From: Aquamicrobium sp.
GTDB lineage: Bacteria; Pseudomonadota; Alphaproteobacteria; Rhizobiales; Rhizobiaceae
Direction of reading: 5' to 3'
Assembly (NCBI GenBank): GCA_019739225.1
Contig: JAHHDT010000006.1
Location: forward strand, 439,823 to 503,822
DNA: 64,000 bases
Shown: positions 1 to 64,000 of the stretch, in pieces
How the letters are laid out: each line of letters begins with the position of its first letter
How positions within the stretch are numbered: position 1 is the stretch's first letter
Translations under genes and position numbers: made by a program
Notes under the pieces: model-generated
Seen by the model: only the letters and a program-made list of their open reading frames with translations
Told to the model about the DNA's origin: nothing
Database searches by the model: none

Positions 1-649
1 CGACGAGCACGAGCGCTACATCCGCCGTTTCCTGGCCGAGGCTGAGCAGATAGCCGAGGCCGGCGCGCGCGCCCATCAGCTCGCCGATCACCGCGGCCGT
101 GACGGCGAGCGTGACACCGACCTTCATGCCGGCGAAAAGGAGCGGCAGCGACTGGGGAAGCTCTATGCGCCACAGGCGCTGGAATGCGTTCATCTTGAGG
201 ATGCGGGCAAGCGCGCCGTAGTTCGGATCGATCGAGCGCAGCGCGCTCAGCATGTTCGACAGAACCGGAAAGAAGCTGACGATGGCGACAAGCACGACCT
301 TCGGCGTCGCGCCGAGGCCGAGCCACAGCAGCAGCAGCGGCGCGATCGCGATCTTGGGCGCGGTCTGGATGAAGATGATCAGCGGGTTGAGGACCACTTC
401 CACCATCGGGAAACGCGTGAACAGGACCGCCGCGGCGACGCCCACCACCGTACCGATAACGAAACCGACGATGATCTCCATCACGGTTACCGGCACATGG
501 CCGAAAAGACCTGCCTGCGTGGTCAGGAACCAGAATTTCTCGGCCAGTTCCAGAGGCGAGGGAACCAGATAGGATGGCACGTCGAACAGCACGACCAGCC
601 CCCACCAGGCAAGGATGAAGCCTGCGAGCGACAGCAGCGTACGGATCAT
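1..649 (-). CDS. ABC transporter permease, NMT1/SsuC type (partial, 3' end outside window)
   Basis: Encodes the inner-membrane permease of an uptake ABC transporter of the nitrate/sulfonate/thiamine-precursor family. The 216 residues in the window start MIRTLLSLAGFILAWWGL, with a first membrane helix, and contain the EAA-type coupling loop near the end (ELPQSLPLLFAGMKVG). The reading frame runs off the left edge, so the C-terminus is missing. The ATG at 649 is preceded by a GAGGAA ribosome site. It is the last visible gene of a minus-strand operon of ATPase, permease, phosphorylase, binding protein and this permease. It resembles the permease at 2510-3262 (shared TAPKIA.APL region), so the two probably form a heterodimeric channel. 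The substrate cannot be read from the sequence. Confidence 0.9.
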   Translation of the reverse strand, partial: MIRTLLSLAGFILAWWGLVVLFDVPSYLVPSPLELAEKFWFLTTQAGLFGHVPVTVMEIIVGFVIGTVVGVAAAVLFTRFPMVEVVLNPLIIFIQTAPKIAIAPLLLLWLGLGATPKVVLVAIVSFFPVLSNMLSALRSIDPNYGALARILKMNAFQRLWRIELPQSLPLLFAGMKVGVTLAVTAAVIGELMGARAGLGYLLSLGQETADVALVLV

Positions 650-668
650 GACGTGTTCCTCAGAAAGA

Positions 669-690
669 GGACCCCGGCGAGCCGGGGTCC
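669..690 (-). terminator. GC-rich hairpin between binding-protein and permease genes
   Basis: GGACCCCGGC, a GA turn, then GCCGGGGTCC form a perfect 10-bp inverted repeat just after the binding-protein stop and before the permease start. There is no T-run, so it is more likely an mRNA-stabilising or attenuating stem than a full terminator. It would raise binding-protein output over the downstream permease. Confidence 0.6.
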
Positions 691-700
691 GGTTCGCGGA

Positions 701-1705
701 TCAGAGTTCGGACGGCTTTTCGACGACGAGGTCGGCAGCGTCGAACTTCTCGGGGATCGCCTCATATTCGAGGGCGGTGTCGATGGTCGTCTGCCAGGAT
801 TCGAGATTGCCGTAGCCAAAGCCGTTGGCTCTGGTGTCGTCGCTCTGCCACAGCGTCTTGACGAACACCTCGTTGATGATCTCGGTGACGATCTCTTCCT
901 GGCCGGCGAAGGTCGGCGAATATTCCTTGATCGCCATCGCGACCTCAGCGGCGACGTCACCTTCGACGATGTGCTTAAGCGCCTTGTCGAGGGCGGTGAT
1001 GAAGGCCTTCACCTGCTCGGTGTTGGAAGCGAGATAGCTTTCGGAGGTGACGAGCACGTTGCCCTTGGAAGGCAGGTAGTCGTCCGACGCGATCATGCCG
1101 ACATCGACGCCTTCGGCCTGCAGGGCGTAGTAGCGCAGCATGGAGAAGACGATGGCGTCGACCTGGTCGGACTTGAGCGCGTCGAGGATCGCGCCGGTGC
1201 CGACGATCTCGACGTTCACGTCGTCGATCGACTTGCCTGCCTGCGCCATCATCACCTGAAGCTGGATGTAGTTCGGGCTGCCGTAGCTGGTGACGGCGAC
1301 CTTCTTGCCTTCGAGGTCGGCGGGAGACTCGATGCCGCTAGACGTCTTGAAGAGCACGGCGCCGATGCCGCGCTGATAGGTCGAATGAACAACCTTGACC
1401 GGCAGGCCGTTGGCGCGGGCGGAAATCACCGCGTCGCCGTTGGGGAAGCCGAACTGGACGTTGCCGGCCGCGATGTTGTTGAGGATGTCGGCGGCGTTTG
1501 CATAAAGGAACTCGACCTCGAGGCCCGCTTCCTTGAAGTAGCCATAGTGGTCCGCGACGAACATCGGCAGGTAGTATGGCACTGCCGCGCCGTCGATCTG
1601 GATCGTCACCTTCTCCTGGGCCTGCGCGGCGCCGAGGCCGAGCGCAAGCCCGGCGGCGACGAGCGCGCCCCTTGCGAATGCGTTGATTGTCGAAAACAGT
1701 TTCAT
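701..1705 (-). CDS. ABC transporter substrate-binding protein, NMT1/THI5-like
   Basis: Periplasmic binding protein of 334 aa that delivers a small solute to the neighbouring permeases. The start at 1705 gives a clear signal peptide (MKLFSTINAFARGALVAAG, then ALGLGAAQAQ). The mature protein begins with the NMT1-family opening (VTIQIDGAAVPYYLPMFVAD.., then HYGYFKEAGLEVEF). That family binds thiamine pyrimidine precursors, riboflavin-like or sulfonate ligands in different members. The adjacent nucleoside phosphorylase and the TetR regulator hint at a nucleoside, nucleobase or pyrimidine precursor, but this is inference from context. A longer upstream extension of the frame exists but lacks a signal peptide and overlaps the phosphorylase, so it was rejected. 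Confidence 0.92.
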   Translation of the reverse strand: MKLFSTINAFARGALVAAGLALGLGAAQAQEKVTIQIDGAAVPYYLPMFVADHYGYFKEAGLEVEFLYANAADILNNIAAGNVQFGFPNGDAVISARANGLPVKVVHSTYQRGIGAVLFKTSSGIESPADLEGKKVAVTSYGSPNYIQLQVMMAQAGKSIDDVNVEIVGTGAILDALKSDQVDAIVFSMLRYYALQAEGVDVGMIASDDYLPSKGNVLVTSESYLASNTEQVKAFITALDKALKHIVEGDVAAEVAMAIKEYSPTFAGQEEIVTEIINEVFVKTLWQSDDTRANGFGYGNLESWQTTIDTALEYEAIPEKFDAADLVVEKPSEL

Positions 1706-1739
1706 TTCAATTCTCCTCTGGTCCTTTGCATTCAAGCTT

Positions 1740-2519
1740 CTATCGTCCGGCAACCGCGCGGGCGGCTGCCATTGCACCCAGACGCAGCAGGTCGCGCTGC
1801 GTCTTGTCGTAGTCTTCGAGCCAGCCGTCGCTGAGGCGGTGGGCATGGACGGCAAGCACCGCGCCCGCCCGCAGGCCCAGCGCATGGCCGGCAGCAAGCA
1901 CGATCTCGGCTTCCATCTCGATGCCTTCTGCGCCGCGCGCGGCGAGCTGGTCGAGGATCGCGGGCGTGCCGTCGCCATGGGGCCGATCCGGCCGTCCCTG
2001 CGCACGATAGTAGCCGTCAGCGGTCGCGCAGGTTCCGGAACGGCCGGGTAGGCCAAGCTCGCCCCGTGCGGCATCGAGGAGGGCCACGATGCTGGTGTCG
2101 GCCAGCACGCGTTCGCCGGGTTCTGCGTAGAAGGCTGCGACACCGCTGTTGCGCACCGCTTCGGCGGCGATGAGGAAGTCACCAAGTGCGAGATCCTGCG
2201 CGAGCGCGCCCATGCCACCGGTGCGGATCGCGACTTCGACGCCAAGTGCGGCAAGCTCGACCATGACGATCTCGGTGGACGCGCCGCCAATGCCGGTCGA
2301 ACAGATGCCGATCGCAACGCCGTCCAGCGTGCCGACGCCCATGCGGAACTCGCGGTTCTGGCCGACGATGCGGAAATCGTCGAGCACCTCGGCAGCCTTG
2401 TCGACGCGGCCGGGATCGCCAGGCAGCAGGAATGCCTTGGGCATGTTGTCGGGGCGCGGCAGATGCGGGGGCACGTCGCCCTTCCACGGCCAGATTGCGG
2501 AGCGCTCCTTCATCGCCAT
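1740..2519 (-). CDS. nucleoside phosphorylase (NP-I / uridine phosphorylase family)
   Basis: Predicted cytoplasmic phosphorylase of 259 aa that would split a nucleoside with phosphate into base and ribose 1-phosphate. The N-terminal LPGDPGRVDKAAEVLDDF block is the phosphate-binding signature of the uridine/purine phosphorylase family. The nucleoside-site glutamates sit in EGIEMEAEIVLAAGHA. The start at 2519 overlaps the upstream permease stop by 10 bases, so translation is coupled. A phosphorylase inside an ABC operon suggests that the imported solute, or a product of it, carries an N-glycosidic bond. Length is close to the family norm (about 250 aa). It could equally act on a modified or thiamine-like pyrimidine nucleoside. 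Confidence 0.87.
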   Translation of the reverse strand: MAMKERSAIWPWKGDVPPHLPRPDNMPKAFLLPGDPGRVDKAAEVLDDFRIVGQNREFRMGVGTLDGVAIGICSTGIGGASTEIVMVELAALGVEVAIRTGGMGALAQDLALGDFLIAAEAVRNSGVAAFYAEPGERVLADTSIVALLDAARGELGLPGRSGTCATADGYYRAQGRPDRPHGDGTPAILDQLAARGAEGIEMEAEIVLAAGHALGLRAGAVLAVHAHRLSDGWLEDYDKTQRDLLRLGAMAAARAVAGR

Positions 2520-3262
2520 GACAGCAGCCACTTCTCGGTGAGCGCGAGCGCCTGATAGACGGCAATGCCGAGCAGCGAGGTGACGAGCACCATCGCGAAG
2601 AGCAACGGCGTCTTGTAGGTGGTGCCGGCGAAGACCATAAGGTAGCCGAGGCCGGTGCCGCCCGAGAGCCATTCTGCGAGGATCGCGCCGATGGTCGCCT
2701 GCACCGCCGCGACCTTCAGCCCGGCGAAGATTTCCGGCACGGCTGCGGGCAGCTCCACGCGCAGCAGCTTGTCGCGCGGCGAGAGCTTGAGGATGGCGCA
2801 CAGCGCATGAAGGTTCGCCGGGACCGAGCGCAGGCCGAGCATGGTGCCGACCATGACCGGGAAGAACACCAGCGACACGGTCAATACGATCTTGGAGGTG
2901 AGGCCAAGGCCGAACCAAAGGATGAAGAGCGGTGCGAGCGCGATCTTAGGCGCGGTCTGAAAGAAGAAGAGGTAGGGTCCGACGACCCGCTCCACACGCG
3001 GCCATTTGCCAAGCGCGAAACCGAGCGCGAAGCCGGCCGCCGAGCCGATGGCGAAGCCGGCGACGATGATGCCGACCGTGTGCGCGAGATGCGGCCAGAT
3101 GGTGCCGCTGGCAAACAACCGCACCAGCTCCCCGAACACCGCATCCGGCGGTGGCAGCACGAAGCGCGGCACGTTGAACAGCTCGACGTAACCCCACCAC
3201 GCGGCGATCAGCAGCAGCGGGGTCGCGACCGTGAAGATGCGTCGCAGCGCCGTGTCGTTCAC
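2510..3262 (-). CDS. ABC transporter permease, NMT1/SsuC type
   Basis: Inner-membrane permease of 250 aa with about six hydrophobic segments and the EAA coupling loop (ELPAAVPEIFAGLKVAAV). The chosen start is GTG at 3262. It overlaps the ATPase stop codon as GTGA and has AAAGGAAC as ribosome site, giving MNDTALRRIFTVATPLLLIA. It pairs with the second permease at 1-649, and the operon's ATPase at 3259-4059 would energise both. Two distinct permeases in one NMT1-type system are less common than a homodimer. Confidence 0.9.
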   Translation of the reverse strand: MNDTALRRIFTVATPLLLIAAWWGYVELFNVPRFVLPPPDAVFGELVRLFASGTIWPHLAHTVGIIVAGFAIGSAAGFALGFALGKWPRVERVVGPYLFFFQTAPKIALAPLFILWFGLGLTSKIVLTVSLVFFPVMVGTMLGLRSVPANLHALCAILKLSPRDKLLRVELPAAVPEIFAGLKVAAVQATIGAILAEWLSGGTGLGYLMVFAGTTYKTPLLFAMVLVTSLLGIAVYQALALTEKWLLSWR

Positions 3263-4059
3263 CGCAGTTCCTTTCGCAGCGTCGAAAGCCACTGGTAGAA
3301 GCGCGGATCGTCCTTGATCGCCTCCGAGCGCTGCGGCCCGAGATCGAGGTGGTGAATGGCGCTGATGCGGCCGGGCCGCGCCGACATCACGGCCACGCGG
3401 TCGGAGAGATAGGCCGCTTCCTCGATCGAATGCGTGACGAAGACGATGGTCGAGCCGGTCTCGGCCTTGATGCGCAGCAGTTCGTCGTTCATGCGGTCGC
3501 GCGTCAGCAGGTCGAGTGCGCCGAAGGGCTCGTCCATCAGCACGATGCGCGGGCTGTAGACGAGCGCGCGGGCGATCGCGGCACGCTGCCGCATGCCGCC
3601 CGAAAGCTCCTTCGGCAGCGACTTTTCGAAAGCGCCGAGGCCCACCAGCGCGAGCATGGCGCGGGCGCGCTCATTGGCCTCTGCGCGCGGCGTGCGGAAG
3701 ACGTCGAGGGGGAAGCGCACATTGTCGAGGATCGACAGCCAGGGCAGCAGCACCGGCTCCTGGAAAACGAATCCGACATCGGAGCCGGCGGTCGGGGGTC
3801 CGTCGCGCCAGGTCAACGTGCCGCCGGTCAGCGGCTCAAGGCCGGAGAGGATGCGAAGGAGCGTCGACTTGCCGCAACCCGAGGGGCCGATGAGGCTGAG
3901 AAATTCGCCTTCGCGGATGTCGAGCGTCGTTGGTGCCAGCGCTTCGACGCTGTCGCCATGGCGCGAACGGTAGATCTTCGTCACAGCCTGCGCGCTGACG
4001 AGAACCGGAAGGCTGCTGGTCTTTTCCGCGGGTTTCAATTTTTCGACTTTATGCCCCAT
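3259..4059 (-). CDS. ABC transporter ATP-binding protein, SsuB/TauB type
   Basis: ATPase subunit of 266 aa for the NMT1-type importer. Walker A is GPSGCGKST at about residues 58-66, the signature is LSGGMRQR at 152-159, Walker B is IVLMDEP at 172-178, and the switch histidine is in FVTHSIEEA. The start at 4059 (MGHKVEKL) is the last ATG before the conserved fold; a longer frame upstream to 4290 runs through the divergent promoter region and was rejected. It is the first gene of the operon and is divergent from the TetR gene at 4345, so the 285 bases between them hold both promoters. Confidence 0.92.
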   Translation of the reverse strand: MGHKVEKLKPAEKTSSLPVLVSAQAVTKIYRSRHGDSVEALAPTTLDIREGEFLSLIGPSGCGKSTLLRILSGLEPLTGGTLTWRDGPPTAGSDVGFVFQEPVLLPWLSILDNVRFPLDVFRTPRAEANERARAMLALVGLGAFEKSLPKELSGGMRQRAAIARALVYSPRIVLMDEPFGALDLLTRDRMNDELLRIKAETGSTIVFVTHSIEEAAYLSDRVAVMSARPGRISAIHHLDLGPQRSEAIKDDPRFYQWLSTLRKELR

Positions 4060-4283
4060 TGTCTCAATTATGCGACGATGCTTGCAAAATTGAACTGCCG
4101 CGTCAAATGCGTTTGCGCAGGTCCATTCACATTTTTGTCGCGATGCAGAGCCGCATAAGCCGCGGAAATTCTGGCTTTTGCACGCCTCGCGCGAAGCGCG
4201 GTGCGACGGTGAGGCGGATTCTGCAAATCGAATCAAGCGAATCGTTGGCGGCCGCTCGCAATCACAGCGCGCATGCGACCCCG

Positions 4284-4311
4284 TTGACATTCGATAGCTT
4301 GGTCATATGAT
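4284..4311 (+). promoter_or_regulatory. sigma70-type promoter of the tetR-TRAP operon
   Basis: TTGACA at 4284-4289 and TATGAT at 4306-4311 are separated by 16 bases, a near-consensus housekeeping promoter reading toward the TetR gene at 4345. The -10 element lies inside the palindrome at 4300-4326, so repressor binding would block it. The rest of the 4060-4344 intergenic region must also hold the promoter of the minus-strand ABC operon, but no equally good match was seen there. Confidence 0.6.
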
Positions 4312-4326
4312 TTAATCAATTGACCA
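4300..4326. promoter_or_regulatory. palindromic operator, probable TetR binding site
   Basis: TGGTCA and TGACCA flank a partly symmetric AT-rich centre (TGATTTAATCA); 11 of 13 positions per half-site match the other half. The palindrome covers the -10 box of the promoter reading into the TetR-family gene. Its position in the divergent region between the ABC operon and tetR suggests auto-repression and possibly control of both directions. The repressor assignment is inference from proximity. Confidence 0.6.
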
Positions 4327-4344
4327 GTCTCTCTGGGAGGAGAA

Positions 4345-5052
4345 ATGCTGCAGCCCGCTGCCAATGCGGAGCGCCGCGATGCCGCGGACGCAATCCTCGA
4401 CGCCGCGGAAGCGGTGTTTGCGGATCACGGCTTCGCCGCGGCCACCACGCGGGCCATCGCGGATCTCGCCAAGGTCAACCTGGCGCTGATCCACTATTAT
4501 TTCCGGACCAAGGAGCAGCTTTTCGAGGCGGTCTTCGTGCGTCGCTCGGACGAGATTAATGATCGTCGACGGGTAATTCTCGCGGAACTCTTCTCCCGAG
4601 ATTCAGCGCCGGCACTGGAGCAGATTCTGGTTGCGCTGCTGCGCCCGACCATCGAGGTCGGCCGCATGTCGAACGGCGGCGGCTTCCACTATGCGCGCAT
4701 GGTGGTCAACGTGGCCAGCGGGCATGATGAACGCTCCACCCGCCTGACCGGCATGCAGTACAACGGTATCGCGCGCGAGTTCATCGATGCGATCCAGAAG
4801 GTCATGCCGGGCATCTCGCGCGAGATGGCGGTGTGGTCCTACATGCACGCCATCAACATCGCGATGCCGCTGATGGCGCGCAACCACCGCGCCGCAGTGC
4901 TTTCCGACGGACTTTGCCGCGACGACGATCTCGATGCGGTGATCGACAACGCCGTCACATTCATCGCCGCCGGCATTCGCGCGCTGGCGATATCGCATGC
5001 CGTGGACGAGGCCGGCAGGCTCCGTTCCGGAAACAACAGCATGCCCGCCTGA
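4345..5052 (+). CDS. TetR/AcrR family transcriptional regulator
   Basis: DNA-binding repressor of 235 aa. The helix-turn-helix lies at about residues 33-56 (TTRAIADLAKVNLALIHYYF), followed by the typical FRTKEQLFEAVF. The C-terminal two thirds is an all-helical ligand and dimer domain. GGGAGGAG lies just before the ATG. It starts a plus-strand run of genes (24 bases to the TRAP binding protein) and is divergent from the ABC operon. It probably senses the solute, or a metabolite of it, handled by one of the two operons. The ligand cannot be told from the sequence. Confidence 0.9.
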   Translation: MLQPAANAERRDAADAILDAAEAVFADHGFAAATTRAIADLAKVNLALIHYYFRTKEQLFEAVFVRRSDEINDRRRVILAELFSRDSAPALEQILVALLRPTIEVGRMSNGGGFHYARMVVNVASGHDERSTRLTGMQYNGIAREFIDAIQKVMPGISREMAVWSYMHAINIAMPLMARNHRAAVLSDGLCRDDDLDAVIDNAVTFIAAGIRALAISHAVDEAGRLRSGNNSMPA

Positions 5053-5076
5053 AGGGCCTGCAAACCAGGAGGAAAC

Positions 5077-6144
5077 ATGAACACTCATCTGCGTCGCGCC
5101 TTTTTGGCCGCAACTTTCCTTGCTTCGACCGGCGTCTCCGCCCAAGCCCAGCAGGAGATCAGCGTTACGCTGGTCAACGGTCATCCGCCGGTCTTCCTGT
5201 GGGTCAAGCACCTGACCGAGACCTACATCCCCACCGTCAACAAGGCGCTGGAAGGCTCCGGCTACACGATCGCGTGGAGCGAGGCCTATGGCGGTACGCT
5301 GGCGGCCGTCGGCGGCGAGCTTGAAGCGCTTGAGGACGGGCTTGCCGAAGTCGGCGTGGTGCCGACGGTCTTCGAGCCAACCGCTTTGCCCCTTCAGAAC
5401 GTCTCCTATTTCACACCGTTCAGCACGCCGGACCCGCGCCTGGTGCTGGAAACGGTCAATGTGCTGCATGAGAGCGTGCCGGGCATGGTCGACAGCTGGG
5501 AGCGCTACGACGTCGAATATCTCGGCGGCGGATTCGCGCTCGACAACTACCTGCTGATGACCAACTTCCCGGTCGAGTCGATCGACGACCTCAGCGGTCG
5601 CCGCATCGCCGCGCCCGGGCCGGCGGTCAACTGGCTGGAAGGCACCGGCGCCGTGGGCGTGGCGGGCAACCTCACCACCTACTACAACGACATCCAGACC
5701 GGCGTGTTCGACGGCGTGATCGTGTTCCCGACGGCGGCGGCTCCGGCCAAGCTGCAGGAGGTGGCGCCGCACATCACCATCACCGACTTCGGTGCGCAGT
5801 ATGCCGGCTCGGTCGTGGCCAACAAGCCATGGTTCGACGAGCAGCCGGAGGCCGTGCAGGCGGCGCTGCGCGAAGGCGCGAAAGCCTACACCGAAGCCTA
5901 TCTGCAGGAACAGAACAGCCGCGTCGAGGCGGCCCTTGCCGGCATGCAGGAAAACGGCGGCACGCTGACCACGCTCTCCGACGAGGAGAAGGCCCGCTGG
6001 GCAGCGGCGCTGCCGCAGATCGCCGACACCTGGGCCAAGGCAGCCGAGGCTGACAACCTGCCGGCGTCGGAAGTGCTGGACGCCTATATAGGCGCGCTCA
6101 AGGAAGCCGGCGCACCGCTGCCGCGCGACTGGTCGCAACGCTAG
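5077..6144 (+). CDS. TRAP transporter substrate-binding protein, DctP family
   Basis: Periplasmic solute receptor of 355 aa for a sodium-coupled TRAP transporter. A signal peptide spans about residues 1-25 (hydrophobic run ending SAQAQQ). The DctP fold includes the canonical region around DDLSGRRIAAPGPAVNWLEG, where a conserved Arg usually binds a carboxylate. The ribosome site AGGAGGAAA is strong. DctQ and DctM genes follow after two hairpins. With the enzymes downstream, the ligand is expected to be an organic acid, but its identity is open. Confidence 0.92.
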   Translation: MNTHLRRAFLAATFLASTGVSAQAQQEISVTLVNGHPPVFLWVKHLTETYIPTVNKALEGSGYTIAWSEAYGGTLAAVGGELEALEDGLAEVGVVPTVFEPTALPLQNVSYFTPFSTPDPRLVLETVNVLHESVPGMVDSWERYDVEYLGGGFALDNYLLMTNFPVESIDDLSGRRIAAPGPAVNWLEGTGAVGVAGNLTTYYNDIQTGVFDGVIVFPTAAAPAKLQEVAPHITITDFGAQYAGSVVANKPWFDEQPEAVQAALREGAKAYTEAYLQEQNSRVEAALAGMQENGGTLTTLSDEEKARWAAALPQIADTWAKAAEADNLPASEVLDAYIGALKEAGAPLPRDWSQR

Positions 6145-6158
6145 GTCGCACTGAGAGA

Positions 6159-6215
6159 AGCCTTCTCGACGAAGGCTACTCCTTGTCTGTTGCCTGCCGG
6201 GACTGTCCCGGCAGG
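6159..6215 (+). terminator. two tandem hairpins between dctP-like and dctQ-like genes
   Basis: AGCCTTC/GAAGGCT (6159-6177) is followed by a perfect 10-bp stem CCTGCCGGGA/TCCCGGCAGG with a CTG loop (6193-6215). There is no T-run. Placed right after the binding-protein gene, they probably protect that part of the mRNA or attenuate read-through to the membrane subunits. Confidence 0.6.
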
Positions 6216-6255
6216 TCTCCGCTGATCATTTCAAACCCGTTCGACAGGTGAAGAC

Positions 6256-6831
6256 ATGCTTCCCGCAACGCTCGGCGAACTGCGAACCGGCTACCGTCCG
6301 GTCGACCTGGCAGCGAGGCTGCTCGACCGGCTGACGGTGGCGGTGAGCGTCGTCGGTACGCTGGGCATCCTCGCCATCATGGTGCTGATCGCCTGCGACG
6401 TCATCGGCCGCGGCATGTTCGGCAGACCGATCATGGGTGTGCCGGAGATCATCTCGATGTCCATCCTGGGCATCGTCTTCCTGCAGCTCGCCAACACGCT
6501 GGCGCGCGGAAAGCTGACGCGGGCCGATGCGCTCATCAACCAGCTTGCGCGCCGCGCGCCGCGTGTCGGCCTGTTCGTCGACGCTGTGATGCACGCGGCC
6601 GGCGCATTGCTGACCGGCGTGCTTGTCACCGCCTTCTACCCGCTGTTCCTGCGCAGCTATGGCCGCAACGAGACCGTCGGCACCGTCGGGCAGTTCATCG
6701 CGCCGATCTGGCCGGTCCATTTCATCGTGCTGGCCGGCGCAACCGTGCTGTGCGCGGTGTTCGTAATGCGTGCGGTGGCACTCTTCATCCTGGCGTTTCA
6801 GTCTGCGGCCCACGAAAGGAGCGAGCCATGA
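6256..6831 (+). CDS. TRAP transporter small membrane subunit, DctQ family
   Basis: Small permease subunit of 191 aa with four predicted membrane helices, for example TLGILAIMVLIACDVIGRGM and ISMSILGIVFLQLANTLA. The conserved DVIGRGMFGRPIMGVPEI stretch follows the first helix, as in DctQ proteins. It pairs with the DctM subunit; the stop overlaps the DctM start as ATGA, so the two are translationally coupled. It is a member of the TetR-TRAP-cyclase-BKACE-SMP30 operon. Confidence 0.9.
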   Translation: MLPATLGELRTGYRPVDLAARLLDRLTVAVSVVGTLGILAIMVLIACDVIGRGMFGRPIMGVPEIISMSILGIVFLQLANTLARGKLTRADALINQLARRAPRVGLFVDAVMHAAGALLTGVLVTAFYPLFLRSYGRNETVGTVGQFIAPIWPVHFIVLAGATVLCAVFVMRAVALFILAFQSAAHERSEP

Positions 6832-8147
6832 GCGGCGTCGAGATCGGTCTCGCCTCGCTCGCGGCGATCCTCGTCCTGATCTATTCGGGTCTGCACGTTG
6901 CGATCTCGCTCGCGCTCGTCAGCTTCGTGGGTATCTGGCTGCTGCGCGACAATGCCGACCAGGCGGCACGCATCCTGTCGCTGGCGGCACGCGAGAGCAT
7001 TTCGAGCTATCTGTTCGGCGTCGTGCCGCTGTTCGTGCTGATGGGGCTGGTGGTGAGCCGCGCCGGCATCGGTCGCGATACGTTCGATGTCGCCAACCGC
7101 CTGTTCCACAAGGTGCGCGGCGGTCTCGGCATGGCGACAGTCGGCGCCAACGCCATCTTCGCCGCCATCACCGGAATTTCCATCGCGTCGGCCGCCGTCT
7201 TCACCAAAGTCGCCGTGCCCGAGATGATACGGATCGGCTACACCGCGCGCTTCGCCACAGGCATCGTTGCCGGCAGCTCTGTGCTGGGCATGCTGATCCC
7301 GCCGAGCCTGCTGCTGATCCTCTACGGTATAATCGCCGAACAGTCCGTCGGCTCACTCTTTCTGGCCGGCATCGGGCCGGGCGTCCTGCTGGCGCTCGCC
7401 TACTGCGTCGGCATCTGGGCGATGGTGCGCTTCTGGAAAGGCTTCACCGGGACGCCGAACGAACTGACGGCCGAGATGCCCGAAGAGCAGTCGTCGGTTG
7501 CCTCGGATACCGTTTCCAAGCTGATGCCGATCCTCCTGCTCGTGGCGCTGGTTCTCGGCGGCATCTATGGCGGTCTGTTCACCCCCACCGAGGCCGGCGC
7601 CATCGGCGCGCTGGGGGCGATCCTGATCGCGGCTGCCAAGCGGCGCATCGGTGCGCGCACCTTGTGGGACGTCTCGCTCGAGACCGGCCACATCACCGCG
7701 TCGATCTGCTTCCTGATCATCGCGGCCACCATGTACAGCCGCATGCTGGCGCTGTCCGGCCTGCCCGCCTTCCTGACGGAATGGGTGATCGCGCTGGATA
7801 TCGGCGTTTACGGTTTCATCGCGCTGTTCGTGCTGGTGCTGATCGTACTCGGCACGATCCTCGATTCCTCCTCGATCATGCTGATCACGCTGCCCCTGGT
7901 CCTGCCGGTCGCCACTTCGATGGGGATCGACCTGATCTGGTTCGGCCTGATCACTGTGCTGGCGGTCGAGATCGGATTGCTGACGCCGCCGATGGGGCTC
8001 TCCGTCTACGTCATCAAGAGCACGCTCGACGATCCGTCGATCGGGCTCAACGACATCTTCGCCGGCGCGGCTCCGTTCGCGCTTATCATGCTGCTCGTCT
8101 TGCTTGCCGTGGTCGCCTTCCCCTGGATCGCGACGGGCATTCTCTAA
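6828..8147 (+). CDS. TRAP transporter large membrane subunit, DctM family
   Basis: Translocation subunit of 439 aa with 11-12 hydrophobic segments and the usual glycine-rich hairpin motifs (IPPSLLLILYGIIAEQS, GLFTPTEAGAIGALGAIL, TPPMGLSVYVI). The start at 6828 overlaps the DctQ stop and has AAAGGAG upstream; an in-frame extension to 6750 would overlap DctQ heavily and was rejected. It uses the sodium gradient to move the solute delivered by the DctP protein at 5077-6144. Confidence 0.92.
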   Translation: MSGVEIGLASLAAILVLIYSGLHVAISLALVSFVGIWLLRDNADQAARILSLAARESISSYLFGVVPLFVLMGLVVSRAGIGRDTFDVANRLFHKVRGGLGMATVGANAIFAAITGISIASAAVFTKVAVPEMIRIGYTARFATGIVAGSSVLGMLIPPSLLLILYGIIAEQSVGSLFLAGIGPGVLLALAYCVGIWAMVRFWKGFTGTPNELTAEMPEEQSSVASDTVSKLMPILLLVALVLGGIYGGLFTPTEAGAIGALGAILIAAAKRRIGARTLWDVSLETGHITASICFLIIAATMYSRMLALSGLPAFLTEWVIALDIGVYGFIALFVLVLIVLGTILDSSSIMLITLPLVLPVATSMGIDLIWFGLITVLAVEIGLLTPPMGLSVYVIKSTLDDPSIGLNDIFAGAAPFALIMLLVLLAVVAFPWIATGIL

Positions 8148-8165
8148 CCCCGCAAGGACTGAAAA

Positions 8166-8942
8166 ATGGCACGCCGCATCATCGACCTGTCCGTTCCGCT
8201 GGAGGCGGGCATCGCCTCCGACCCGCCGGGTCACGAACCGAAGATCACCTATCTTCCGCACAAGGATACGGCGGGACAGATCACCGGCTTCTTTCCCGGC
8301 CTGAAGGAGGAAGACCTGCCCGGCAGGGAGGGATGGGCGATCGAGCTGCTTCAGATCACGACGCATAATGGCACTCATCTCGACGCACCCTATCACCACC
8401 ACTCGACCATGGACGGCGGCAAGCGTGCGATCACCATCGACGAGGTGCCGCTCGACTGGTGCTTCCAGCCGGGCGTGAAGCTGGACTTCCGCCATTTCGC
8501 CGACGGCCAGATCGTGACCGCGGACGACGTGAAACGCGAGCTCGACAGGATCGAGCACACGCTGAAGCCACTGGAAATCGTCGTGGTCAACACCGCCGCC
8601 GGCACCGCTTATGGTCAGCCCGACTACACGCATCGCGGCTGCGGCATGGGCCGCGAGGCGACGCTGCATCTGCTCGAGCAGGGCGTTCGGGTGACCGGCA
8701 CCGACGGGTGGAGCTGGGATGCGCCGTTCTCGCATACCCGCAACCGCTTCGCCGAAAGCAAGGACCCCTCGATCATCTGGGAAGGCCATCGCGCCAGCAT
8801 GGAGATCGGCTACTGCCATATCGAGAAGTTGACCAACCTGGAGCAGCTTCCGGCAACCGGTTTCCAGATTTCCTGCTTCCCCTTCAAGATCCGCGCCGCT
8901 TCGGCCGGCTTCGTTCGCGCCGTCGCCATCATCGAGGACTGA
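8166..8942 (+). CDS. cyclase-family metal-dependent hydrolase (kynurenine formamidase-like)
   Basis: Putative hydrolase of 258 aa of the cyclase family, which includes kynurenine formamidase, isatin hydrolase and cyclic-imide or amide hydrolases. The metal-binding signature HNGTHLDAPYHH lies at residues 67-78, where two His and one Asp would hold the metal. It lies 18 bases after the DctM stop and 36 bases before the BKACE gene, so it is co-transcribed with the transporter. It probably opens an amide, lactone or cyclic bond in the imported compound. No tryptophan-pathway gene is nearby, which argues against true kynurenine formamidase. Confidence 0.87.
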   Translation: MARRIIDLSVPLEAGIASDPPGHEPKITYLPHKDTAGQITGFFPGLKEEDLPGREGWAIELLQITTHNGTHLDAPYHHHSTMDGGKRAITIDEVPLDWCFQPGVKLDFRHFADGQIVTADDVKRELDRIEHTLKPLEIVVVNTAAGTAYGQPDYTHRGCGMGREATLHLLEQGVRVTGTDGWSWDAPFSHTRNRFAESKDPSIIWEGHRASMEIGYCHIEKLTNLEQLPATGFQISCFPFKIRAASAGFVRAVAIIED

Positions 8943-8978
8943 CGGCCCTTCTTCCGACCTTCACGAGGACATAGACCC

Positions 8979-9917
8979 ATGAGCAAGAACACCGGGAAAG
9001 TCATCATAAGCTGCGCCGTCACCGGCGGCATCCACACGCCGTCCATGTCGGACGCGCTGCCCTATACGCCGGACGACATCGCCCGGCAGTCGATCGAGGC
9101 GGCCGAAGCCGGCGCAGCGATCCTGCATCTCCACGCGCGCGACCCGCAGACCGGCCGGCCGACGCCGGACCCGGCCGTGTTCATGCAGTTCCTGCCGCGC
9201 ATCAAGCAGGCGACCGGCGCGGTGGTGAACATCACCACGGGCGGCGGGCTCGGCATGTCGCTGGAAGAGCGGCTGGCCGCGCCCATGCAGGCCGCACCGG
9301 AGATGTGCTCGCTCAACATGGGATCGATGAATTTCGGTATCTTCCCAATGGCAGCCAAGGAGCGCGACTGGAAGTTCGACTGGGAAAAGCCCTACATTCT
9401 CGGCACGGACGACTTCATCTTCCGCAACACGTTCCGCGACATCGAATACATCCTCAAGAATCTCGGCGAGAAGCACGGCACGCGCTTCGAGCATGAGTGC
9501 TACGATGTCGGCCACCTCTACAACCTTGCCCATTTCGTAGATCGTGGTCTCGTCAAGCCGCCGTTCTTCGTGCAGATGATCTTCGGCATCCTCGGCGGTA
9601 TCGGTGCGGCGCCGGAAAACCTGATGTTCATGAAGGAAACGGCCGACAAGCTGTTCGGCGACGACTACCAGTGGTCGGTTCTGGCGGCGGGCCGCCACCA
9701 GATGCCGATTGCCACGCAAGCCGCTCTGATGGGCGGCAACGTGCGGGTCGGGCTCGAGGATTCGCTTTACATCGGTCGCGGCAAGCTTGCCGAATCGAAC
9801 GCCGAGCAGGTGCGCAAGATCAGGCTCATCATCGAGGAACTCGGCCTGGACATCGCAACGCCTGAAGAGGCTCGCGCCACGCTGGCCCTCAAGGGCGGCG
9901 ACCGGGTTTCGTTCTAG
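8979..9917 (+). CDS. beta-keto acid cleavage enzyme (BKACE, DUF849)
   Basis: Zinc enzyme of 312 aa of the BKACE family, which cleaves a beta-keto acid with acetyl-CoA to give acetoacetate and a new acyl-CoA. Metal ligands are visible as H50 and H52 (AAILHLHARDP) and E260 (NVRVGLED). Family members differ mainly in the side-chain pocket of the beta-keto acid, so the substrate here is unassigned. Its place between the cyclase and the SMP-30 gene and behind a TRAP importer suggests it makes the carbon-carbon cleavage step in degrading the imported compound. Confidence 0.92.
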   Translation: MSKNTGKVIISCAVTGGIHTPSMSDALPYTPDDIARQSIEAAEAGAAILHLHARDPQTGRPTPDPAVFMQFLPRIKQATGAVVNITTGGGLGMSLEERLAAPMQAAPEMCSLNMGSMNFGIFPMAAKERDWKFDWEKPYILGTDDFIFRNTFRDIEYILKNLGEKHGTRFEHECYDVGHLYNLAHFVDRGLVKPPFFVQMIFGILGGIGAAPENLMFMKETADKLFGDDYQWSVLAAGRHQMPIATQAALMGGNVRVGLEDSLYIGRGKLAESNAEQVRKIRLIIEELGLDIATPEEARATLALKGGDRVSF

Positions 9918-9972
9918 CACCAGCACAATAGCAATGGAGCCGCCCCGCAGTGGGGCGGCGGGGAGGAGCGTG

Positions 9973-10983
9973 ATGGCGGGCAATCCGATAGACGGCTTCG
10001 AGGTCGATCCTGCAACGGTCGGCTTCATTGGCGAAGGGCTGCAGCGGCCCGAATGCATTCTGGCTGAGCGCGACGGGAGCCTTTGGAGCGCCGATGCGCG
10101 CGGCGGGGTGGTGCATATCCGGCCGGACGGCTCGCAGCACCTTGTCACCCAGCAGATCGACGAGCGTTTTTCGGCCAATGCCGACGAGGCCGAACGCTTC
10201 ACCACCGGCACGCTGCCGAATGGTCTCGCCTTCGACCGCGACGGCTCCTTCCTGGTCTCCAACTTCGGCACCGACAGGCTGGAGCGGATGACCCGCGAGG
10301 GCCAGACCTCGGTGCTGGCGGATACGCTCGACGGCAAGCCCATCGGCAAGGTCAATTTCGTCCTGCGCGACAGCAAGGGCCGGGTATGGCTGACGATCTC
10401 GACCCGCATCGTCAACTGGATGCAGGCGATCAGCCCCAACCTCGCCGACGGCTATGTCGCCGTGTTCGACGAGCAGGGCCTGCGCGTCGTCGCCGACGGC
10501 TTCCGCTTCACCAACGAGATCCGTTTCGATGCGGCGGAGGAATGGCTGTACGTCGTGGAGACGACCGGCCGGCGCATCACGCGGCTGCGCATCGACGACC
10601 GCTGCGAAGTGACTGCGCGCGAAACCTTCGGGCCGGACGACACCGGCGGGTTCATCGATGGCATCGCCTTCGACAGCCACGGCAATCTGTGGGGCACCCA
10701 CGTGATGTCCGACCGCATCTTCGCGATCACGCCGGAAGGCGATTTCCGAGTGATACTCGACGACGACAACCCCGCACCGTCGAAGGTGCTCTACGATGCC
10801 TTCGCACGCGATGCCGTCACACCGGACCTGATGTTGGCCTGCGGCGGCAAGCTGGCACCCTGGTTCGCTTCCGTGACGTTCGGCGGGCCGGATCTCAGAA
10901 CGGTCTATATCGGCTCGCTGCGTGGAACCCGCATACCGTTCTTCCGGTCACCCGTTGCCGGCCTGCCGATGTCGCACTGGTAG
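9973..10983 (+). CDS. SMP-30/gluconolactonase family protein
   Basis: Six-bladed beta-propeller protein of 336 aa of the SMP-30/gluconolactonase/LRE family, generally calcium- or zinc-dependent lactonases. Repeated propeller strands are visible (GLQRPECILAERDGSLWSAD, NGLAFDRDGSFLVSNFG, DGIAFDSHGNLWGTHV) with the usual metal-site Glu, Asn and Asp. The start at 9973 has GGGAGGAG upstream and is preferred over an ATG at 9934. It is the last gene of the operon; its stop lies 4 bases from the stop of the convergent doeB. It may hydrolyse a lactone in the same pathway as the BKACE. Confidence 0.87.
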   Translation: MAGNPIDGFEVDPATVGFIGEGLQRPECILAERDGSLWSADARGGVVHIRPDGSQHLVTQQIDERFSANADEAERFTTGTLPNGLAFDRDGSFLVSNFGTDRLERMTREGQTSVLADTLDGKPIGKVNFVLRDSKGRVWLTISTRIVNWMQAISPNLADGYVAVFDEQGLRVVADGFRFTNEIRFDAAEEWLYVVETTGRRITRLRIDDRCEVTARETFGPDDTGGFIDGIAFDSHGNLWGTHVMSDRIFAITPEGDFRVILDDDNPAPSKVLYDAFARDAVTPDLMLACGGKLAPWFASVTFGGPDLRTVYIGSLRGTRIPFFRSPVAGLPMSHW

Positions 10984-10987
10984 GCGA

Positions 10988-11995
10988 TCAGCCTGTCGGC
11001 ACCGCAACGACGGCGGCGCAGTCGCCGGCTTTCACGAGGCCGGGAAAGTGGCGCGCGGCGAGCAGCCCGTCCATCTTCGCGCGGATTTCCTGCGGCGCCG
11101 TACCAGTGCGGCCGACGCCGTGGATGCGTGCGACGACCATGCCCTGCTCGACCCTGTCGCCCAGATCGATCATCGTCTCGATCATGCCGTCATCCTCGGC
11201 GAAGGAGAAACAGTCGTCCGACGGCATGTCGAGCCAGGCGGTCGGGGACTGCTCGACCGCGCCGGAGACGATGCCGGCATGGCGCAGCACGTTCATGACG
11301 CCCCGCCGCGCGATCCTGACGGTGCGCGCGCGGGAGGTTCCGCCACCGCCGAGCTCGGTGGTGACGAAGGTCTTGCCCATGTCCTCGGCCGCGGTGTCGA
11401 ACATGCCGACAGCGTCGATCTCCAGCATCTTCACCGACCATGGTGCCGCGAAGGCCTCCACGGCTGCAAAGGCGCGCGCCTCCTGCACCTTGTCGGGCAG
11501 GACGTGCGCGGCGCAGAACGGCACGAAGTCGAGCGTGCGGCCGCCCGAATGGAAGTCGAGAACGATGTCGGCGCGCGGCAGCAAATGGCGCTGCACGTAG
11601 TCCGCGATCTTCTCGGTCACGGTACCGTCGGGCCTGCCCGGGAAGCTACGGTTCATGTTGCCCTTGTCGATGGGCGAGGTGCGGGTGCCCGCCTTGAACG
11701 CCGGGTAGTTGAGCGCGGGCAGGATGATGACCGTGCCCGACACGTCCTGCGGGTCGAGCGTGCGGGCCAGGTCGTAGAGGGCGAGCGGGCCTTCATACTC
11801 GTCGCCGTGGTTGCCGCCCGTCAGCAATGCCGTGGGCCCGCGGCCGTTGCAGATGACCGCAATGGGCACCATGACGGAACCCCATGCGGAGTCGTCGCGG
11901 CTGAACGGCAGCCGCAGGAAACCGTGCTGTGCGCCGGATCCGTCGAGGTCGATCGTCGGCACGATGGGAGAGGGACGAAGGTTCTGGTCGAGCAT
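10988..11995 (-). CDS. doeB: N-alpha-acetyl-L-2,4-diaminobutyrate deacetylase DoeB
   Basis: Zinc deacylase of 335 aa of the succinylglutamate desuccinylase/aspartoacylase family. In ectoine breakdown it removes acetate from N-alpha-acetyl-diaminobutyrate to give L-2,4-diaminobutyrate. Metal ligands are H63 and E66 (GGNHGDEYEG) and H149 (DFHSGG). The assignment rests on this family signature plus its position directly after doeA (5-base gap) in a complete ectoine cluster; this gene is called eutE in Ruegeria. The start at 11995 is the ATG after the doeA stop. It is the terminal gene of the minus arm. Confidence 0.9.
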   Translation of the reverse strand: MLDQNLRPSPIVPTIDLDGSGAQHGFLRLPFSRDDSAWGSVMVPIAVICNGRGPTALLTGGNHGDEYEGPLALYDLARTLDPQDVSGTVIILPALNYPAFKAGTRTSPIDKGNMNRSFPGRPDGTVTEKIADYVQRHLLPRADIVLDFHSGGRTLDFVPFCAAHVLPDKVQEARAFAAVEAFAAPWSVKMLEIDAVGMFDTAAEDMGKTFVTTELGGGGTSRARTVRIARRGVMNVLRHAGIVSGAVEQSPTAWLDMPSDDCFSFAEDDGMIETMIDLGDRVEQGMVVARIHGVGRTGTAPQEIRAKMDGLLAARHFPGLVKAGDCAAVVAVPTG

Positions 11996-12000
11996 GGCGC

Positions 12001-13182
12001 TCAGTCCTTGACGAAAAGCTGTCTCGGCACGTTGGCCAGACATTCCACACCGGTTTCGGTAATCAGGATGGATTCGGTGATCTCGAGGCCCATGTCCTCG
12101 AGCCAGAGGCCGGTCATGAAATGGAACGTCATGCCGGGTTCGAGCACGGTCCGGTCTCCCGGGCGCAGGCTCATCGTGCGCTCGCCCCAGTCCGGCGGAT
12201 AGCTGATCCCGATCGGATAGCCCGTGCGGTTATCCTTGACGATGCCGTATTTCTTGAGAACCGCGAAGAAGGCGTTTGCGATGTCCTCGCATGTGTTGCC
12301 GGGCCGCGCTGCCTCAAGGCCGGCTTCCATACCTTCCAGCGTCGCCTTCTCCGCATCAAGGAAGGCTTCGGTCGGCTTGCCGAGGAACACGGTGCGCGAC
12401 AGCGGGCAGTGATAGCGGTGATAGCAGCCGGCGATCTCGAAGAAGGTGCCTTCATTGGCCTTCATCGGCCGGTCGTCCCAGGTCAGGTGCGGTGCCGAAG
12501 CGTCCGCGCCCGACGGCAGCAGGGGCACGATGGCGGGATAATCACCGCCGAAATCGTCGACACCACGAATGCCGGCATCGTAGATTTCGGCAACGAGATC
12601 GCATTTGCGCATGCCGACTTCCGCCTTGTCGAGAATGCGGGCATGCATCGCCTCGACGATACGGGCTGCCTTGCGCATATAGTCGATCTCGGTCGGGCTC
12701 TTGACCGCGCGCTGCCAGTTGACGAGCGCTGTGACATCCACGAAGCGTGCGTTGGGCAGCCCTTTCTGCAGCGCTGCGAAGGCTGCGGCCGAGAACCAGT
12801 AATTGTCCATCTCGACTCCGACGGAGAGCCCGTCGAGACGACGGTCGCGCAGCACTTGTGCGAGGAAATCCATCGGGTGGCGCTCGGTGGACTGCACGTA
12901 GTGGTCGGCGTAGCCGATGATGTTCTCGTGGCCGAGATAGGCCGTGCGCTTGGCGCCATTCGCGTCCTGCCCACGGCCGTACCAGATCGGCTCGCCCTGC
13001 GGCGGCACGATGACGGCCTGGTGTACGTAGAACGACCAGCCGTCATAGCCGGTCAGCCAGGCCATGTTCGACGGGTCGCTGACGATGAGCACGTCGATGC
13101 CACGCCGTTCCATCGCGCGGCGCGTCTTGGCCAGACGCTGGGCATATTCCTCACGCGTGAACTTGAGATTGGGCGAACTCAT
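12001..13182 (-). CDS. doeA: ectoine hydrolase DoeA (M24 peptidase family)
   Basis: Ring-opening enzyme of 393 aa that hydrolyses ectoine to N-acetyl-diaminobutyrate; called eutD in Ruegeria. It has the creatinase-type N-terminal domain (residues about 1-165) and a pita-bread M24 domain. Several canonical M24 metal positions are replaced, as is usual for ectoine hydrolases, which need no metal. GAGGAA precedes the ATG at 13182 (MSSPNLKFTREEYAQRL). Length is close to the 399 aa of characterised enzymes. It sits between eutC and doeB on the same strand. Confidence 0.92.
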   Translation of the reverse strand: MSSPNLKFTREEYAQRLAKTRRAMERRGIDVLIVSDPSNMAWLTGYDGWSFYVHQAVIVPPQGEPIWYGRGQDANGAKRTAYLGHENIIGYADHYVQSTERHPMDFLAQVLRDRRLDGLSVGVEMDNYWFSAAAFAALQKGLPNARFVDVTALVNWQRAVKSPTEIDYMRKAARIVEAMHARILDKAEVGMRKCDLVAEIYDAGIRGVDDFGGDYPAIVPLLPSGADASAPHLTWDDRPMKANEGTFFEIAGCYHRYHCPLSRTVFLGKPTEAFLDAEKATLEGMEAGLEAARPGNTCEDIANAFFAVLKKYGIVKDNRTGYPIGISYPPDWGERTMSLRPGDRTVLEPGMTFHFMTGLWLEDMGLEITESILITETGVECLANVPRQLFVKD

Positions 13183-13204
13183 GAAGTGGGGATTCCTCGC
13201 TTGG

Positions 13205-14197
13205 TCAGCTTTCGAAAATCGTTCCTGCCCGGGCCGCCGCCGCGCGCTGTCGGGCCAGTGTGGCGATGGCGGTGTCCTGCGCACCGGTGCCTGTCAGGTC
13301 GCAAAGGGTGATCGCCGCCGGCGACCGGCGCCCGCGCATCTTTCCTGCCACGATTGCCCCCAGTTCGGAGAAGGCGGCATCGGAGGCAACCGCGCCCGCC
13401 TCTATGGCGTGGTGCAGTTCGCCCAACCGTCTCGTCTGTTTCAGGCTGTCCGCGACATAGGGTTCGGCGCGCGCCACCACGGCCGGGTCGATCTCGTTCT
13501 TGTGCTCCGCATCCGAACCCATGGCCGTGACATGCTGGCCGGGAGACAGCCAGTCGGCCTTGATGAGCGGCTGCTCGGAGGGCGTGGTCGTTACCAGCAC
13601 GTCTGCACCCGATGCCGCCTTCTTCGGGTCGGATTCCGCGCGAACCAGGATACCCAGTTCCTCGCGCAGCTTTGCGGCCAGCGCCTCGGCCTTGGCCGCG
13701 TCTCGCGCCCAGATGCGCGCCTCGGCGATCGGTCGCACCAGCATCAGCGCCTTGAGCTGCAGGCGCGCCTGCACGCCTGCACCGAAGATCGCCGCGACGG
13801 TGGAATCCGGCCGCGACAGATGCTTTGCTGCGACCGCACCCGCAGCGGCTGTGCGAATGTCGGTCAGGTAGCCGTTGTCGAGCAGCAGCGCTTCGGTCAG
13901 CCCGGTTTTTGCCGAGAGCAGGACCATCATGCCGTTGACGCTCGGAAGACCGAGTTTCGGATTGTCGAAGAAGCCGGGGCTGAACTTGATGGCGAAGCCG
14001 TCCACGCCGGGAACATAGGCGGTCTTCACATCGACCTCGCCGCGATGCTCGGGAATGTCGAGCCGCAGGATCGGCGGCATCGCGACCTGCAGGGTGGCCA
14101 GCGCGCGAAAGGCGTTCTCCACGCAGTCGACCGCTTCGAGGTCGAGCGGGACGAGGTTCCGCAATTCGGCTTCGGTGAGGATGGTCATGCGGGTCAT
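13205..14197 (-). CDS. eutC: EutC, ornithine cyclodeaminase/mu-crystallin family enzyme of ectoine utilisation
   Basis: NAD(P)-binding protein of 330 aa of the ornithine cyclodeaminase family. The Rossmann segment includes VAAIFGAGVQARLQLKAL, and an N-terminal substrate loop contains KFSPGFFDNPKLGLPSVNG. In hydroxyectoine-degrading alphaproteobacteria, eutABC are thought to convert 5-hydroxyectoine or its hydrolysis products into the ectoine route. The start ATG at 14197 overlaps the eutB stop (ATGA). Identity comes from synteny with eutA, eutB, doeA and doeB more than from catalytic residues. Confidence 0.87.
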   Translation of the reverse strand: MTRMTILTEAELRNLVPLDLEAVDCVENAFRALATLQVAMPPILRLDIPEHRGEVDVKTAYVPGVDGFAIKFSPGFFDNPKLGLPSVNGMMVLLSAKTGLTEALLLDNGYLTDIRTAAAGAVAAKHLSRPDSTVAAIFGAGVQARLQLKALMLVRPIAEARIWARDAAKAEALAAKLREELGILVRAESDPKKAASGADVLVTTTPSEQPLIKADWLSPGQHVTAMGSDAEHKNEIDPAVVARAEPYVADSLKQTRRLGELHHAIEAGAVASDAAFSELGAIVAGKMRGRRSPAAITLCDLTGTGAQDTAIATLARQRAAAARAGTIFES

Positions 14198-15192
14198 GTT
14201 GCGTGCTCCCCGGCAAAGGGGTTGTCGCCGCAGACGATGCGGCGGTGAAGTTCCATGTCGATATTGCGGCCGGAAAGGATGAGAACCGTCGGGCCGGCCG
14301 GCTTCACCCTTGCCGACAAAAGCGCGGCTATGCCGACGGCACCCGCACCTTCGACGATCTCGCGCTCCGCCTCATAGGCATGCGCGATGCCGGCGGCGAT
14401 CTCTTCTTCCGACAGCAGCACCACATCGTCGAGGAGTTCGCGGCACATGGCGAAGGTCAGCCGGTTGTCGAGGCCGATGCCGCCGCCAAGCGAGTCGGCC
14501 AGCGAGGCGACTTCCTCGACCTGGACCGGCGCGCCGGCGTCGAGGCTCGCTTTCATGGCCGCGCCCCGCGTCATCGAAACGCCGATCACCCGTGTCGATG
14601 GCGACCTGCCCTTGACGGCGGCCGCGATGCCTGCCGCAAGCCCGCCGCCCGAAAGCGGCACCAGCACCGTCTCGACCTCTGGAAGCGCGTCGACGATTTC
14701 GAGGCCGAGCGTTCCCTGACCCGCGATGACGCCGGGATGATCGAAGGGCGGCACCATCGTCATGCCTTCATCGGCAACGAGGCGCTCCACCTCGACCTGG
14801 GCATCGTCCTGGCTGTTGCCGACGATGCGGATCTCCGCACCCAGCCTGCGGATCTCGGAGACCTTGTTGTCGGGCACGAGGCGCGACATGCAGATCGTGG
14901 CGCGGATGCCTTCGGCCTTCGCTGCATGGGCGAGCGCGCGGCCGTGGTTGCCGGTGGAGGCTGCGACGACACCGTGCGTGCGCTCCTCGTCGTTGAGAAG
15001 GGTTATCGCATTGGTCGCGCCGCGCAGCTTGAAGCTGCCGGTCGTCTGCCGGTGCTCCAGCTTCAGATGGACAGGAACGCCAAGGGTCTCCGACAGTGTC
15101 GATGACGTCACGAGCGCGGTTTGCTCGATCCTGCCGGCGATGCGTTCGCGGGCGGCGAGAATATCGGAGAGGCTGATTGCGGCCGGGGTCAT
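14194..15192 (-). CDS. eutB: EutB, threonine dehydratase-like PLP enzyme of hydroxyectoine utilisation
   Basis: Fold-type II PLP enzyme of 332 aa. The Schiff-base lysine is K55 in TTGSFKLRGATNA, and the phosphate-binding loop is PLSGGGLAAG. It belongs to the threonine/serine dehydratase group and in ectoine clusters is proposed to dehydrate the hydroxylated intermediate. The start at 15192 lies 8 bases after the eutA stop; a frame extension to 15285 overlaps eutA and was rejected. Flanked by eutA and eutC in the canonical order. Confidence 0.87.
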   Translation of the reverse strand: MTPAAISLSDILAARERIAGRIEQTALVTSSTLSETLGVPVHLKLEHRQTTGSFKLRGATNAITLLNDEERTHGVVAASTGNHGRALAHAAKAEGIRATICMSRLVPDNKVSEIRRLGAEIRIVGNSQDDAQVEVERLVADEGMTMVPPFDHPGVIAGQGTLGLEIVDALPEVETVLVPLSGGGLAAGIAAAVKGRSPSTRVIGVSMTRGAAMKASLDAGAPVQVEEVASLADSLGGGIGLDNRLTFAMCRELLDDVVLLSEEEIAAGIAHAYEAEREIVEGAGAVGIAALLSARVKPAGPTVLILSGRNIDMELHRRIVCGDNPFAGEHAT

Positions 15193-15200
15193 GGCGCGGC

Positions 15201-16001
15201 TCAGCGGGTAGGCAAAGGCAGCGTCATAAGACGCCCGTATTCGGGTTTGGCGGTTTCGTCGCCGCAAAGGCGCAGGCATGTCCATGCCGTCGCCTGATTG
15301 CTGGTGACGACCGGCCTGCCGATCGCATCCTCGATGCGGGCAGCGACGGAGGCCGAACGCAACGCCGTGCAGGAGATGAACAGCGCCTCGGCTTCGGGCG
15401 CAGTGGCCTGCCTTGCTGCCTCCACGATCGAATCCAATGCGATCCGCGCCATCTTGCGATCGTCCTCGAAGCCGAGGCAGGTGAAGCTGGCAATGTCGAA
15501 CCCGTGCGCGGCAAAATAGTCCGCCATCGGCCTGCTGGTCTCGACGGTGTAGGGCGTCAGCACGCTGATGCGGCGTCCACCGAGCGCATTCAGACCGGCC
15601 ACTGCCGCCGTGGTTGGCGTCACGACTTTCGTGCCGGGCTTGCCGGCCGCAATGGCGTGCTCGATCTCGGCGTCGCCGATGACGACCGAGGCCGAGGTGC
15701 AGGAATAGCAGATCGCATCGAGCGGTTCGTCCGGCAGGATCAGGGCGGCCGCTTCGCTGAGCGCCGGCTGCATCGCGCGCAGGTTCTGCGGCGTCGTCGG
15801 ATTGGCATAGGCGATGCGCGCGACATAAGTGCCGATGCGAGGGCCGGCGACCATGCGCGCGAAGTCCGGCTCGGTCGTGTGGTCGGTAGCGAGAATGATC
15901 AGCCCGACCCGCCTTTCCATCGGCTCGGGGTCGATCGAAACCAGTCCGTCGGCAAGACGGATCGGTGCTGCCTTTTCGATGATCGAAGACTGCGAACGCA
16001 T
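15201..16001 (-). CDS. eutA: EutA, Asp/Glu racemase / maleate isomerase-like protein of ectoine utilisation
   Basis: Enzyme of 266 aa of the aspartate/glutamate racemase superfamily (arylmalonate decarboxylase and maleate isomerase branch). Cysteines sit in both expected catalytic positions: C98/C101 in ICYSCTSASVV and C211 in FISCTALRSASV. In ectoine clusters EutA is proposed to act with EutB and EutC on 5-hydroxyectoine, possibly inverting a stereocentre. It lies 7 bases downstream of the usp stop... more exactly its start at 16001 precedes the usp stop at 16009, so the genes are tightly packed in one operon. Confidence 0.85.
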   Translation of the reverse strand: MRSQSSIIEKAAPIRLADGLVSIDPEPMERRVGLIILATDHTTEPDFARMVAGPRIGTYVARIAYANPTTPQNLRAMQPALSEAAALILPDEPLDAICYSCTSASVVIGDAEIEHAIAAGKPGTKVVTPTTAAVAGLNALGGRRISVLTPYTVETSRPMADYFAAHGFDIASFTCLGFEDDRKMARIALDSIVEAARQATAPEAEALFISCTALRSASVAARIEDAIGRPVVTSNQATAWTCLRLCGDETAKPEYGRLMTLPLPTR

Positions 16002-16008
16002 TAGTGGC

Positions 16009-16449
16009 TCACTTCACGGTCAGGCAGGGGCAGGAGGCAAGGCTCGTCACCTTGTGCGACACGCTGCCCAGCAGGAAACCTTCTACATCTCCCAACCCGC
16101 GGCTGCCGAGCACGATCAGGTCGAAATTCTCGTCGCGTGCGACATTGACGATGGTGCGTGCCGGCGGGCCGCGCTTGACCATCGTGCGCACCTTGCCGGC
16201 ACCCAGCTTGTCGAGCTCCTCGGCTGCGATGCGCACCACCTCGCGTGCGTGCTCGGACAGCGCCTTGTCGGGTGACGAAGGGTTGGCCGCCCTGACCATC
16301 GAGAGTGAGCTCTCCAGCGGGCTGTGGTGGCGATAGACGCAGATCACGGCCAGCTCGGCGTCGTAGCGGCCGGCGACGTCGGCTGCCACCGCGAGCGCGC
16401 GCATGGCCGGCTCGGAGCCGTCAACCGGAAGCAGGATCTTCTTGAACAT
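16009..16449 (-). CDS. universal stress protein of the ectoine transporter operon (TeaD-like)
   Basis: Single-domain UspA-family protein of 146 aa with the ATP-binding loop GSRGLGDVEGFLLGSVS, so it is an ATP-binding Usp. In Halomonas the homologous TeaD regulates the TeaABC ectoine TRAP transporter; the same gene order (transporter then usp) is seen here. The start at 16449 is preceded by AAAGGAAGAGGAAAC. It sits between uehC and eutA, consistent with a role in tuning ectoine uptake by ATP level. Confidence 0.88.
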   Translation of the reverse strand: MFKKILLPVDGSEPAMRALAVAADVAGRYDAELAVICVYRHHSPLESSLSMVRAANPSSPDKALSEHAREVVRIAAEELDKLGAGKVRTMVKRGPPARTIVNVARDENFDLIVLGSRGLGDVEGFLLGSVSHKVTSLASCPCLTVK

Positions 16450-16474
16450 GACCGTTTCCTCTTCCTTTCGCGTG

Positions 16475-17758
16475 TTACCGGAATGCCAGGTCGCGCAGGA
16501 ACAACGCGATCTGCGGGAAGAAGATAAGCGCGACGGAGACACCCAGAAGCATGATGATGAAGGGAGGGGTGCCGCGGACGACCTCGAAATAGGGGCGTTT
16601 GAAGACCGCGATCGCTGTGAAGATGTCGCACCCGAAGGGCGGAGTCGCCGAACCGATCGCGACCTGCAGCGTGATGATCGTACCGACCAGCACGGGATCG
16701 AGACCGACCGAATCCACCACCGGTGCGAAGATCGGAACCAGCACGAGGATCACGACGATCGGGTCGACGAACATGCAGCCGATAAAGAAGGCGATGGAGA
16801 TGACGAACAGGACGCCGATCTGGCCCATGTCGGCAATGCCGACAGATTCGAGGATCTGCTGCGGAATCTGCGCGAAGGAAATGACCCAGGAGAAGGCGGC
16901 GCCCGCGCCGACCAGGATGAAAACGACCGCCGTGATCAGTCCGGTCGACTGCGCCGTGGCGTACACCTCCTTGAGGCCCATCGTGCGGAACACGATCACT
17001 TCGAGGATCAGGGCATAGAGCACGCAGGCCGCCGCCGCCTCGGTTGGGCTGAACACGCCGCCATAGATGCCGCCGACGATGATCGCCGGGAAGCCAAGTG
17101 GCCACAGTGCCTGCTGCACGGCCGTGGCGCGCTCGCCCCAGCTCGCTTTCGGTTCGGTCGGGACGTTGTTGCGGGTCGCATAGATAACCGAATAGATCGA
17201 GAAGATCACCAGAATCAGCAGGCCGGGCCCGATGCCCGCGATGAAGAGTTCGGCGATCGAGGTTCCCGACACCACGCCGTAGATGATCATGCCGATTGAC
17301 GGCGGGATCAGAAAGGCGATGTCGGAGGCATTGACGATCAGCGCCAGGACGAAGCTGTCCTTGTAGCCGGCCTGCAGCATGCGCGGACGCAGCGGCGTGC
17401 CGACGGCGACGACCGTCGCCTGGGTCGAGCCCGACACGGCGCCGAACATGGTGCAGGCGGCAGCGGTCGAAACGGCGAGGCCGCCGCGGATGTGGCGCAC
17501 GAACGACATCACCATGTCGATGAGGCGGCCGGCCGACGTGCCGCGAGTCATGATGTCGGCGGCGAAGATGAACATCGGGACCGCGATTAGCGAGGCAGGC
17601 CTGATGCCCGCCAGCATCTGCTGAACCATGGTCTCCAGTTGGCCGAAGCCGCCGAACAGCACGAAGAAGCCGGTGAAGGCGGCAGCGATCAGCGGGATCA
17701 TCATCGGGAAGCCGATGAGAAGAAGCACGATCATGATGAGGAAGATGGTGAGTGCCAT
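16475..17758 (-). CDS. uehC: ectoine/hydroxyectoine TRAP transporter large permease UehC
   Basis: DctM-family membrane subunit of 427 aa with about 12 hydrophobic segments and family hairpins (FLIPPSIGMIIYGVVSGTS, GGVFSPTEAAAACVLYAL). It moves ectoine or 5-hydroxyectoine across the inner membrane using sodium. The name follows from the cluster: uehA and uehB upstream, usp, eutABC and doeAB downstream. The gap to uehB is 10 bases. Confidence 0.9.
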   Translation of the reverse strand: MALTIFLIMIVLLLIGFPMMIPLIAAAFTGFFVLFGGFGQLETMVQQMLAGIRPASLIAVPMFIFAADIMTRGTSAGRLIDMVMSFVRHIRGGLAVSTAAACTMFGAVSGSTQATVVAVGTPLRPRMLQAGYKDSFVLALIVNASDIAFLIPPSIGMIIYGVVSGTSIAELFIAGIGPGLLILVIFSIYSVIYATRNNVPTEPKASWGERATAVQQALWPLGFPAIIVGGIYGGVFSPTEAAAACVLYALILEVIVFRTMGLKEVYATAQSTGLITAVVFILVGAGAAFSWVISFAQIPQQILESVGIADMGQIGVLFVISIAFFIGCMFVDPIVVILVLVPIFAPVVDSVGLDPVLVGTIITLQVAIGSATPPFGCDIFTAIAVFKRPYFEVVRGTPPFIIMLLGVSVALIFFPQIALFLRDLAFR

Positions 17759-17768
17759 GTCGGGATCC

Positions 17769-18347
17769 TCAGACCTGATTGTCTTCCTCGTAGCCCTCGA
17801 GCACGAGCGTCGAGAGCCAGATGTCTTTTTCTGTCAGGTTCTTCACCGCCGTCAGCGCATATTGCGCGCCGGTCATGAAGAAGCCGACAGGCACCCAGAC
17901 GTACATCCACCACACGGGTATCTGCAGTGCAGGCAAAAGCCTGCCGCGCCCGGCCAGCGTGATGACGTAGCCGGTGGCATACCAGCACAGACCGAACATG
18001 AAGATCGCAGTGACCACAGCGATCAGCACCATCGCGGCCCGGCGCGCGGGCGCCGGCAGCGTGTCGAAGATCGCCGACATACGGATATGGCGCCCGTGCC
18101 GCGCGGCATAGCTGATGCCGGCGAACGTGATCAGCACGATGAGGATCGAGTTCAGTTCCTCGGAAAAATAGATGCTGCTCTGCAGGACGAAGCGGCCGAT
18201 CACATTGGCGATCGTGTTCGCCGCCATGAGCAGCACGCCGGCCGCCAGCATCACGGCTTCGATGCGCGCGATGGCCGTATCGATCACGCCGAGGAGGCCC
18301 GGCAGGTTGGATTCAGTCTGCGTGCCGGTGACTGTCTGGTCGCTCAC
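17769..18347 (-). CDS. uehB: ectoine/hydroxyectoine TRAP transporter small permease UehB
   Basis: DctQ-family subunit of 192 aa with four hydrophobic helices ([38 protein letters not shown]). The start is GTG at 18347 with GGAGAAG upstream, giving [12 protein letters not shown]. It partners UehC at 16475-17758. The 75 bases to uehA contain a strong hairpin. Confidence 0.9.
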
Positions 18348-18381
18348 GGCGCTTCTCCACGGCGAGAGTGGACGGAATGCG

Positions 18382-18413
18382 GCGCGCCCGGAGCGCCAAG
18401 GCCCCGGACGCGC
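18382..18413 (-). terminator. hairpin between uehA and uehB
   Basis: GCGCGCCCGG (18382-18391) and CCGGACGCGC (18404-18413) form a 10-bp stem with one mismatch and a 12-base loop. It lies between the binding-protein stop and the uehB start, without a T-run. It probably sets a higher mRNA level for uehA than for the permease genes. Confidence 0.55.
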
Positions 18414-18422
18414 AACGAGCCT

Positions 18423-19439
18423 CTAGTCAACCGCTGCGAGATCGGCCTTCATCTGGTCAAGGATCGCCTTGCCGCCGTCGCCGGTCATACCGATGAATTC
18501 CTTCTCGACTTCCGCCGCGGCTTCCATGAAGGGCTTGCGCTCTTCCTCCGAGAGGATGTTGATCTGCATGTCGGGCTTGGCTTCCTTGATCTTCTCAAGC
18601 GACTCCGCCTGGAGGCCCTTCTGGTAATCCAGGATGTAGTCGAATGCCGACTGGGTCGCGGCCTGAACCAGTTCCTGGTCTTCCGCGCCCAGGCCGTCGA
18701 AGAAGTCCTTGTTGGCCATCATCGCCGTGGTGAAGTTGTTGTGGCCGAGACAGGTGATGACGTTCGTCACCTCGTACATCTTGGTCGATTCCAGGAAGAA
18801 GCCGGGGTTTTCCTGGCCCTGGATGATGCCGGTCTGAAGCGCGCCGTAGACCTCGCCCCACGGCAGCGGCGTCGGCGTCGCGCCCCAGGCAGCATAGGCT
18901 TCGACCAGAAGCGGGTTGGTCATGACACGGAACTTGACCTCGTTCAGGTCGGCGGGCGACTTGACCGGCTCCTGCGTGGTCAGGCAGACCTCGCCTTCCG
19001 GGAACATGGTCAGCAGCTCGAGGCCCTGCTGGGCATAGAGCTCGGGGAACATCTCGTTGATCGCCTTGGACGTGCGGAAGAACTCGAACAGCTTCGTCTC
19101 GTCCTGCGGCAGCAGATAGGGCACGAAGAAGACCTGGGCTTCGGGGATCAGCGCGCCGGTGAAGCCCGGCGACTGGTCGACGAACTGCAGGATGCCGGCC
19201 TGCGCCTGTTCCATGATGTCGGCCGACTCGCCGAGCGTGCCGAACGGGAACAGCGTCACCGTATGATCGGAGTTCTCCTCGATATATTCCTTGAACTTGG
19301 TCGCATAGACGCCCTGGACCTCGTTCAACGCTTCCTCGAAAGCGTAGCGCCATTCTTCCGCCTGGGCGTAAAGCGGCATTACCGCGAGCGCGACGCCGGC
19401 AAGCAGGCCGCGTGAAATGGTCTTCGAAAGATTGCGCAT
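18423..19439 (-). CDS. uehA: ectoine/hydroxyectoine TRAP substrate-binding protein UehA
   Basis: DctP-type periplasmic receptor of 338 aa. The signal peptide ends around LYAQAEEW (residue 24-25). The mature part includes FRVMTNPLLVEAYAAWGATP, the stretch with the conserved ligand Arg, and aromatic residues typical of ectoine receptors (WGEVYGALQTG). The start at 19439 has AAGGGGAAC-like spacing upstream; a longer frame to 19514 lacks a signal sequence. It is the first transporter gene after enuR, in the order known from Ruegeria pomeroyi. Confidence 0.9.
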   Translation of the reverse strand: MRNLSKTISRGLLAGVALAVMPLYAQAEEWRYAFEEALNEVQGVYATKFKEYIEENSDHTVTLFPFGTLGESADIMEQAQAGILQFVDQSPGFTGALIPEAQVFFVPYLLPQDETKLFEFFRTSKAINEMFPELYAQQGLELLTMFPEGEVCLTTQEPVKSPADLNEVKFRVMTNPLLVEAYAAWGATPTPLPWGEVYGALQTGIIQGQENPGFFLESTKMYEVTNVITCLGHNNFTTAMMANKDFFDGLGAEDQELVQAATQSAFDYILDYQKGLQAESLEKIKEAKPDMQINILSEEERKPFMEAAAEVEKEFIGMTGDGGKAILDQMKADLAAVD

Positions 19440-19532
19440 GAAGGTTCCCCTTGTTTTGGCCGAGTCTGATGCCGTTCGGCTTGAAACGCTCGCTCGGCGT
19501 GCCGATCGAGACATGGCCTTACTTCAGGGAAG

Positions 19533-19572
19533 ATTGTAAATCATGTCAATCAGAAAATAATATCATGACAAT
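19533..19572 (-). promoter_or_regulatory. direct repeats and -10 element upstream of uehA, probable EnuR control site
   Basis: Two near-identical 11-mers, ATCATGTCAAT (19540-19550) and ATCATGACAAT (19562-19572), start exactly 22 bases apart, two helical turns. Reading toward uehA, TACAAT (19538 down to 19533) is a good -10 element directly after the nearer repeat. MocR-type regulators often bind paired direct repeats. The link to EnuR is inference from position between enuR and uehA. Confidence 0.6.
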
Positions 19573-19607
19573 TATTGCTAAGCCGCACAATTGGCGGGCA
19601 ACAGCGC

Positions 19608-20993
19608 CTATATCGCGAGCAGAAGATGCTCGGGGTCGGCGAGCAGAAGTTTCGCGACAACGCCAAGACCTGTCCGCAATTCTGCCTCGTCGGTCGAGCC
19701 GAGCGAGATTCGCACGGCCGGCGCCCAAGGGGCCTCCGAAGTGCGGAAGGACAGGCCCGGTGCTATCGCCACGTTCTGAAGCCGCGCCTGCGATACGAAG
19801 CTTTCCTCGCTGCGGCCCGGCGGCAGGGGCAGCCAGACGTGCAGGCTTTCGGGATGTGCGCGGAACTTCGCGTCGCCAAGCACCTCGGCGGCGATGGCGT
19901 GGCGCTTGCGGATTGCCGCGCGCTGCCACTCGACAAGCTGCATCGCCGTGCCGTCCTGAACCCATTTCGTGGCGATCTCGGCAACGACGGGCGTCGCCAT
20001 CCAGTTGGAAACGAGGTGACGATTGGCGACCGCGGCCACGAACCGGTCGGGTGCCGCCAGATAGCCGATCCGCAGCCCCGGCACGGTGATCTTGGTGAAG
20101 CTGGTGACGTAGAGCGTGCGCTCCGGCGCCAGCGCCGCGATGGGCGGGGGGCGGTCTTCGATCAGCGGGCCCAGCACATCGTTCTCGATGATGGTGATGT
20201 CGTGCCGTCGCGCCACCTCGACGATCGCGGCGCGGCGCGCCTTGCTCATCAGCGTTGCGGTCGGGTTGATGACCGAGGGCTGAACGAAGACGGCGCGGAT
20301 GTCGGAGTGCTTGCAGATGTCGTCGAGCGCGTCCGGTATCAACCCGTCTTCGTCGATCGGCAGGCCTTCCAAGTTGAAGCCAAGATAGGTCGCGAGCGGC
20401 ACGAGAGTGTGGTGGCCTATGGCCTCGGCCGCGACGGTGGAGCCGGGCGGGGCAGCAGCCATCAGCGCCACGGTCATGCCGGCGGTCGCGCCGTTGGTCA
20501 CGCTGACATTGAGTTGCGAGGTTTCCAGCCCGCAATGGCGCAGCCATTCGACCGCAGCGGCGCGGTGACGCGGAAACACGACGTTCGGGCGGAAGGACAA
20601 TGCCGCGCTGGCCGGCAGGTTCTCGGCGAGCCAGCCCAGCGTCTGCTTCATCTTGTCCTGATGCATGGTCTCGCAGACCGGTTTCAGGATCGAGAGGTCG
20701 ATCACCTCTCCCAGACGCTCTGGCAGATAGGGCGGGACGGGCTCCGGCTTGCGTGTCTGCACGAATGTTCCGCGGCCGATCTCGCCGGTGACGAGGCCGC
20801 GCCGGATCAGCTCCTCATAGGCGCGGCTGACGGTCTGCACCGATAGATGCAGCTCATCTGCGAGCCGCCTATGCGTGGGCAAACGCGTTCCGTTTTCCAG
20901 CCGGCCGTCGTGGATCGCGCGCGCGACCTGGTCCGCAAGCGACAGATAGGCCGGGCGTCGTATGAGGGCGGGATCGGGGCGCCAGATTGTCAT
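19608..20993 (-). CDS. enuR: MocR/GntR-family PLP-dependent regulator EnuR of ectoine utilisation
   Basis: Transcription factor of 461 aa with an N-terminal winged helix (residues about 10-80, including RRLADELHLSVQTVSRAYEE) fused to an aminotransferase fold. The PLP lysine is K301 in TSFTKITVPGLRIGYL; the equivalent in R. pomeroyi EnuR is K302. EnuR represses the ueh/eut/doe genes and is induced by ectoine catabolites such as N-alpha-acetyl-diaminobutyrate. It lies directly upstream of uehABC on the same strand and is divergent from the asnC-ssd-doeD arm. The start at 20993 gives MTIWRPDPALIRRPAYLSL. Confidence 0.9.
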   Translation of the reverse strand: MTIWRPDPALIRRPAYLSLADQVARAIHDGRLENGTRLPTHRRLADELHLSVQTVSRAYEELIRRGLVTGEIGRGTFVQTRKPEPVPPYLPERLGEVIDLSILKPVCETMHQDKMKQTLGWLAENLPASAALSFRPNVVFPRHRAAAVEWLRHCGLETSQLNVSVTNGATAGMTVALMAAAPPGSTVAAEAIGHHTLVPLATYLGFNLEGLPIDEDGLIPDALDDICKHSDIRAVFVQPSVINPTATLMSKARRAAIVEVARRHDITIIENDVLGPLIEDRPPPIAALAPERTLYVTSFTKITVPGLRIGYLAAPDRFVAAVANRHLVSNWMATPVVAEIATKWVQDGTAMQLVEWQRAAIRKRHAIAAEVLGDAKFRAHPESLHVWLPLPPGRSEESFVSQARLQNVAIAPGLSFRTSEAPWAPAVRISLGSTDEAELRTGLGVVAKLLLADPEHLLLAI

Positions 20994-21076
20994 GACTTCA
21001 TTAGAGAACACAATCAGTGCAATTGACAATCGAAATCGCGCGCCATCATGGTGTCGCCGCAACAGGCTCGCACTCC
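20994..21076. promoter_or_regulatory. divergent promoter region between enuR and the asnC-type gene
   Basis: These 83 bases are locally AT-rich and must drive both enuR and the plus-strand arm. TTGACA at 21023-21028 is a plausible -35 box for the plus strand, but no convincing -10 was found. The sequence AATTGACAAT resembles one half of the repeats upstream of uehA, so the same regulator may act here. Confidence 0.35.
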
Positions 21077-21568
21077 ATGACCACATCCAAACTCGACGCA
21101 ATCGACCTCAAGATCCTCGACGCGATCCAGCGCGACGGAAGGATCACGAAGCTGGCGCTCGCGGAGAAGGTGGGGCTTTCGCCGACCCCTTGTTGGATGC
21201 GCCTGCGGCGGCTGGAGAAGGCCGGCATCATCTCGGGCTATCACGCCAAGGTGGATTTGCGGTTGGTCGCACCGGTGGCGACCGTCCTGGTCGAGGTGAC
21301 GCTCGCAAGCCACCGGCAGGCCGACTTCGACCGCTTCGAACGCGCGGTGCGCGGCAGCCCGGAAGTCATCGCCTGCTGGTCGGTCGGCGGCGGCATCGAT
21401 TACATGCTCAAGGTCGCCGCGCGCGACATCGACGCCTATCAGCGCTTCATCGATGCCATGCTGGAGCGCGAGATCGGCATCGACCGTTATTTCACCTACA
21501 TCGTGACCCGCACGGTGAAGGAGGAGATTGCGCTGCCGGTGGCCACGTTGCTGCCGCCCGATGCGTGA
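21077..21568 (+). CDS. doeX: Lrp/AsnC family regulator of ectoine catabolism (DoeX-like)
   Basis: Leucine-responsive type regulator of 163 aa with an N-terminal helix-turn-helix (LALAEKVGLSPTPCWMRLRR, residues about 27-50) and a C-terminal RAM ligand domain. Ectoine clusters commonly carry such an AsnC gene, called doeX in Halomonas. It heads the plus-strand arm with ssd and doeD. The ATG at 21077 fits the usual N-terminus; an earlier ATG at 21017 would add a 20-residue tail with no homologous feature. No strong ribosome site is visible. Confidence 0.85.
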   Translation: MTTSKLDAIDLKILDAIQRDGRITKLALAEKVGLSPTPCWMRLRRLEKAGIISGYHAKVDLRLVAPVATVLVEVTLASHRQADFDRFERAVRGSPEVIACWSVGGGIDYMLKVAARDIDAYQRFIDAMLEREIGIDRYFTYIVTRTVKEEIALPVATLLPPDA

Positions 21569-21602
21569 CCATGTAGAGAAAATCTCTTCTTCTGGTCGAT
21601 CG

Positions 21603-21623
21603 GCGCAGACGATCTGTCTGCGC
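21603..21623 (+). terminator. hairpin between asnC-type gene and ssd
   Basis: GCGCAGAC and GTCTGCGC form a perfect 8-bp stem around GATCT. It lies 35 bases after the regulator stop and 77 before the dehydrogenase start. There is no T-run, so it may attenuate read-through or stabilise mRNA, not end it fully. Confidence 0.5.
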
Positions 21624-21699
21624 GGCGGCACAGGAACAGTCTCACTCTCTTCGGCATCTTGGTTACCGTTACGGTCGAACCCGATCGAAAGGCTCGACC

Positions 21700-23193
21700 A
21701 TGTCTGCCCGTTTTGCTCCCACAGTGCGCCATCAGGCGCTCGACGGTCTCGCCGACCGCCGGCTTCACCGGGAACTCGCCTATGTCGACGGTCACTGGAC
21801 CGCTGGCGATGCCGGCGAGCATTTCGAGGTCACCGACCCGGCAACCGGCGAAAGTCTTGCATGGGTTGCATCGCTTGGCGAAGTCGAGACAGGCCGCGCG
21901 ATCGACGCGGCATCGGCTGCGCTTTCTGGCTGGCAGGCAATGCTGCCGCAGGAGCGCGCGGCGGTGCTGCGGACATGGTTCGACCTGATTAAGGCGGCAC
22001 GCGACGACCTTGCCCTGCTGATGACGCTCGAACAGGGCAAACCATTGCAGGAATCTCTTGGCGAAATCGACTACGCCGCTTCCTTCGTCGAATGGTACGG
22101 GGAGGAAGCGCGGCGCGTGAACGCCGAGAGCGTCACCAGCCACCTGCCCGGCGCGGAGATGATGGTGCGGCGCGAACCGCTGGGCGTCGTCGGACTGGTG
22201 ACGCCCTGGAATTTCCCGTCGGCGATGCTGACGCGGAAGGCCGCCGCTGCTCTGGCCGCCGGTTGCACGGTCGTGGCGCACCCGTCGTCCGAGACACCGC
22301 TTTCGGCGCTCGCGCTGGCGGAGCTGGGCGAACGCGCAGGCCTGCCCGCCGGCGTGTTCAACATCGTTACCGGCGATGCTGCGACGATCGTGGGCACACT
22401 ATGCGCCGATGCTCGCGTCCGGGCTCTGAGCTTCACCGGATCGACCGAGATCGGGCGGCTGATCGCGGGACAATGCGCGCCAACGATGAAACGGCTCGTG
22501 ATGGAACTCGGCGGCCATGCGCCGCTGGTGATCTTCGACGATGCCGACATCGACAAGGCGGTGCGGATCGCGGTGGATGCGAAGTTCGCAACGTCTGGGC
22601 AGGACTGCCTTGCCGCCAACCGCATCTATGTGCAGCGCTCGATCTATACGCGTTTCTGCGAGGCCTATGCCGCGCGGATCGAAGCGCTCAAGGTAGGGCA
22701 CGGTCTCGAGCCAGGCGTCGAGATTGGACCGCTGATGCACGAGCGGGCGGTGCGCAAGGTCGACGAGCAGGTGGCGGACGCGATTGCTGCCGGCGCGCGG
22801 CTGCTTGCCGGCGGCGAGTGCGATCAAGCCGGGTCGCTTTTCTATCGTCCGACGCTGCTGGTCGACGTTCCCGATAGCGCCGCGATCATGCGCGAGGAGA
22901 CCTTCGGCCCCGTTGCGGCGGTGACGCCCTTCGACACCGAAGCCGAGGTCGTGGCCCGCGCCAACGCGACTGAATACGGTCTTGTGGCCTATGTCGTGAC
23001 CGAGAACGGTGCGCGCCAGCTTCGCATGGGCAGGGCGCTCGACTATGGCATGGTCGCGATAAACCGGGTCAAGATCACCGGAGCGCCGGTGCCGTTCGGT
23101 GGCGTCAAGCAGTCCGGCCTCGGCCGCGAAGGCTCCCGCCACGGGCTCGAAGCCTTTACCGAACTCAAATATCTCTGCCTCGACGCAGCCTGA
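21700..23193 (+). CDS. succinate-semialdehyde/aspartate-semialdehyde-type aldehyde dehydrogenase of ectoine catabolism
   Basis: NAD(P)-dependent aldehyde dehydrogenase of 497 aa. The catalytic cysteine is C303 (SGQDCLAANR), the general base E269 (MELGGHAPLV), and the cofactor motif FTGSTEIGRL lies at 245-254. By similarity it is of the GabD type. In ectoine catabolism it oxidises aspartate semialdehyde, made by DoeD from diaminobutyrate, to aspartate; this gene is called ssd in Ruegeria and plays the DoeC role. It is followed 19 bases later by the transaminase gene. Confidence 0.88.
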   Translation: MSARFAPTVRHQALDGLADRRLHRELAYVDGHWTAGDAGEHFEVTDPATGESLAWVASLGEVETGRAIDAASAALSGWQAMLPQERAAVLRTWFDLIKAARDDLALLMTLEQGKPLQESLGEIDYAASFVEWYGEEARRVNAESVTSHLPGAEMMVRREPLGVVGLVTPWNFPSAMLTRKAAAALAAGCTVVAHPSSETPLSALALAELGERAGLPAGVFNIVTGDAATIVGTLCADARVRALSFTGSTEIGRLIAGQCAPTMKRLVMELGGHAPLVIFDDADIDKAVRIAVDAKFATSGQDCLAANRIYVQRSIYTRFCEAYAARIEALKVGHGLEPGVEIGPLMHERAVRKVDEQVADAIAAGARLLAGGECDQAGSLFYRPTLLVDVPDSAAIMREETFGPVAAVTPFDTEAEVVARANATEYGLVAYVVTENGARQLRMGRALDYGMVAINRVKITGAPVPFGGVKQSGLGREGSRHGLEAFTELKYLCLDAA

Positions 23194-23212
23194 AGAAGAA
23201 GGAAGAAAGACA

Positions 23213-24592
23213 ATGCTCGACCGCTCCAACGAACTCGCAGCTTGGGACCGCGACCATTTCTTCCATCCCTCGACGCATATGGGCATGCACGCGCGCGGCG
23301 AGGCCCCCAACCGCGTGATCGCCGGCGGCGAGGGCGTCTACATCACCGATGCAAGCGGCAAGACGAGCCTCGATGCCTTTGCCGGCCTCTACTGCGTCAA
23401 TGTCGGCTACGGGCGCCAGAAGATCGCGGACGCTATCGCCGAGCAGGCGCGCGAACTTGCCTATTACCACGCCTATGTCGGCCACGGCACGGAAGCCTCG
23501 ATCCGGCTCGCCAAGATGATCATCGATCGGGCGCCGGAAGGCATGAGCCGCGTCTATTTCGGCCTTTCCGGGTCCGACGCCAACGAAACCAACATCAAGC
23601 TGATCTGGTACTACAACAACGTGCTGGGGCGGCCTGAGAAGAAGAAGATCATCTCGCGCTGGCGCGGCTATCACGGCTCGGGCGTCATGACCGGTTCGCT
23701 GACCGGGCTCGAACTCTTCCACAATGCTTTCGACCTGCCGCGCGCGCCGATTCTGCACACCGAGGCGCCGTATTTTTTCCGGCGCGAGGACCGCTCGATG
23801 TCGGAGGAGCAGTTTTCACAGCATTGCGCAGACAAGCTCGAGGAAATGATCCTCGCCGAGGGGCCGGACACGGTTGCCGCCTTCATCGGCGAGCCGATCC
23901 TTGGCACAGGCGGCATCGTGCCGCCGCCGGCCGGCTATTGGGAGAAGATCCAGGCCGTGCTGCGCAAATACGACGTGCTGCTGGTCGCCGACGAAGTCGT
24001 CACTGGTTTTGGCCGGCTGGGCACCATGTTTGGTTCCGACCATTACGGGATGAAGCCGGACCTCATCACCATCGCCAAGGGCCTCACCTCGGCTTATGCG
24101 CCGCTCTCCGGCGTGATCGTCGGTGATCGTGTCTGGAAAGTGCTCGTTGACGGCTCGGACAAGCTGGGTTCGCTCGGCCATGGCTGGACCTATTCGGCGC
24201 ATCCGATCTGCGCGGCGGCGGGCGTCGCCAATCTGGAACTGATCGATGAACTCGATCTGGTCACCAATGCCGGTGAGACGGGCGCCTATTTCCGGGCCGC
24301 GCTTGCGGATGCGGTAGGTGGGCACGCCAATGTCGGCGAGGTGCGCGGCGACGGGCTGATGGCTGCGATAGAGTTCGTCGAGGATCGCGACGATCGCAAG
24401 TTCTTCGATGCGTCGCGGAAGATCGGGCCGCAGGTTGCCGCCGCGCTGCTCGATCGCGGCGTCATCGGCCGCGCCATGCCGCAGGGCGACATACTGGGCT
24501 TCGCCCCGCCGCTATGCCTGACGCGCGAGGAAGCCGACATCGTGGTTGCCAAGACCGCCGAGGCGGTCAAGAGCGTGTTCGACCAGGGCTGA
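23213..24592 (+). CDS. doeD: diaminobutyrate aminotransferase DoeD (class III PLP enzyme)
   Basis: Class III aminotransferase of 459 aa. The PLP lysine is K289 in DLITIAKGLTSAY, with the Asp of VADEVVTGFGR at 260. It is expected to convert L-2,4-diaminobutyrate to aspartate semialdehyde in the ectoine pathway, feeding the dehydrogenase just upstream. The start at 23213 has GAAGGAAGAAAG upstream; an in-frame extension into the preceding gene was rejected. It ends at a strong terminator shared with the convergent rpsP. Confidence 0.88.
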   Translation: MLDRSNELAAWDRDHFFHPSTHMGMHARGEAPNRVIAGGEGVYITDASGKTSLDAFAGLYCVNVGYGRQKIADAIAEQARELAYYHAYVGHGTEASIRLAKMIIDRAPEGMSRVYFGLSGSDANETNIKLIWYYNNVLGRPEKKKIISRWRGYHGSGVMTGSLTGLELFHNAFDLPRAPILHTEAPYFFRREDRSMSEEQFSQHCADKLEEMILAEGPDTVAAFIGEPILGTGGIVPPPAGYWEKIQAVLRKYDVLLVADEVVTGFGRLGTMFGSDHYGMKPDLITIAKGLTSAYAPLSGVIVGDRVWKVLVDGSDKLGSLGHGWTYSAHPICAAAGVANLELIDELDLVTNAGETGAYFRAALADAVGGHANVGEVRGDGLMAAIEFVEDRDDRKFFDASRKIGPQVAAALLDRGVIGRAMPQGDILGFAPPLCLTREEADIVVAKTAEAVKSVFDQG

Positions 24593-24618
24593 GCCCAGGT
24601 CCAATCACCAGATAATAA

Positions 24619-24644
24619 AAATGGCGGGCCGAGGCCCGCCATTT
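24619..24644. terminator. bidirectional terminator between doeD and rpsP
   Basis: AAATGGCGGGCC and GGCCCGCCATTT form a perfect 12-bp stem with a two-base turn (in practice a four-base loop). A-rich sequence on the left and T-rich on the right make it work for both converging genes. Confidence 0.85.
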
Positions 24645-24669
24645 GCTTATGCAGCGGCGAGAACCGCGA

Positions 24670-25098
24670 TCAGGACGCGGCTTCTTCCGAAGCTGCTTCC
24701 TCGGCCGGAGCGGCGGCGGCTTCCGCAGCAGCGGCGGCCTCTTCCGCGGCCTTGGCGGCAGCGGCTTCCTCGGCCTGCTTGGCGGCTGCGACGCGCTCCT
24801 GCGCCTTCTTGCCGGGCTGCGCCTTGCTCGGGTTGTTGCGTGCGTCGCGCTTGGCGAGGCCTGCCTCGTCAAGGAAGCGGGCCACGCGGTCGGTCGGCAG
24901 CGCGCCATTGGCGAGCCAATGCTTGATGCGCTCCTCGTCGAGCTTCACGCGCTCGCCGTCCTTGGGCAGCATCGGGTTCCAGGAACCGATCTGCTCGATG
25001 AAACGGCCGTCGCGGGGCGAGCGGACGTCGGCAACGACGACGTGGTAGTAAGGGCGCTTCTTGGAGCCCGCGCGGGCAAGACGGATTTTCAGTGCCAT
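24670..25098 (-). CDS. rpsP: 30S ribosomal protein S16
   Basis: Ribosomal protein of 142 aa. Residues 1-80 are the conserved S16 core ([20 protein letters not shown], then GSWNPM and the [12 protein letters not shown] region). Residues about 95-142 are an Ala/Glu-rich low-complexity tail that lengthens the protein beyond the usual 80-90 aa, as is common in rhizobia. It is the last gene of the ffh-chorismate mutase-GNAT-rpsP run. The usual downstream partners rimM, trmD and rplS do not follow: a terminator and the convergent ectoine arm do. Confidence 0.96.
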
Positions 25099-25128
25099 TT
25101 CTTGATGTCCTTTCGATAACGGTGTCTG

Positions 25129-25632
25129 TCAGACCGGCGATCTGTGCCGGAATTGCAAGCGCGGCTCGCCGCGCAATGTGGTCGGCGGAAGGGGCATTGC
25201 CTCCAGCCGTGTGGCTACTGCCTGGGAGGGCAGGTTTTCGGGATGCACGAAGCTTGTCAGCGGTGGCAACCCAAGATCGGTCGCGGCCCAGTCACGGGCC
25301 ATGCGCGCGGCTTCCACCGCGTATCCATTGCCTTCGAAGCCGGCGTAGAGGCCCCACGCCAACTCAGGTTCGTCAAGCAGGGGCGGGTGCCAAAGCCCGG
25401 CATATCCAGCCACCTGCATGGACGACTTTTCGACAACGGCGAAGATGCCGTAGCCATTGAGGAGCCATTCTCCTGCATAGGATGCGAATGCCTGCCAGGC
25501 GCGGAAAGCGTCGCGGGCGCCGCCGATATAGCGCATGCGCTCCTCGTCGGCACAGAACTCCGCATAGGCCGAGAAATCGTCGATTTCCCAACCGCGCAGC
25601 GCCAGCCGATCGCTTTCCAGACGCGGTATCAT
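25129..25632 (-). CDS. GNAT-family N-acetyltransferase (RimJ/RimL type)
   Basis: Acyltransferase-like protein of 167 aa starting MIPRLESDRLALRGWEIDDF, the opening of the RimJ/RimL-type GNAT domain. The acetyl-CoA loop region around EGNGYAVEAARMARDWA matches the family's Q/R-x-x-G-x-G/A site in degraded form. It overlaps the chorismate mutase stop by 4 bases and lies 30 bases upstream of rpsP, so it is in a housekeeping operon. Its target, protein N-terminus or small molecule, is unknown. Confidence 0.85.
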   Translation of the reverse strand: MIPRLESDRLALRGWEIDDFSAYAEFCADEERMRYIGGARDAFRAWQAFASYAGEWLLNGYGIFAVVEKSSMQVAGYAGLWHPPLLDEPELAWGLYAGFEGNGYAVEAARMARDWAATDLGLPPLTSFVHPENLPSQAVATRLEAMPLPPTTLRGEPRLQFRHRSPV

Positions 25633-25958
25633 CCGGCCGTCTCTTCCGTACCCTGACTCTCGGCAATAGCCTCGTGGTGGCGGATGACCTCGCGGATGAC
25701 GAAGTTCAGGAACTTCTCCGCGAAATCGGGGTCGAGGTTTGCATCATGGGCAAGCTGGCGCAGGCGCGCGATCTGCTGGCTCTCGCGCGCCGGGTCGGCC
25801 GGCGGCAGGTCGTGCTTCGCCTTGAGGACGCCCACCGCCTTTGTGCAGCGAAAGCGCTCGGCAAGCATGTGGATCAGCGCCGCATCGATGTTGTCGATCG
25901 AGGCGCGGTATTCGGCAAGCTGGGCGCGGGCGGCGTCCATGGGTGTCGCGTAGTTCAT
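25629..25958 (-). CDS. chorismate mutase, AroQ class
   Basis: All-helical AroQ-type enzyme of 109 aa that rearranges chorismate to prephenate in phenylalanine and tyrosine synthesis. Family positions are visible: the opening YRASIDNIDAALIHMLAERF, K in AVGVLKAKHDL, R and E in DPARESQQIARLR, and the terminal helix FLNFVIREVIRHHE. It is a stand-alone domain, not fused to a dehydratase. It sits 7 bases after ffh, an arrangement known in Rhizobiales. Confidence 0.93.
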   Translation of the reverse strand: MNYATPMDAARAQLAEYRASIDNIDAALIHMLAERFRCTKAVGVLKAKHDLPPADPARESQQIARLRQLAHDANLDPDFAEKFLNFVIREVIRHHEAIAESQGTEETAG

Positions 25959-25965
25959 CCTCGCC

Positions 25966-27537
25966 TCACTTCTTCTTGCCGCCGGGCAGTCCCGGTAGCT
26001 TCATGCCGCCCGGAAGTCCCGGCAGTCCTCCCCCCGGAAGGCCGGGCAGACCGCCCGGCAGACCTTTCGGCATGCCGCCACCGAGACCGGCGGCCTCCGC
26101 CTGCTTCTGCAGGGCTTCGAGCTGCTTGGGATCCATCTTCGACAGGTCGGGCATGCCGCCACCCGGCATCATGCCGCCGAGGCCCATCTTGTTGGCCATG
26201 CCACCCATAAGGCCGCGCATCATGCCGCCGCCCTTACCCTTGCCGCCCATGGCCTTCATCATGTCGGCCATCTGGCGGTGCATTTTCAGAAGCTTGTTGA
26301 TCTGCGCCGCGTCGGTGCCCGAGCCGGCCGCGATGCGCTTCTTGCGCGAATGCTTGAGCAGGTCGGGATTGGCGCGCTCGGCCTTCGTCATCGACTGGAT
26401 GATGGCGATCTGGCGGCCGAACATCTTGTCGTCGAGGCCAGCGGCGGCGATCTGGTCCTTCATTTTGCCCATGCCGGGCATCATGCCCATGATGCCACCC
26501 ATGCCGCCCATCTTCTGCATCTGGCGAAGCTGGTCCGCGAGGTCGTTCAGGTCGAACTTGCCCGACTGCATCTTCTTCGCCATCGCCGCGGCCTTTTCCG
26601 CGTCGATGGTTTCGGCTGCCTTCTCGACGAGCGAGACGATGTCGCCCATGCCGAGGATGCGGTCGGCGATGCGCTTGGGGTGGAATTCCTCCAGCGCATC
26701 CATCTTTTCGCCGGTGCCGATGAGCTTGACCGGCTTGCCGGTCACCGCGCGCATCGACAACGCCGCGCCGCCGCGGCCGTCGCCGTCCATGCGGGTCAGC
26801 ACGAGGCCGGTGACGCCGACGCGCTCGTCGAAATTTCGGGCGAGGTTGACGGCGTCCTGACCGGTGAGCGAGTCGGCCACCAGCAGGATCTCGTGCGGGT
26901 TCGAGACCTTGCGGATGTCCGCCATCTCGACCATCAACGGCTCGTCTATATGCGTGCGGCCGGCGGTATCGAGGATGACCACGTCGTGGCCGCCGAGCTT
27001 GCCCGCCTGCACGGCGCGGCGCGCGATGTCGACCGGCGACTGGCCGGCGATGATCGGCAGCGTGGCGACGCCGGTCTGCTCGCCGATCTGGCGAAGCTGT
27101 TCCTGTGCGGCGGGACGGCGCGTGTCGAGCGACGCCATCAGGACCTTCTTGCCCTGGCGCTCGGTCAGCCGCTTGGCGATCTTGCCGGTGGTGGTGGTCT
27201 TGCCCGAACCCTGCAGGCCGACCATCATGATGACGACCGGGGCGGGCGCGTTGAGGTCGATGGTCGCGCCTTCGGCGCCGAGCATCTCGACGAGTTCGTC
27301 GTGGACGATCTTGACGACCATCTGGCCGGGCTTGATCGACTTCAGGACCTCGGCGCCGACGGCCTTCTCACGCACCTTGTCGACGAAGGAGCGGACGACC
27401 TCGAGCGCGACGTCGGCCTCGATCAGCGCACGACGCACCTCGCGCAGCGCTGCCGAGACATCGGCCTCCGACAGCGCGCCGCGGCCGGTGAGGCCGTTCA
27501 ATATCGAACCGAGTCTTTCCTGTAAGCTCTCAAACAT
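25966..27537 (-). CDS. ffh: signal recognition particle protein Ffh
   Basis: SRP GTPase of 523 aa that targets nascent membrane proteins. It has N domain (1-90), G domain with P-loop GLQGSGKTT at 107-115, and the methionine-rich M domain with RNA-binding segment (KRIAAGSGTDAAQINKLL). The last 80 residues are an unusual Gly/Pro/Met-rich tail with repeated LPGLPGG units, about 70 residues longer than E. coli Ffh. The start at 27537 (MFESLQERLGSILNGL) is the conserved one. It heads the operon with chorismate mutase, GNAT and rpsP, behind a structured leader. Confidence 0.97.
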   Translation of the reverse strand: MFESLQERLGSILNGLTGRGALSEADVSAALREVRRALIEADVALEVVRSFVDKVREKAVGAEVLKSIKPGQMVVKIVHDELVEMLGAEGATIDLNAPAPVVIMMVGLQGSGKTTTTGKIAKRLTERQGKKVLMASLDTRRPAAQEQLRQIGEQTGVATLPIIAGQSPVDIARRAVQAGKLGGHDVVILDTAGRTHIDEPLMVEMADIRKVSNPHEILLVADSLTGQDAVNLARNFDERVGVTGLVLTRMDGDGRGGAALSMRAVTGKPVKLIGTGEKMDALEEFHPKRIADRILGMGDIVSLVEKAAETIDAEKAAAMAKKMQSGKFDLNDLADQLRQMQKMGGMGGIMGMMPGMGKMKDQIAAAGLDDKMFGRQIAIIQSMTKAERANPDLLKHSRKKRIAAGSGTDAAQINKLLKMHRQMADMMKAMGGKGKGGGMMRGLMGGMANKMGLGGMMPGGGMPDLSKMDPKQLEALQKQAEAAGLGGGMPKGLPGGLPGLPGGGLPGLPGGMKLPGLPGGKKK

Positions 27538-27728
27538 CCGCTTTTCCCGTTCCCTGACTTTTTCGTTCGCCAGAGAGGTAGTGCCTGTGCTTCGCCATGC
27601 CAAACGCCAAAACCGAAAAGCACCCGGGGGCGCATCGCGCTGCCGGGTGTTGACCTCCGGGATCAGCCTGCTTTGAGCAGGTTTCGCCCCGGTCGGCGGC
27701 TCGGAGTTGTCACTCGTCGCTGATTTCA
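27538..27728 (-). ncRNA. structured ffh leader, possible attenuator or small RNA
   Basis: Part of a 305-base gap without a gene. The expected transcript from the promoter at 27763-27735 runs about 190 bases before the ffh start. It contains a short hairpin (CCTGCT/AGCAGG, 27667-27681) and a strong one (CACCCGG/CCGGGTG, 27621-27649, with inner GCG/CGC pairing). On the minus strand the strong stem is followed by CTTTTCGGTTTT, so it looks like a terminator. A 110-125 base RNA could end there. It does not contain the conserved 4.5S SRP RNA core. Confidence 0.45.
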
Positions 27729-27734
27729 GCGCGC

Positions 27735-27763
27735 TCTAGACAGGAAAAGCGCGGCGGAGTCAA
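27735..27763 (-). promoter_or_regulatory. promoter upstream of the ffh operon
   Basis: On the minus strand TTGACT (27763-27758) and TCTAGA (27740-27735) are spaced by 17 bases, a good sigma70-type promoter for alphaproteobacteria. It lies just after the terminator of the upstream SH3-domain gene and faces ffh. Confidence 0.6.
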
Positions 27764-27785
27764 GGAAAATGCCTTGAAACGGGAA

Positions 27786-27816
27786 GGACCGCCCGCTTTG
27801 TGGAAGCGGGCGGTCC
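27786..27816 (-). terminator. terminator of the SH3-domain protein gene
   Basis: GGACCGCCCGCTT and AAGCGGGCGGTCC form a perfect 13-bp stem with a TGTGG-type loop, starting 26 bases past the stop of the gene at 27843-28535. The flanking sequence on the minus side (TTCCC) is only weakly T-rich. Confidence 0.75.
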
Positions 27817-27842
27817 CATATTCGATGTTGTGCTTCGCGCGA

Positions 27843-28535
27843 CTATCGCACGATGTAAACGACGCGGTTCGTGCCCGGTTCGACGAGGACCGGCTGCCCG
27901 TTCACATAAACGTAGCGATACTCGTAATCGGGGATTTCGCGAACCTCGACGGTTTCGGGCAACGTGGCGCCCACCACGACCTCGCCTTCGAGATAGACCG
28001 GCTCGACGGGATTCTCCTCGACGTAGGTGCGGACCTGCGGAGCGGGGTCGATGATGCTGCCCGTTACCCCGCCGCCAGCCACGCCGGCTATACCGCCAAC
28101 CGCCGCGCCGACCGGGCCGCCGATGATCGCACCGGCGATCGCGCCGGTCACACCCCCGGTTACGCCACCCACGGTACCGCCATCGGCAGGCGCAGGCTCA
28201 GCGGGGCGCTCATAGACGGCAACCGGAACCTGCATTTCGGCCGGGCGCTCGGTGACGATGACTTCCACGCCGGAATTGTCGGCGATCAGATAGTCGGAGT
28301 AAGCCCAACCGGAGAGGTCTCCGTAGCTCACTTCGCACCATTTGCTGCCCTCGATGCAGCCATTGAGCGTTGCCTGGTCATCGACTGCAATAGCGCCCAC
28401 CACCGGATACTGGGGGCCGGGGCCGGAGCGGACGTTGAGGTCGGTGGTTGCAACGACGGATGTCTGAGCCGCAGCCAGAGAAGCGGATGCCAGAAGCGCG
28501 CCGGCTGCTACCGACAGAAAAAGACGAGATTTCAT
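27843..28535 (-). CDS. secreted bacterial SH3-domain protein with DUF1236-like tail
   Basis: Exported protein of 230 aa. The signal peptide covers residues 1-23 (MKSRLFLSVAAGALLASASL, then AAAQ). Residues about 25-85 are an SH3b domain (TTDLNVRSGPGPQYPVVGAI, WCEVSYGDLSGWAYSDYL). A Gly/Val/Ala-rich middle (about 117-160) looks like a glycine-zipper membrane segment. The C-terminus (about 165-230) has the YVYVNGQPVLVEPGTNRVVY motif seen in rhizobial DUF1236 proteins. It is probably attached to the envelope or peptidoglycan. It is monocistronic, with its own terminator. Confidence 0.8.
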   Translation of the reverse strand: MKSRLFLSVAAGALLASASLAAAQTSVVATTDLNVRSGPGPQYPVVGAIAVDDQATLNGCIEGSKWCEVSYGDLSGWAYSDYLIADNSGVEVIVTERPAEMQVPVAVYERPAEPAPADGGTVGGVTGGVTGAIAGAIIGGPVGAAVGGIAGVAGGGVTGSIIDPAPQVRTYVEENPVEPVYLEGEVVVGATLPETVEVREIPDYEYRYVYVNGQPVLVEPGTNRVVYIVR

Positions 28536-28656
28536 AGCGATGTTCCTTTTTGAGGTTTTCCCCTTCGGCGGCAATAACGAGCCAGGAACGGCAACGTTCC
28601 AAAATCGCGATAGCACCGGGATCACGATTTCCTAAGTTGCTTCGCCGGATATGAGG

Positions 28657-29901
28657 TCAGGAAAGGTGGGCCAAGACCTTGTCCGCCACATCTTCGCCTG
28701 AAAGACGGGCGCCGCCGCATGTCTGGATGAGCGGGCCCGCGAGATGTTCGCCGGCGAACCAGATGCGCTCGCCAACCGGGGTGGCCAGCGTCGCCCGCGC
28801 CGCAGATTTGCCGGGCCGGGCGGCTGCATACGCCCCGCGGACATAGCGCTCGCCGCTCCATCGCGTCATCGCTGCGCGCCCGACATATTTGCGCGCGTCG
28901 TTGCCGAAGATCGCGCAAAGCCGATGAACGACATAGTCGACGCCCGCCTCCTCGCCTGCCGCTTCCATTTCCCAGGCGAAATCGCCACCGACGAATCCGA
29001 CCATCAGGTCGATGTCGAAAGGAAAGCAGAGGAAGAACAGATCGTGCCGGGCATGACCTTCGATCAGCAAGTCATCGAAGGGCTGCAGTCCAAAGCGGCC
29101 GCCGCTGATCTCGACTGGGATCTTGGTCAGCATGCCCATCGGAAGGTCGAAGATCGCCTCGCGGTGGCCAAGCGGCAGGCCCGGCAGAAACTCGATCTCG
29201 TCGAAAGCCAGGACGGCTGGCGATGCGGTGACGATCGCGGCGCGGGCACGTATGGTGCCACGGTCGGTCCCCACGGCGACGCCGGGACCGCCCCATCGTA
29301 TGTTGCGTACCGGCGTCGCGAGTTCGACGGGCACGTCCGCGCCGAAGCGCGTGACGAGGGCACCGAAGCCCTCGCGGGTGAAATAGTTTGGGTCGAGGCA
29401 GGCGGCGGCCTTGAAGTCGGCGATCGAAATCTCGTCGTCGTCCTTGCCGAAGTCCATCGGCCCGGAAAACGTGGTCGCGGCGCGCAGCGCATGGCCTTGC
29501 CGCAGCAGCGATGAGAGGCGGTCTTCCGGTGCCGCGTGGGCCTCGATGAGCGCCTGCATTTCCAGATCGGCGGCCTTGACAGCCTCGACTTCGGCGACGC
29601 TGGCAGCCCGGTCGTCGAAATAAAGCCGATCCAGCGCCATGTCGTGATGGAACAGGGTCCAGCCGGCGTCCTGCGCTTCCTGGAAGTATGGGTTGCGGTC
29701 TGCTGCATGCAGCCACGCGCAGCCTATGTCGAAGGGAATGCCGAAATGCTCGCTGGATGTGAAGGCGCGTCCGCCGATACGATCCATGGCCTCCAGGACC
29801 GTCACCGTCATGCCCGACGCCCGCAGCCGCCGGGCGGCGGCCAGTCCTGCCGAGCCCGCGCCGACGATCACCACATCGACATCGCCCACAGCCCCCTCCA
29901 T
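28657..29901 (-). CDS. FAD-dependent amine oxidase family protein
   Basis: Flavoprotein of 414 aa of the monoamine/polyamine oxidase family. The dinucleotide motif VIVGAGSAGLAAARRL lies at about 11-26, followed by the second FAD contact GGRAFTSSEHFG. The C-terminal flavin motif is WFAGEHLAGPLIQTCGGARL. It would oxidise an amine to an aldehyde, ammonia and peroxide. The ATG at 29901 has GGAG eight bases upstream; a GTG at 29940 is an alternative that adds 13 residues. No partner gene shows the substrate. Confidence 0.87.
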   Translation of the reverse strand: MEGAVGDVDVVIVGAGSAGLAAARRLRASGMTVTVLEAMDRIGGRAFTSSEHFGIPFDIGCAWLHAADRNPYFQEAQDAGWTLFHHDMALDRLYFDDRAASVAEVEAVKAADLEMQALIEAHAAPEDRLSSLLRQGHALRAATTFSGPMDFGKDDDEISIADFKAAACLDPNYFTREGFGALVTRFGADVPVELATPVRNIRWGGPGVAVGTDRGTIRARAAIVTASPAVLAFDEIEFLPGLPLGHREAIFDLPMGMLTKIPVEISGGRFGLQPFDDLLIEGHARHDLFFLCFPFDIDLMVGFVGGDFAWEMEAAGEEAGVDYVVHRLCAIFGNDARKYVGRAAMTRWSGERYVRGAYAAARPGKSAARATLATPVGERIWFAGEHLAGPLIQTCGGARLSGEDVADKVLAHLS

Positions 29902-30054
29902 GTAAGGCTCCGGTAACAATGGCAGGTTATTGAAGTTCACTGCCTCGCGCCAGTGTTTTGCATTTCGCCGAAACTTGGCCGTGCAGGTGACAAGGCGTCG
30001 TCAGGCTGGCAAAGTCGCCGGCAACGGCAGAATCGTTCTATCAAGGAGAAACGA

Positions 30055-30870
30055 ATGGCGGCCAAGGCTAAGCGCAAGGTGCTGGCTGTGTTGATGCTGG
30101 CTATGGGGCTGTCAGGCGGCGTCGCGCATGCGCAGCAATGCGGCAACAACGCGAACGGTTTCAACACGTGGAAGGCGGAATTCCGCCAACAGGCAGCAAG
30201 CCGTGGCGCAGGCCAGAGGGCGCTCGCGGCGCTCGAAGGCACCCGCTACAACAACGCCACGATCAAGGCGGATCGGGGCCAGAAGAGCTTCAAGCTCTCG
30301 CTCGACCAGTTCATGCAGCGCCGTGGGGCGCCGGCGATCGTGCGCAAGGGACGCCAGCTCAAGCAGCAGAACGCGCAGCTTTTTGCCGGAATCGAGGGCC
30401 GCTACGGCGTGCCGCCCGGCGTGCTGCTCGCAATCTGGGGCATGGAGACGAATTTCGGCGGCTTCATGGGCAACCAGAACATCGTCTCGGCGGTTGCGAC
30501 GCTTGCATATGACTGCCGGCGCTCCGAGTTCTTCACCCGGCAGCTTCATGCAGCGCTGCAACTCGTGGATCGCGGATCGCTGCGGCCCGATTCTATCGGT
30601 GCGGCTCATGGCGAGGTAGGCCAGACGCAGTTTCTGCCGGAAAACGTGCTTAAGTTCGGCGTCGACGGTGACGGCGACGGGCGGATCGACCTGATCCGCA
30701 GCAAGGCCGACGCGCTGCACTCGACCGCCAACTTCCTGCGCGGGCATGGTTGGCGGCCGGGCGGTGGCTACCAGCCCGGCCAGGCGAACTATCGCGCGAT
30801 CCAGGGCTGGAACGCCGCCAGCGTCTACCAGCAGGCAATCGCCATCATGGCGGCCGATATCGACGGTTAG
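30055..30870 (+). CDS. lytic murein transglycosylase, MltB family
   Basis: Periplasmic peptidoglycan-cleaving enzyme of 271 aa. A signal peptide ends near VAHAQQ (residue 27). The catalytic glutamate is E131 in AIWGMETNFGGFMG, the MltB (SLT_2) signature. A later stretch, GAAHGEVGQTQFLP, holds the substrate-binding motif. It lacks the C-terminal peptidoglycan-binding domain often found in this group. AAGGAG precedes the ATG. It is divergent from the amine oxidase, with about 150 bases between. Confidence 0.9.
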   Translation: MAAKAKRKVLAVLMLAMGLSGGVAHAQQCGNNANGFNTWKAEFRQQAASRGAGQRALAALEGTRYNNATIKADRGQKSFKLSLDQFMQRRGAPAIVRKGRQLKQQNAQLFAGIEGRYGVPPGVLLAIWGMETNFGGFMGNQNIVSAVATLAYDCRRSEFFTRQLHAALQLVDRGSLRPDSIGAAHGEVGQTQFLPENVLKFGVDGDGDGRIDLIRSKADALHSTANFLRGHGWRPGGGYQPGQANYRAIQGWNAASVYQQAIAIMAADIDG

Positions 30871-30882
30871 TGATGCTGCCTT

Positions 30883-31014
30883 CCTCTCCCTGCTCTAGGG
30901 GGAGAGGATGTCGGCAGCCAGGTCAGGGGTCGCGCCGGACTCTTAATTGACCGCGGCAGTGCCGCCCCTCACCCAGCCCTTCGGGCCACCTTCTCCCCGT
31001 GAACGGGGAGAAGG
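30883..31014. repeat. rhizobial-type palindromic intergenic repeat
   Basis: The gap between the transglycosylase and argG holds two hairpins: TCCTCTCC/GGAGAGGA at 30883-30908, and a perfect 12-bp stem CCTTCTCCCCGT/ACGGGGAGAAGG at 30989-31014. They are linked by CCCTTCGGGCCACC. This layout matches the mosaic palindromic repeats scattered in Rhizobiaceae and Mesorhizobium intergenic regions. It would also act as a transcript end for both converging genes. Confidence 0.65.
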
Positions 31015-31023
31015 CAAAGCAGA

Positions 31024-32250
31024 TCAGCTCTTGCGCTTGCGGGCGGCCAGCGTGCGCAGCCGAAGCGCGTTCAGGCGGATGAAGCCTTCGGCGTCCTTCT
31101 GGTCGTAGGCGCCGCGGTCGTCCTCGAAGGTGACAAGCGCGTCGGAATAAAGCGACTTCGGCGAGCGGCGGCCAGTGACGATGACGTTGCCCTTGTAGAG
31201 CTTGAGGCGTACTTCGCCCTCTACATCTTCCTGGCTCTTGTCGATCAGCGCCTGCAGCATCTCGCGCTCGGGCGAGAACCAGAAGCCGTTGTAGATCAGC
31301 TCGGCATAACGCGGCATCAGCTCGTCCTTCAGGTGCGCGGCACCGCGGTCGAGCGTGATGGATTCGATGGCGCGGTGTGCCTGCAGCAGGATCGTGCCGC
31401 CCGGCGTCTCGTACACCCCGCGCGATTTCATCCCGACGAAACGATTCTCGACGAGGTCGAGCCGGCCGATGCCGTTGTCGCGACCGAGATCGTTCAGCCT
31501 GGCAAGCACGGTCGCCGGCGACAGGTCCTTGCCGTCGATCGCGACGGCGTCACCCTTCTTGAAGGTAATGGTGATGTCGGTGGCGACATCGGGCGCGTCC
31601 AGCGGCGAGACCGTGCGCTGGTGGACATATTCCGGCGGTTCGTTCCAGGGGTCTTCCAGAACCTTTCCCTCGGAGGAGGAATGCAGAAGATTGGCGTCGA
31701 CCGAGAAGGGCGCCTCGTTGCGCTTGTCCTTGGCGATAGGGATCTGGTGCTTTTCGGCGAAGTCGATGAGGTCGGTACGCGACTTGAACGACCAGTCGCG
31801 CCACGGCGCGATCACCTTGATGTCCGGATTGAGCGCGTAGGCGGAAAGCTCGAAGCGGACCTGGTCATTGCCCTTGCCGGTTGCGCCGTGAGCGATGGCG
31901 TCGGCACCGGTCTCCTCGGCGATTTCGACGAGGCGCTTGGAGATCAGCGGGCGCGCGATCGACGTGCCGAGCAGGTAAAGCCCTTCGTACTGCGCATTGG
32001 CGCGGAACATCGGGAAGACGAAGTCGCGCACGAACTCTTCGCGGACGTCCTCGATGTAGATTTCCTTGGTGCCCAGCATTTCGGCCTTGCGGCGCGCCGG
32101 CTCGAGATCGTCGTCGCCCTGGCCGAGATCCGCGGTGAAGGTCACGACCTCCGCGCCAAGCTCGGTCTGCAGCCACTTCAGGATGATCGAGGTATCGAGA
32201 CCGCCCGAATAGGCCAGCACCACCTTCTTGACGTCTGTAAGTTTGGACAT
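31024..32250 (-). CDS. argG: argininosuccinate synthase
   Basis: Arginine-pathway enzyme of 408 aa that joins citrulline and aspartate with ATP. The N-terminal pyrophosphatase loop is [15 protein letters not shown] (about 9-23), and the citrulline/aspartate loop includes [16 protein letters not shown]. Length is that of the usual type 1 enzyme. The start at 32250 ([11 protein letters not shown]) is preferred over an ATG at 32271 because GGGGG lies upstream of the former and homologous proteins start here. It is transcribed alone toward the palindromic repeat. Confidence 0.97.
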
Positions 32251-32512
32251 ATCGCCCCCGGTTTGTTTCATGCGCGGCGGCAGGCCGCCGCGCGAGGATC
32301 GGCGGCACTTTTATCAGGAATGCCGGGCCGGGCAAGCGCGCTCGCGCGCAATCGGCCTCAAGCGGCTCATCCGATTGTGAGGCGCCGATGTCTTGCCGCC
32401 CGTTTTGCCATCGATAGACTCGCAGTCGCTGATTCTATGCCTTGAAGAGGGGAACGAACACTTGCCGCATCAAGCAGACTGCGCTGGGCGCGCGCGAAAG
32501 CTGGCTGGCGAT

Positions 32513-33469
32513 ATGCGACGCGTAGGGCTGGCGCTGCCTTGCGCGGCGCTCGCGGTGGTGATCGCCGGGCAGCCCGCGGTGGCGCAGCAGCCGGATCGCT
32601 GGGTGGCGGACGAGGCGCTGGCGAGCGCCACACTTCCCGCGCCAAGCGCCGGCGAGGTGGTGTCGGCAACGCTATCCTGCGAGGCGCAGCGCTGGTCTGT
32701 GCGGCTTGATCTCGGCGACGATGCGAGGCCGGAGGCCGGTCCTGCAACGATGACGGTCGGCAGCCGCGCTTTCGATCTCGAAACGCGCCCTGACGGCAAC
32801 GTGCTGACGGCGAGGTTGCCGAGGGATGCGATCGAACCCCTGAAGAACGGTTCGCGGCTGGAACTGACGCTGTCTGGAACCCAGGACGAGACGGCTGCGC
32901 CGCTGGTCTTTTCGCTGCGCGGATCGAAGCTGGCGATTTCCGCCGCGCAGGAACGGTGCAGCCTGCGAGACATGTCGGCCTACCAGCCGGTGACCTTCAC
33001 GCCCTATTCGTCCTACCTCAACGAGGCGAAGGCGCTGCGTGCGGCCGATATCGACGCTTTCGCGCAGGCGACGGCATCGCAGCCCAAGGTGGACGTGGCG
33101 ATGGTGGAACTGGACGAAGGCAGGCGCGTGCTGTTCACCCGGCTCTGCGGTTCGTCATGGTATTACGGCCTTTCCGGCTGCAACATCACCGGCTTCGCGC
33201 CCGAGCCAGCCGGTCAAGCCGAGGGCGGCGAAGGCGATGCTGCCCCGGAACCGGCCTGGCGCCCTGTCTACGACACGGAGAACGTGCTCCTCTATCTCGA
33301 CCAGAGGTACCGCTCGCATGGCTGGCCGGATGTCGTGACCCTGCCGGTGGGGGCACCGGGATCCGGGCTCGTCTGGCGTTGGGACGGCCGATCCTATGCG
33401 CTGAAGGGCGAGCTTCCCGAACAAGCGGACGATTTCGACCCGCAGGCGCTGCGGCAAGGTCGCGACTGA
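32513..33469 (+). CDS. secreted hypothetical protein
   Basis: Unrecognised exported protein of 318 aa. A signal peptide spans about 1-24 (MRRVGLALPCAALAVVIAG, then QPAVAQQ). The mature part has two Cys near the middle (TRLCGSSWYYGLSGCNITGF) that may form a disulfide. Residues about 255-290 contain YDTENVLLYLDQRYRSHGWP. No enzymatic motif was seen. The start at 32513 is chosen for the signal peptide; a TTG at 32461 with GGGGAACG upstream is an alternative. It is convergent with the TRAP operon at 33475-36865, with only 5 bases between stops. Confidence 0.75.
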   Translation: MRRVGLALPCAALAVVIAGQPAVAQQPDRWVADEALASATLPAPSAGEVVSATLSCEAQRWSVRLDLGDDARPEAGPATMTVGSRAFDLETRPDGNVLTARLPRDAIEPLKNGSRLELTLSGTQDETAAPLVFSLRGSKLAISAAQERCSLRDMSAYQPVTFTPYSSYLNEAKALRAADIDAFAQATASQPKVDVAMVELDEGRRVLFTRLCGSSWYYGLSGCNITGFAPEPAGQAEGGEGDAAPEPAWRPVYDTENVLLYLDQRYRSHGWPDVVTLPVGAPGSGLVWRWDGRSYALKGELPEQADDFDPQALRQGRD

Positions 33470-33474
33470 CCCGA

Positions 33475-33651
33475 CTAGCGGCGTGCTGAACGCCTCCTCA
33501 AAAGCTGCGAGCCGAAATCGTAAGCCGCAAGTGCAATGCCGATCAACGCCACGACGATCAGCATCGGGTGCGCCACCGAGACCACGATCACGCCAAGGAA
33601 GCCCGCGAAGAACAGGAAGGCGATCGCCGCCATAATGCCGTCCGCTGTCAT
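33475..33651 (-). CDS. small membrane protein of a TRAP operon (58 aa)
   Basis: Peptide of 58 aa (MTADGIMAAIAFLFFAGFLG, then two hydrophobic segments and QLLRRRSARR). It has a strong AAGGAG ribosome site and starts 38 bases after the DctM stop on the same strand, so it is very likely translated. Two membrane helices with a basic tail point to an inner-membrane peptide. It could be an accessory subunit of the TRAP transporter. No family was recognised. Confidence 0.7.
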   Translation of the reverse strand: MTADGIMAAIAFLFFAGFLGVIVVSVAHPMLIVVALIGIALAAYDFGSQLLRRRSARR

Positions 33652-33689
33652 TGTCTGCTCCTTGGCTTGGACATCGTTCGCCAGCGCTC

Positions 33690-35042
33690 CTATCGGCCAT
33701 ACATGAGCTGAGGCAGCCAGTAGATAACCGCCGGCACGTTGTAGACCACGATCATCGTCAGGAACACCATTGCGACATAGGGCAGGGAGCCGGCAAAAAT
33801 CTCGGTGAGCTTCACATGCGGGGGTGCGATGCCCTTGAGGTAGTAGGCCGACATTGCCATGGGCGGCGTCAGGAACGAGGTCTGCAGGTTCAGCGCGATG
33901 AGGATGCCGAAGAACAGCGGATCGATGTCGAACAGCGGCAGCAGCGGCAGGAATATCGGCACGAAGATGATGATGATCTCGGACCATTCGAGCGGCCAGC
34001 CGAGCAGGAAGATGATGAGCTGGGCAAGCAGCAGGAATTGCAGCGGCGTCAGAGACAGGCCTTCGACGAATTCGCGCACCACGTGCTCGCCGCCGAGATA
34101 TGAGAACACCGAGGCGAAGACCCACGACCCCACGAACAGCCAGCACACCATCGCCGTCGTGCGTACGGTCAGATAGACGGATTCCTGCAAACGCGTCCAG
34201 GTCAGGGCGCGGTATGCGGCCGCAAGCAGCAGCCCGCCAAGCGCGCCGATGGCGGCGGCCTCCGACGGTGTCGCGAGCCCGAAGAGGATCGCGCCCAGCA
34301 CCGAAAGAATCAGGATCGCCAGCGGGAAGAACGATGTCAGCATCATCCAGAGGATGCGGGCGACCGGCACTTTCTCGTCGCTTTGCGGCGGGGGTGGGGC
34401 AAGGTTCGGCTGCAGCATGGCGCGGACGACGATGTAGATCAGGTAGGTTCCCGCCAGCAGGAAGCCCGGAAGGAGCGCGCCGGCGTAGAGCCGTACGATC
34501 GAAACACCCGACGACGCGGCATAGACGATCAGCATGATCGACGGCGGGATCAGGATGCCGAGCGTACCGCCGGCGCAGATGACCCCGGATGCGAACCGGG
34601 TATCGTAGCGCGCCTTGATCATCGCCGGGAAAGCGAGCAGGCCCATCAAGGTGACGACCGCGCCGACGATGCCGGTTGCGGTCGCGAACAGCGCGCAGGT
34701 TATGAGCGCCGCGACGGCCATCGAGCCGGGCAGCCGGCGGGTCGCGATGCTGAGCGTCTCGAACAACCGGTCGACGATATTGGCGCGTTCGACGATGTAG
34801 CCCATGAACAGGAATAGCGGGATCGCCGTCAGCACGTCGTTCGCCATCACCGAATAGGTCTGGTTGACGAACAGGTCGAACACGCGGTTGTCGAAGATGT
34901 GCCGCATGCGGTCGGGGTCGTAATAGGCGTAGTAGCCGAAGCCGATTCCCATCGCCATCAATGTGAAGGCGATTGGAAAGCCGAGCATGATGATGAAGAT
35001 GAACAGACCCAGCATCAGGATCGCGATTTGCGGATCGGTCAT
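33690..35042 (-). CDS. TRAP transporter large membrane subunit, DctM (TakM-like)
   Basis: Membrane subunit of 450 aa with about 12 hydrophobic segments and the family hairpin motifs (LGILIPPSIMLIVYAASSG, GLATPSEAAAIGALGGLLLA, FLTPPMAMSAYYLKG). It belongs with the DctQ and DctP genes upstream. The binding protein has a Tat signal and resembles the 2-oxo acid TakP group, so the substrate may be a keto or hydroxy acid. The start overlaps the DctQ stop by 4 bases. Confidence 0.9.
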   Translation of the reverse strand: MTDPQIAILMLGLFIFIIMLGFPIAFTLMAMGIGFGYYAYYDPDRMRHIFDNRVFDLFVNQTYSVMANDVLTAIPLFLFMGYIVERANIVDRLFETLSIATRRLPGSMAVAALITCALFATATGIVGAVVTLMGLLAFPAMIKARYDTRFASGVICAGGTLGILIPPSIMLIVYAASSGVSIVRLYAGALLPGFLLAGTYLIYIVVRAMLQPNLAPPPPQSDEKVPVARILWMMLTSFFPLAILILSVLGAILFGLATPSEAAAIGALGGLLLAAAYRALTWTRLQESVYLTVRTTAMVCWLFVGSWVFASVFSYLGGEHVVREFVEGLSLTPLQFLLLAQLIIFLLGWPLEWSEIIIIFVPIFLPLLPLFDIDPLFFGILIALNLQTSFLTPPMAMSAYYLKGIAPPHVKLTEIFAGSLPYVAMVFLTMIVVYNVPAVIYWLPQLMYGR

Positions 35043-35671
35043 CGACGCGGCTCCCTCGGTTCGACCACGTCTATTGCTTCGCTGCCATGCGCGATGGCCG
35101 AAAGTCCTTCCTTCTGCAGCACGGCTTCCAGTTCCTCCACGTCGTCATCGGGCTTCAGCCATTCGCCGGTGCGGATCGCCAGGATGCAGCGGAACACCTG
35201 GGCGATGCCCTGGATGACCAGCAGCACGCCGGCGGCGACGATGACGCTCTTGAATTGGTAGATCGGTATGTTTGCCGGACTCATGACGCTGACCTCGAGG
35301 TAGCGCCAGGAGCGGCCGGCATAGCGCCAGCCGGCGAAGACCAGCGCCAACACGCCGGGAAAGAAGAAGATGAAATAGAGCACCAGCTCGACGGTCGCCT
35401 GCGTGCGGACCGACCAGAGGCGGTAGACGAAGTCGCCGCGCACGTGCGCGTCACGCGACAGGGCATAGGCACCCGCCATCATGAACATGGTGCCGTACAT
35501 CATGTAGGTGAGATCGAATGCCCAGGCCGTGGGCCTGTTGAAGAGGTAGCGCGCGAAGACCTCGTAGCCGACGCCGACGGTCATCACCATCACGCACCAC
35601 GCGAAAGCCTTGCCGAACCATGCAGAAAGCTTGTCCGCCAGTCGAATGTAGCGTTCCATATTGTCCTTCAC
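35039..35671 (-). CDS. TRAP transporter small membrane subunit, DctQ (TakQ-like)
   Basis: Small permease subunit of 210 aa with four hydrophobic stretches (AFAWCVMVMTVGVGYEVFAR, LVLYFIFFFPGVLALVFAGW). The conserved R(D/Y)LFNRPTAWAFDLTYMMYG region follows the first helix. The C-terminal 30 residues are acidic and cytoplasmic. The ATG at 35671 lacks a strong ribosome site in the 69-base gap after the binding-protein gene, which is occupied by a hairpin. Confidence 0.9.
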   Translation of the reverse strand: MKDNMERYIRLADKLSAWFGKAFAWCVMVMTVGVGYEVFARYLFNRPTAWAFDLTYMMYGTMFMMAGAYALSRDAHVRGDFVYRLWSVRTQATVELVLYFIFFFPGVLALVFAGWRYAGRSWRYLEVSVMSPANIPIYQFKSVIVAAGVLLVIQGIAQVFRCILAIRTGEWLKPDDDVEELEAVLQKEGLSAIAHGSEAIDVVEPREPRR

Positions 35672-35688
35672 CGCACTTCGGACGCTGC

Positions 35689-35715
35689 GAACGGGGCAGC
35701 CAAACCGCCCCGTTC
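35689..35715 (-). terminator. hairpin between TRAP dctP-like and dctQ-like genes
   Basis: GAACGGGGC (35689-35697) and GCCCCGTTC (35707-35715) form a perfect 9-bp stem around a nine-base loop, between the binding-protein stop and the DctQ start. No T-run is present. It is placed like the hairpins in the other transporter operons of this window. Confidence 0.6.
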
Positions 35716-35740
35716 AGTCATGCGTGACGCTTCCCGGCGA

Positions 35741-36865
35741 TCAGAGCTTGCCGGGGAAGTAGTGCTGGTAGGCCAGCTTGTAGTCCGGCGCGTTCTGCAG
35801 GGTGTAGAACACCACGCGCTCGCACCAGGCTTTCTGGCTGTCCACCACCTTGGCGAAGAACTCGTCTTCCATCAGCGGCGGCAGGATCTGGTCCCAGGCG
35901 GCAAGCTGCGCCTTGAGAACGTCATCGGGCGTACGCACCACGTTGACGCCGGATTCGCTCTGCAGCTTGGCGAGGTCGCTGGAATACTGGTCCATCGCCA
36001 GCGCCGTGTTGGACAAATGAACCGATTCCACGGCGTATTTGAGAATGGCCTGCAGGTCGTCGTCGAGGCTCTCGAACTTGTCCTTGTTGAAGATGAACTC
36101 GAACGATTCCGACGCCTGATGGTAGGAGGCGAGCATGTAGTTCTTGGCCACGTCCTGCGCGCCGAAACGCATGTCCGACGTGGGATTGTTGAACTCGAAT
36201 GCGTCGATGACGCCGCGCTCCATCGCCGGCACGATTTCGCCGCCCGGCAACTGCGCGACGGCGCAGCCCATCGCCTGGAAAAGATCGGCTGCGAGACCCA
36301 CCGTGCGATATTTGAGACCGCTGAGCTGGTCGGCGCTTTCGATGGGGTTCTTGAACCAGCCGAGAGGCTGGGCAGGCATGCCGAATGCGAAGAAGCCGAC
36401 TACGTTGAGCCCGAGGATGTCCTGTGTCAGCTCGCGATAGAGCTCGTTTCCGCCGCCATGGTACATCCAGGCGATCATCTGCGTGGCATCCGCGCCAAAC
36501 ACGGGGCCGGTGCCGAAGAGCGAGGCGGCCTTGTTCTTGCCGTACCAGTAGACCGGCACGTCGTGCGCGGCGTCGAGGACGCCGTCATGGCATGCGTCCT
36601 GCACCTGGAACGCGCCGACGACCGCGCCGGCAGGCAGCAAGTCTATCTTGAGCCGACCGCCCGACATCATCTCGACGCGCTCGACATATTGCTGCGCCAT
36701 CTCCTGGAAGACGTCGGAAGACGGCCAGGACGATTGCATGCGCAACAGCACAGGTGCCTGTGCCAGGACGGCAGGCGCCGCCAGCGTGGTCGCCGCTGCG
36801 GCAGCACCGGCGCCCAAAGTCGAGTTGCGCAGAAACCTGCGGCGAGAAATCGCAGCTTCAGTCAT
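35741..36865 (-). CDS. TRAP substrate-binding protein with Tat signal (TakP-like)
   Basis: Periplasmic receptor of 374 aa with a twin-arginine signal (ISRRRFLRNSTLGAG, residues 6-20), so it is exported folded by Tat. The mature sequence (LLRMQSSWPSSDVFQEMAQQ) and its MERGVIDAFEFNNPTSDMRF region are typical of the TakP/mannitol-chloroaromatic-acid group, which binds 2-oxo acids in TakP. The start at 36865 has GGGAGGAG upstream. It is the first gene of the minus-strand TRAP operon. Confidence 0.9.
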   Translation of the reverse strand: MTEAAISRRRFLRNSTLGAGAAAAATTLAAPAVLAQAPVLLRMQSSWPSSDVFQEMAQQYVERVEMMSGGRLKIDLLPAGAVVGAFQVQDACHDGVLDAAHDVPVYWYGKNKAASLFGTGPVFGADATQMIAWMYHGGGNELYRELTQDILGLNVVGFFAFGMPAQPLGWFKNPIESADQLSGLKYRTVGLAADLFQAMGCAVAQLPGGEIVPAMERGVIDAFEFNNPTSDMRFGAQDVAKNYMLASYHQASESFEFIFNKDKFESLDDDLQAILKYAVESVHLSNTALAMDQYSSDLAKLQSESGVNVVRTPDDVLKAQLAAWDQILPPLMEDEFFAKVVDSQKAWCERVVFYTLQNAPDYKLAYQHYFPGKL

Positions 36866-37077
36866 TCTATCTCCTCCCAAATAAGCTGAAACTTATGTTT
36901 TTTGTGAATTCAGCCTGCATACATTATGACATCTGGTTGCTGTTGCAACCGTTTTCGACACTGTGGATTGCAGCGCCCATTCTGCGCCAAGGGTCTCGGG
37001 CGCCTGTGCCTCGCGCGCGTCCCGCCTATGCGCTATGAGCGAAGCCGCAACATCCATGGAAGAAGAAGCGCTCGTCG

Positions 37078-37719
37078 ATGGCATACATTCCGGAGTTCGC
37101 GATCATCGCGCAGTTTGCGCTCGCCACCCTCATCATCGCCATCACGCCGGGGCCTGACATGACGCTGTTCGTCGGTCGCACGCTGTCTCAGGGCCGCGCG
37201 GCGGGCCTTGCCTGCATGGCCGGTGCCATGAGCGGCATCCTCGTTCACACGCTGCTGGTTACACTGGGCCTCTCGGCGCTGATCGTGGCTTCGCCGCAGG
37301 CCTTCTTCGCGCTCAAGATCTTCGGGGCGGGTTATCTGATCTGGCTTGCGGTTCAGGCCATCCGCAAGGGAGCGGCGTTCTCGCCCGAAAAGACCAGCGG
37401 GGCGCGCCGGTCCCTGGCCGGAAACTGGGCGATGGGGCTCGCCATCAACCTGCTCAATCCGAAGATCGTTCTGTTCTTCATGACCTTCCTGCCTCAATTC
37501 GTATCGGCAAGTGATCCCTACGCGCCGCAGAAACTGCTGTTCCTCGGCCTGCTCTTCATCCCGATCTCGCTACCGGTCACCGTGCCTATGGTGCTTGCGG
37601 CAGACAGTTTTGCCGCGATGCTGAAGCGCATGCCGCGCGTTATGCGGGTCGTCGATTATCTTTTCGCAGGGATATTTTCGGCCTTTGCCGTCCGGATCCT
37701 GACCGCGTCGGCCCGATAA
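37078..37719 (+). CDS. LysE/RhtB-family amino acid exporter
   Basis: Inner-membrane exporter of 213 aa with six predicted helices. The family signature TPGPDMTLFVGRTLSQGRAA lies at about 23-42. A second conserved block is NLLNPKIVLFFMTFLPQFV. Such proteins export amino acids or homoserine-like compounds. The upstream AAGAAGAAG is only a modest ribosome site. It is convergent with the membrane protein at 37723, with 3 bases between stops. Confidence 0.9.
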   Translation: MAYIPEFAIIAQFALATLIIAITPGPDMTLFVGRTLSQGRAAGLACMAGAMSGILVHTLLVTLGLSALIVASPQAFFALKIFGAGYLIWLAVQAIRKGAAFSPEKTSGARRSLAGNWAMGLAINLLNPKIVLFFMTFLPQFVSASDPYAPQKLLFLGLLFIPISLPVTVPMVLAADSFAAMLKRMPRVMRVVDYLFAGIFSAFAVRILTASAR

Positions 37720-37722
37720 CGC

Positions 37723-38163
37723 TCAGCGTCCGTGCAGCCACATGCCGGACGAGCGTCCGGCGACGGCCCAATAGGCAATGCCTGCCACCAGGCCGCAGGC
37801 GAGCATCACGAGGAAGGGCATCGTGTCGGCGCGCGATACGGGGGCGGCCTGTTCCCAAGCCAGCAGTGCGGCAGCGCCTGCCACGCCAGCGCCGGCGAGT
37901 GCGTGGAACAGCCAGTCGCGGCGGCCGAGGAGTTCGGCGATCAGTATTGCCGCGAGTGCCGGCGCAAAGGCATGGTAGGCGAAGAGGGCGGCCAGCACGG
38001 ACACCATCAGGTAGAACGGGCCGTCCATTACGGGCATAGGGCTGCCGGGTTGGCCATCACCTGCCAGCAGCATCGCACCGAATGCGCTTGCCACGAATGC
38101 GGCGCAGGCAAATCCGACAATGATGACCGCAAAGCGCCAGAGATAGCCCAGAACGCGGCTCAA
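37723..38163 (-). CDS. hypothetical integral membrane protein downstream of rlmN
   Basis: Unrecognised membrane protein of 146 aa with four hydrophobic segments ([77 protein letters not shown]). The start is proposed as TTG at 38163, overlapping the rlmN stop as TTGA, since no ATG lies before the first helix. Translation is therefore probably coupled to rlmN. Function is unknown. Confidence 0.7.
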
Positions 38164-39392
38164 GCTTCGCCGTGTCCGGCGATCATCATCGCTTCGAGCG
38201 CCAGCCGCTCGGATTTGCGCATGCGCTCTGATTCCGACTTGAGCTGGCCGCAGGCGGCGAGGATGTCGCGACCGCGCGGAGTGCGGATCGGCGAGGCGTA
38301 GCCGGCCTGGTTGATATAGTCGGCGAACTTCTCGATCGTCTCCCACTCGGAGCACTGGTAGTTGGTGCCCGGCCACGGGTTGAAGGGGATCAGGTTGATC
38401 TTGGCGGGGATGCCGCGCAGCAACCGCACCAGTTCCTTCGCGTCGTCCAGCGAATCGTTGACGTCCCGCAGCATCACATACTCGAAGGTGATGCGGCGCG
38501 CGTTGGAGAGGCCCGGATAGTTGCGGCAGGCATCCATCAGCGCTTCAAGCGGGTACTTCTTGTTGATCGGCACCAGCATGTCGCGCAGGTCGTCGCGCAC
38601 CGCGTGCAGCGAAATCGCCAGCATCACGCCGATCTCGTCGCCGGTGCGCGCGATTTCCGGCACCACGCCGGAGGTCGACAGGGTGATGCGCCGCTTCGAA
38701 AGGGAAAGGCCGTCGCCATCGGACGCAATCAGAAGTGCCTTCTTGACGTGCTCGAAATTGTAGAGCGGTTCGCCCATCCCCATCATGACGATGTTGGAGA
38801 CCTTGCGGCCCTCGGCTGGCACGATCGCACCGTCGGGCGTGTCGCGGTCGGGGAAATCGCCCAGCCGGTCACGCGCCGTCAGCAACTGCGCGAGGATTTC
38901 CTCGGCGGTGAGGTTGCGCACGAGCTTCTGCGTCCCGGTGTGGCAGAACGAGCAGGTGAGCGTACAGCCCACCTGGCTGGAAATGCACAGCGTGCCGCGC
39001 CCTTCCTCGGGAATGTATACCGTTTCGACCTCCACCGGGCGCCCTGCGCCGCGCGGCGGAAAGCGGAACAGCCACTTGCGGGTGCCGTCGTTCGAAATCT
39101 GCTCTTCGACGACTTCGGGCCGTGCGACGGTGAAATGGCGGTCGAGTTCCGCGCGCAGATCTTTCGAGATGTTGAACATCTGCGAGAAGTCGGAAACGCC
39201 GCGCACGTAAAGCCAGTGCCAGAGCTGCTGCACACGCATGCGGCGCTGACGCTCCGGTATGCCAGCCACGGCCAGGGCCTCGGCCATCTCGTCACGCGTG
39301 AGGCCGACGAGTGAAGGCTTTTCAGGCGTGCGCATATGGGCGCCAAGGGCGGCGCGGGTCTGCGCGGAAGTGAGGTCGAGCGTCAGGGTCAT
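38160..39392 (-). CDS. rlmN: 23S rRNA (adenine2503-C2)-methyltransferase RlmN
   Basis: Radical SAM methyltransferase of 410 aa that methylates A2503 of 23S rRNA and A37 of some tRNAs. The iron-sulfur cluster cysteines form CX3CX2C at C143, C147 and C150 ([12 protein letters not shown]). A near-C-terminal Cys in [12 protein letters not shown] is the methyl-carrying residue. [10 protein letters not shown] is the family SAM motif. The start at 39392 (MTLTLDL) is preferred over an extension to 39464. Confidence 0.96.
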
Positions 39393-39525
39393 GATCGGAA
39401 AAGATAGTGGCGGCCGTGGCCGCGCGCCAGTGTTGGGCGCGACATAGCAGAAGAAGCCCGCCACGTCACGGGGGCGGTCCGTTCACGTTCTGCCGGTGCG
39501 CGGGCCGGGACCCGGTAAACGAAAA

Positions 39526-39546
39526 GGCCGGGCGCATGGCCCGGCC
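39526..39546 (-). terminator. terminator of the IalB-family gene
   Basis: GGCCGGGC and GCCCGGCC form a perfect 8-bp stem around GCATG, 23 bases past the stop of the IalB-like gene. On the minus strand it is followed by TTTTCG. The 39393-39568 gap otherwise holds the rlmN promoter and nothing else recognised. Confidence 0.75.
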
Positions 39547-39568
39547 GATCCGAATCCTGTTCTGCCCG

Positions 39569-40072
39569 CTACTGGCAGTTCTGGATCGAGTTGAGTGCCG
39601 CGGTGATGCCGCGCAGCGAGAAGGTGTAGCTGGTCGCGTTGCCGCGCCCAGAGGTCGCCTGTATCCGCATGTCCGCGCCGGCGCGCATGGAAGCGATGAG
39701 CTGCGGCTCCTCCGCGGCGTTTTCCATCCATGCGGACTTGCCGCGCGTGAACATCGAATAATTCTTGTCGCCGACGGTCACCTGCACCTTGGAATTCGCC
39801 TGGAAATCGTAGGATGCAATGAATTGTGGCTCGTAGGAAACGTTCTGCCCCGGCTTCTGGCTGACGAAGAAAAAGATGTCGCCATGGTCGAGACTGGCCG
39901 GCTGCTTTTCGGTCGGCACCGTCAGCACGTAGCAGACCTTGCCGTTGTTGGCCTGGTAGGAATAGGTGCCCCAGGCGTTGTGCTGGCCGATTTTGGTTGC
40001 CGACTGGGCTAGCGCCGGTGTTGCTGCTGCCAGCATGGCGAGGCAGGAGATCGTCAATATGGTTCCGCGCAT
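39569..40072 (-). CDS. invasion-associated locus B (IalB) family protein
   Basis: Secreted or periplasmic protein of 167 aa. The signal peptide ends at residue 22 (MLAAATPALAQ). The core has the IalB pattern of a tryptophan-containing opening (QHNAWGTYSYQANNGKVCYV) and a C-terminal cysteine (SIQNCQ), which may form a disulfide. The family is named from Bartonella erythrocyte entry but is widespread in non-pathogenic rhizobia, where its role is unclear. The 249-base gap upstream is AT-rich near 40140-40180 and holds its promoter; a direct repeat GGTTCCAA is visible there. Confidence 0.88.
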   Translation of the reverse strand: MRGTILTISCLAMLAAATPALAQSATKIGQHNAWGTYSYQANNGKVCYVLTVPTEKQPASLDHGDIFFFVSQKPGQNVSYEPQFIASYDFQANSKVQVTVGDKNYSMFTRGKSAWMENAAEEPQLIASMRAGADMRIQATSGRGNATSYTFSLRGITAALNSIQNCQ

Positions 40073-40321
40073 CGTCGTAGCGTTATCCCTGTGCGTGGTC
40101 GTGTACGGGTGTTCGAACTGGTTCCAAATCAGGTTCCAATCGCTTCATGTTAATTTAATCAGGGTTACCAAAGGGTGAACCGCACAAAACCCGCGCCCGC
40201 CACCTTGCACCCCGGTCGCCCTACGAACTCGTTGCAAGTCCGCAAACTGGCGAGCCACATCCCTTGCAGCGTTTGAAACGGGCAAAAGCGGCGAGAGTTT
40301 GACTGAAAGCGATCGAGCGGC

Positions 40322-40711
40322 TCAGCTCTGTTCGCGTTCGAGCGCCTCGCGCGCGGCCTCCCGATGAGACGGCTTGATGTGCCCCTGGATCGCAGTGACG
40401 GCGGCGGTCAATACCGCGAGATCGTCCGTAAATCCGAAGCCGATGAGAAAGTCCGGGATCATGTCCACCGGCATGACGAAATAGGCCAGCGCGGCCAGCA
40501 GAGTGCCGCGCACTCTCGTCGGCGTGTTGCGGTCGGTGGCCGCATAGTAGCTGGCAACCACGTCTTCCATGAAAGGGATGTGTCTCGCAGCACGTTTTGC
40601 CGTGCGCCAGAAATTCTCGCGCACGCGCCGTTCCCGCCGCTGTTCTTCATCGGCGGAAACCGGCTTTAGAATCTCGCCGAGCTTGGCCTGGCTGATGACG
40701 CTTTTGTTCAT
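40322..40711 (-). CDS. YkvA-family (DUF1232) membrane protein
   Basis: Small protein of 129 aa. The DUF1232 core (TLLAALAYFVMPVDMIPDFL, then GFTDDLAVLTAAVTAI) spans about 68-105 and contains the conserved PxDxIPD motif. The N-terminal 40 residues are charged. A TTG at 40717 could add two residues. Function of the family is unknown. Confidence 0.88.
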   Translation of the reverse strand: MNKSVISQAKLGEILKPVSADEEQRRERRVRENFWRTAKRAARHIPFMEDVVASYYAATDRNTPTRVRGTLLAALAYFVMPVDMIPDFLIGFGFTDDLAVLTAAVTAIQGHIKPSHREAAREALEREQS

Positions 40712-40762
40712 AACCAAGAAATGGGCGGGCTTGCCGATGGTTGCAAGAGCAATGGCGCCCGG

Positions 40763-41341
40763 TCAGGCCGCCATTGACACTTCACGGGCCCGGCCGATCG
40801 ACTTGATCCACTCCGCGAATTCCGGGCGCGCCTGGACCTGATGGCCGTAGTGGCGGCGCAGGGCCGCGACCAGCCGGCCTTCGCGCCCCAGCATGTCGTC
40901 AGCCATGCCGACCATGACCGAATTCGGCCACGCCTGAGACCTGATCTCGCGCAGGCGGGCGAAGAGGACATCCTCGTCGGTGTCGGGCTCGGTCTGCGCC
41001 ATCAGCGTGAGCATCGCGGCGGTGGAGCGCGATATGCCCATATGGCAGTGCACCAGCAGGTGGCCGTTCGGGCCTTCGCCGCGCCAGCCGCGCAGCCCCG
41101 TCCCGAAATCGAGGATCGCTTCCACATGTTCGCGGGTCGGCATCACCATGCCGGCGGCCGGGTCGATGATATCGTGAAAGCGCAGCGTCGTGCGATGATG
41201 GTCTCCATAGGCGGCGAAGGCATCGATCTCGGCGCGGCCAGGATCGAGCACCGAGAGCACATGCGATACCGAGCGCGAACCCTGGGCGGGCAGTTCGTCG
41301 ATGCCGCAGATCGTCAGAACGGAGATGGAGGCTGGGATCAT
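40763..41341 (-). CDS. protein tyrosine/dual-specificity phosphatase-like protein
   Basis: Protein of 192 aa with the CX5R active site at C99-R105 (HCHMGISRSTAAML), so catalysis through a cysteinyl phosphate is expected. A likely general acid is the Asp of FHDIIDPAAG (about 57-60). It is of the small atypical phosphatase type found next to housekeeping genes in rhizobia. The target is unknown. The start at 41341 is preferred over a longer frame to 41422. Confidence 0.85.
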   Translation of the reverse strand: MIPASISVLTICGIDELPAQGSRSVSHVLSVLDPGRAEIDAFAAYGDHHRTTLRFHDIIDPAAGMVMPTREHVEAILDFGTGLRGWRGEGPNGHLLVHCHMGISRSTAAMLTLMAQTEPDTDEDVLFARLREIRSQAWPNSVMVGMADDMLGREGRLVAALRRHYGHQVQARPEFAEWIKSIGRAREVSMAA

Positions 41342-41418
41342 GGCTGGCACCTGTCGCTGGAGGAATCGCGGAGAGGTCCCTACACCAGAATTGCCGATTC
41401 GGGCAGGTCTGCGGCGGT

Positions 41419-41715
41419 TCAACTTCCCGCGACGCGGTCCATCCGGCGCGCAAGATCGAAATCGAGCCCGGTCAGCCCGCCTGCGTCATGCGTGGTCAGG
41501 CGCACGTCGACCTTGTTGTAGACGTTGAACCATTCGGGATGATGATCGAGCTTCTCGGCGGCCAGCGCCGCCCGTGTCATGAACCCGAACGCCTCGCTGA
41601 AGGTCTTGAACGCGAAGCGCTTCTCGATCGCGGCGCCGTCCTCCGTCCGGGTCCACCCATCGAGGCCGGAAAGGGCCTCGGCTATTGAAGCATCATCCAG
41701 CTTTTCGCGTGCCAT
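41419..41715 (-). CDS. phhB: pterin-4a-carbinolamine dehydratase
   Basis: Enzyme of 98 aa that dehydrates pterin-4a-carbinolamine to recycle tetrahydropterin cofactor. The active-site histidines H58 and H59 ([16 protein letters not shown]) and H76 (TTHDAGG) are all present. No phenylalanine hydroxylase gene is in the window. It lies 5 bases after thpR on the same strand. Confidence 0.94.
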
Positions 41716-41720
41716 GGCCG

Positions 41721-42317
41721 TTACCGCATGAATTGCGATGCGTCGAAGGCTTCATCGACCGACCCCGGCCGGGCGACATCCCTGCCAAGCAGCGGCCAGG
41801 CTTCCTCGACGATGTAGGGACCGCCGCCGACCGAGTCGCGCGACGACATCAGGACGAAGCGGCCGACCTTGAATGGCATGGCCGCAAAGTTGCCGCGAGA
41901 GGACAGATATCCGGCGACCTCGATCGGGCTCGGATTGCGCAACCGTGCGATGGTGACGTGGGGCACGAACTTTCTCGGGTCCGCCGGCAGGCCGAGGCGC
42001 TGGCAGATGCGCTCGATCTCGCCTTGGAGGGCGGCAAGATCGGGCGATGCGAGGACGCCTGCGTAAAGGGAATGCGGTTTCTTGGAGCCGAAGGCCCCCA
42101 CGCCGGAAAGCGTCAGGCTGAAGGCGGGGCGGCGCACCCTGTCCAGCGCATTTGCGACCTCGTCGGCCACGTGGCCTTCGACATCTCCGATGAAGCGCAA
42201 TGTCAGGTGATAGCTTTCGACATCGATCCAGCGTGCGCCCGGAAGGCCGCCACGCAGGAGCGACAAGGAAAGGGCGGCGTCGCGCGGTATCTCGAGGGCG
42301 GTGAAAAGTCGCGGCAT
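41721..42317 (-). CDS. thpR: RNA 2',3'-cyclic phosphodiesterase ThpR
   Basis: 2H phosphoesterase of 198 aa. The paired HxTx motifs are H37LTL ([10 protein letters not shown]) and H120VTI ([10 protein letters not shown]). It opens RNA 2',3'-cyclic phosphates and was first named a 2'-5' RNA ligase. The start at 42317 ([11 protein letters not shown]) has GAGGTAGC upstream. It is followed closely by the pterin dehydratase gene. Confidence 0.93.
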
Positions 42318-42425
42318 TGCTACCTCCTCGAATCGACTGCTCAAGGGCAGCGAATCATCGATCGCGCCAGTGGGCAAGCGCTTTTGTGAGCACATGCCAT
42401 TCCGCTGGGGAATTGTTGCAGCGGA

Positions 42426-43070
42426 TCAGCTTCCCTGCCCGGCTTCGGCGAGCGTGGTTTCCATCAGTGGCATAAACTCCTCGACCATGCGGTCGACGCC
42501 TTCCGCGTTCGGGTGCATCCCGTCTCCCAGCAGCAGGGAGCTCTGAGCGGCTACGCCTTCCAGAAAGAACGGGTAGAGCGGCAACTCATAGGTTTCGGCC
42601 AGACGCGGATAGATTGCCTCGAATTCCGCGCCATAGTCGCGGCCCAGATTAGGTGCAGCCAGCATGCCCACGAGCAGCACGTCGATGTCACGTTCCTGCA
42701 GCCTCTCGATCATCGCGACGAGGTTCTTTTCGGTAAGTTCCGGCGAGATGCCGCGCAGCATGTCGTTGGCGCCGAGTTCGATAATCACCAGGTCGGTTTC
42801 GTCGGGCACCGACCAGTCGAGCCGCGAAAGGCCGCCAGCCGTGGTGTCGCCGGAAACGCCGGCGTTGGCTATCACGACATCGTGACCGTTGGCCTTCAGC
42901 GCCGCTTCAAGCTTTTCGGGGAAGGATTGGCCCGCTTCAAGCTGGTATCCGGCCATCAAACTGTCACCGAAACCCACGATTCGGAAGGGATCGGCGGCAC
43001 TTGTCGTCACTACCAGCAGCAACAGTGTGCCCGTTGTGAGCAAAAGGTCCCGGAACCGTTTGAAAGCCAT
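42426..43070 (-). CDS. GDSL-type esterase/lysophospholipase (TesA-like)
   Basis: Exported SGNH hydrolase of 214 aa. A signal peptide covers about 1-26 (LLLTTGTLLLLVVTTSAAD). The catalytic triad is S37 (GFGDSLMAGY), D183 and H186 (GDGMHPNAEG); the oxyanion residues are G74 (AGVSGDT) and N102 (LGANDM). It is divergent from an ABC exporter pair, the same arrangement as tesA-ybbA-ybbP in E. coli. Confidence 0.92.
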   Translation of the reverse strand: MAFKRFRDLLLTTGTLLLLVVTTSAADPFRIVGFGDSLMAGYQLEAGQSFPEKLEAALKANGHDVVIANAGVSGDTTAGGLSRLDWSVPDETDLVIIELGANDMLRGISPELTEKNLVAMIERLQERDIDVLLVGMLAAPNLGRDYGAEFEAIYPRLAETYELPLYPFFLEGVAAQSSLLLGDGMHPNAEGVDRMVEEFMPLMETTLAEAGQGS

Positions 43071-43133
43071 GTTATCCAACCCATATCTGACCGACGCCGT
43101 CGCCGACGATCACACATATAGGAAAGCTGCCCC

Positions 43134-43832
43134 GTGACAGAAACCGTCATCCAGATGAAGGACGTATCGCTGACCCTGGGTGAAGGGGCTTCCTCGGTAC
43201 ATGTGCTGAAGGGCGTCAGCCTGGAGGTGCAGCGTGGCGAGGCGACCGGGATCGTCGGACCCTCCGGTTCGGGCAAGTCGACGCTGCTGATGGTACTGGC
43301 GGGTCTCGAAAAGGTCGATGCCGGTGAAGTCTGGATCGCGGGCGAGCGCATCGACGGTCGCAGCGAAGATGCGATTGCCGCCTTCAGAGGCCGGAATGTC
43401 GGCATCGTGTTCCAGTCGTTCCATCTGATACCGAACATGACGGCGCTGGAAAATGTCGCTGTGCCGCTGGAACTCGCCGGCCATGCCGATCCGTTCGCGG
43501 TTGCACGGGAGGAGCTTGCCGCCGTCGGGCTTGCGGAGCGGATGACACATTATCCGGGCGAATTGTCGGGGGGCGAGCAGCAGCGCGTGGCGATCGCCCG
43601 CGCGCTTGCACCCGACCCGAAAATCCTCATCGCCGACGAGCCGACCGGCAATCTCGACCAGGCGACCGGACGCCAGATCGCCGATCTCCTGTTTTCCAAG
43701 GCGCAGGAGCGCGGCATGACGCTGGTGCTGGTCACTCACGATCCAAGCCTCGCCGCACGCTGTGCACGGCAGATCGCGATGCGCTCGGGCCGCATCGAGA
43801 CATCGTCGGCGCTTGCCGCCGTGCCGGCCTGA
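43134..43832 (+). CDS. ABC transporter ATP-binding protein (YbbA/LolD type)
   Basis: ATPase of 232 aa. Walker A is GPSGSGKST at 42-50; the signature LSGGEQQRVAIARAL and Walker B ILIADEPTGNLD are typical of the MacB/LolD family. The start is GTG at 43134. The large FtsX-like permease follows after 10 bases. The pair probably acts on lipids, lipoproteins or small molecules at the inner membrane; in E. coli the homologous YbbAP pair is linked to the esterase TesA. Confidence 0.93.
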   Translation: MTETVIQMKDVSLTLGEGASSVHVLKGVSLEVQRGEATGIVGPSGSGKSTLLMVLAGLEKVDAGEVWIAGERIDGRSEDAIAAFRGRNVGIVFQSFHLIPNMTALENVAVPLELAGHADPFAVAREELAAVGLAERMTHYPGELSGGEQQRVAIARALAPDPKILIADEPTGNLDQATGRQIADLLFSKAQERGMTLVLVTHDPSLAARCARQIAMRSGRIETSSALAAVPA

Positions 43833-43842
43833 GGCACGGCGC

Positions 43843-46392
43843 ATGGGGGCTTTAGACACGCTTCGCCTTGCCGTTCGCTTTTCACTTCGCGAGATGCGGG
43901 GCGGGCTTTCGGGATTCCTGATCTTCATAACTTGCATTGCGCTGGGCGTGGCTGCGATCGGCGGGATCAACTCGGTTGCGCGCGCCATCACGGTCGGCGT
44001 CGAATCGCAGGGGCGGGAACTGCTCGGTGGCGACATCCGCTTCCAGCTCATCCACCGCGAGGTCGATGAACGGGAGCGCGCCTTCCTCGATGAGCTGGGC
44101 ACGGTGGCGCAAAGCGCCAACATGCGCTCCATGGCGCGGCTGGCGGACGGTTCCGACCAGACGCTGGTCGAGGTCAAGGCGGTGGACGGGCTCTATCCGC
44201 TTTACGGCGCGTTCGTGGCTGAGCCAGCCATGCCGCTCGACGAAATCCTGGCGGAAACCGACGGCGTGTATGGCGCCGCGGCGGCGGATATCCTGTTCGA
44301 CAGGTTGGGCCTTTCTATCGGCGACCGGGTGAGTTTGGGCAATGTGGAATTTGAGCTGCGCGCGCAGGTGGTCAGCGAGCCGGACGCGATCTCCGACGGA
44401 TTCGGCCTTGCGCCCCGGCTCATGGTGTCGCTCGACGGGCTACGCGCCTCGGGGCTGATACAGCCGGGAAGCCTCGTGGAGCATGCCTACAAGGTGAAAC
44501 TGCCGGAACAGACCAGTGAAGCCGCCTTGCGGCAGATCTCGGAGCGCGCGACCGAAGCGTTTCCCCAGGCCGGCTGGAGCATACGTTCGCGCACCAATGC
44601 CGCGCCGGCGCTGTCGTCCAATGTCGAGCGGTTCTCGCAGTTCCTGACGCTGGTCGGGCTGACGGCGCTGGTCGTCGGCGGTGTGGGCGTCGCCAACGCG
44701 GTACGCGCCTATCTCGACAGCAAGCGCGGGGTGATCGCGACGTTCAAGAGCCTCGGTGCTTCAGGGCGTTTCGTTTTCACCGTCTATCTGGTCCAGATCC
44801 TGGCTATCGCGGGGATCGGCATCGCCGTCGGGCTGGTGCTGGGTGCATTGATGCCGCTGGCGGCCAGCGCGTTGCTGTCGTCCGTGCTGCCGGTGCCGGC
44901 TGCGGGCGGGCTCTATCCCGGGGCGCTCGGCCTTGCCGCCCTGTTTGGCGTGCTGGTCACGCTGGCCTTCGCCCTGCTGCCGCTGGGCCGCGCGCGCGAC
45001 GTGCCGGCCACGGCGCTGTTCCGCGAAATGGGGTTCGATCCCCGCGGCCTGCCGCGTCTGGTCTATGTCTTTGCAACACTCGCGGTCGCGGTCGCGCTGG
45101 CGGCGCTCGCCGTGTGGACGTCGACCGACCGGCGTATCGCGATCATCTTCGTCGGCGCCGCGATTGTCGCGTTCCTGGTGCTGCGCCTCGTCGCGTCGGC
45201 CGTGCAGTGGCTGGCGCGCCGAAGCCCTCGCGTTCGCTCCACAGCGCTCCGGCTCGCCATCGGCAACATCCATCGCCCCGGGGCTCTGACGCCATCCGTC
45301 GTGCTGTCGCTCGGGCTGGGCCTGACGCTGCTCGTCTCGCTGGCGCTGATCGACGGCAATCTGCGTCGGCAGATCGCCGGCAACCTGCCCGAACAGGCGC
45401 CGAATTTCTTTTTCGTCGACATCCAGAGCGGCGATGTCGATGCGTTCGCCGATCTCGTCCAGGCAGAATCGCCCGAGGGAAAGCTGATCCGCGTTCCGAT
45501 GCTGCGTGGCCGAGTAATGGCGCTGAACGACATCGACGTGCGCGAGATTCAGGTTCCGCCGGAAGGCGCATGGGTGCTGCGCGGCGACCGTGGCATCACC
45601 TATGCCCGCAATGTGCCTGAGAATTCCACCCTGACGGCTGGCGAATGGTGGGTAGACGATTATGAAGGCGAGCCGCTGGTATCCTTCGCGGCGCAGGAAG
45701 CGGGTGAACTCGGGCTGAAGCTCGGCGATACGGTCACCGTCAACGTGCTGGGGCGCAACATCACCGCGCGCATCGCCAATTTCCGCGAGGTGCAGTGGGA
45801 GTCGCTCGGCATCAACTTCGTGATGGTGTTTTCGCCCAATACGTTCGCAGGCGCGCCGCATTCCTGGCTCGCCACCCTCGCGGACGAGCAGGCGACATCC
45901 GCCGACGAGGCGCGGTTGCTTAATGCCGTCACGCGTGCCTTTCCGGGCGTGACCAGCGTGCGCGTCAAGGACGCGCTCGAGATCGTCAACACGATCGTCG
46001 CGCAACTTGCGGTGGCGATCCGGGCGGCGGCGGCCATTGCTCTTGTCGCTTCCGTGCTGGTGCTTTCCGGTGCGCTCGCAGCCGGAAATCGTGCCCGGGT
46101 CCACGATGCCGTGGTGCTGAAGACGCTGGGCGCGACGCGGCGCACGCTAATCCAGGCTTTTTCTCTGGAATACACGATCATCGGCCTCGCGACTGCCCTG
46201 TTCGCGCTACTGGCCGGTGGCGCGGCCGCATGGTTCGTCGTTTCCCGCATCATGACGCTGCCCTCCGCCTTCCTGCCGGAAGTGGCGCTGTCGACGGTGG
46301 TGATCGCCCTGGTGCTGACCGTCGGTTTCGGCCTGATCGGGACCTGGCGGGTACTGGGCCACAAGGCCGCTCCAGTGCTGCGCAACCTCTAA
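43843..46392 (+). CDS. ABC transporter permease, FtsX/MacB-like (YbbP type)
   Basis: Large permease of 849 aa made of two FtsX-like halves with about ten membrane helices and large periplasmic domains. Helices include GFLIFITCIALGVAAIGGIN near the N-terminus and LIQAFSLEYTIIGLATALFA near the C-terminus. It works with the ATPase at 43134-43832. The start at 43843 (MGALDTLRLAVRFSLREMRG) matches the YbbP N-terminus; a frame extension into the ATPase gene was rejected. The homologous complex contains no substrate channel of classic importers, so a mechanotransmission or extraction role is likely. Confidence 0.92.
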   Translation: MGALDTLRLAVRFSLREMRGGLSGFLIFITCIALGVAAIGGINSVARAITVGVESQGRELLGGDIRFQLIHREVDERERAFLDELGTVAQSANMRSMARLADGSDQTLVEVKAVDGLYPLYGAFVAEPAMPLDEILAETDGVYGAAAADILFDRLGLSIGDRVSLGNVEFELRAQVVSEPDAISDGFGLAPRLMVSLDGLRASGLIQPGSLVEHAYKVKLPEQTSEAALRQISERATEAFPQAGWSIRSRTNAAPALSSNVERFSQFLTLVGLTALVVGGVGVANAVRAYLDSKRGVIATFKSLGASGRFVFTVYLVQILAIAGIGIAVGLVLGALMPLAASALLSSVLPVPAAGGLYPGALGLAALFGVLVTLAFALLPLGRARDVPATALFREMGFDPRGLPRLVYVFATLAVAVALAALAVWTSTDRRIAIIFVGAAIVAFLVLRLVASAVQWLARRSPRVRSTALRLAIGNIHRPGALTPSVVLSLGLGLTLLVSLALIDGNLRRQIAGNLPEQAPNFFFVDIQSGDVDAFADLVQAESPEGKLIRVPMLRGRVMALNDIDVREIQVPPEGAWVLRGDRGITYARNVPENSTLTAGEWWVDDYEGEPLVSFAAQEAGELGLKLGDTVTVNVLGRNITARIANFREVQWESLGINFVMVFSPNTFAGAPHSWLATLADEQATSADEARLLNAVTRAFPGVTSVRVKDALEIVNTIVAQLAVAIRAAAAIALVASVLVLSGALAAGNRARVHDAVVLKTLGATRRTLIQAFSLEYTIIGLATALFALLAGGAAAWFVVSRIMTLPSAFLPEVALSTVVIALVLTVGFGLIGTWRVLGHKAAPVLRNL

Positions 46393-46438
46393 GCCGATCG
46401 GTTGCGTTAACCTTCGGCGCGGTTCGATGTCGCAGATG

Positions 46439-46465
46439 AACGCTTTGTGAGCCTCACGAAGCGTT
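46439..46465 (+). terminator. hairpin after the YbbP-type gene
   Basis: AACGCTTTGTGA and TCACGAAGCGTT form a 12-bp stem (one T-G pair) with a GCC loop, 46 bases past the permease stop. It is not followed by a T-run. It may end the ybbAP transcript or start the following leader. Confidence 0.5.
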
Positions 46466-46524
46466 TCCGCGTGCAATTGCTCTTGTCCGAACGATGCGGA
46501 ATGAGCATATTTCACATCAGGCAT

Positions 46525-46575
46525 GCTGGAGTTCCGCCAGCGGCGCCTGGGCGTATGCCCGACACCCGACGGAAC
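46525..46575 (+). ncRNA. ybhL leader-type structured RNA (candidate)
   Basis: Upstream of the YbhL gene three pairings can be drawn: GCTGG/CCAGC (46525-46541), GGGC/GCCC (46549-46560), and GTTCCG/CGGAAC (46531-46536 with 46570-46575). The last pairs the loop of the first hairpin with downstream sequence, forming a pseudoknot. A conserved ybhL leader RNA is known in alphaproteobacteria upstream of this gene family. Match to that published motif was not computed. Confidence 0.55.
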
Positions 46576-46596
46576 ATGAGCAGAAAAGAGGAAATT

Positions 46597-47376
46597 ATGG
46601 CTGACCTTCGCAATTATCAGGCTCGCGTGGCGACCGCCGGTTCGCGCGCTGACGCCGCGATCGACGAAGGCCTGCGCGCCTATATGATCAGGGTCTACAA
46701 CCTGATGGCGCTTGGCCTCGCGATTACCGGCATTGCCGCCCTCGGCACCGTCATGCTGGCCACGACCAACGATCCGGCTGCCGCGGTCGCTACCCTCGGC
46801 AACGGCAAGATGCTGACCGGACTCGGCACCGCGCTCTATGGCTCGCCGCTGCGCTGGGTGGTTATGCTCGCCCCGCTGGCGATGGTGTTCTTCCTGTCGT
46901 TCCGCGTGGAAAAGATGAGCCTTTCGGCTGCACAGACCACGTTCTGGGCCTTCGCCGCAGTGATGGGCATCTCGCTGTCGTCGATCTTCCTGGTCTACAC
47001 CAGCGCGTCGATCGTGCAGACGTTCTTCATCACCGCCACGGCGTTCCTGGCGCTGTCGCTGTTCGGCTACACCACCAAGCGCGACCTGTCGGGCATGGGC
47101 TCGTTCCTGATTATGGGCGTCTGGGGTCTGATCCTGGCGTCGATCGTGAACATCTTCCTCGGATCGTCCGCGCTGCAGTTCGCCATCTCGGCGATCGGCG
47201 TGCTGGTGTTCGCAGGCCTCACCGCCTATGACACCCAGCAGATCAAGGAAATGTACTACGAGGGCGACGGTGCTCTGGTCGCTGGTCGCAAGGCGATCAT
47301 GGGCGCCCTGCGGCTCTATCTCGACTTCATCAACATGTTCATGTTCCTGCTGCAGTTCTTGGGCAACCGCGAATAG
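46597..47376 (+). CDS. Bax inhibitor-1/YbhL family membrane protein
   Basis: Inner-membrane protein of 259 aa with seven predicted helices, of the BI-1/YccA/YbhL family; some homologues are pH-sensitive calcium leak channels. The C-terminal pair of acidic residues in GLTAYDTQQIKEMYYEGD, the family's di-aspartyl-like region, is present. The start at 46597 has AAGAGGAAA upstream; a frame opening to 46447 crosses the structured leader and was rejected. It ends at a strong terminator. Confidence 0.93.
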   Translation: MADLRNYQARVATAGSRADAAIDEGLRAYMIRVYNLMALGLAITGIAALGTVMLATTNDPAAAVATLGNGKMLTGLGTALYGSPLRWVVMLAPLAMVFFLSFRVEKMSLSAAQTTFWAFAAVMGISLSSIFLVYTSASIVQTFFITATAFLALSLFGYTTKRDLSGMGSFLIMGVWGLILASIVNIFLGSSALQFAISAIGVLVFAGLTAYDTQQIKEMYYEGDGALVAGRKAIMGALRLYLDFINMFMFLLQFLGNRE

Positions 47377-47397
47377 CAGTCGGCAGAACCAAAAAAG

Positions 47398-47423
47398 AAA
47401 GGGCGGCTCTCGAGCCGCCCTTT
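47398..47423. terminator. bidirectional terminator between YbhL gene and usp
   Basis: AAAGGGCGGCTC and GAGCCGCCCTTT form a 12-bp stem, followed by TTT on the plus strand and preceded by AAAAAAG (so TTTTTT on the minus strand). It is a classic intrinsic terminator for both converging genes. Confidence 0.92.
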
Positions 47424-47446
47424 TTTCTTGCCGGTGTTTCCCGCGC

Positions 47447-48274
47447 TCAGTGCGACAGCAGCGTCGGGCGAAGCGGGTTCTTCAACACGTGAGCGGTAGC
47501 GCTGCCGAGGAAGAAGTCGCGGATGCGAGAGTGACCGAACGCGCCCATGACGAGCAGGTCGGCGTCCGCCGCGACCTTGTCGAGCGTCTTGCCGACCGTT
47601 TCATTGCCACGGTCGAGATCCTGCAGCGTCACCTTCACGCCATTGCGAGCAAGATGAGCGGCCAGCTCCGTGCCGGTCGCATTTTCTGGCAGCACCTTGT
47701 CCTTGTTGACGGTCACGACGCGTACGTCCTTGGCGAGCCTCAGCAGCGGCATGGCGTCGCCGACCGCGCGTACCGACGCTCGGCTGGCATCCCACGCCAC
47801 GACGATGCGGTCGAGGCTGAAGGTTTCCTGCTTGCCTTCAGGCATGACCATGACTGGTCTGCCGGATTCGAACACCAGCGCCTGCACGAGATCGGTGCAG
47901 GACTGGCTGCCGTCGATGAACGGCACGACCGTCAGATCGCGCAGACGCGCGTAGTCGATTGCCGGATGTGTGTTGCCTTCGGCGACCTTGACGATAATGC
48001 CCTGACGGCTGATGCCCGCGCGCTCGGCCTCGGCCTCGAAAGCCTCGAGCTGGCTCTGCGCCACCGAATGGACCTCGTTTTGCCGGGTCTTGAGCTGCGT
48101 TTCCAGTTCGGTGCTGTATGGGTGGAAGGCGACAGGCATGGGCACTGCAGTTTCCACCACGAGGCCGGTCAGGTGCGCCTCGAGCAGCCGCGCCAGATCT
48201 ACCGCCTTGCGCAACCCCTTGGGCGACGCGGTCTTCGGGTAGGAGGGCAGCGGCAGCAGAATGTCTTTGATCAT
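47447..48274 (-). CDS. tandem universal stress protein
   Basis: Two fused Usp domains, 275 aa in total. The second carries VMGAFGHSRIRDFFLGSATA, the ATP-type loop, while the first lacks a clear one. Such two-domain Usp proteins are often part of the FixK/FNR low-oxygen regulon. It lies next to fixK on the same strand; no FixK box was seen directly upstream. The start at 48274 (MIKDILLPLPSYP) is preferred over a longer frame. Confidence 0.9.
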   Translation of the reverse strand: MIKDILLPLPSYPKTASPKGLRKAVDLARLLEAHLTGLVVETAVPMPVAFHPYSTELETQLKTRQNEVHSVAQSQLEAFEAEAERAGISRQGIIVKVAEGNTHPAIDYARLRDLTVVPFIDGSQSCTDLVQALVFESGRPVMVMPEGKQETFSLDRIVVAWDASRASVRAVGDAMPLLRLAKDVRVVTVNKDKVLPENATGTELAAHLARNGVKVTLQDLDRGNETVGKTLDKVAADADLLVMGAFGHSRIRDFFLGSATAHVLKNPLRPTLLSH

Positions 48275-48392
48275 GTCGTCCTCGATTGCGCTTTCATATG
48301 TTCGGGCACCATTATCAGAGGCACGAGGCCCTGTGTCACCCTCGCCTGTGGCCAAATCCGATAATTAGAACGTGCCGGCGGTTCGGCTACGC

Positions 48393-49028
48393 CTATTCGC
48401 TCATTTCACGCAGCGCATGCCATCTGACGATCTCGACACAACGCAGGCTTGCCAGCCTGATGACCCCCTTTTCCTTCAGTTTTGTGAAGACGCGTGACAC
48501 GGTTTCTATCGTGAGACCGAGATAGTCGGCGATGTCCATGCGCGACATCGGCAGATCGAACCGATTGTCCCCGCCCTGACGCTCGGCCATGTCGAGCAGA
48601 AACGCCGCAACGCGCTCCGGCGCATGCTGACGGCCAAGAACCAGCAGATGCTCCTGCGCGCGCACGAGGCTCTGCAGCGCCAGCGGAAGAAGCGCGCGTG
48701 ACACGTCTCCGGCGGCCGGCAGGCGCAGAATGCGGATGCCGGTGGCGCCGATGGCTTCTGCAAAGAAGTGATGCGTGCCGTCGGTCTCGAACCCGAACAC
48801 CTCGCCCGCCATGTGAAACGCCGCGATCTGACGTCGGCCGTCGGCCAGCAGCCGGTAGACGCGCACCGCGCCGAACTCGACCTGATAGAGGCAGTCGGCC
48901 TTTTCGCCCTGCGCATAGATTTCGGCTCCGGCCGAAAAGCAGCTTGCCGGCTGTGGAATGTGGCCGCGGAAATCGGCGGCCGTGAATGCGAATGCGGCAA
49001 AGTCGGCGGACAACGGGTGGATGGTCAT
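48393..49028 (-). CDS. fixK: FixK-type Crp/Fnr transcriptional regulator
   Basis: Regulator of 211 aa of the Crp/Fnr family. A cyclic-nucleotide-binding fold is followed by a helix-turn-helix with the FNR-type recognition helix (ADYLGLTIETVSRVFTKLKE), where E, S and R contact TTGAT half-sites. The N-terminal four-cysteine iron-sulfur cluster of FNR is absent, so it is a FixK and not a FnrN protein: oxygen is sensed upstream by FixL. Its promoter overlaps the end of the receiver gene. Its predicted target box is at 52271-52284. Confidence 0.9.
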   Translation of the reverse strand: MTIHPLSADFAAFAFTAADFRGHIPQPASCFSAGAEIYAQGEKADCLYQVEFGAVRVYRLLADGRRQIAAFHMAGEVFGFETDGTHHFFAEAIGATGIRILRLPAAGDVSRALLPLALQSLVRAQEHLLVLGRQHAPERVAAFLLDMAERQGGDNRFDLPMSRMDIADYLGLTIETVSRVFTKLKEKGVIRLASLRCVEIVRWHALREMSE

Positions 49029-49099
49029 GACTGTCTCCCCATCTGTGTGGCGAGACAGGAATCGCGCGGATCGAGGTCGCGCGAAATTCGGTTATGTCC

Positions 49100-49120
49100 C
49101 TACGGGGAACTACGTAGTCC
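49100..49120 (-). promoter_or_regulatory. candidate FixJ binding site upstream of fixK
   Basis: On the minus strand the sequence reads GGACTACGTAGTTCCCCGTAG, containing the palindrome CTACGTAG at 49110-49117. FixJ sites known from rhizobial fixK promoters carry a GTA(A/C)GTAG-like core. It lies about 80 bases before the fixK start and partly inside the 3' end of the receiver gene. Confidence 0.55.
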
Positions 49121-49489
49121 GGGAGTCGGCGGCTCACCGACCAGGGCGACCACCGTGTCCACAAGCCCGCGGCCTAGCAGCGGCTTGGTGAGTATCGTGA
49201 CGTGCGGTGTTTGCGGCACGCTGCGCAACGTGTCGACCAGCAGGATTACGGGTTGCGGGATCAACTCCAGCCGGTTGCCAATGCCGCTGCGTTCAGACAC
49301 CGCATTCTCGTCGACTATGGCACAGGCGCAGTGTTCTACCCCTCCCGATCGCAGCGCTGCGGTCAACAGCGCGTAGGAATCGACATGGAATCCCTCCGCC
49401 TCGAGCGCAAATTCCACGGATCGGCGAAGCTCGGGGTCGGGAACAACGACCAGCACTCCCTGTTGCGGCTGCACCGCGACCTTCTCCAC
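49100..49489 (-). CDS. degenerate single-domain receiver protein, FixT-like candidate
   Basis: Protein of about 129 aa with a receiver-like fold: beta1 GVLVVVPDPELRRSVEFALE, a beta3 ending in CAIVDENAVSE, and the conserved K in TILTKPLLG. The acidic pocket is reduced to one Asp, so normal phosphorylation is doubtful. Two cysteines (EHCACAIVD) stand out. In Sinorhizobium and Caulobacter the small FixT protein is an inhibitor of FixL. Here the gene is between fixJ and fixK. The start is taken as GTG at 49489, but no ribosome site is visible and the frame is open further upstream. Confidence 0.7.
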   Translation of the reverse strand: MEKVAVQPQQGVLVVVPDPELRRSVEFALEAEGFHVDSYALLTAALRSGGVEHCACAIVDENAVSERSGIGNRLELIPQPVILLVDTLRSVPQTPHVTILTKPLLGRGLVDTVVALVGEPPTPGLRSSP

Positions 49490-49580
49490 GATGGTATCGG
49501 GATGGCTGATCCATCCAGCGAGCCTCAGGATTAGGCCCTGCCAAAAGGCTCCGCTTTGCGCGAGGTCAAATTGCCGCGGT

Positions 49581-50198
49581 TCAGGCCGGGCCGAAACCTG
49601 CCGCCAGCGCCATGCGGACCAGTTCCGGCAGGCTGCGGGCCTCCATCTTCGCCATCACATTGGCGCGATGGACCTCGACCGTGCGCGGGCTGATGTCGAG
49701 ATCATATCCGATGGTCTTGTTAGGCAACCCCGCGACCACGCCGGAAAGCACTTCCCGTTCACGGTCGCTAAGCCGTTCCAGCCGCGCACGGATAGCGGCG
49801 ACATCCTCGCCGCCGGGCTCCCGAGCGAGCCTGGCTGCCGCGCGCTTTATCGCCTCGATCAGCACGTCGTCCTCGAACGGCTTTTCGATGAAGTCGAGCG
49901 CGCCGGCCTTCATCGCCGCGACGGCCATAGGCACGTCGCCATGTCCGGTGATGACGATCGAGGGGATATGTACCTGCATCGTGCCGAGGTGGCGGAGCAG
50001 ATCGACGCCGCTCAGGTCTGGCATGCGCAAATCGGTGACGAGGCAGCCATTGCGGATCGACGGCGCGGCCTCGACGAAAGCGGTCGCCGATTCGTGGACC
50101 CGTACGGTGAAGCCGGCCATCGTCAGCAGGAAGGCCAGCGATTTTCGAACAGGCTCTTCGTCATCCACGATGTGGACGGTGTAGTCTCCGATGTCCAT
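49581..50198 (-). CDS. fixJ: two-component response regulator FixJ
   Basis: Response regulator of 205 aa with receiver domain (1-120) and LuxR-type DNA-binding domain (about 135-200, LSDREREVLSGVVAGLPNKT). Phosphoacceptor D56 (LVTDLRMPDL), acidic D12/D13, T84 and K106 are all present. It is phosphorylated by FixL at low oxygen and activates fixK. It directly abuts the fixL stop (50199). Confidence 0.95.
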   Translation of the reverse strand: MDIGDYTVHIVDDEEPVRKSLAFLLTMAGFTVRVHESATAFVEAAPSIRNGCLVTDLRMPDLSGVDLLRHLGTMQVHIPSIVITGHGDVPMAVAAMKAGALDFIEKPFEDDVLIEAIKRAAARLAREPGGEDVAAIRARLERLSDREREVLSGVVAGLPNKTIGYDLDISPRTVEVHRANVMAKMEARSLPELVRMALAAGFGPA

Positions 50199-51704
50199 TC
50201 AGCTCTGCTCCTCATAGGCGGGCAGGGTGAAACGGAAGGTGGCTCCCCCGTTCGCATTGCGGTGGACGTCGATCTCCCCGCCATGCGCCTCGATGATACG
50301 CTTGGAAAGCGAGAGGCCGATGCCCATGCCGCCCGCCTTGGTGGTGACGAAGGGGCGGAAAAGCTGCGGCGCGATCTCGTCAGAAACGCCCGGCCCGGTG
50401 TCTGCGACCTCAACGACGATTTCTCCCGGCGCGCCCGGCGCGGTGCGCACATTGAGGTCGCGGCGCTCGGCGTCGCGCATCGCATCCATGGCGTTGCGCA
50501 TCAGGTTGATCAGCACCTGCTGGATCTGCACGCGGTCGGCCATGACCATCTCTGCGCCCGGTTCGAAATCGAACACCGAGCGTACGCCGCGCTCGCGCGA
50601 ACCCACGAGCGCCAGTGCCCCGGCCTCCTCGACGAGCTTGCGAATGTCTTCGGGAGCCTTTTCGGTCTCGCCCCGCATGACGAATTCACGCAGGTGACGG
50701 ATGATGCGCCCGGCGCGCAGCGATTGCCGTGAAATCTCCTCGAGCGCCTCGCGCATCCGCACCGATACCGCCTCGTCCATGTCGCGCAGCAACCGTGTGC
50801 AACCCTGGGCGTAATTGGCGATCGCAGAGAGCGGCTGGTTGAGTTCGTGGGCAAGCGTCGAGGCCATTTCGCCAAGCTCGTTCAGTCGGGCGAGCCGCGC
50901 CAGCTCGCCCTGGATCTCCTCCAGGCGCGCAGCCGATTCCTGTCGCTCGGTCAGATCGCGGATAAAGCCGGTGAAGTATGCCGTCCCGCCGGACGATACC
51001 TCGCCGACCGCCAGCTTCATGGGAAAGGTGGAGCCGTCCTTGCGGCGTCCGACGACGACGCGGTCTATGCCGATGATGCGCTTCTCGCCAGTCGTCAGAT
51101 AGCGCTGGATGTAGCCGTCATGGCCGCTGCGGTAGGGCTCGGGCATGAGGATGTTGACGTTGAGGCCGACCACCTCCTGTTCGCTGTAACCGAACTGGCG
51201 CACGGCGGCGGCGTTGAAGGATGCGATGGCGCCCTTGGCGTCTATGACGACCGTCGCATCGGGCACCGTGTCCAGGATCGAGCGCAGATGCGCTTCGCGG
51301 TCAACCAGTGCAAGACGTGTCTCCTCGATCTGCCGGGCGGCCCGATGAAGTGCGCCACCGATCCAGACGATCATGAAGCCGGCAACGCCAATGAGGACGA
51401 ACTCGACCACATTGGGGATCGTCGCGCTGGCCGGGCCCCGAACATACACGGTGGCAGCCAGCGACAGTGCCAGCGAAAGGAGGCCCGGACCGGCGCCGCC
51501 GGCAACCGCTGCAACCAGGATGGCGGGAGCAAACAGGGCAAAGGCGGCGTTGTCGGCGAGAATCTCGCGCAGCAGCAATTGCGCGGCAAGCGCCACTGCA
51601 ACGGTGGCCACCGCCAGCCCATAGCCCGTCCAGCCGCCATAGCGGTTGGCAAGCACCGCCTCAAAGAAGCGGCTGGTGGGCGTTGCGGCGGGCTGGTCGA
51701 GCAT
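50199..51704 (-). CDS. fixL: heme-PAS oxygen sensor histidine kinase FixL
   Basis: Sensor kinase of 501 aa. Residues about 28-118 form a four-helix membrane anchor (DUF4118-like). The heme PAS domain covers about 133-255. Its proximal His is H195 ([14 protein letters not shown]), with R201 and R215 (IIGIDR) for oxygen contact; each is exactly 5 less than H200, R206 and R220 of Bradyrhizobium FixL. The phospho-acceptor is H286 ([18 protein letters not shown]), again 5 less than H291. The ATP-binding domain ends with [18 protein letters not shown]. It is translated just before fixJ. Confidence 0.95.
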
Positions 51705-51831
51705 TCAGGGCATCTGCAAGGCAAGCGGGCGTGGCGGCTGCGTCGCGCAACCGCAGGCAGAGCTTAGCAATGCGCCGAAGGAGCGCAAGCGTGGCGGCAT
51801 GCCGCGTCCGTCTGCGACTGCGCGCCGAGGG

Positions 51832-52224
51832 TCAGGGCTTCTCGACCCGTGCCACCTGATAGGTGTGCATTTCGCCCGCGCGTCCGATCGAGACATATTC
51901 GCCGGTAATGAAGCGCTCTTCGCCGAACTTGAAGCCGATCTCGTCGTCCCGCTCCCCTTCGACATAGTCGAAATACCAGGTTCCGCCGGGCTTGCGTCGC
52001 AACCTGCCGACCTTTTCCGTGTCGCCGTTTCGGAAATGCCGCACCCGGCACGCGGCCTGATGGGTCTTCCAGTCTCCGGCGTCCAGACGCCCCTCGGCAT
52101 CCAGCGGCACGAGAAGGTCGTAACCTTCCTGCCTGTCGCCGGCGGGGTGGCCGCTTTCGCGCGCAAGCAGCAGTCGCACGTGGCGGAAACGCGCGGTGAG
52201 ATCCTTCATCTCTGTCATCGGCAT
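51832..52224 (-). CDS. hypothetical protein, probable FixK target
   Basis: Unrecognised cytoplasmic protein of 130 aa, predicted rich in beta strands and charged residues (ARESGHPAGDRQEGYDLLVP, GTWYFDYVEGERDDEIGFKF). It has no signal peptide or membrane segment. The start at 52224 has TTGGAGC upstream; 52218 and 52209 are alternatives. A FixK box lies 47 bases upstream, shared with the divergent usp gene, so induction at low oxygen is expected. The 127-base gap to fixL holds the fixL promoter region. Confidence 0.8.
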   Translation of the reverse strand: MPMTEMKDLTARFRHVRLLLARESGHPAGDRQEGYDLLVPLDAEGRLDAGDWKTHQAACRVRHFRNGDTEKVGRLRRKPGGTWYFDYVEGERDDEIGFKFGEERFITGEYVSIGRAGEMHTYQVARVEKP

Positions 52225-52270
52225 GCTCCAATCATTGCCCGATGGCTATCCCGCCCGGCAGCGCCGGTCC

Positions 52271-52284
52271 TTGATCGCGATCAA
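52271..52284. promoter_or_regulatory. FNR/FixK box
   Basis: TTGATCGCGATCAA is a perfect palindrome matching the TTGAT-N4-ATCAA consensus bound by FNR and FixK. It lies between the hypothetical gene (minus, start 52224) and the usp gene (plus, start 52374). Class II spacing would place transcription starts near 52236 and 52319. Confidence 0.88.
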
Positions 52285-52373
52285 GGCAGGCGGCGCCAGC
52301 TTGCTGCATCAATGGGGATGAAGGGCGCTCGTCGCTATGCCTGATGACGCCCGCCCGGCAAAGGAGATCAGCC

Positions 52374-53207
52374 GTGAAGACAGAGGCTTTCGTTCCCCTG
52401 GTGACCTACCTCAATCCGAATTCCGACGCGGTGGCGGCCAATGTCGCGGCGATGGCTGGTCATCTCGGTGCCGCGATCCATGCGCTGGCGATCAATGCCG
52501 ATATTCCGCCGGTCTCCAACGCGTTGTCGCATTTCCTGCTCGACGTGCCGGAAATGATCCGCGAGGCGGAGAAGCTCAGCCGCGAACGTGGGGATCACCT
52601 GCTCACCCTGATCTTGGAGAGTGCGCAGGCGGCAGGGCTTTCTTCGTCCACCAACGCGATTGCAGTCAAGCCGGCGCTACTGGCGGAAACAGCCGCCGTT
52701 CACGCACGCTATTACGACATCAGCCTGTTGGGCTGGGAAGCCGACAATCCGACATCGCGGCTGACCGCCGAAACGGTCATCTTCGGCGCTGGCCGTCCCA
52801 CCGTGCTGCTGCCCGAACTGTGTTCCGTCGGAGCGCTGGACCATGTCGCCGTGGCCTGGGACGGCAGCCGTGTGGCGGCGCGCGCGGCCGCCGACGCATT
52901 CCCGCTGCTGGCCCGCGCCACGCGTGTATCCGTTCTCTCGGTGGTCGATGACAAGCCATCCAGTCCCGACGCCGCCGAGCGTTTTGCCGGCGGGCTCATC
53001 CGTCGAGGTGTCGAGGCTGTCGCGGTTCCGGTGCGCGGGCAGGGTGCGCCGATCGCCGAGACCTTGCAGCAGACCGCGCTGGAGCGCGGCGCCGGCCTGC
53101 TGGTCATGGGTGGGTATGGGCATTCCCGGCTGCGCGACTTCGTGCTTGGCGGCGCGACGAAGGGCGTGCTGGACGATCTGCTGATGCCGGTTCTGCTATC
53201 GCACTGA
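52374..53207 (+). CDS. tandem universal stress protein, FixK-controlled
   Basis: Two Usp domains in 277 aa. The C-terminal domain keeps the loop VMGGYGHSRLRDFVLGGATK. The N-terminal one is divergent. The start is GTG at 52374 with AAAGGAG upstream, giving MKTEAFVPLVTYLNPN. A perfect FixK box lies about 90 bases upstream. It resembles the Usp gene at 47447 in layout and C-terminal LLSH ending, so the two may be paralogues acting at low oxygen. It converges on nagA with a 9-base gap. Confidence 0.9.
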   Translation: MKTEAFVPLVTYLNPNSDAVAANVAAMAGHLGAAIHALAINADIPPVSNALSHFLLDVPEMIREAEKLSRERGDHLLTLILESAQAAGLSSSTNAIAVKPALLAETAAVHARYYDISLLGWEADNPTSRLTAETVIFGAGRPTVLLPELCSVGALDHVAVAWDGSRVAARAAADAFPLLARATRVSVLSVVDDKPSSPDAAERFAGGLIRRGVEAVAVPVRGQGAPIAETLQQTALERGAGLLVMGGYGHSRLRDFVLGGATKGVLDDLLMPVLLSH

Positions 53208-53216
53208 CCCGCTGCG

Positions 53217-54314
53217 TCACCCGCGCGGTTTTCCGCGCAGGATGACCGAGCGGAGTTCCAGGTCGCGGTAGAGCACGACGAAGTCGGCGACCGCGCCAGG
53301 CTCTATCCGCCCGCGATCCGTCAGGCCGAGATAGTCGGCGGCGATCGTGGCCGTGCGTCGCGAGGCTTCGTCGATGCCCAGACCGATAGAAACGAGATTG
53401 CGGAAGGCCTGAAGCATGGTGAGGCTGCTTCCGGCCAGCGTCCCGTCGGCAAGGCGCACGCCGTTGCCGCATTTCTTCACATGCTGGGTGCCAAGCCGAT
53501 AGTCGCCGTCGGGCATGCCGGATGCCGGTGTTGCGTCCGTTACCGCATAGAGATTGGGGATGGCACGTAGCGCGGCGCGGATCGCACCGGGGTGTACGTG
53601 CAACAGGTCCGGGATCAGTTCCGCATGCTCGGCATGGGCAAGGGCCGCGCCGACGATGCCCGGTTCGCGGTGATGCAGGCCTGACATGGCGTTGAACATG
53701 TGCGTCACGCCGTGGCGGCCACTCTCGAAGCAGCGCGCCGCCGTCTCATAGTCGCAGGACGAATGGCCGATCTGGACGCGCACGCCGCGTTCGTTGAGAT
53801 AGCGGGTGAGCTCCCCCTCCGGATCTGCTTCCGGCGCAAGCGTCACCACGCGGATGCGAGCGAGGCCCATCAGGTGCTCCATCAGGGCCGTGTCGCCGTC
53901 GATGACGAAATCGGGCTGTGCGCCCAACCGGCTGCGGCTGATGAAGGGACCTTCGAGGTGGACCCCCAGAACGGCCGCCTCGTCATCGCCCGGCTCGAGT
54001 GCTGCGCGGTTGGCGGCTGCCAGCGCGTGCTCGATGTCGGGCACCTCAGCGGTCATGGTCGTGGCTAGCAGGGCCGTCGTGCCTGCTGCCGCATGGGTCG
54101 CTGCCACAGTATGCGGGGCATTGCCTGCCTCCATGATGTCGGCGCCGCCGCCACCATGACAATGCAGGTCGATGAAGCCCGGCAGCACTATCACGCCGTC
54201 ATTGCCAGTATCCGTCTCCTCCACCGCCTCGACGCGCCCGGCCCGCCAGCGCACACGCCCGTTGACCCAACCTGCGGGCGTCAGCACGCGGCCTGCGATC
54301 TCACCTGTCTGCAT
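53217..54314 (-). CDS. nagA: N-acetylglucosamine-6-phosphate deacetylase
   Basis: Amidohydrolase of 365 aa that deacetylates GlcNAc-6-phosphate to glucosamine-6-phosphate. Metal and substrate residues are visible: HxH in DLHCHGGGGAD, E in HLEGPF, H in IGHSSCDYE and GVTHMFNAMS, and the catalytic D in AVTDATPASG. It is divergent from the sugar ABC operon, sharing a 101-base control region. Together with the deaminase at 59995 it feeds amino sugars to glycolysis. Confidence 0.94.
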   Translation of the reverse strand: MQTGEIAGRVLTPAGWVNGRVRWRAGRVEAVEETDTGNDGVIVLPGFIDLHCHGGGGADIMEAGNAPHTVAATHAAAGTTALLATTMTAEVPDIEHALAAANRAALEPGDDEAAVLGVHLEGPFISRSRLGAQPDFVIDGDTALMEHLMGLARIRVVTLAPEADPEGELTRYLNERGVRVQIGHSSCDYETAARCFESGRHGVTHMFNAMSGLHHREPGIVGAALAHAEHAELIPDLLHVHPGAIRAALRAIPNLYAVTDATPASGMPDGDYRLGTQHVKKCGNGVRLADGTLAGSSLTMLQAFRNLVSIGLGIDEASRRTATIAADYLGLTDRGRIEPGAVADFVVLYRDLELRSVILRGKPRG

Positions 54315-54340
54315 TTCCGATCCGTTCCATGATTGCCAAA

Positions 54341-54361
54341 TGGATTATGATGTTATAACCA
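54341..54361. promoter_or_regulatory. candidate GntR operator in the nagA-ABC divergent region
   Basis: TGGATTATGATGTTATAACCA contains the palindrome GTTATAAC (54352-54359). GntR/HutC-type regulators of amino-sugar genes bind short GT...AC palindromes. A matching GntR gene (58398-59141) is in the operon. The site lies 27-55 bases from both start codons. Assignment is inference. Confidence 0.45.
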
Positions 54362-54415
54362 ATTATCCGCGAGGATACCACATAACTCTGACACAGAGGC
54401 TTCCGGAGGTTGATC

Positions 54416-55705
54416 ATGATGAAACTGACGCGACTGAAACTGGCGCTTGCCGCAGCTGTTGCGCTGCCCGCCTCGGCATTCGCCGAGCCTGTGAACATTT
54501 CCTACCTGACCCATTGGTCGCCCGAGACCGTCGCGCTGCTCGAAGCCGCGGCGGCCAGCTACAGCGAGGCCAATCCCGATGTCACGATCACCGTTCAGGC
54601 GGTGCCGTTCGGTGACCTGCTGACGACGATCCGCTCGCAGGGCGGCGGCGCGGGCGGACCGACCATTGCCAGCATCTACGATCTGTGGCTGCCGGAACTC
54701 GCGCGCGACGGTCTTGTCGAGAAGGCGCCCGAGGCGGTCTCCGGTGACGTCAGCGCCGCATGGCCGGCCGGCATTGCCGCCGCCGCCAGCGTCGACGGCG
54801 CTGTCTACGGCATTCCCAACGAGATCAACGTCTACGCGCTGAACTACAACAAGGCGCTGTTCGAGGAGGCGGGTATCGCTGAGCCGCCGGCCACCTGGGA
54901 TGCGCTGAAAGAGGCCGCCGCCGCAATCACCGCCAGCGGTGAAGGCCGCCAGGGCTTCGGCATGATCAACTCGTGGGCGGCCGGTGTCGTACATCCGTTT
55001 TCATCGCTGCTGGTTTCCAATGGCGGCGACCTCGTGGTCGACGGCAAGCCGGCGCTCGACAGCCAGGCCGCTGGCGAGACGTTCGCGCTCTACGAGGAAA
55101 TGATCAAGGAAGGTTATACCGATCCTTCCATGGGCACGGCCGACGCCAACACCACCGGACCGTTCCTCGACAACTTCGTGTCCGGCAACACCGGCATGAT
55201 CATCATGGCCAACTGGTGGGAAAGCGCGCTGCGCGCCGGCATGGGCGACCGCTTCGACACGATCGGCACCGCGCCGATTCCGGTCGGACCCAGTGGCGAC
55301 ACCGCCCGCTCGATCTCCTATTCGTGGCTGACGGTGGTCAATGCGGGTGCGGCCGATGCCGAGCGCGAAGCGGCGTGGGACTTCCTGTCCTGGCTCAACG
55401 GTGCTGAATCGGGCGAGAATGGCGCGTCCGCGATGTCGGGCATCCTGATGTCGATGGGCATCCTTCCGTCGCGCAGCTCCGACGTGGAAGCCTATCAGGA
55501 CGATCTCGGCCGAGACTTCCTTGCCGGTTATGTCGATGTGCTCGAGAATGCCAAGGCATTCCCGGTCGTGCTTGGCGGGCAGGAGTTCTCCGAGGCCCTG
55601 CAGCAAGTGATTGAATCCCTGCAGTACGGCCAGGTCGACGCCCAGGAAGCGCAGGCCAACGCACAGGCCGACGCCGAGTCGATCCTGGAGCGGGCCAAGC
55701 AGTAG
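54416..55705 (+). CDS. ABC sugar-binding protein (family 1), amino-sugar type
   Basis: Periplasmic receptor of 429 aa. The signal peptide ends near ASAFAEPVN (residue 26). The family-1 fold has the hinge motif NKALFEEAGIAEPPATWDAL. The ATG at 54416 or 54419 follows GGAGGT. It is the first gene of an operon with two permeases, kinase, GntR, two SIS proteins and ATPase. A hairpin follows its stop. From context it binds N-acetylglucosamine, chitobiose or a related amino sugar. Confidence 0.92.
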   Translation: MMKLTRLKLALAAAVALPASAFAEPVNISYLTHWSPETVALLEAAAASYSEANPDVTITVQAVPFGDLLTTIRSQGGGAGGPTIASIYDLWLPELARDGLVEKAPEAVSGDVSAAWPAGIAAAASVDGAVYGIPNEINVYALNYNKALFEEAGIAEPPATWDALKEAAAAITASGEGRQGFGMINSWAAGVVHPFSSLLVSNGGDLVVDGKPALDSQAAGETFALYEEMIKEGYTDPSMGTADANTTGPFLDNFVSGNTGMIIMANWWESALRAGMGDRFDTIGTAPIPVGPSGDTARSISYSWLTVVNAGAADAEREAAWDFLSWLNGAESGENGASAMSGILMSMGILPSRSSDVEAYQDDLGRDFLAGYVDVLENAKAFPVVLGGQEFSEALQQVIESLQYGQVDAQEAQANAQADAESILERAKQ

Positions 55706-55714
55706 CAATGAGAA

Positions 55715-55745
55715 TAGCCGGGTGCGGCGGTGCCGCATCCGGCTA
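55715..55745 (+). terminator. hairpin after the sugar-binding protein gene
   Basis: TAGCCGGGTGCGGC (55715-55728) and GCCGCATCCGGCTA (55732-55745) form a 14-bp stem with one G-U pair and a GGT loop, 10 bases past the binding-protein stop. It lacks a T-run. It probably favours binding-protein mRNA over the downstream permeases. Confidence 0.65.
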
Positions 55746-55781
55746 GATACCCGCCTTCGTCATGGATTTGCGTATCTCCAT

Positions 55782-56672
55782 ATGGCCACGATGACCAGAA
55801 GCACGATCACGGTGATGCTCGCGCCGGCGGTGACGCTGATCGGCGTGTTCATCCTCGTGCCGATGGCGCTGACCGTCTGGCTGTCATTCCACGACTGGTC
55901 GACGCAGACCGGTTTCGAGACCGCGCGTTATGTCGGGCTGCGCAACTATCAGGACATCTTCGGGCCGATCTCGGTGGGGCGCGATTTCAAGCGTGCCTTC
56001 GTCAATACGGCGATTTACACCGCGCTGTCGGTCGCCATCATCCTGCCGCTGTCGGTGATGCTGGGCCTGCTCGTCTACCAGAAGCGCGTGCGGGGCGGGC
56101 ACCTGCTGCGGGCGGTGCTGTTCTCCACCTATATGGTGCCGATGGTTGCGGTCGCGCTGGTATGGTCGAAGCTCTATTCGCCGGCCGAAGGGCCGATCAA
56201 CCAGATGCTTGGCTGGGTGGGCGTAGCGCCCGGCACCTGGCTCTCGTCCCCCGACACGGCGCTCGTCTCGATCGTCTTCCTCAATGTCTGGCAGCAGGTG
56301 GGTTACTTCACGGTGCTGATCATCGCCGGCCTGACCCAGATACCCAACGCCCTCTACGAGGCTGCGCGCATCGACGGCGCGAACCCGGTGCAGGAATTCT
56401 TCGGCATCACCCTGCCGCTGCTGCGGCGCACGCTGCTGTTCAGCGCGGTCATCGCCGTTATCAACGCCGTGCAGGTTTTCGAGCCCGTGGCGCTCATCAC
56501 GCAAGGCGGGCCGGCGGGTTCTACCAACGTGCTGACCTATCACATCCGCCGCGTCGGCATCGAGCGGGCGCAGGGCGGGCTGGGCTCCGCCATGGCTGTC
56601 ACGCTGATGCTGTCGCTGATCGTCGTCGTCGTCGCGCTGTTCGCGTTTGCCCGCAGGGGAGAGCGCGAATGA
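55782..56672 (+). CDS. ABC sugar transporter permease (MalF-like)
   Basis: Inner-membrane permease of 296 aa with about six helices (STITVMLAPAVTLIGVFILV near the N-terminus). The coupling EAA loop is YEAARIDGANPVQEFFGITL. It pairs with the MalG-like permease downstream and the ATPase at 61043. The start at 55782 or 55791 is uncertain, as no clear ribosome site precedes it. Confidence 0.92.
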   Translation: MATMTRSTITVMLAPAVTLIGVFILVPMALTVWLSFHDWSTQTGFETARYVGLRNYQDIFGPISVGRDFKRAFVNTAIYTALSVAIILPLSVMLGLLVYQKRVRGGHLLRAVLFSTYMVPMVAVALVWSKLYSPAEGPINQMLGWVGVAPGTWLSSPDTALVSIVFLNVWQQVGYFTVLIIAGLTQIPNALYEAARIDGANPVQEFFGITLPLLRRTLLFSAVIAVINAVQVFEPVALITQGGPAGSTNVLTYHIRRVGIERAQGGLGSAMAVTLMLSLIVVVVALFAFARRGERE

Positions 56673-57529
56673 GCGGAACGACAAAACCCTTCCGGCGCAA
56701 CAATCCCAGTGGGTTCGACGCCCTGCTCGTGCTGCTGATCGTCGTTGCGGCCGTGGTTGCGGCGTTCCCCCTCGTCTGGATGGTGCTTTCCAGTTTCAAG
56801 ACGCCGGCGGAAAGCATGCAGGTGCCGCCGGTCTGGCTGCCGAAGACGCCGAGCCTCGATTCCTATTCGGAGGTAGCCGGCGTCATCAATGCGGGGCGCT
56901 CGTTCTGGAATTCGGCCGTCATCGCCACGGTGACCACGGCGGGCATTCTCGTCACCAGCCTGATGGCCGGCTACGCCTTCGCGAAATACCGCTTCCGCGG
57001 ACGCGATGCGCTGTTCGCGCTGCTGATCGCGACGATGTTCCTGCCGCCGATCGTGACGCTGATCCCGCTCTACCGGCTGGTGAGCTATATCGGGCTCAAC
57101 GGAAGCCTGTTCGGCGTCATCGTTCCGCATCTGGCCAATGCGTTCGGCATCTTCCTGATGCGTCAGTTCATCGCCGGCGTGCCGGACGACCTGATCGACG
57201 CGGCGCGAGTCGACGGGGCCTCGGAGCTGCGCATCGTCTTTTCTGTGGTCGCACCGGCCGTCGTGCCGGCGCTGGCGGCGCTGACGATGTTCGCCTTCGT
57301 CTATCACTGGAACACCTATCTGTGGCCGCTCACCGTGCTGCAGGGCAATACCGACGACTACCCGATCGTCATCAGCCTGAGCCGCCTTCTCTCCTACAAT
57401 CGCGGTGCGATGAATACGCATCTGGTGATGGCCGGCGCGACGCTCGCCGTGCTGCCGCCGCTGGTCATGTTCGTGCTGCTGCAACGCTTCTTCGTCGACA
57501 GCATCGTCAGTTCGGGGGTCAAGGGATGA
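56669..57529 (+). CDS. ABC sugar transporter permease (MalG-like)
   Basis: Inner-membrane permease of 286 aa with about six helices (LLIVVAAVVAAFPLVWMVLS). The coupling loop is IDAARVDGASELRIVFSVVA. Start and stop both overlap neighbours by 4 bases, so the gene is tightly coupled to MalF-like and kinase genes. Confidence 0.92.
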   Translation: MSGTTKPFRRNNPSGFDALLVLLIVVAAVVAAFPLVWMVLSSFKTPAESMQVPPVWLPKTPSLDSYSEVAGVINAGRSFWNSAVIATVTTAGILVTSLMAGYAFAKYRFRGRDALFALLIATMFLPPIVTLIPLYRLVSYIGLNGSLFGVIVPHLANAFGIFLMRQFIAGVPDDLIDAARVDGASELRIVFSVVAPAVVPALAALTMFAFVYHWNTYLWPLTVLQGNTDDYPIVISLSRLLSYNRGAMNTHLVMAGATLAVLPPLVMFVLLQRFFVDSIVSSGVKG

Positions 57530-58401
57530 GCCGGCTGCTGGCACTCGACCTCGGCGGCACCAATCTGCGCGCGGGCGTGGCCGATGCCGGCCGGCCCGGC
57601 GTCGTCGAATCAATCGGCCGCTGGCCGGCGCCTGCACGCCTGGCCGATTTCGAGGTCATCTTGCGCGAGCTTGTCGAGACGCATGATCTGGCAAGCGTCG
57701 GTATCGCGATTCCAGGGCTTGCGAACGGCACCACCTGCACCTGGGTGCCGAACCTGCCGTGGCTGGATGGCGTCGACGTTGCCGCAATGTTTCCAGGCCT
57801 GCCGCTTGTGCTTGGCAACGACGCCCAGCTTTCATTGCTGGCCGAAGCAACCGGAGGCGCGGTTTCGGAACTCGAAGACGCGATCCTGCTGGCGATCGGC
57901 ACCGGCATCGGCTCGGCCGTTCTGTCCGGCGGCCGTGTCGTGCGTGGCGCAGGGGGTGGCGCGACGTCGTTCGGCTGGGCCTGCGCCGACCCTTCCGATG
58001 CAGGGGACGACCGGGACGGCTGGCTGGAGCGCCATGCGTCCGGGCGCGCCTTCGATCGGCTCGCGGCAACCGTCGGGCTTGCTGATGGAGCCGGGCTGAT
58101 AGAGGCGGCACGCGGAGGCAATGTGCAGGCACAGCACCTTCTCGAAGGGCCGGCATCTGCACTGGGCACTGCGCTGGCCGGTGCCGTGGCGCTGCTGGAT
58201 GTGCGCGCCATCGTCTTCGCGGGCGGGGTGGCCACGGCGCTCGATGTTCTGGAGAAGCCCATCATGGCCGCGTTGCGACGACAGCTTCCGCCGCATCTGC
58301 GCGATGTCAGGTTGCTGGCCGGTCAGTACGGGCCGGGGGCCGCTCTGGCCGGCGCCGCCATTGCCGCAGCGGGAAGTCCGCTTTGGGAGGATCGGAAATG
58401 A
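57526..58401 (+). CDS. ROK-family sugar kinase, probable N-acetylglucosamine kinase
   Basis: Kinase of 291 aa with the ASKHA phosphate-1 motif at the N-terminus (LALDLGGTNLRAGVADAG), GIAIPGLANG, and the adenosine motif near IVFAGGVATALDV. The catalytic Asp is in LGNDAQLSLLAEATGG. The CXCGXXGCXE zinc site of classical ROK proteins is missing; at that place GATSFGWACADP is found. In the operon it would phosphorylate the imported amino sugar to the 6-phosphate used by NagA. Confidence 0.82.
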   Translation: MSRLLALDLGGTNLRAGVADAGRPGVVESIGRWPAPARLADFEVILRELVETHDLASVGIAIPGLANGTTCTWVPNLPWLDGVDVAAMFPGLPLVLGNDAQLSLLAEATGGAVSELEDAILLAIGTGIGSAVLSGGRVVRGAGGGATSFGWACADPSDAGDDRDGWLERHASGRAFDRLAATVGLADGAGLIEAARGGNVQAQHLLEGPASALGTALAGAVALLDVRAIVFAGGVATALDVLEKPIMAALRRQLPPHLRDVRLLAGQYGPGAALAGAAIAAAGSPLWEDRK

Positions 58402-59141
58402 CCGAGATCGCACCGATAGCCAAGCCAGACCGCAACCGCCCGGAGCCGCTGTGGCATCAGGCCGAACAGGCGCTGCGCGGGCTGATCGCCGACGGCACCT
58501 GGACCGACGGCATGCAGATCCCCAATGAGGAACGGCTGAGCACGATGCTCGGTGTCAGCCGCATCACCATCCGCCACGCGCTGCGCAACATCGAGGATTC
58601 CGGCCTGCTGCGACGTGAACACGGGCGCGGCACTTTCGTACGTTCATCTACAGTCATTGCCGGCGTGCGCGGGCTGACCAGCTTCACACAGGAGATGGCG
58701 GGGCTCGGTCTCATCGTCGGTTCGCGCATTCTCGAACGCGACGAGCAGGCCGCCTCGGCCGAGGTGGCGAGCGCGCTGGAAATCCGCCAGGGCGAACCGG
58801 TGGTGCGGCTGCGTCGCCTGCGGATGGGCAATGACGCGCCGATCGGCGTCCAGACGGCGTACATGCCGTTGGCGCGGGTTCCCGGATTTCTCGCACTGGA
58901 GCCATCGGCATCACTCTACCAGACGCTGAGCACGCATTTCGGCATCGCGCCGCGCGAGGCCCGAGAGGTCTATCGCGTCGGCACCGTCGCAGCGGAGGAC
59001 GCCGCCCTGCTGGGTATAGAAACCGGCAGCCCTGCATTCGTCGTCGAACGCATCACCTCGGACGCCATCGGGCCGTTCGAATTCGTCCACTCCATCATGC
59101 GGGGCGATCGCTACGAGATCCGCTCCCGTCTCCACATCTGA
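58398..59141 (+). CDS. GntR/HutC-family regulator with UTRA domain
   Basis: Regulator of 247 aa. The winged helix is at about 20-85 (NEERLSTMLGVSRITIRHAL), followed by a UTRA ligand-binding domain (about 100-245) like NagR/DasR. It would release DNA when an amino-sugar phosphate binds. GGGAGG precedes the ATG, which overlaps the kinase stop. Likely sites include the candidate palindrome at 54341-54361. Confidence 0.9.
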   Translation: MTEIAPIAKPDRNRPEPLWHQAEQALRGLIADGTWTDGMQIPNEERLSTMLGVSRITIRHALRNIEDSGLLRREHGRGTFVRSSTVIAGVRGLTSFTQEMAGLGLIVGSRILERDEQAASAEVASALEIRQGEPVVRLRRLRMGNDAPIGVQTAYMPLARVPGFLALEPSASLYQTLSTHFGIAPREAREVYRVGTVAAEDAALLGIETGSPAFVVERITSDAIGPFEFVHSIMRGDRYEIRSRLHI

Positions 59142-59167
59142 TCCCAAGCGAAAGGCAGAACATCACC

Positions 59168-59962
59168 ATGTCGACCCTCTATATCAGCCGTCTCACCAAG
59201 CTTGCCGAAGAGGCAGCACAGACCAACGAAGCCGCGTTCGAGACCGTCTCGACGAAGCTTGCAGATTCGCTGCAGGGCGGCGGTCTGGTGCACCTTTACG
59301 GTTCGGGCCACTCGGTGCTGCCGTGCCAGGAAACCTTCCCGCGCTATGGTTCCTATGTCGGCTTCAACCCGCTGACCGACCCGCGCGTGATGTGGCACAA
59401 CGTGCTTGGCGCCGGCGGCGTGCGCGAGCTTCTGTGGCTGGAGCGCACCGAAAACTACGCGGAGAAGTTCCTCGACCACCAGCCGCTGAACCCCGGCGAT
59501 TCGATCATCATCTTCGGTCATAGCGGCCGCAATGCATCCGGCATCGACACCGCGCTCTACGCCAAGAAGCGCGGGCTGTTCGTCACCGCCATCACCTCGA
59601 CCCATAATCTCGACAAGCCGGCCACCCATTCTTCGGGCCAGCGGCTTGCCGATGCCGCCGACGCCGTGATCGATACGCGTTCGCCGATCGAGGATGCGGT
59701 GGTGCCGGTCGAAGGCTGGTCGCGCCCCGTGGCCGGGTCTTCGACAGTGCTCGCGATGATCCTGATGCACGAACTCGTCGCGCGCACGGCGCAGAAGCTT
59801 GGCGAGCGTGGCGTGGAACTGCCGACCTTCGCCTCGCCGACCATCGCCGGCGTGACGCTGCACGATACCGATGTCATCTACGGCAAATATCGTGAGCGGA
59901 TGATCGATGCCCAGCAGAAGCATCTGGACTTCTTCAAGGGAAGGATGCAGGGCGAGGCCTGA
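59168..59962 (+). CDS. SIS-domain sugar-phosphate protein
   Basis: Protein of 264 aa with one SIS domain. Phosphosugar-binding loops are GGGLVHLYGSGHSVLPCQ and IIIFGHSGRNASGIDTALYA. It is not MurQ-like, as the expected acidic motif is absent. In this operon it is the first of two different SIS proteins and may isomerise or bind an amino-sugar phosphate. The exact reaction is unknown. Confidence 0.83.
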   Translation: MSTLYISRLTKLAEEAAQTNEAAFETVSTKLADSLQGGGLVHLYGSGHSVLPCQETFPRYGSYVGFNPLTDPRVMWHNVLGAGGVRELLWLERTENYAEKFLDHQPLNPGDSIIIFGHSGRNASGIDTALYAKKRGLFVTAITSTHNLDKPATHSSGQRLADAADAVIDTRSPIEDAVVPVEGWSRPVAGSSTVLAMILMHELVARTAQKLGERGVELPTFASPTIAGVTLHDTDVIYGKYRERMIDAQQKHLDFFKGRMQGEA

Positions 59963-59994
59963 TCGGCAACAGGCATGACAGGGAGACACGAACC

Positions 59995-61020
59995 ATGACG
60001 CAGACGATGATGGCGCGCGAGATCGCGGAGATACCGGCTGTGACCGCGCGTCAGCTCGGCGAGGGCCTTTCCGCCTATCAGGCAATCGGCAGGATCCTGC
60101 GCAACCGTGCCTCCCTGTTTGCCGCCACATCGGCGCGCGGCACGTCGGACCATGCCGCGACCTACCTGAAATATCTGGTGGAAACGCGGCTCGGTCTGCC
60201 GGTCGCGTCCATCGGGCCGTCGGTTGCCTCGATCTACAAGGCACCGCTGCATCTGGAGCAGGCGGCACTGTTTGCCGTCTCGCAATCCGGCGCCAGCCCG
60301 GACCTGCTGGCGCTGCTCGAGGCCGGGCGGAAGAGCGGAGCCGTCACCGTCGCGTTGCTTAACGCAGAAGGGTCGCCCGCCGCGAGCGTCAGCGAGCATG
60401 TGGCGCCGCTTTTGGCTGGCCCCGAAAAGGCCGTTGCCGCGTCCAAGAGCTATGTCGCTTCGCTGGTTGCCATGGCGGCGATCGTCGCGGAATGGACCGG
60501 TGACGAGGAGTTGACGCGCGCGCTTGCAATGCTGCCCGACGCTTTCGCAGACGCACTGCGCTGCGATTGGAGCGCGGCGGACGAAGCCTTTGTTGCGGCG
60601 GAGTCCGCATACTGCCTCGGCCGTGGCCCGGGTCTGACGATTGCGGCAGAGGCCGCGCTCAAGTTCAAGGAAACCTGCGCGCTACACGCCGAGGGGTTCA
60701 GCAGTGCGGAGGCGATGCACGGTCCGCTGGTGCTGGCCGGCGAGGGGCTGAAAGTGCTCACCTTCGTACCCGGGGACGTGGCGCGCGCCGGTGTGATCGA
60801 CACCGCGCAGAAGATGGCGCAGGCCGGCGCAGACGTCTGGCTCGTTGACCAGGAGCAGGCGGAGAAGAATTCGCTGCCGGCGGCGCGCGCTCCGCATCCG
60901 GCACTGGTCGCGCCGGTGCAGGCGGTTTCGTTCTATGTCTTTGCCGAGCGGCTGTCACGCCTGCGCGGCCACGATCCCGACCGGCCGATGCACCTCAAGA
61001 AGGTCACCGAGACCGTCTGA
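59995..61020 (+). CDS. glucosamine-6-phosphate deaminase, SIS type (NagB-II)
   Basis: Double SIS-domain protein of 341 aa, homologous to the isomerase half of GlmS and to AgaS. Sugar-phosphate loops are [18 protein letters not shown] and [14 protein letters not shown]; the isomerase site includes [20 protein letters not shown]. The glutaminase domain is absent, so it would run in the deaminating direction, as NagB-II proteins do. It replaces the classical NagB, which is not in the window. Confidence 0.85.
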
Positions 61021-61042
61021 CGAACACGAGGACTATTGCCGC

Positions 61043-62146
61043 ATGGCGACGCTGCAGCTCAGCAACATCGAGAAGACCTATGGCTCGGTCGAGGTCATCA
61101 AGGGCATCGACCTCGACATCGCGGATGGCGAGTTCGTGGTCTTCGTCGGGCCGTCAGGCTGCGGCAAGTCGACCCTTTTGCGGATGATCGCAGGGCTGGA
61201 GGAAATCAGTGGTGGCGATCTTTTCATCGACGGTGAGCGCTGCAATACGCGCGCGCCGAAGGATCGCGGCATCGCCATGGTGTTCCAGTCCTATGCGCTC
61301 TACCCGCACAAGACCGTCTATCAGAACATGGCCTTCGGCCTGAAACTGGCCGGGCGGCCGAAAAGCGAGATCGACACGAAGATCCGCGAAGCCGCCCGAA
61401 TCCTGCAGATGGAGCACCTGCTGGAGCGCAGGCCGCACCAGCTTTCCGGCGGCCAGCGCCAGCGGGTGGCGATCGGCCGCGCCATCGTGCGCAATCCCAA
61501 GGTGTTCCTGTTCGACGAGCCGCTTTCCAACCTCGACGCGGCGCTGCGTGTAAGCACTAGGCGTGAACTCGCCAAGCTGCACGCCGACCTCAAGGCGACG
61601 ATGATCTACGTCACCCACGACCAGGTCGAGGCGATGACGCTCGCCGACCGCATCGTCGTGCTTGACGGCGGCGTCGCCCAGCAGATCGGCAGCCCGATCG
61701 AGCTCTACGAACGTCCGCGCAACCTGTTCGTAGCCGGTTTCATCGGCTCGCCGAAAATGAACTTCATCGCCGCAAGCGTTGTCGGGCGCGACGGAAGCGG
61801 CCTGCGGGTGACAAGCAAGGATACCGGCGAACTCGTCGTTCCGGTCGAGGACGGGATACACCTGGCCGAGGGCGCTGCCGTGACACTCGGCATTCGACCC
61901 GAACATCTGTCGACGGAAGATGGCGGAGACGGCGCCATTGATGCAAAGGTCGAGCTTGTCGAGAGGCTGGGCGACCAGAGCCTGCTGGAACTGCGGACGG
62001 CCACAGGCACGACCATCGTCGCTCGCGCCGATGCAGGCTCGCCCATCAAGGTCAGCGATGCGGTCAAGGTCGGCTTCACGCTCGACCGCGTTCATCTTTT
62101 CGGGACGGACGGGCAGGCGCTGCGGGCATGGCCGCGCAACGCCTGA
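61043..62146 (+). CDS. ABC sugar transporter ATP-binding protein, UgpC/MsmK type
   Basis: ATPase of 367 aa. Walker A is GPSGCGKST, the signature [15 protein letters not shown] and Walker [15 protein letters not shown]-terminal TOBE/MalK-type regulatory domain (about 240-367, LGIRPEHLS) is present. It energises the MalF/MalG-like permeases of the operon. It is the last gene and converges on the BASS gene with 7 bases between. Confidence 0.95.
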
Positions 62147-62153
62147 TTGCCTG

Positions 62154-63023
62154 CTACAGTGCGGGCTGACGCCGGTTCATGATCCAGACCGCGATGCCGC
62201 CGACGATGTAGGCGACGAGCCCGTATGCGGCCGGCGGAATGGCGAGCTCGGGATCGTTGAGCATGAATTCGCTCATCGCCAGGGCGATGACGAGTGCGGC
62301 ATTGCGGATGCTCATCGACATGGAGAGCGCCACGGCCTGGCGTCGTTCGACGCCAAGCAGGCGCGGCAGGAAATACCCGACTGCCAGCGCGATCAGGTTG
62401 AAGGCCACTACGACAGTGCCGACGGTCGGCCCCCAGGAGGAGAGCAGGCTCCACTGGCTGATGAGCGCGAAGATCACGACCAGCGCCAGGAAGATCGTGG
62501 CGAGCGCCTTCACTGGCCTGTCGAGCTTTGCGGCGAGGTCGGGATACCGGCTGCGGATGAAAACGCCGACGAGTGCCGGCACGATTGCGATGGCGAAAAT
62601 CTGCAACACCTGCACGATTTCCAGCCGCACATCCGTGGTTTCCCCATAGAAGGCGAAAAGTGACAGGTTGACGATGACCGGCAGCGTCAGCAGCGCCAGC
62701 ATCGAGGTGAATGCCGCCATGGACAGGCTGAGGGCGACGTCGCCGCGCGCGAGGTGCGTGTAGAGAGCGGCAGATGTGCCGCCGGGGCTTGCCGCCAGCA
62801 ACATCATGCCCATGGCGACGGCCGCCGGCACGCCGGCAACCTTCACGAGCGCGAAACAGAGTGCGGGCAGCAGCAGGATATGGCAGAAAAGCCCGACAAT
62901 GACCGGCCACGGTCTGGCGAGGACGCGCGTGAAGTCCTCAAGCCTGAGGGACAGCCCGAGCCCCAGCATGATAATGACAAGCGCCGCCGGCAGGCCGACG
63001 CTCAAGGCCAGACTGGATTGCAT
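62154..63023 (-). CDS. BASS-family (bile acid:sodium symporter-like) transporter
   Basis: Membrane protein of 289 aa with nine or ten helices. The family's crossover motif region is AASPGGTSAALYTHLARGDV, and a second is SMSIRNAALVIALAM. These carry organic anions with sodium; the bacterial substrate is often unknown (pantoate or keto acids in characterised members). It is divergent from the sigma factor gene; the 119 bases between hold both promoters. Confidence 0.88.
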   Translation of the reverse strand: MQSSLALSVGLPAALVIIMLGLGLSLRLEDFTRVLARPWPVIVGLFCHILLLPALCFALVKVAGVPAAVAMGMMLLAASPGGTSAALYTHLARGDVALSLSMAAFTSMLALLTLPVIVNLSLFAFYGETTDVRLEIVQVLQIFAIAIVPALVGVFIRSRYPDLAAKLDRPVKALATIFLALVVIFALISQWSLLSSWGPTVGTVVVAFNLIALAVGYFLPRLLGVERRQAVALSMSMSIRNAALVIALAMSEFMLNDPELAIPPAAYGLVAYIVGGIAVWIMNRRQPAL

Positions 63024-63142
63024 ATGACCATCCCCGATTTCGGCGCAAATATTAGCGGGAAGTCATCTATGAAGTCTTACCATGCGGCGAATGCACAGCG
63101 GACCATTGCAATGACGGCGGGACGCGCTAGCTTGATCATCCG

Positions 63143-63697
63143 ATGACGTCACCCAGGCCCACCTCGCAGGACATCACCAAGCTTATCGTTCGCGTGTCCA
63201 TGAAGGACAGGGCTGCATTCGATTTGCTTTACCGACGAACGAGCGCGAAACTCTTCGGTGTTTGCCTTCGTGTCTTGAGCGACCGGGGTGAGGCTGAGGA
63301 AGCGTTGCAGGACGTCTACGTCAAGATATGGACCAAGGCGGATCGTTTCGCGGTATCCGAGCTGAGCCCGATCTCGTGGCTCGTCGCAATCGCGCGGAAC
63401 CATTCGATCGACCGGATACGCGCGCGTCGTGAGCGGACGACGGCGATCGATGCCGCGCTCGAGGTGCCGGACGAAAAGCCGGATCCGGAAGCGGAGGCGG
63501 TTGCGGGCGGCGAGCGGGATAGAATTCATTCCTGCCTCCAGGAGCTGGAGCAGGACAGGGCAGCGGCTGTGCGGGCGGCCTATCTGAACGGCGACAGCTA
63601 TGCTGAGCTGGCCGAGCGGTTCTCGGTGCCGCTCAACACGATGCGAACCTGGCTGCGACGCAGCCTGATGAAGTTGAAGGAATGCCTGGAGCGATGA
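63143..63697 (+). CDS. ECF-type RNA polymerase sigma factor
   Basis: Sigma factor of 184 aa with region 2 (residues about 25-90, GEAEEALQDVYVKIWTKADR) and region 4 (about 128-182, GDSYAELAERFSVPLNTMRT). It is of the SigK/RskA-type group. The anti-sigma gene overlaps its stop (ATGA), the usual partnership. The signal that frees it is unknown. No strong ribosome site is seen upstream. Confidence 0.92.
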   Translation: MTSPRPTSQDITKLIVRVSMKDRAAFDLLYRRTSAKLFGVCLRVLSDRGEAEEALQDVYVKIWTKADRFAVSELSPISWLVAIARNHSIDRIRARRERTTAIDAALEVPDEKPDPEAEAVAGGERDRIHSCLQELEQDRAAAVRAAYLNGDSYAELAERFSVPLNTMRTWLRRSLMKLKECLER

Positions 63698-64000
63698 CGC
63701 CGGCCCACGACAGAGATCTGGAACACGGAGGCGACGATGCACTCGCCGCCGAGTACGTTCTGGGCGTGTTGCCTGGCGACGAGCGGCTGGCCGTCGCGCG
63801 GCGTATCGAGGAAGACGCAGCTTTTTCCATCCTCGTTGGCGCCTGGGAGGAGCGGCTTTCGCCCCTTAACGCGGGGTACGAGGATGTTGAGCCGCCTGCC
63901 TCGCTCAAGACGCTTGTCGACGCTCGATTGTTCGAGCGGCCGGATCGTAAGCCGGAGCCCAGGCCTAGTTTCTTTGAGAGCCTTGCCTTCTGGCGGGGCC
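63694..64000 (+). CDS. anti-sigma factor, RskA-like (partial, cut by window end)
   Basis: The first 102 residues are in the window; the frame stays open to the right edge. The opening EHGGDDALAAEYVLGVLPGD, followed by ERLAVARRIEEDAAF, is the RskA-type sigma-binding N-terminus, lacking the zinc HxxxCxxC motif. A membrane helix is expected beyond the window. The ATG at 63694 overlaps the sigma stop, so the two are produced together. Confidence 0.88.
   Translation, partial: MTPAHDRDLEHGGDDALAAEYVLGVLPGDERLAVARRIEEDAAFSILVGAWEERLSPLNAGYEDVEPPASLKTLVDARLFERPDRKPEPRPSFFESLAFWRG

Follow-up and report, generated by a model that had tools for sequence, protein, structure and literature searches.

Seven genes on the + strand at 4345-10983 of the window (the whole stretch of 64,000 nucleotides of Aquamicrobium sp. 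DNA that was analysed) encode a TetR regulator, the TRAP proteins DctP, DctQ and DctM, a PF04199 cyclase, a beta-keto acid cleavage enzyme (BKACE) and an SMP-30 propeller. We propose with moderate confidence that they form a catabolic operon under TetR control, the substrate of which would be a small acid or enol of the cyclic 1,3-dicarbonyl type: either a cyclohexane-polyone or a 4-hydroxy-2-pyrone, for example triacetic acid lactone. The gene set is real and goes beyond chance, since the same set was found again in other genera, including a betaproteobacterium.

In the Pfam search of the open reading frames all matches of the TRAP genes, the cyclase, the BKACE and the SGL domain were above the gathering score, and the intergenic gaps of the 4345-10983 unit (24, 111, -4, 18, 36 and 52 nt) fit a single transcription unit. 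The first-pass annotation had placed a TRAP importer, a cyclase, a BKACE and a lactonase-like propeller on one strand at 5077-10983. These genes are indeed present, pass the Pfam cut-offs and keep their catalytic residues, but the start was set too late, as the TetR gene at 4345-5052, upstream of 5077, is also a member. The unit ends 4 nt ahead of doeB, a convergent ectoine gene. An ectoine link was dropped as functional evidence: of 79 named loci, two have ectoine-type genes in the neighbourhood of the cyclase, namely L035, which is the near-identical relative, and the Rubricella locus L056, where the gene is doeA-like. Upstream of the unit lie divergent ABC/NMT1 genes (701-4290); their relationship to an ABC-type cyclase operon was rejected, the NMT1 binding proteins being 26% identical and judged unrelated.

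All three components of a TRAP transporter occur together: DctP, the solute-binding protein (5077..6144, +; Pfam 81.7 bits), the small permease DctQ (6256..6831, +; 39.6 bits) and the large permease DctM (6828..8147, +; 280.9 bits), which overlaps DctQ by 4 nt. The start of DctP resembles a signal peptide, and Arg175/176 lies in the usual ligand-binding segment, where it presumably takes the role of the arginine. The best match of DctP to a solved structure (43 bits) is too weak to indicate a ligand.

The regulator (4345..5052, +) has TetR_N and TetR_C_30 Pfam domains, and TetR relatives with 30-62% identity occupy the equivalent position in related operons. Upstream of it a motif scan gave a sigma70-like promoter, TTGACA-16-TATGAT (4284-4311, +), the -10 element of which is contained in an imperfect palindrome (4293-4333, core 4300-4326, +), a candidate TetR operator; in 4000-11100 two promoter-like sites were found where 1.0 was expected by chance. 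The palindrome of the window is within the 95% null of the palindrome test and differs from an 18-bp palindrome which lies upstream of TetR in relatives and is common to the BKACE, FAH and SMP-30 versions of the operon. When 2.90 Mb of loci were scanned for this 18-mer with up to 2 mismatches, all 11 sites lay before TetR, the recurrence having been noticed in and counted on one set of loci. The next-best matches, with 3 mismatches, were inside a TRAP-cyclase operon (L058) and 9 kb from a cyclase (L049). The candidate operator sequence of the Pigmentiphaga and Chelatococcus TetR is TGACTGATCGATCAGTCA. As palindrome evidence the recurrence of the 18-mer was used and single palindromes were not.

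The cyclase (8166..8942, +; PF04199 118 bits against 23.1) is a metal-dependent enzyme and a predicted ring-opening hydrolase. Its metal motif, His67, His71, Asp73 and His77, is identical in 148 of 148 aligned homologues, and in the N-terminal segment D19 is kept in 146 of them and P20 in 147. The H-x3-H-x-D-x3-H pattern is also the metal motif of isatin hydrolase and kynurenine formamidase. The nearest solved folds are Mn-dependent isatin hydrolases (PDB 4J0N, 4M8D, 5NNA, 5NMP) with 19-22% identity, followed lower in the list by kynurenine formamidases. The cyclase could thus be an amidase that hydrolyses a cyclic amide in the manner of isatin or formylkynurenine, which seems to us quite improbable: the identity to these enzymes is 18-22% only, other substrates are expected, the arylformamidase model TIGR03035 gave 25.5 bits against a cut-off of 223.05, and the exchange of BKACE for FAH described below would be explained only if a beta-keto acid were formed. 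Ring or amide opening had been suggested for this step before; ring opening agrees with the protein families, and an amide is possible, but the FAH/BKACE exchange favours a 1,3-dicarbonyl.

The BKACE (8979..9917, +; PF05853 364.4 bits against 24.8) scored 546.2 bits, above the cut-off of 430, with the NCBIfam model NF053538, named '3,5-dioxohexanoate:acetyl-CoA acetone transferase', which places it by sequence among the BKACEs of the 3,5-dioxohexanoate type; the Kce model of lysine fermentation, NF052387, reached 237.1 bits against a cut-off of 382. His50/His52, Glu173, Arg256 and Glu260 are kept, E173 and R256 as the catalytic residues and H50, H52 and E260 as zinc ligands assigned by analogy. 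BKACE15 of Paracoccus denitrificans (PDB 8RIO/8RIP/9HNF), also from the group of 310-residue BKACEs and 58.6% identical to the enzyme of the window, has the Glu base and the Arg in common with it (E171 and R254, aligned with E173 and R256). According to PMC11961710, the role of BKACE15 in the cell is not known. BKACE15 was compared with the BKACE that adjoins the cyclase of P. denitrificans plasmid 1 and is not the same protein.

BKACEs with 75-80% identity to that of the window adjoin (Azospirillum, L137) or lie within 6 kb of (Aminobacter, L135; Sinorhizobium, L134) 3-hydroxyacyl-CoA/carnitine-type dehydrogenases, and this would agree with a carnitine-like, quaternary-amine route, in which the BKACE cleaves dehydrocarnitine or a relative. 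Such a route is highly improbable here: the unit has no dehydrogenase, demethylase or betaine gene, and the same genome has another BKACE, 37% identical, beside such a dehydrogenase (L138; the dehydrogenase is 33% identical to the Azospirillum one). In the BKACE tree (36 rows; L003, L004, L036 and L114 were left out as too distant) the operon BKACEs do not form one clade, with 6 label changes, and are mixed with dehydrogenase-linked BKACEs, for which reason the phylogeny was dropped as a guide to the substrate. Thus, with dehydrogenase-linked close relatives and no single clade, the BKACE substrate is not fixed by sequence alone.

Conservation of the gene order in relatives had been named earlier as a way to check the operon, and the order proved to be conserved. 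Among 79 named genome loci, 6 have cyclase, BKACE and SMP-30 unbroken after the same TRAP genes, one of them near-identical to the window and one from a betaproteobacterium, and a Chelatococcus plasmid likewise has the three genes behind TRAP genes. The gene-neighbour statistics refer to the 80 best loci; independent-pairs tests of BKACE with SMP-30 and of TRAP with SMP-30 had too few pairs. An FAH-family hydrolase stands in for the BKACE in operons whose receptor and cyclase are 68-82% identical. This exchange was seen between L048/L052/L076 and L056/L083 (DctP 71-78%, cyclase 70-79% identical) and again between L055/L061 and L047/L053 (DctP 68-72%, cyclase 79-82%). The cyclase tree requires 8 or more switches between the BKACE and FAH labels, and none of the 116 cyclase loci has both enzymes, where 5.8 were expected. 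As receptor, cyclase and operator stay the same, the exchange restricts what the cyclase may produce to acids which BKACE and FAH can each cut, and it points to a 1,3-dicarbonyl.

Versions of the operon with an ABC importer have an FAH or a fumarylacetoacetase, the latter in four loci: in L125 it scores 524 bits against a cut-off of 375, in L128 it is annotated as fahA, and those of L225 and L226 are 66-86% identical to that of L125. The substrate of fumarylacetoacetase is an acyl-acetoacetate, and the enzyme is active on other 3,5- and 2,4-dioxo acids too. Three of the four loci have a gene for acetoacetyl-CoA synthetase at a distance of 4.2-5.3 kb from the cyclase gene. With the 300-aa FAH partners the 2,4-diketo acid and HpaG-type models outscore fumarylacetoacetase, all below their cut-offs, and this ranking would fit a 2,4-dioxo acid. 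A search of open-licence papers for FAH with diketo acids gave no matching report.

The nearest described system is the anaerobic phloroglucinol cluster of Clostridium scatologenes, PGR-DPGC-TfD-TAL, where, according to PMC10470551, DPGC, of the cyclase family, opens a carbocyclic 1,3-dione by a retro-Claisen reaction and TAL is a BKACE cutting 3,5-dioxohexanoate with acetyl-CoA. For the whole set no paper was found, but the earlier statement that no known pathway has exactly this set overlooks that the pair of cyclase and BKACE is the core of the clostridial pathway. It is conceivable that the cyclase is a dihydrophloroglucinol cyclohydrolase and the BKACE a triacetate acetoacetate-lyase, the dehydrogenases for phloroglucinol or dihydrophloroglucinol degradation being encoded elsewhere; both families occur in the same type of cluster, and such clusters are reported in PMC10470551 from Mesorhizobium loti, Bradyrhizobium sp. 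and marine alphaproteobacteria. However, the unit differs from the clostridial cluster in having a TRAP importer and SMP-30 and neither dehydrogenase: no phloroglucinol reductase, TfD dehydrogenase or SDR family match was found among its seven genes, and the two loci checked that have an SDR-type gene between cyclase and SMP-30 (L060, L064) are without BKACE. By our reading the BKACE would have Ile18 at the specificity position, the one that we take, by way of the Kce sequence, to correspond to Trp16 of TAL and to Glu14 of Kce, which serves the 5-amino group. The cyclase has the D19/P20 segment where, going by its description, DPGC is reported to have Trp20 and Tyr22 (PMC10470551). Degradation of phloroglucinol by this unit is considered unlikely.

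Since the two dehydrogenases are absent from the unit, ring opening would have to yield a beta-keto acid with no redox step, and a 3,5-dioxo acid is suggested by the NF053538 match, named for 3,5-dioxohexanoate, together with the membership of DPGC in the cyclase family. In the proposed operon for a cyclic 1,3-dicarbonyl the TRAP system would import the anion, the cyclase would add water and open the ring to a 3,5-dioxo (acyl-acetoacetate) acid, and the BKACE would move the acetyl end of this acid to acetyl-CoA, giving acetoacetate and acyl-CoA. Acetoacetate would be activated by enzymes encoded outside the operon; the same genome encodes a SCOT-type transferase subunit as well as an acetoacetyl-CoA synthetase, which scores 1019 bits. 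We infer these reactions and the substrate class from the protein families and the operon comparisons, and uptake, ring opening and acetyl-CoA-dependent cleavage, as annotated at first, agree with the families; for the substrate itself, triacetic acid lactone or another hydroxypyrone is a guess. As a tentative and rather doubtful extension, the operons may serve to break down cyclohexane-triones or 4-hydroxy-2-pyrones with no redox step (for example triacetic acid lactone, and perhaps keto-form phloroglucinol directly), where the 3,5-dioxo acid would be finished by BKACE with acetyl-CoA or by FAH with water, unrelated and interchangeable enzymes under one TetR operator.

We are not aware of a described pathway by which bacteria take up and use polyketide by-products of this kind, and a catabolic uptake pathway for triacetic acid lactone was not found in the open-licence literature. 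Many members of the BKACE and cyclase families have no assigned substrate; the BKACE/FAH exchange reduces the assignment here to a short list of testable compounds and would tie the operons to the breakdown, in soil and sea, of rings derived from polyketides or polyphenols. The cyclase appears to be active in other settings too: among the 116 cyclase loci (each longer than 7 kb), 64 are without a BKACE or FAH gene within 3.5 kb, and in 4 of 28 TRAP-cyclase operons BKACE, FAH and SMP-30 are all missing nearby. The cyclase is also present in flavonoid-type clusters (L127, L130, L131) that, going by description, resemble the fde/ifc kind of PMC11069340.

The last gene (9970..10983, +; start GTG 9970 or ATG 9973) encodes an SMP-30/gluconolactonase-like beta-propeller, a predicted lactonase (SGL PF08450 78.5 bits against 26.3). 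E28/N129/N182/D230, presumably the metal ligands, are invariant in 16 of 16 sequences, and lactonases are the best structural matches, the nearest solved fold being lactonase RPA3624. An SMP-30 gene is present in 16 TRAP-cyclase operons, 5 of which lack BKACE. Thus SMP-30 tracks the cyclase rather than the BKACE product, and the order first suggested, in which cleavage precedes lactone hydrolysis, finds no support. A lactonase match of this kind would also suit a route for a lactonised sugar acid, where SMP-30 opens the lactone and the BKACE cuts a beta-keto acid, as in Pseudomonas simiae, whose deoxyribonate route uses a dehydrogenase besides a lactonase and a BKACE, the latter two encoded in one operon with transporter genes (PMC6365646). 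That operon, unlike the unit, has MFS importers and an SDR dehydrogenase, and no cyclase is mentioned in the passages of PMC6365646 consulted. The sugar-acid explanation is very doubtful, as the SDR dehydrogenase it needs is not in the unit, the cyclase is left with no role, and SMP-30 is also paired with FAH in place of BKACE (L145, L146). In the operon for a cyclic 1,3-dicarbonyl SMP-30 would most likely open a lactone, which could be the substrate itself or one that arises spontaneously from the dioxo acid; its place in the route is a guess. Against this operon speaks that a second ring-opening enzyme beside the cyclase would be redundant for a single ring.

The operon comprises seven genes on the forward strand, each over its Pfam cut-off: a TetR regulator (4345-5052), the TRAP importer genes DctP (5077-6144), DctQ (6256-6831) and DctM (6828-8147), a cyclase of family PF04199 (8166-8942), a BKACE (8979-9917) and an SMP-30-like propeller (9970-10983). 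The spacings between them, in this order, are 24, 111, -4, 18, 36 and 52 nt. A sigma70-like promoter matching at 11 of 12 positions is located upstream of TetR (4284-4311), where an imperfect palindrome contains its -10 box; since the region 4000-11100 yielded two promoter-like sites where 1.0 would be expected, the scan proves nothing alone. An ectoine degradation locus on the reverse strand (10988-18347) converges on the operon, the stop codons being 4 nt apart; doeB, doeA and eutC were named by NCBIfam, and eutB, eutA, a universal stress protein and a second TRAP transporter were read from the ORF list. Divergent from TetR, 701-4290 (reverse strand) carries, by ORF reading, an NMT1/THI5-like binding protein, a phosphorylase-like protein, an ABC permease and an ATPase; this binding protein shares no more than 26% identity with its counterpart in an ABC-type cyclase operon.

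In the BKACE, His50, His52, Glu260, Glu173 and Arg256 are all present. The first three are, by analogy, presumably the Zn ligands, and the last two align with Glu171 (the base) and Arg254 of BKACE15 from Paracoccus denitrificans. Residue 18 is Ile, at a position which, by reading, may correspond to Glu14 of the lysine enzyme and Trp16 of TAL, the BKACE of Clostridium scatologenes. The NCBIfam model NF053538, named for 3,5-dioxohexanoate, gave 546 bits (cut-off 430), and the lysine-type model remained below its cut-off (237 against 382). In the cyclase, H67, H71, D73 and H77 are identical in 148 of 148 homologues; its AlphaFold model has a mean pLDDT of 86, with the metal-loop residues 69-73 below 50, and the nearest solved fold is the Mn-dependent isatin hydrolase (19-22% identity). 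The SMP-30 model (pLDDT 90) is nearest to the lactonase RPA3624, and E28, N129, N182 and D230 are invariant in 16 of 16 sequences.

Scanning one genome per species confirmed at least 591 cyclase relatives, and the neighbours were scanned for 79 of the best 80 (L067 being too short). TRAP genes were found beside the cyclase in 28 of these 79 loci, including L114, added by hand with one gene intervening; since the compared relatives are the best 80 of at least 591 plus hand-picked plasmid and genome loci, these and the following frequencies are no population estimates. The 28 TRAP-cyclase loci contain BKACE in 14 cases, an FAH-family hydrolase in 5 and SMP-30 in 16; BKACE and SMP-30 occur together in 11, and none of the three in 4. 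The order cyclase-BKACE-SMP-30 is uninterrupted in six (L035, L038, L040, L041, L061 and L101), while others have an inserted OsmC-family gene or a different order. Locus L035 belongs to Mesorhizobium sediminum, a close relative of the window genome (cyclase 98%, BKACE 99% identical), and L101 to the betaproteobacterium Pigmentiphaga kullae; the Chelatococcus plasmid pCO-6 carries exactly the seven genes. The cyclase was detected in 29 of 398 sampled genomes of the phylum (E <= 1e-20) and a BKACE of the window kind in 44 of 398 (E <= 1e-75), and within the family to which the window belongs the 16 further genomes listed all lacked the cyclase; thus the seven-gene set is patchy in distribution and probably mobile. 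An OsmC-related gene is a frequent extra member of TRAP-cyclase operons (L037, L039, L042, L047, L048, L053, L055-L057, L061, L063, L064, L076, L083; NF041052 with 124.8 bits in L042).

The compared loci contain 179 cyclase places. These comprise 148 different sequences, of which 116 come from loci longer than 7 kb. Within 3.5 kb of the cyclase, these 116 loci hold BKACE in 26 cases, FAH in 22, fumarylacetoacetase in 4 and none of these in 64, the BKACE share being inflated because some plasmid records were chosen for showing both cyclase and BKACE. The loci without a partner include a large Pseudolabrys-type group near genes which, by reading of the sequences, are ABC and tripartite-tricarboxylate-like. 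None of the 116 loci combines BKACE with an FAH-family enzyme, where independence would predict 5.8 such loci (P 0.0005); when the rows were thinned at 80% identity to 57, among which some kinship remains, P was 0.010. On a cyclase tree of 116 rows, built by a quick method with 25 of 113 inner branches starred, a minimum of 8 changes of the BKACE and FAH labels is needed; counting starred branches only, the minimum is 6 for BKACE and 3 for FAH, each against all other rows. Two exchanges stand out clearly in a comparison of 20 chosen loci. In one, L048, L052 and L076 carry BKACE whereas L056 and L083 carry FAH, with DctP 71-78%, cyclase 70-79% and, where present, OsmC 68-78% identical; in the other, L055 and L061 (BKACE) stand against L047 and L053 (FAH), with DctP 68-72% and cyclase 79-82% identical. 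Since receptor and cyclase are much alike while a different C-C cleaving enzyme occupies the same place, this suggests that BKACE and FAH both act on the cyclase product.

In L143, L145, L146 and L148 an NMT1-type ABC importer replaces the TRAP genes, in the order TetR-ABC-cyclase-FAH-SMP-30 (L145, L146) or TetR-ABC-cyclase-SMP-30 (L143, L148). The arrangement TetR-ABC-cyclase-FahA is seen in L125, L128, L225 and L226, FahA being fumarylacetoacetase (TIGR01266 in L125, 524 bits, cut-off 375); SMP-30 lies ahead of TetR in L125, whose binding protein shares 52% identity with that of L145. L125, L225 and L226 have an acetoacetyl-CoA synthetase gene at a distance of 4.2-5.3 kb from the cyclase, directly behind and divergent from TetR in the latter two; none was found within 9 kb in L128. 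The BKACE and fumarylacetoacetase families both give acetoacetate, and an acyl-acetoacetate (a 3,5-dioxo acid) is the simplest acid that would fit the two.

The 18-bp palindrome TGACTGATCGATCAGTCA was found, with at most 2 mismatches, at 11 sites in 2.90 Mb of compared loci (overlapping stretches counted), all 11 directly 5' of TetR in cyclase operons; the count is descriptive because some of these loci had themselves drawn attention to the pattern. The operons are of the TRAP+BKACE (L048, L052, L076, L101, L115), TRAP+FAH (L056, L083) and ABC types (L143, L145, L146, L148), and the palindrome is likely a TetR operator. The window's own palindrome is a different one, and by reading its TetR also differs in the DNA-binding helix; thus the window is tied to this group only via its homologues in L101 and L115 (BKACE 77% and 82%, SMP-30 71% identical).

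From gene families and neighbourhoods the following steps can be proposed. The TRAP system would take up an anion, the cyclase would open its ring hydrolytically, and BKACE with acetyl-CoA would cut the ring-opened acid to acetoacetate and an acyl-CoA. Since the Pfam search found no oxidoreductase in the seven-gene unit, the opening itself would have to yield the beta-keto acid, barring a redox enzyme encoded elsewhere. A suitable substrate would be a 4-hydroxy-2-pyrone, for instance triacetic acid lactone: it would give a beta-keto acid on opening and is negatively charged at neutral pH. A 3,5-dioxo acid forms a lactone on standing, and SMP-30 may be a lactonase acting on this or on the substrate. 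Acetoacetyl-CoA synthetase or a SCOT-type transferase would activate the acetoacetate; the genome gave matches above the cut-off for each.

Among described pathways, the closest is the breakdown of phloroglucinol by C. scatologenes. There the cyclase DPGC and TAL make the two C-C cleavages and the redox steps are those of a reductase and a dehydrogenase; clusters are also reported from Mesorhizobium loti and marine alphaproteobacteria (PMC10470551). The seven-gene unit contains neither redox gene; it appears chemically analogous but is not counted as a member. No other description of the enzyme set was apparent in the open-licence literature, covered mostly as listings of papers.

The same cyclase family occurs in L120, L127, L130, L131 and L228 beside a prolyl-oligopeptidase/alpha-beta hydrolase, an FAD oxidoreductase, mostly VOC-family genes, and also FAH, gene sets resembling flavonoid-degradation clusters. 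A 52% identical cyclase is encoded at 9001-9765 on a plasmid of Enterococcus faecium from fermented soybean (L123), with neither BKACE nor FAH within 3.5 kb. A recurrent BKACE neighbourhood (L134, L135, L214) contains a distant cyclase and a 3-hydroxyacyl-CoA-type dehydrogenase, in L135 additionally a cupin and an SDR. The window's own genome has two seemingly alike, divergent BKACE-family proteins at G000:C2:80077 and G000:C5:84142 (L003, L004), 19-20% identical to the window BKACE.
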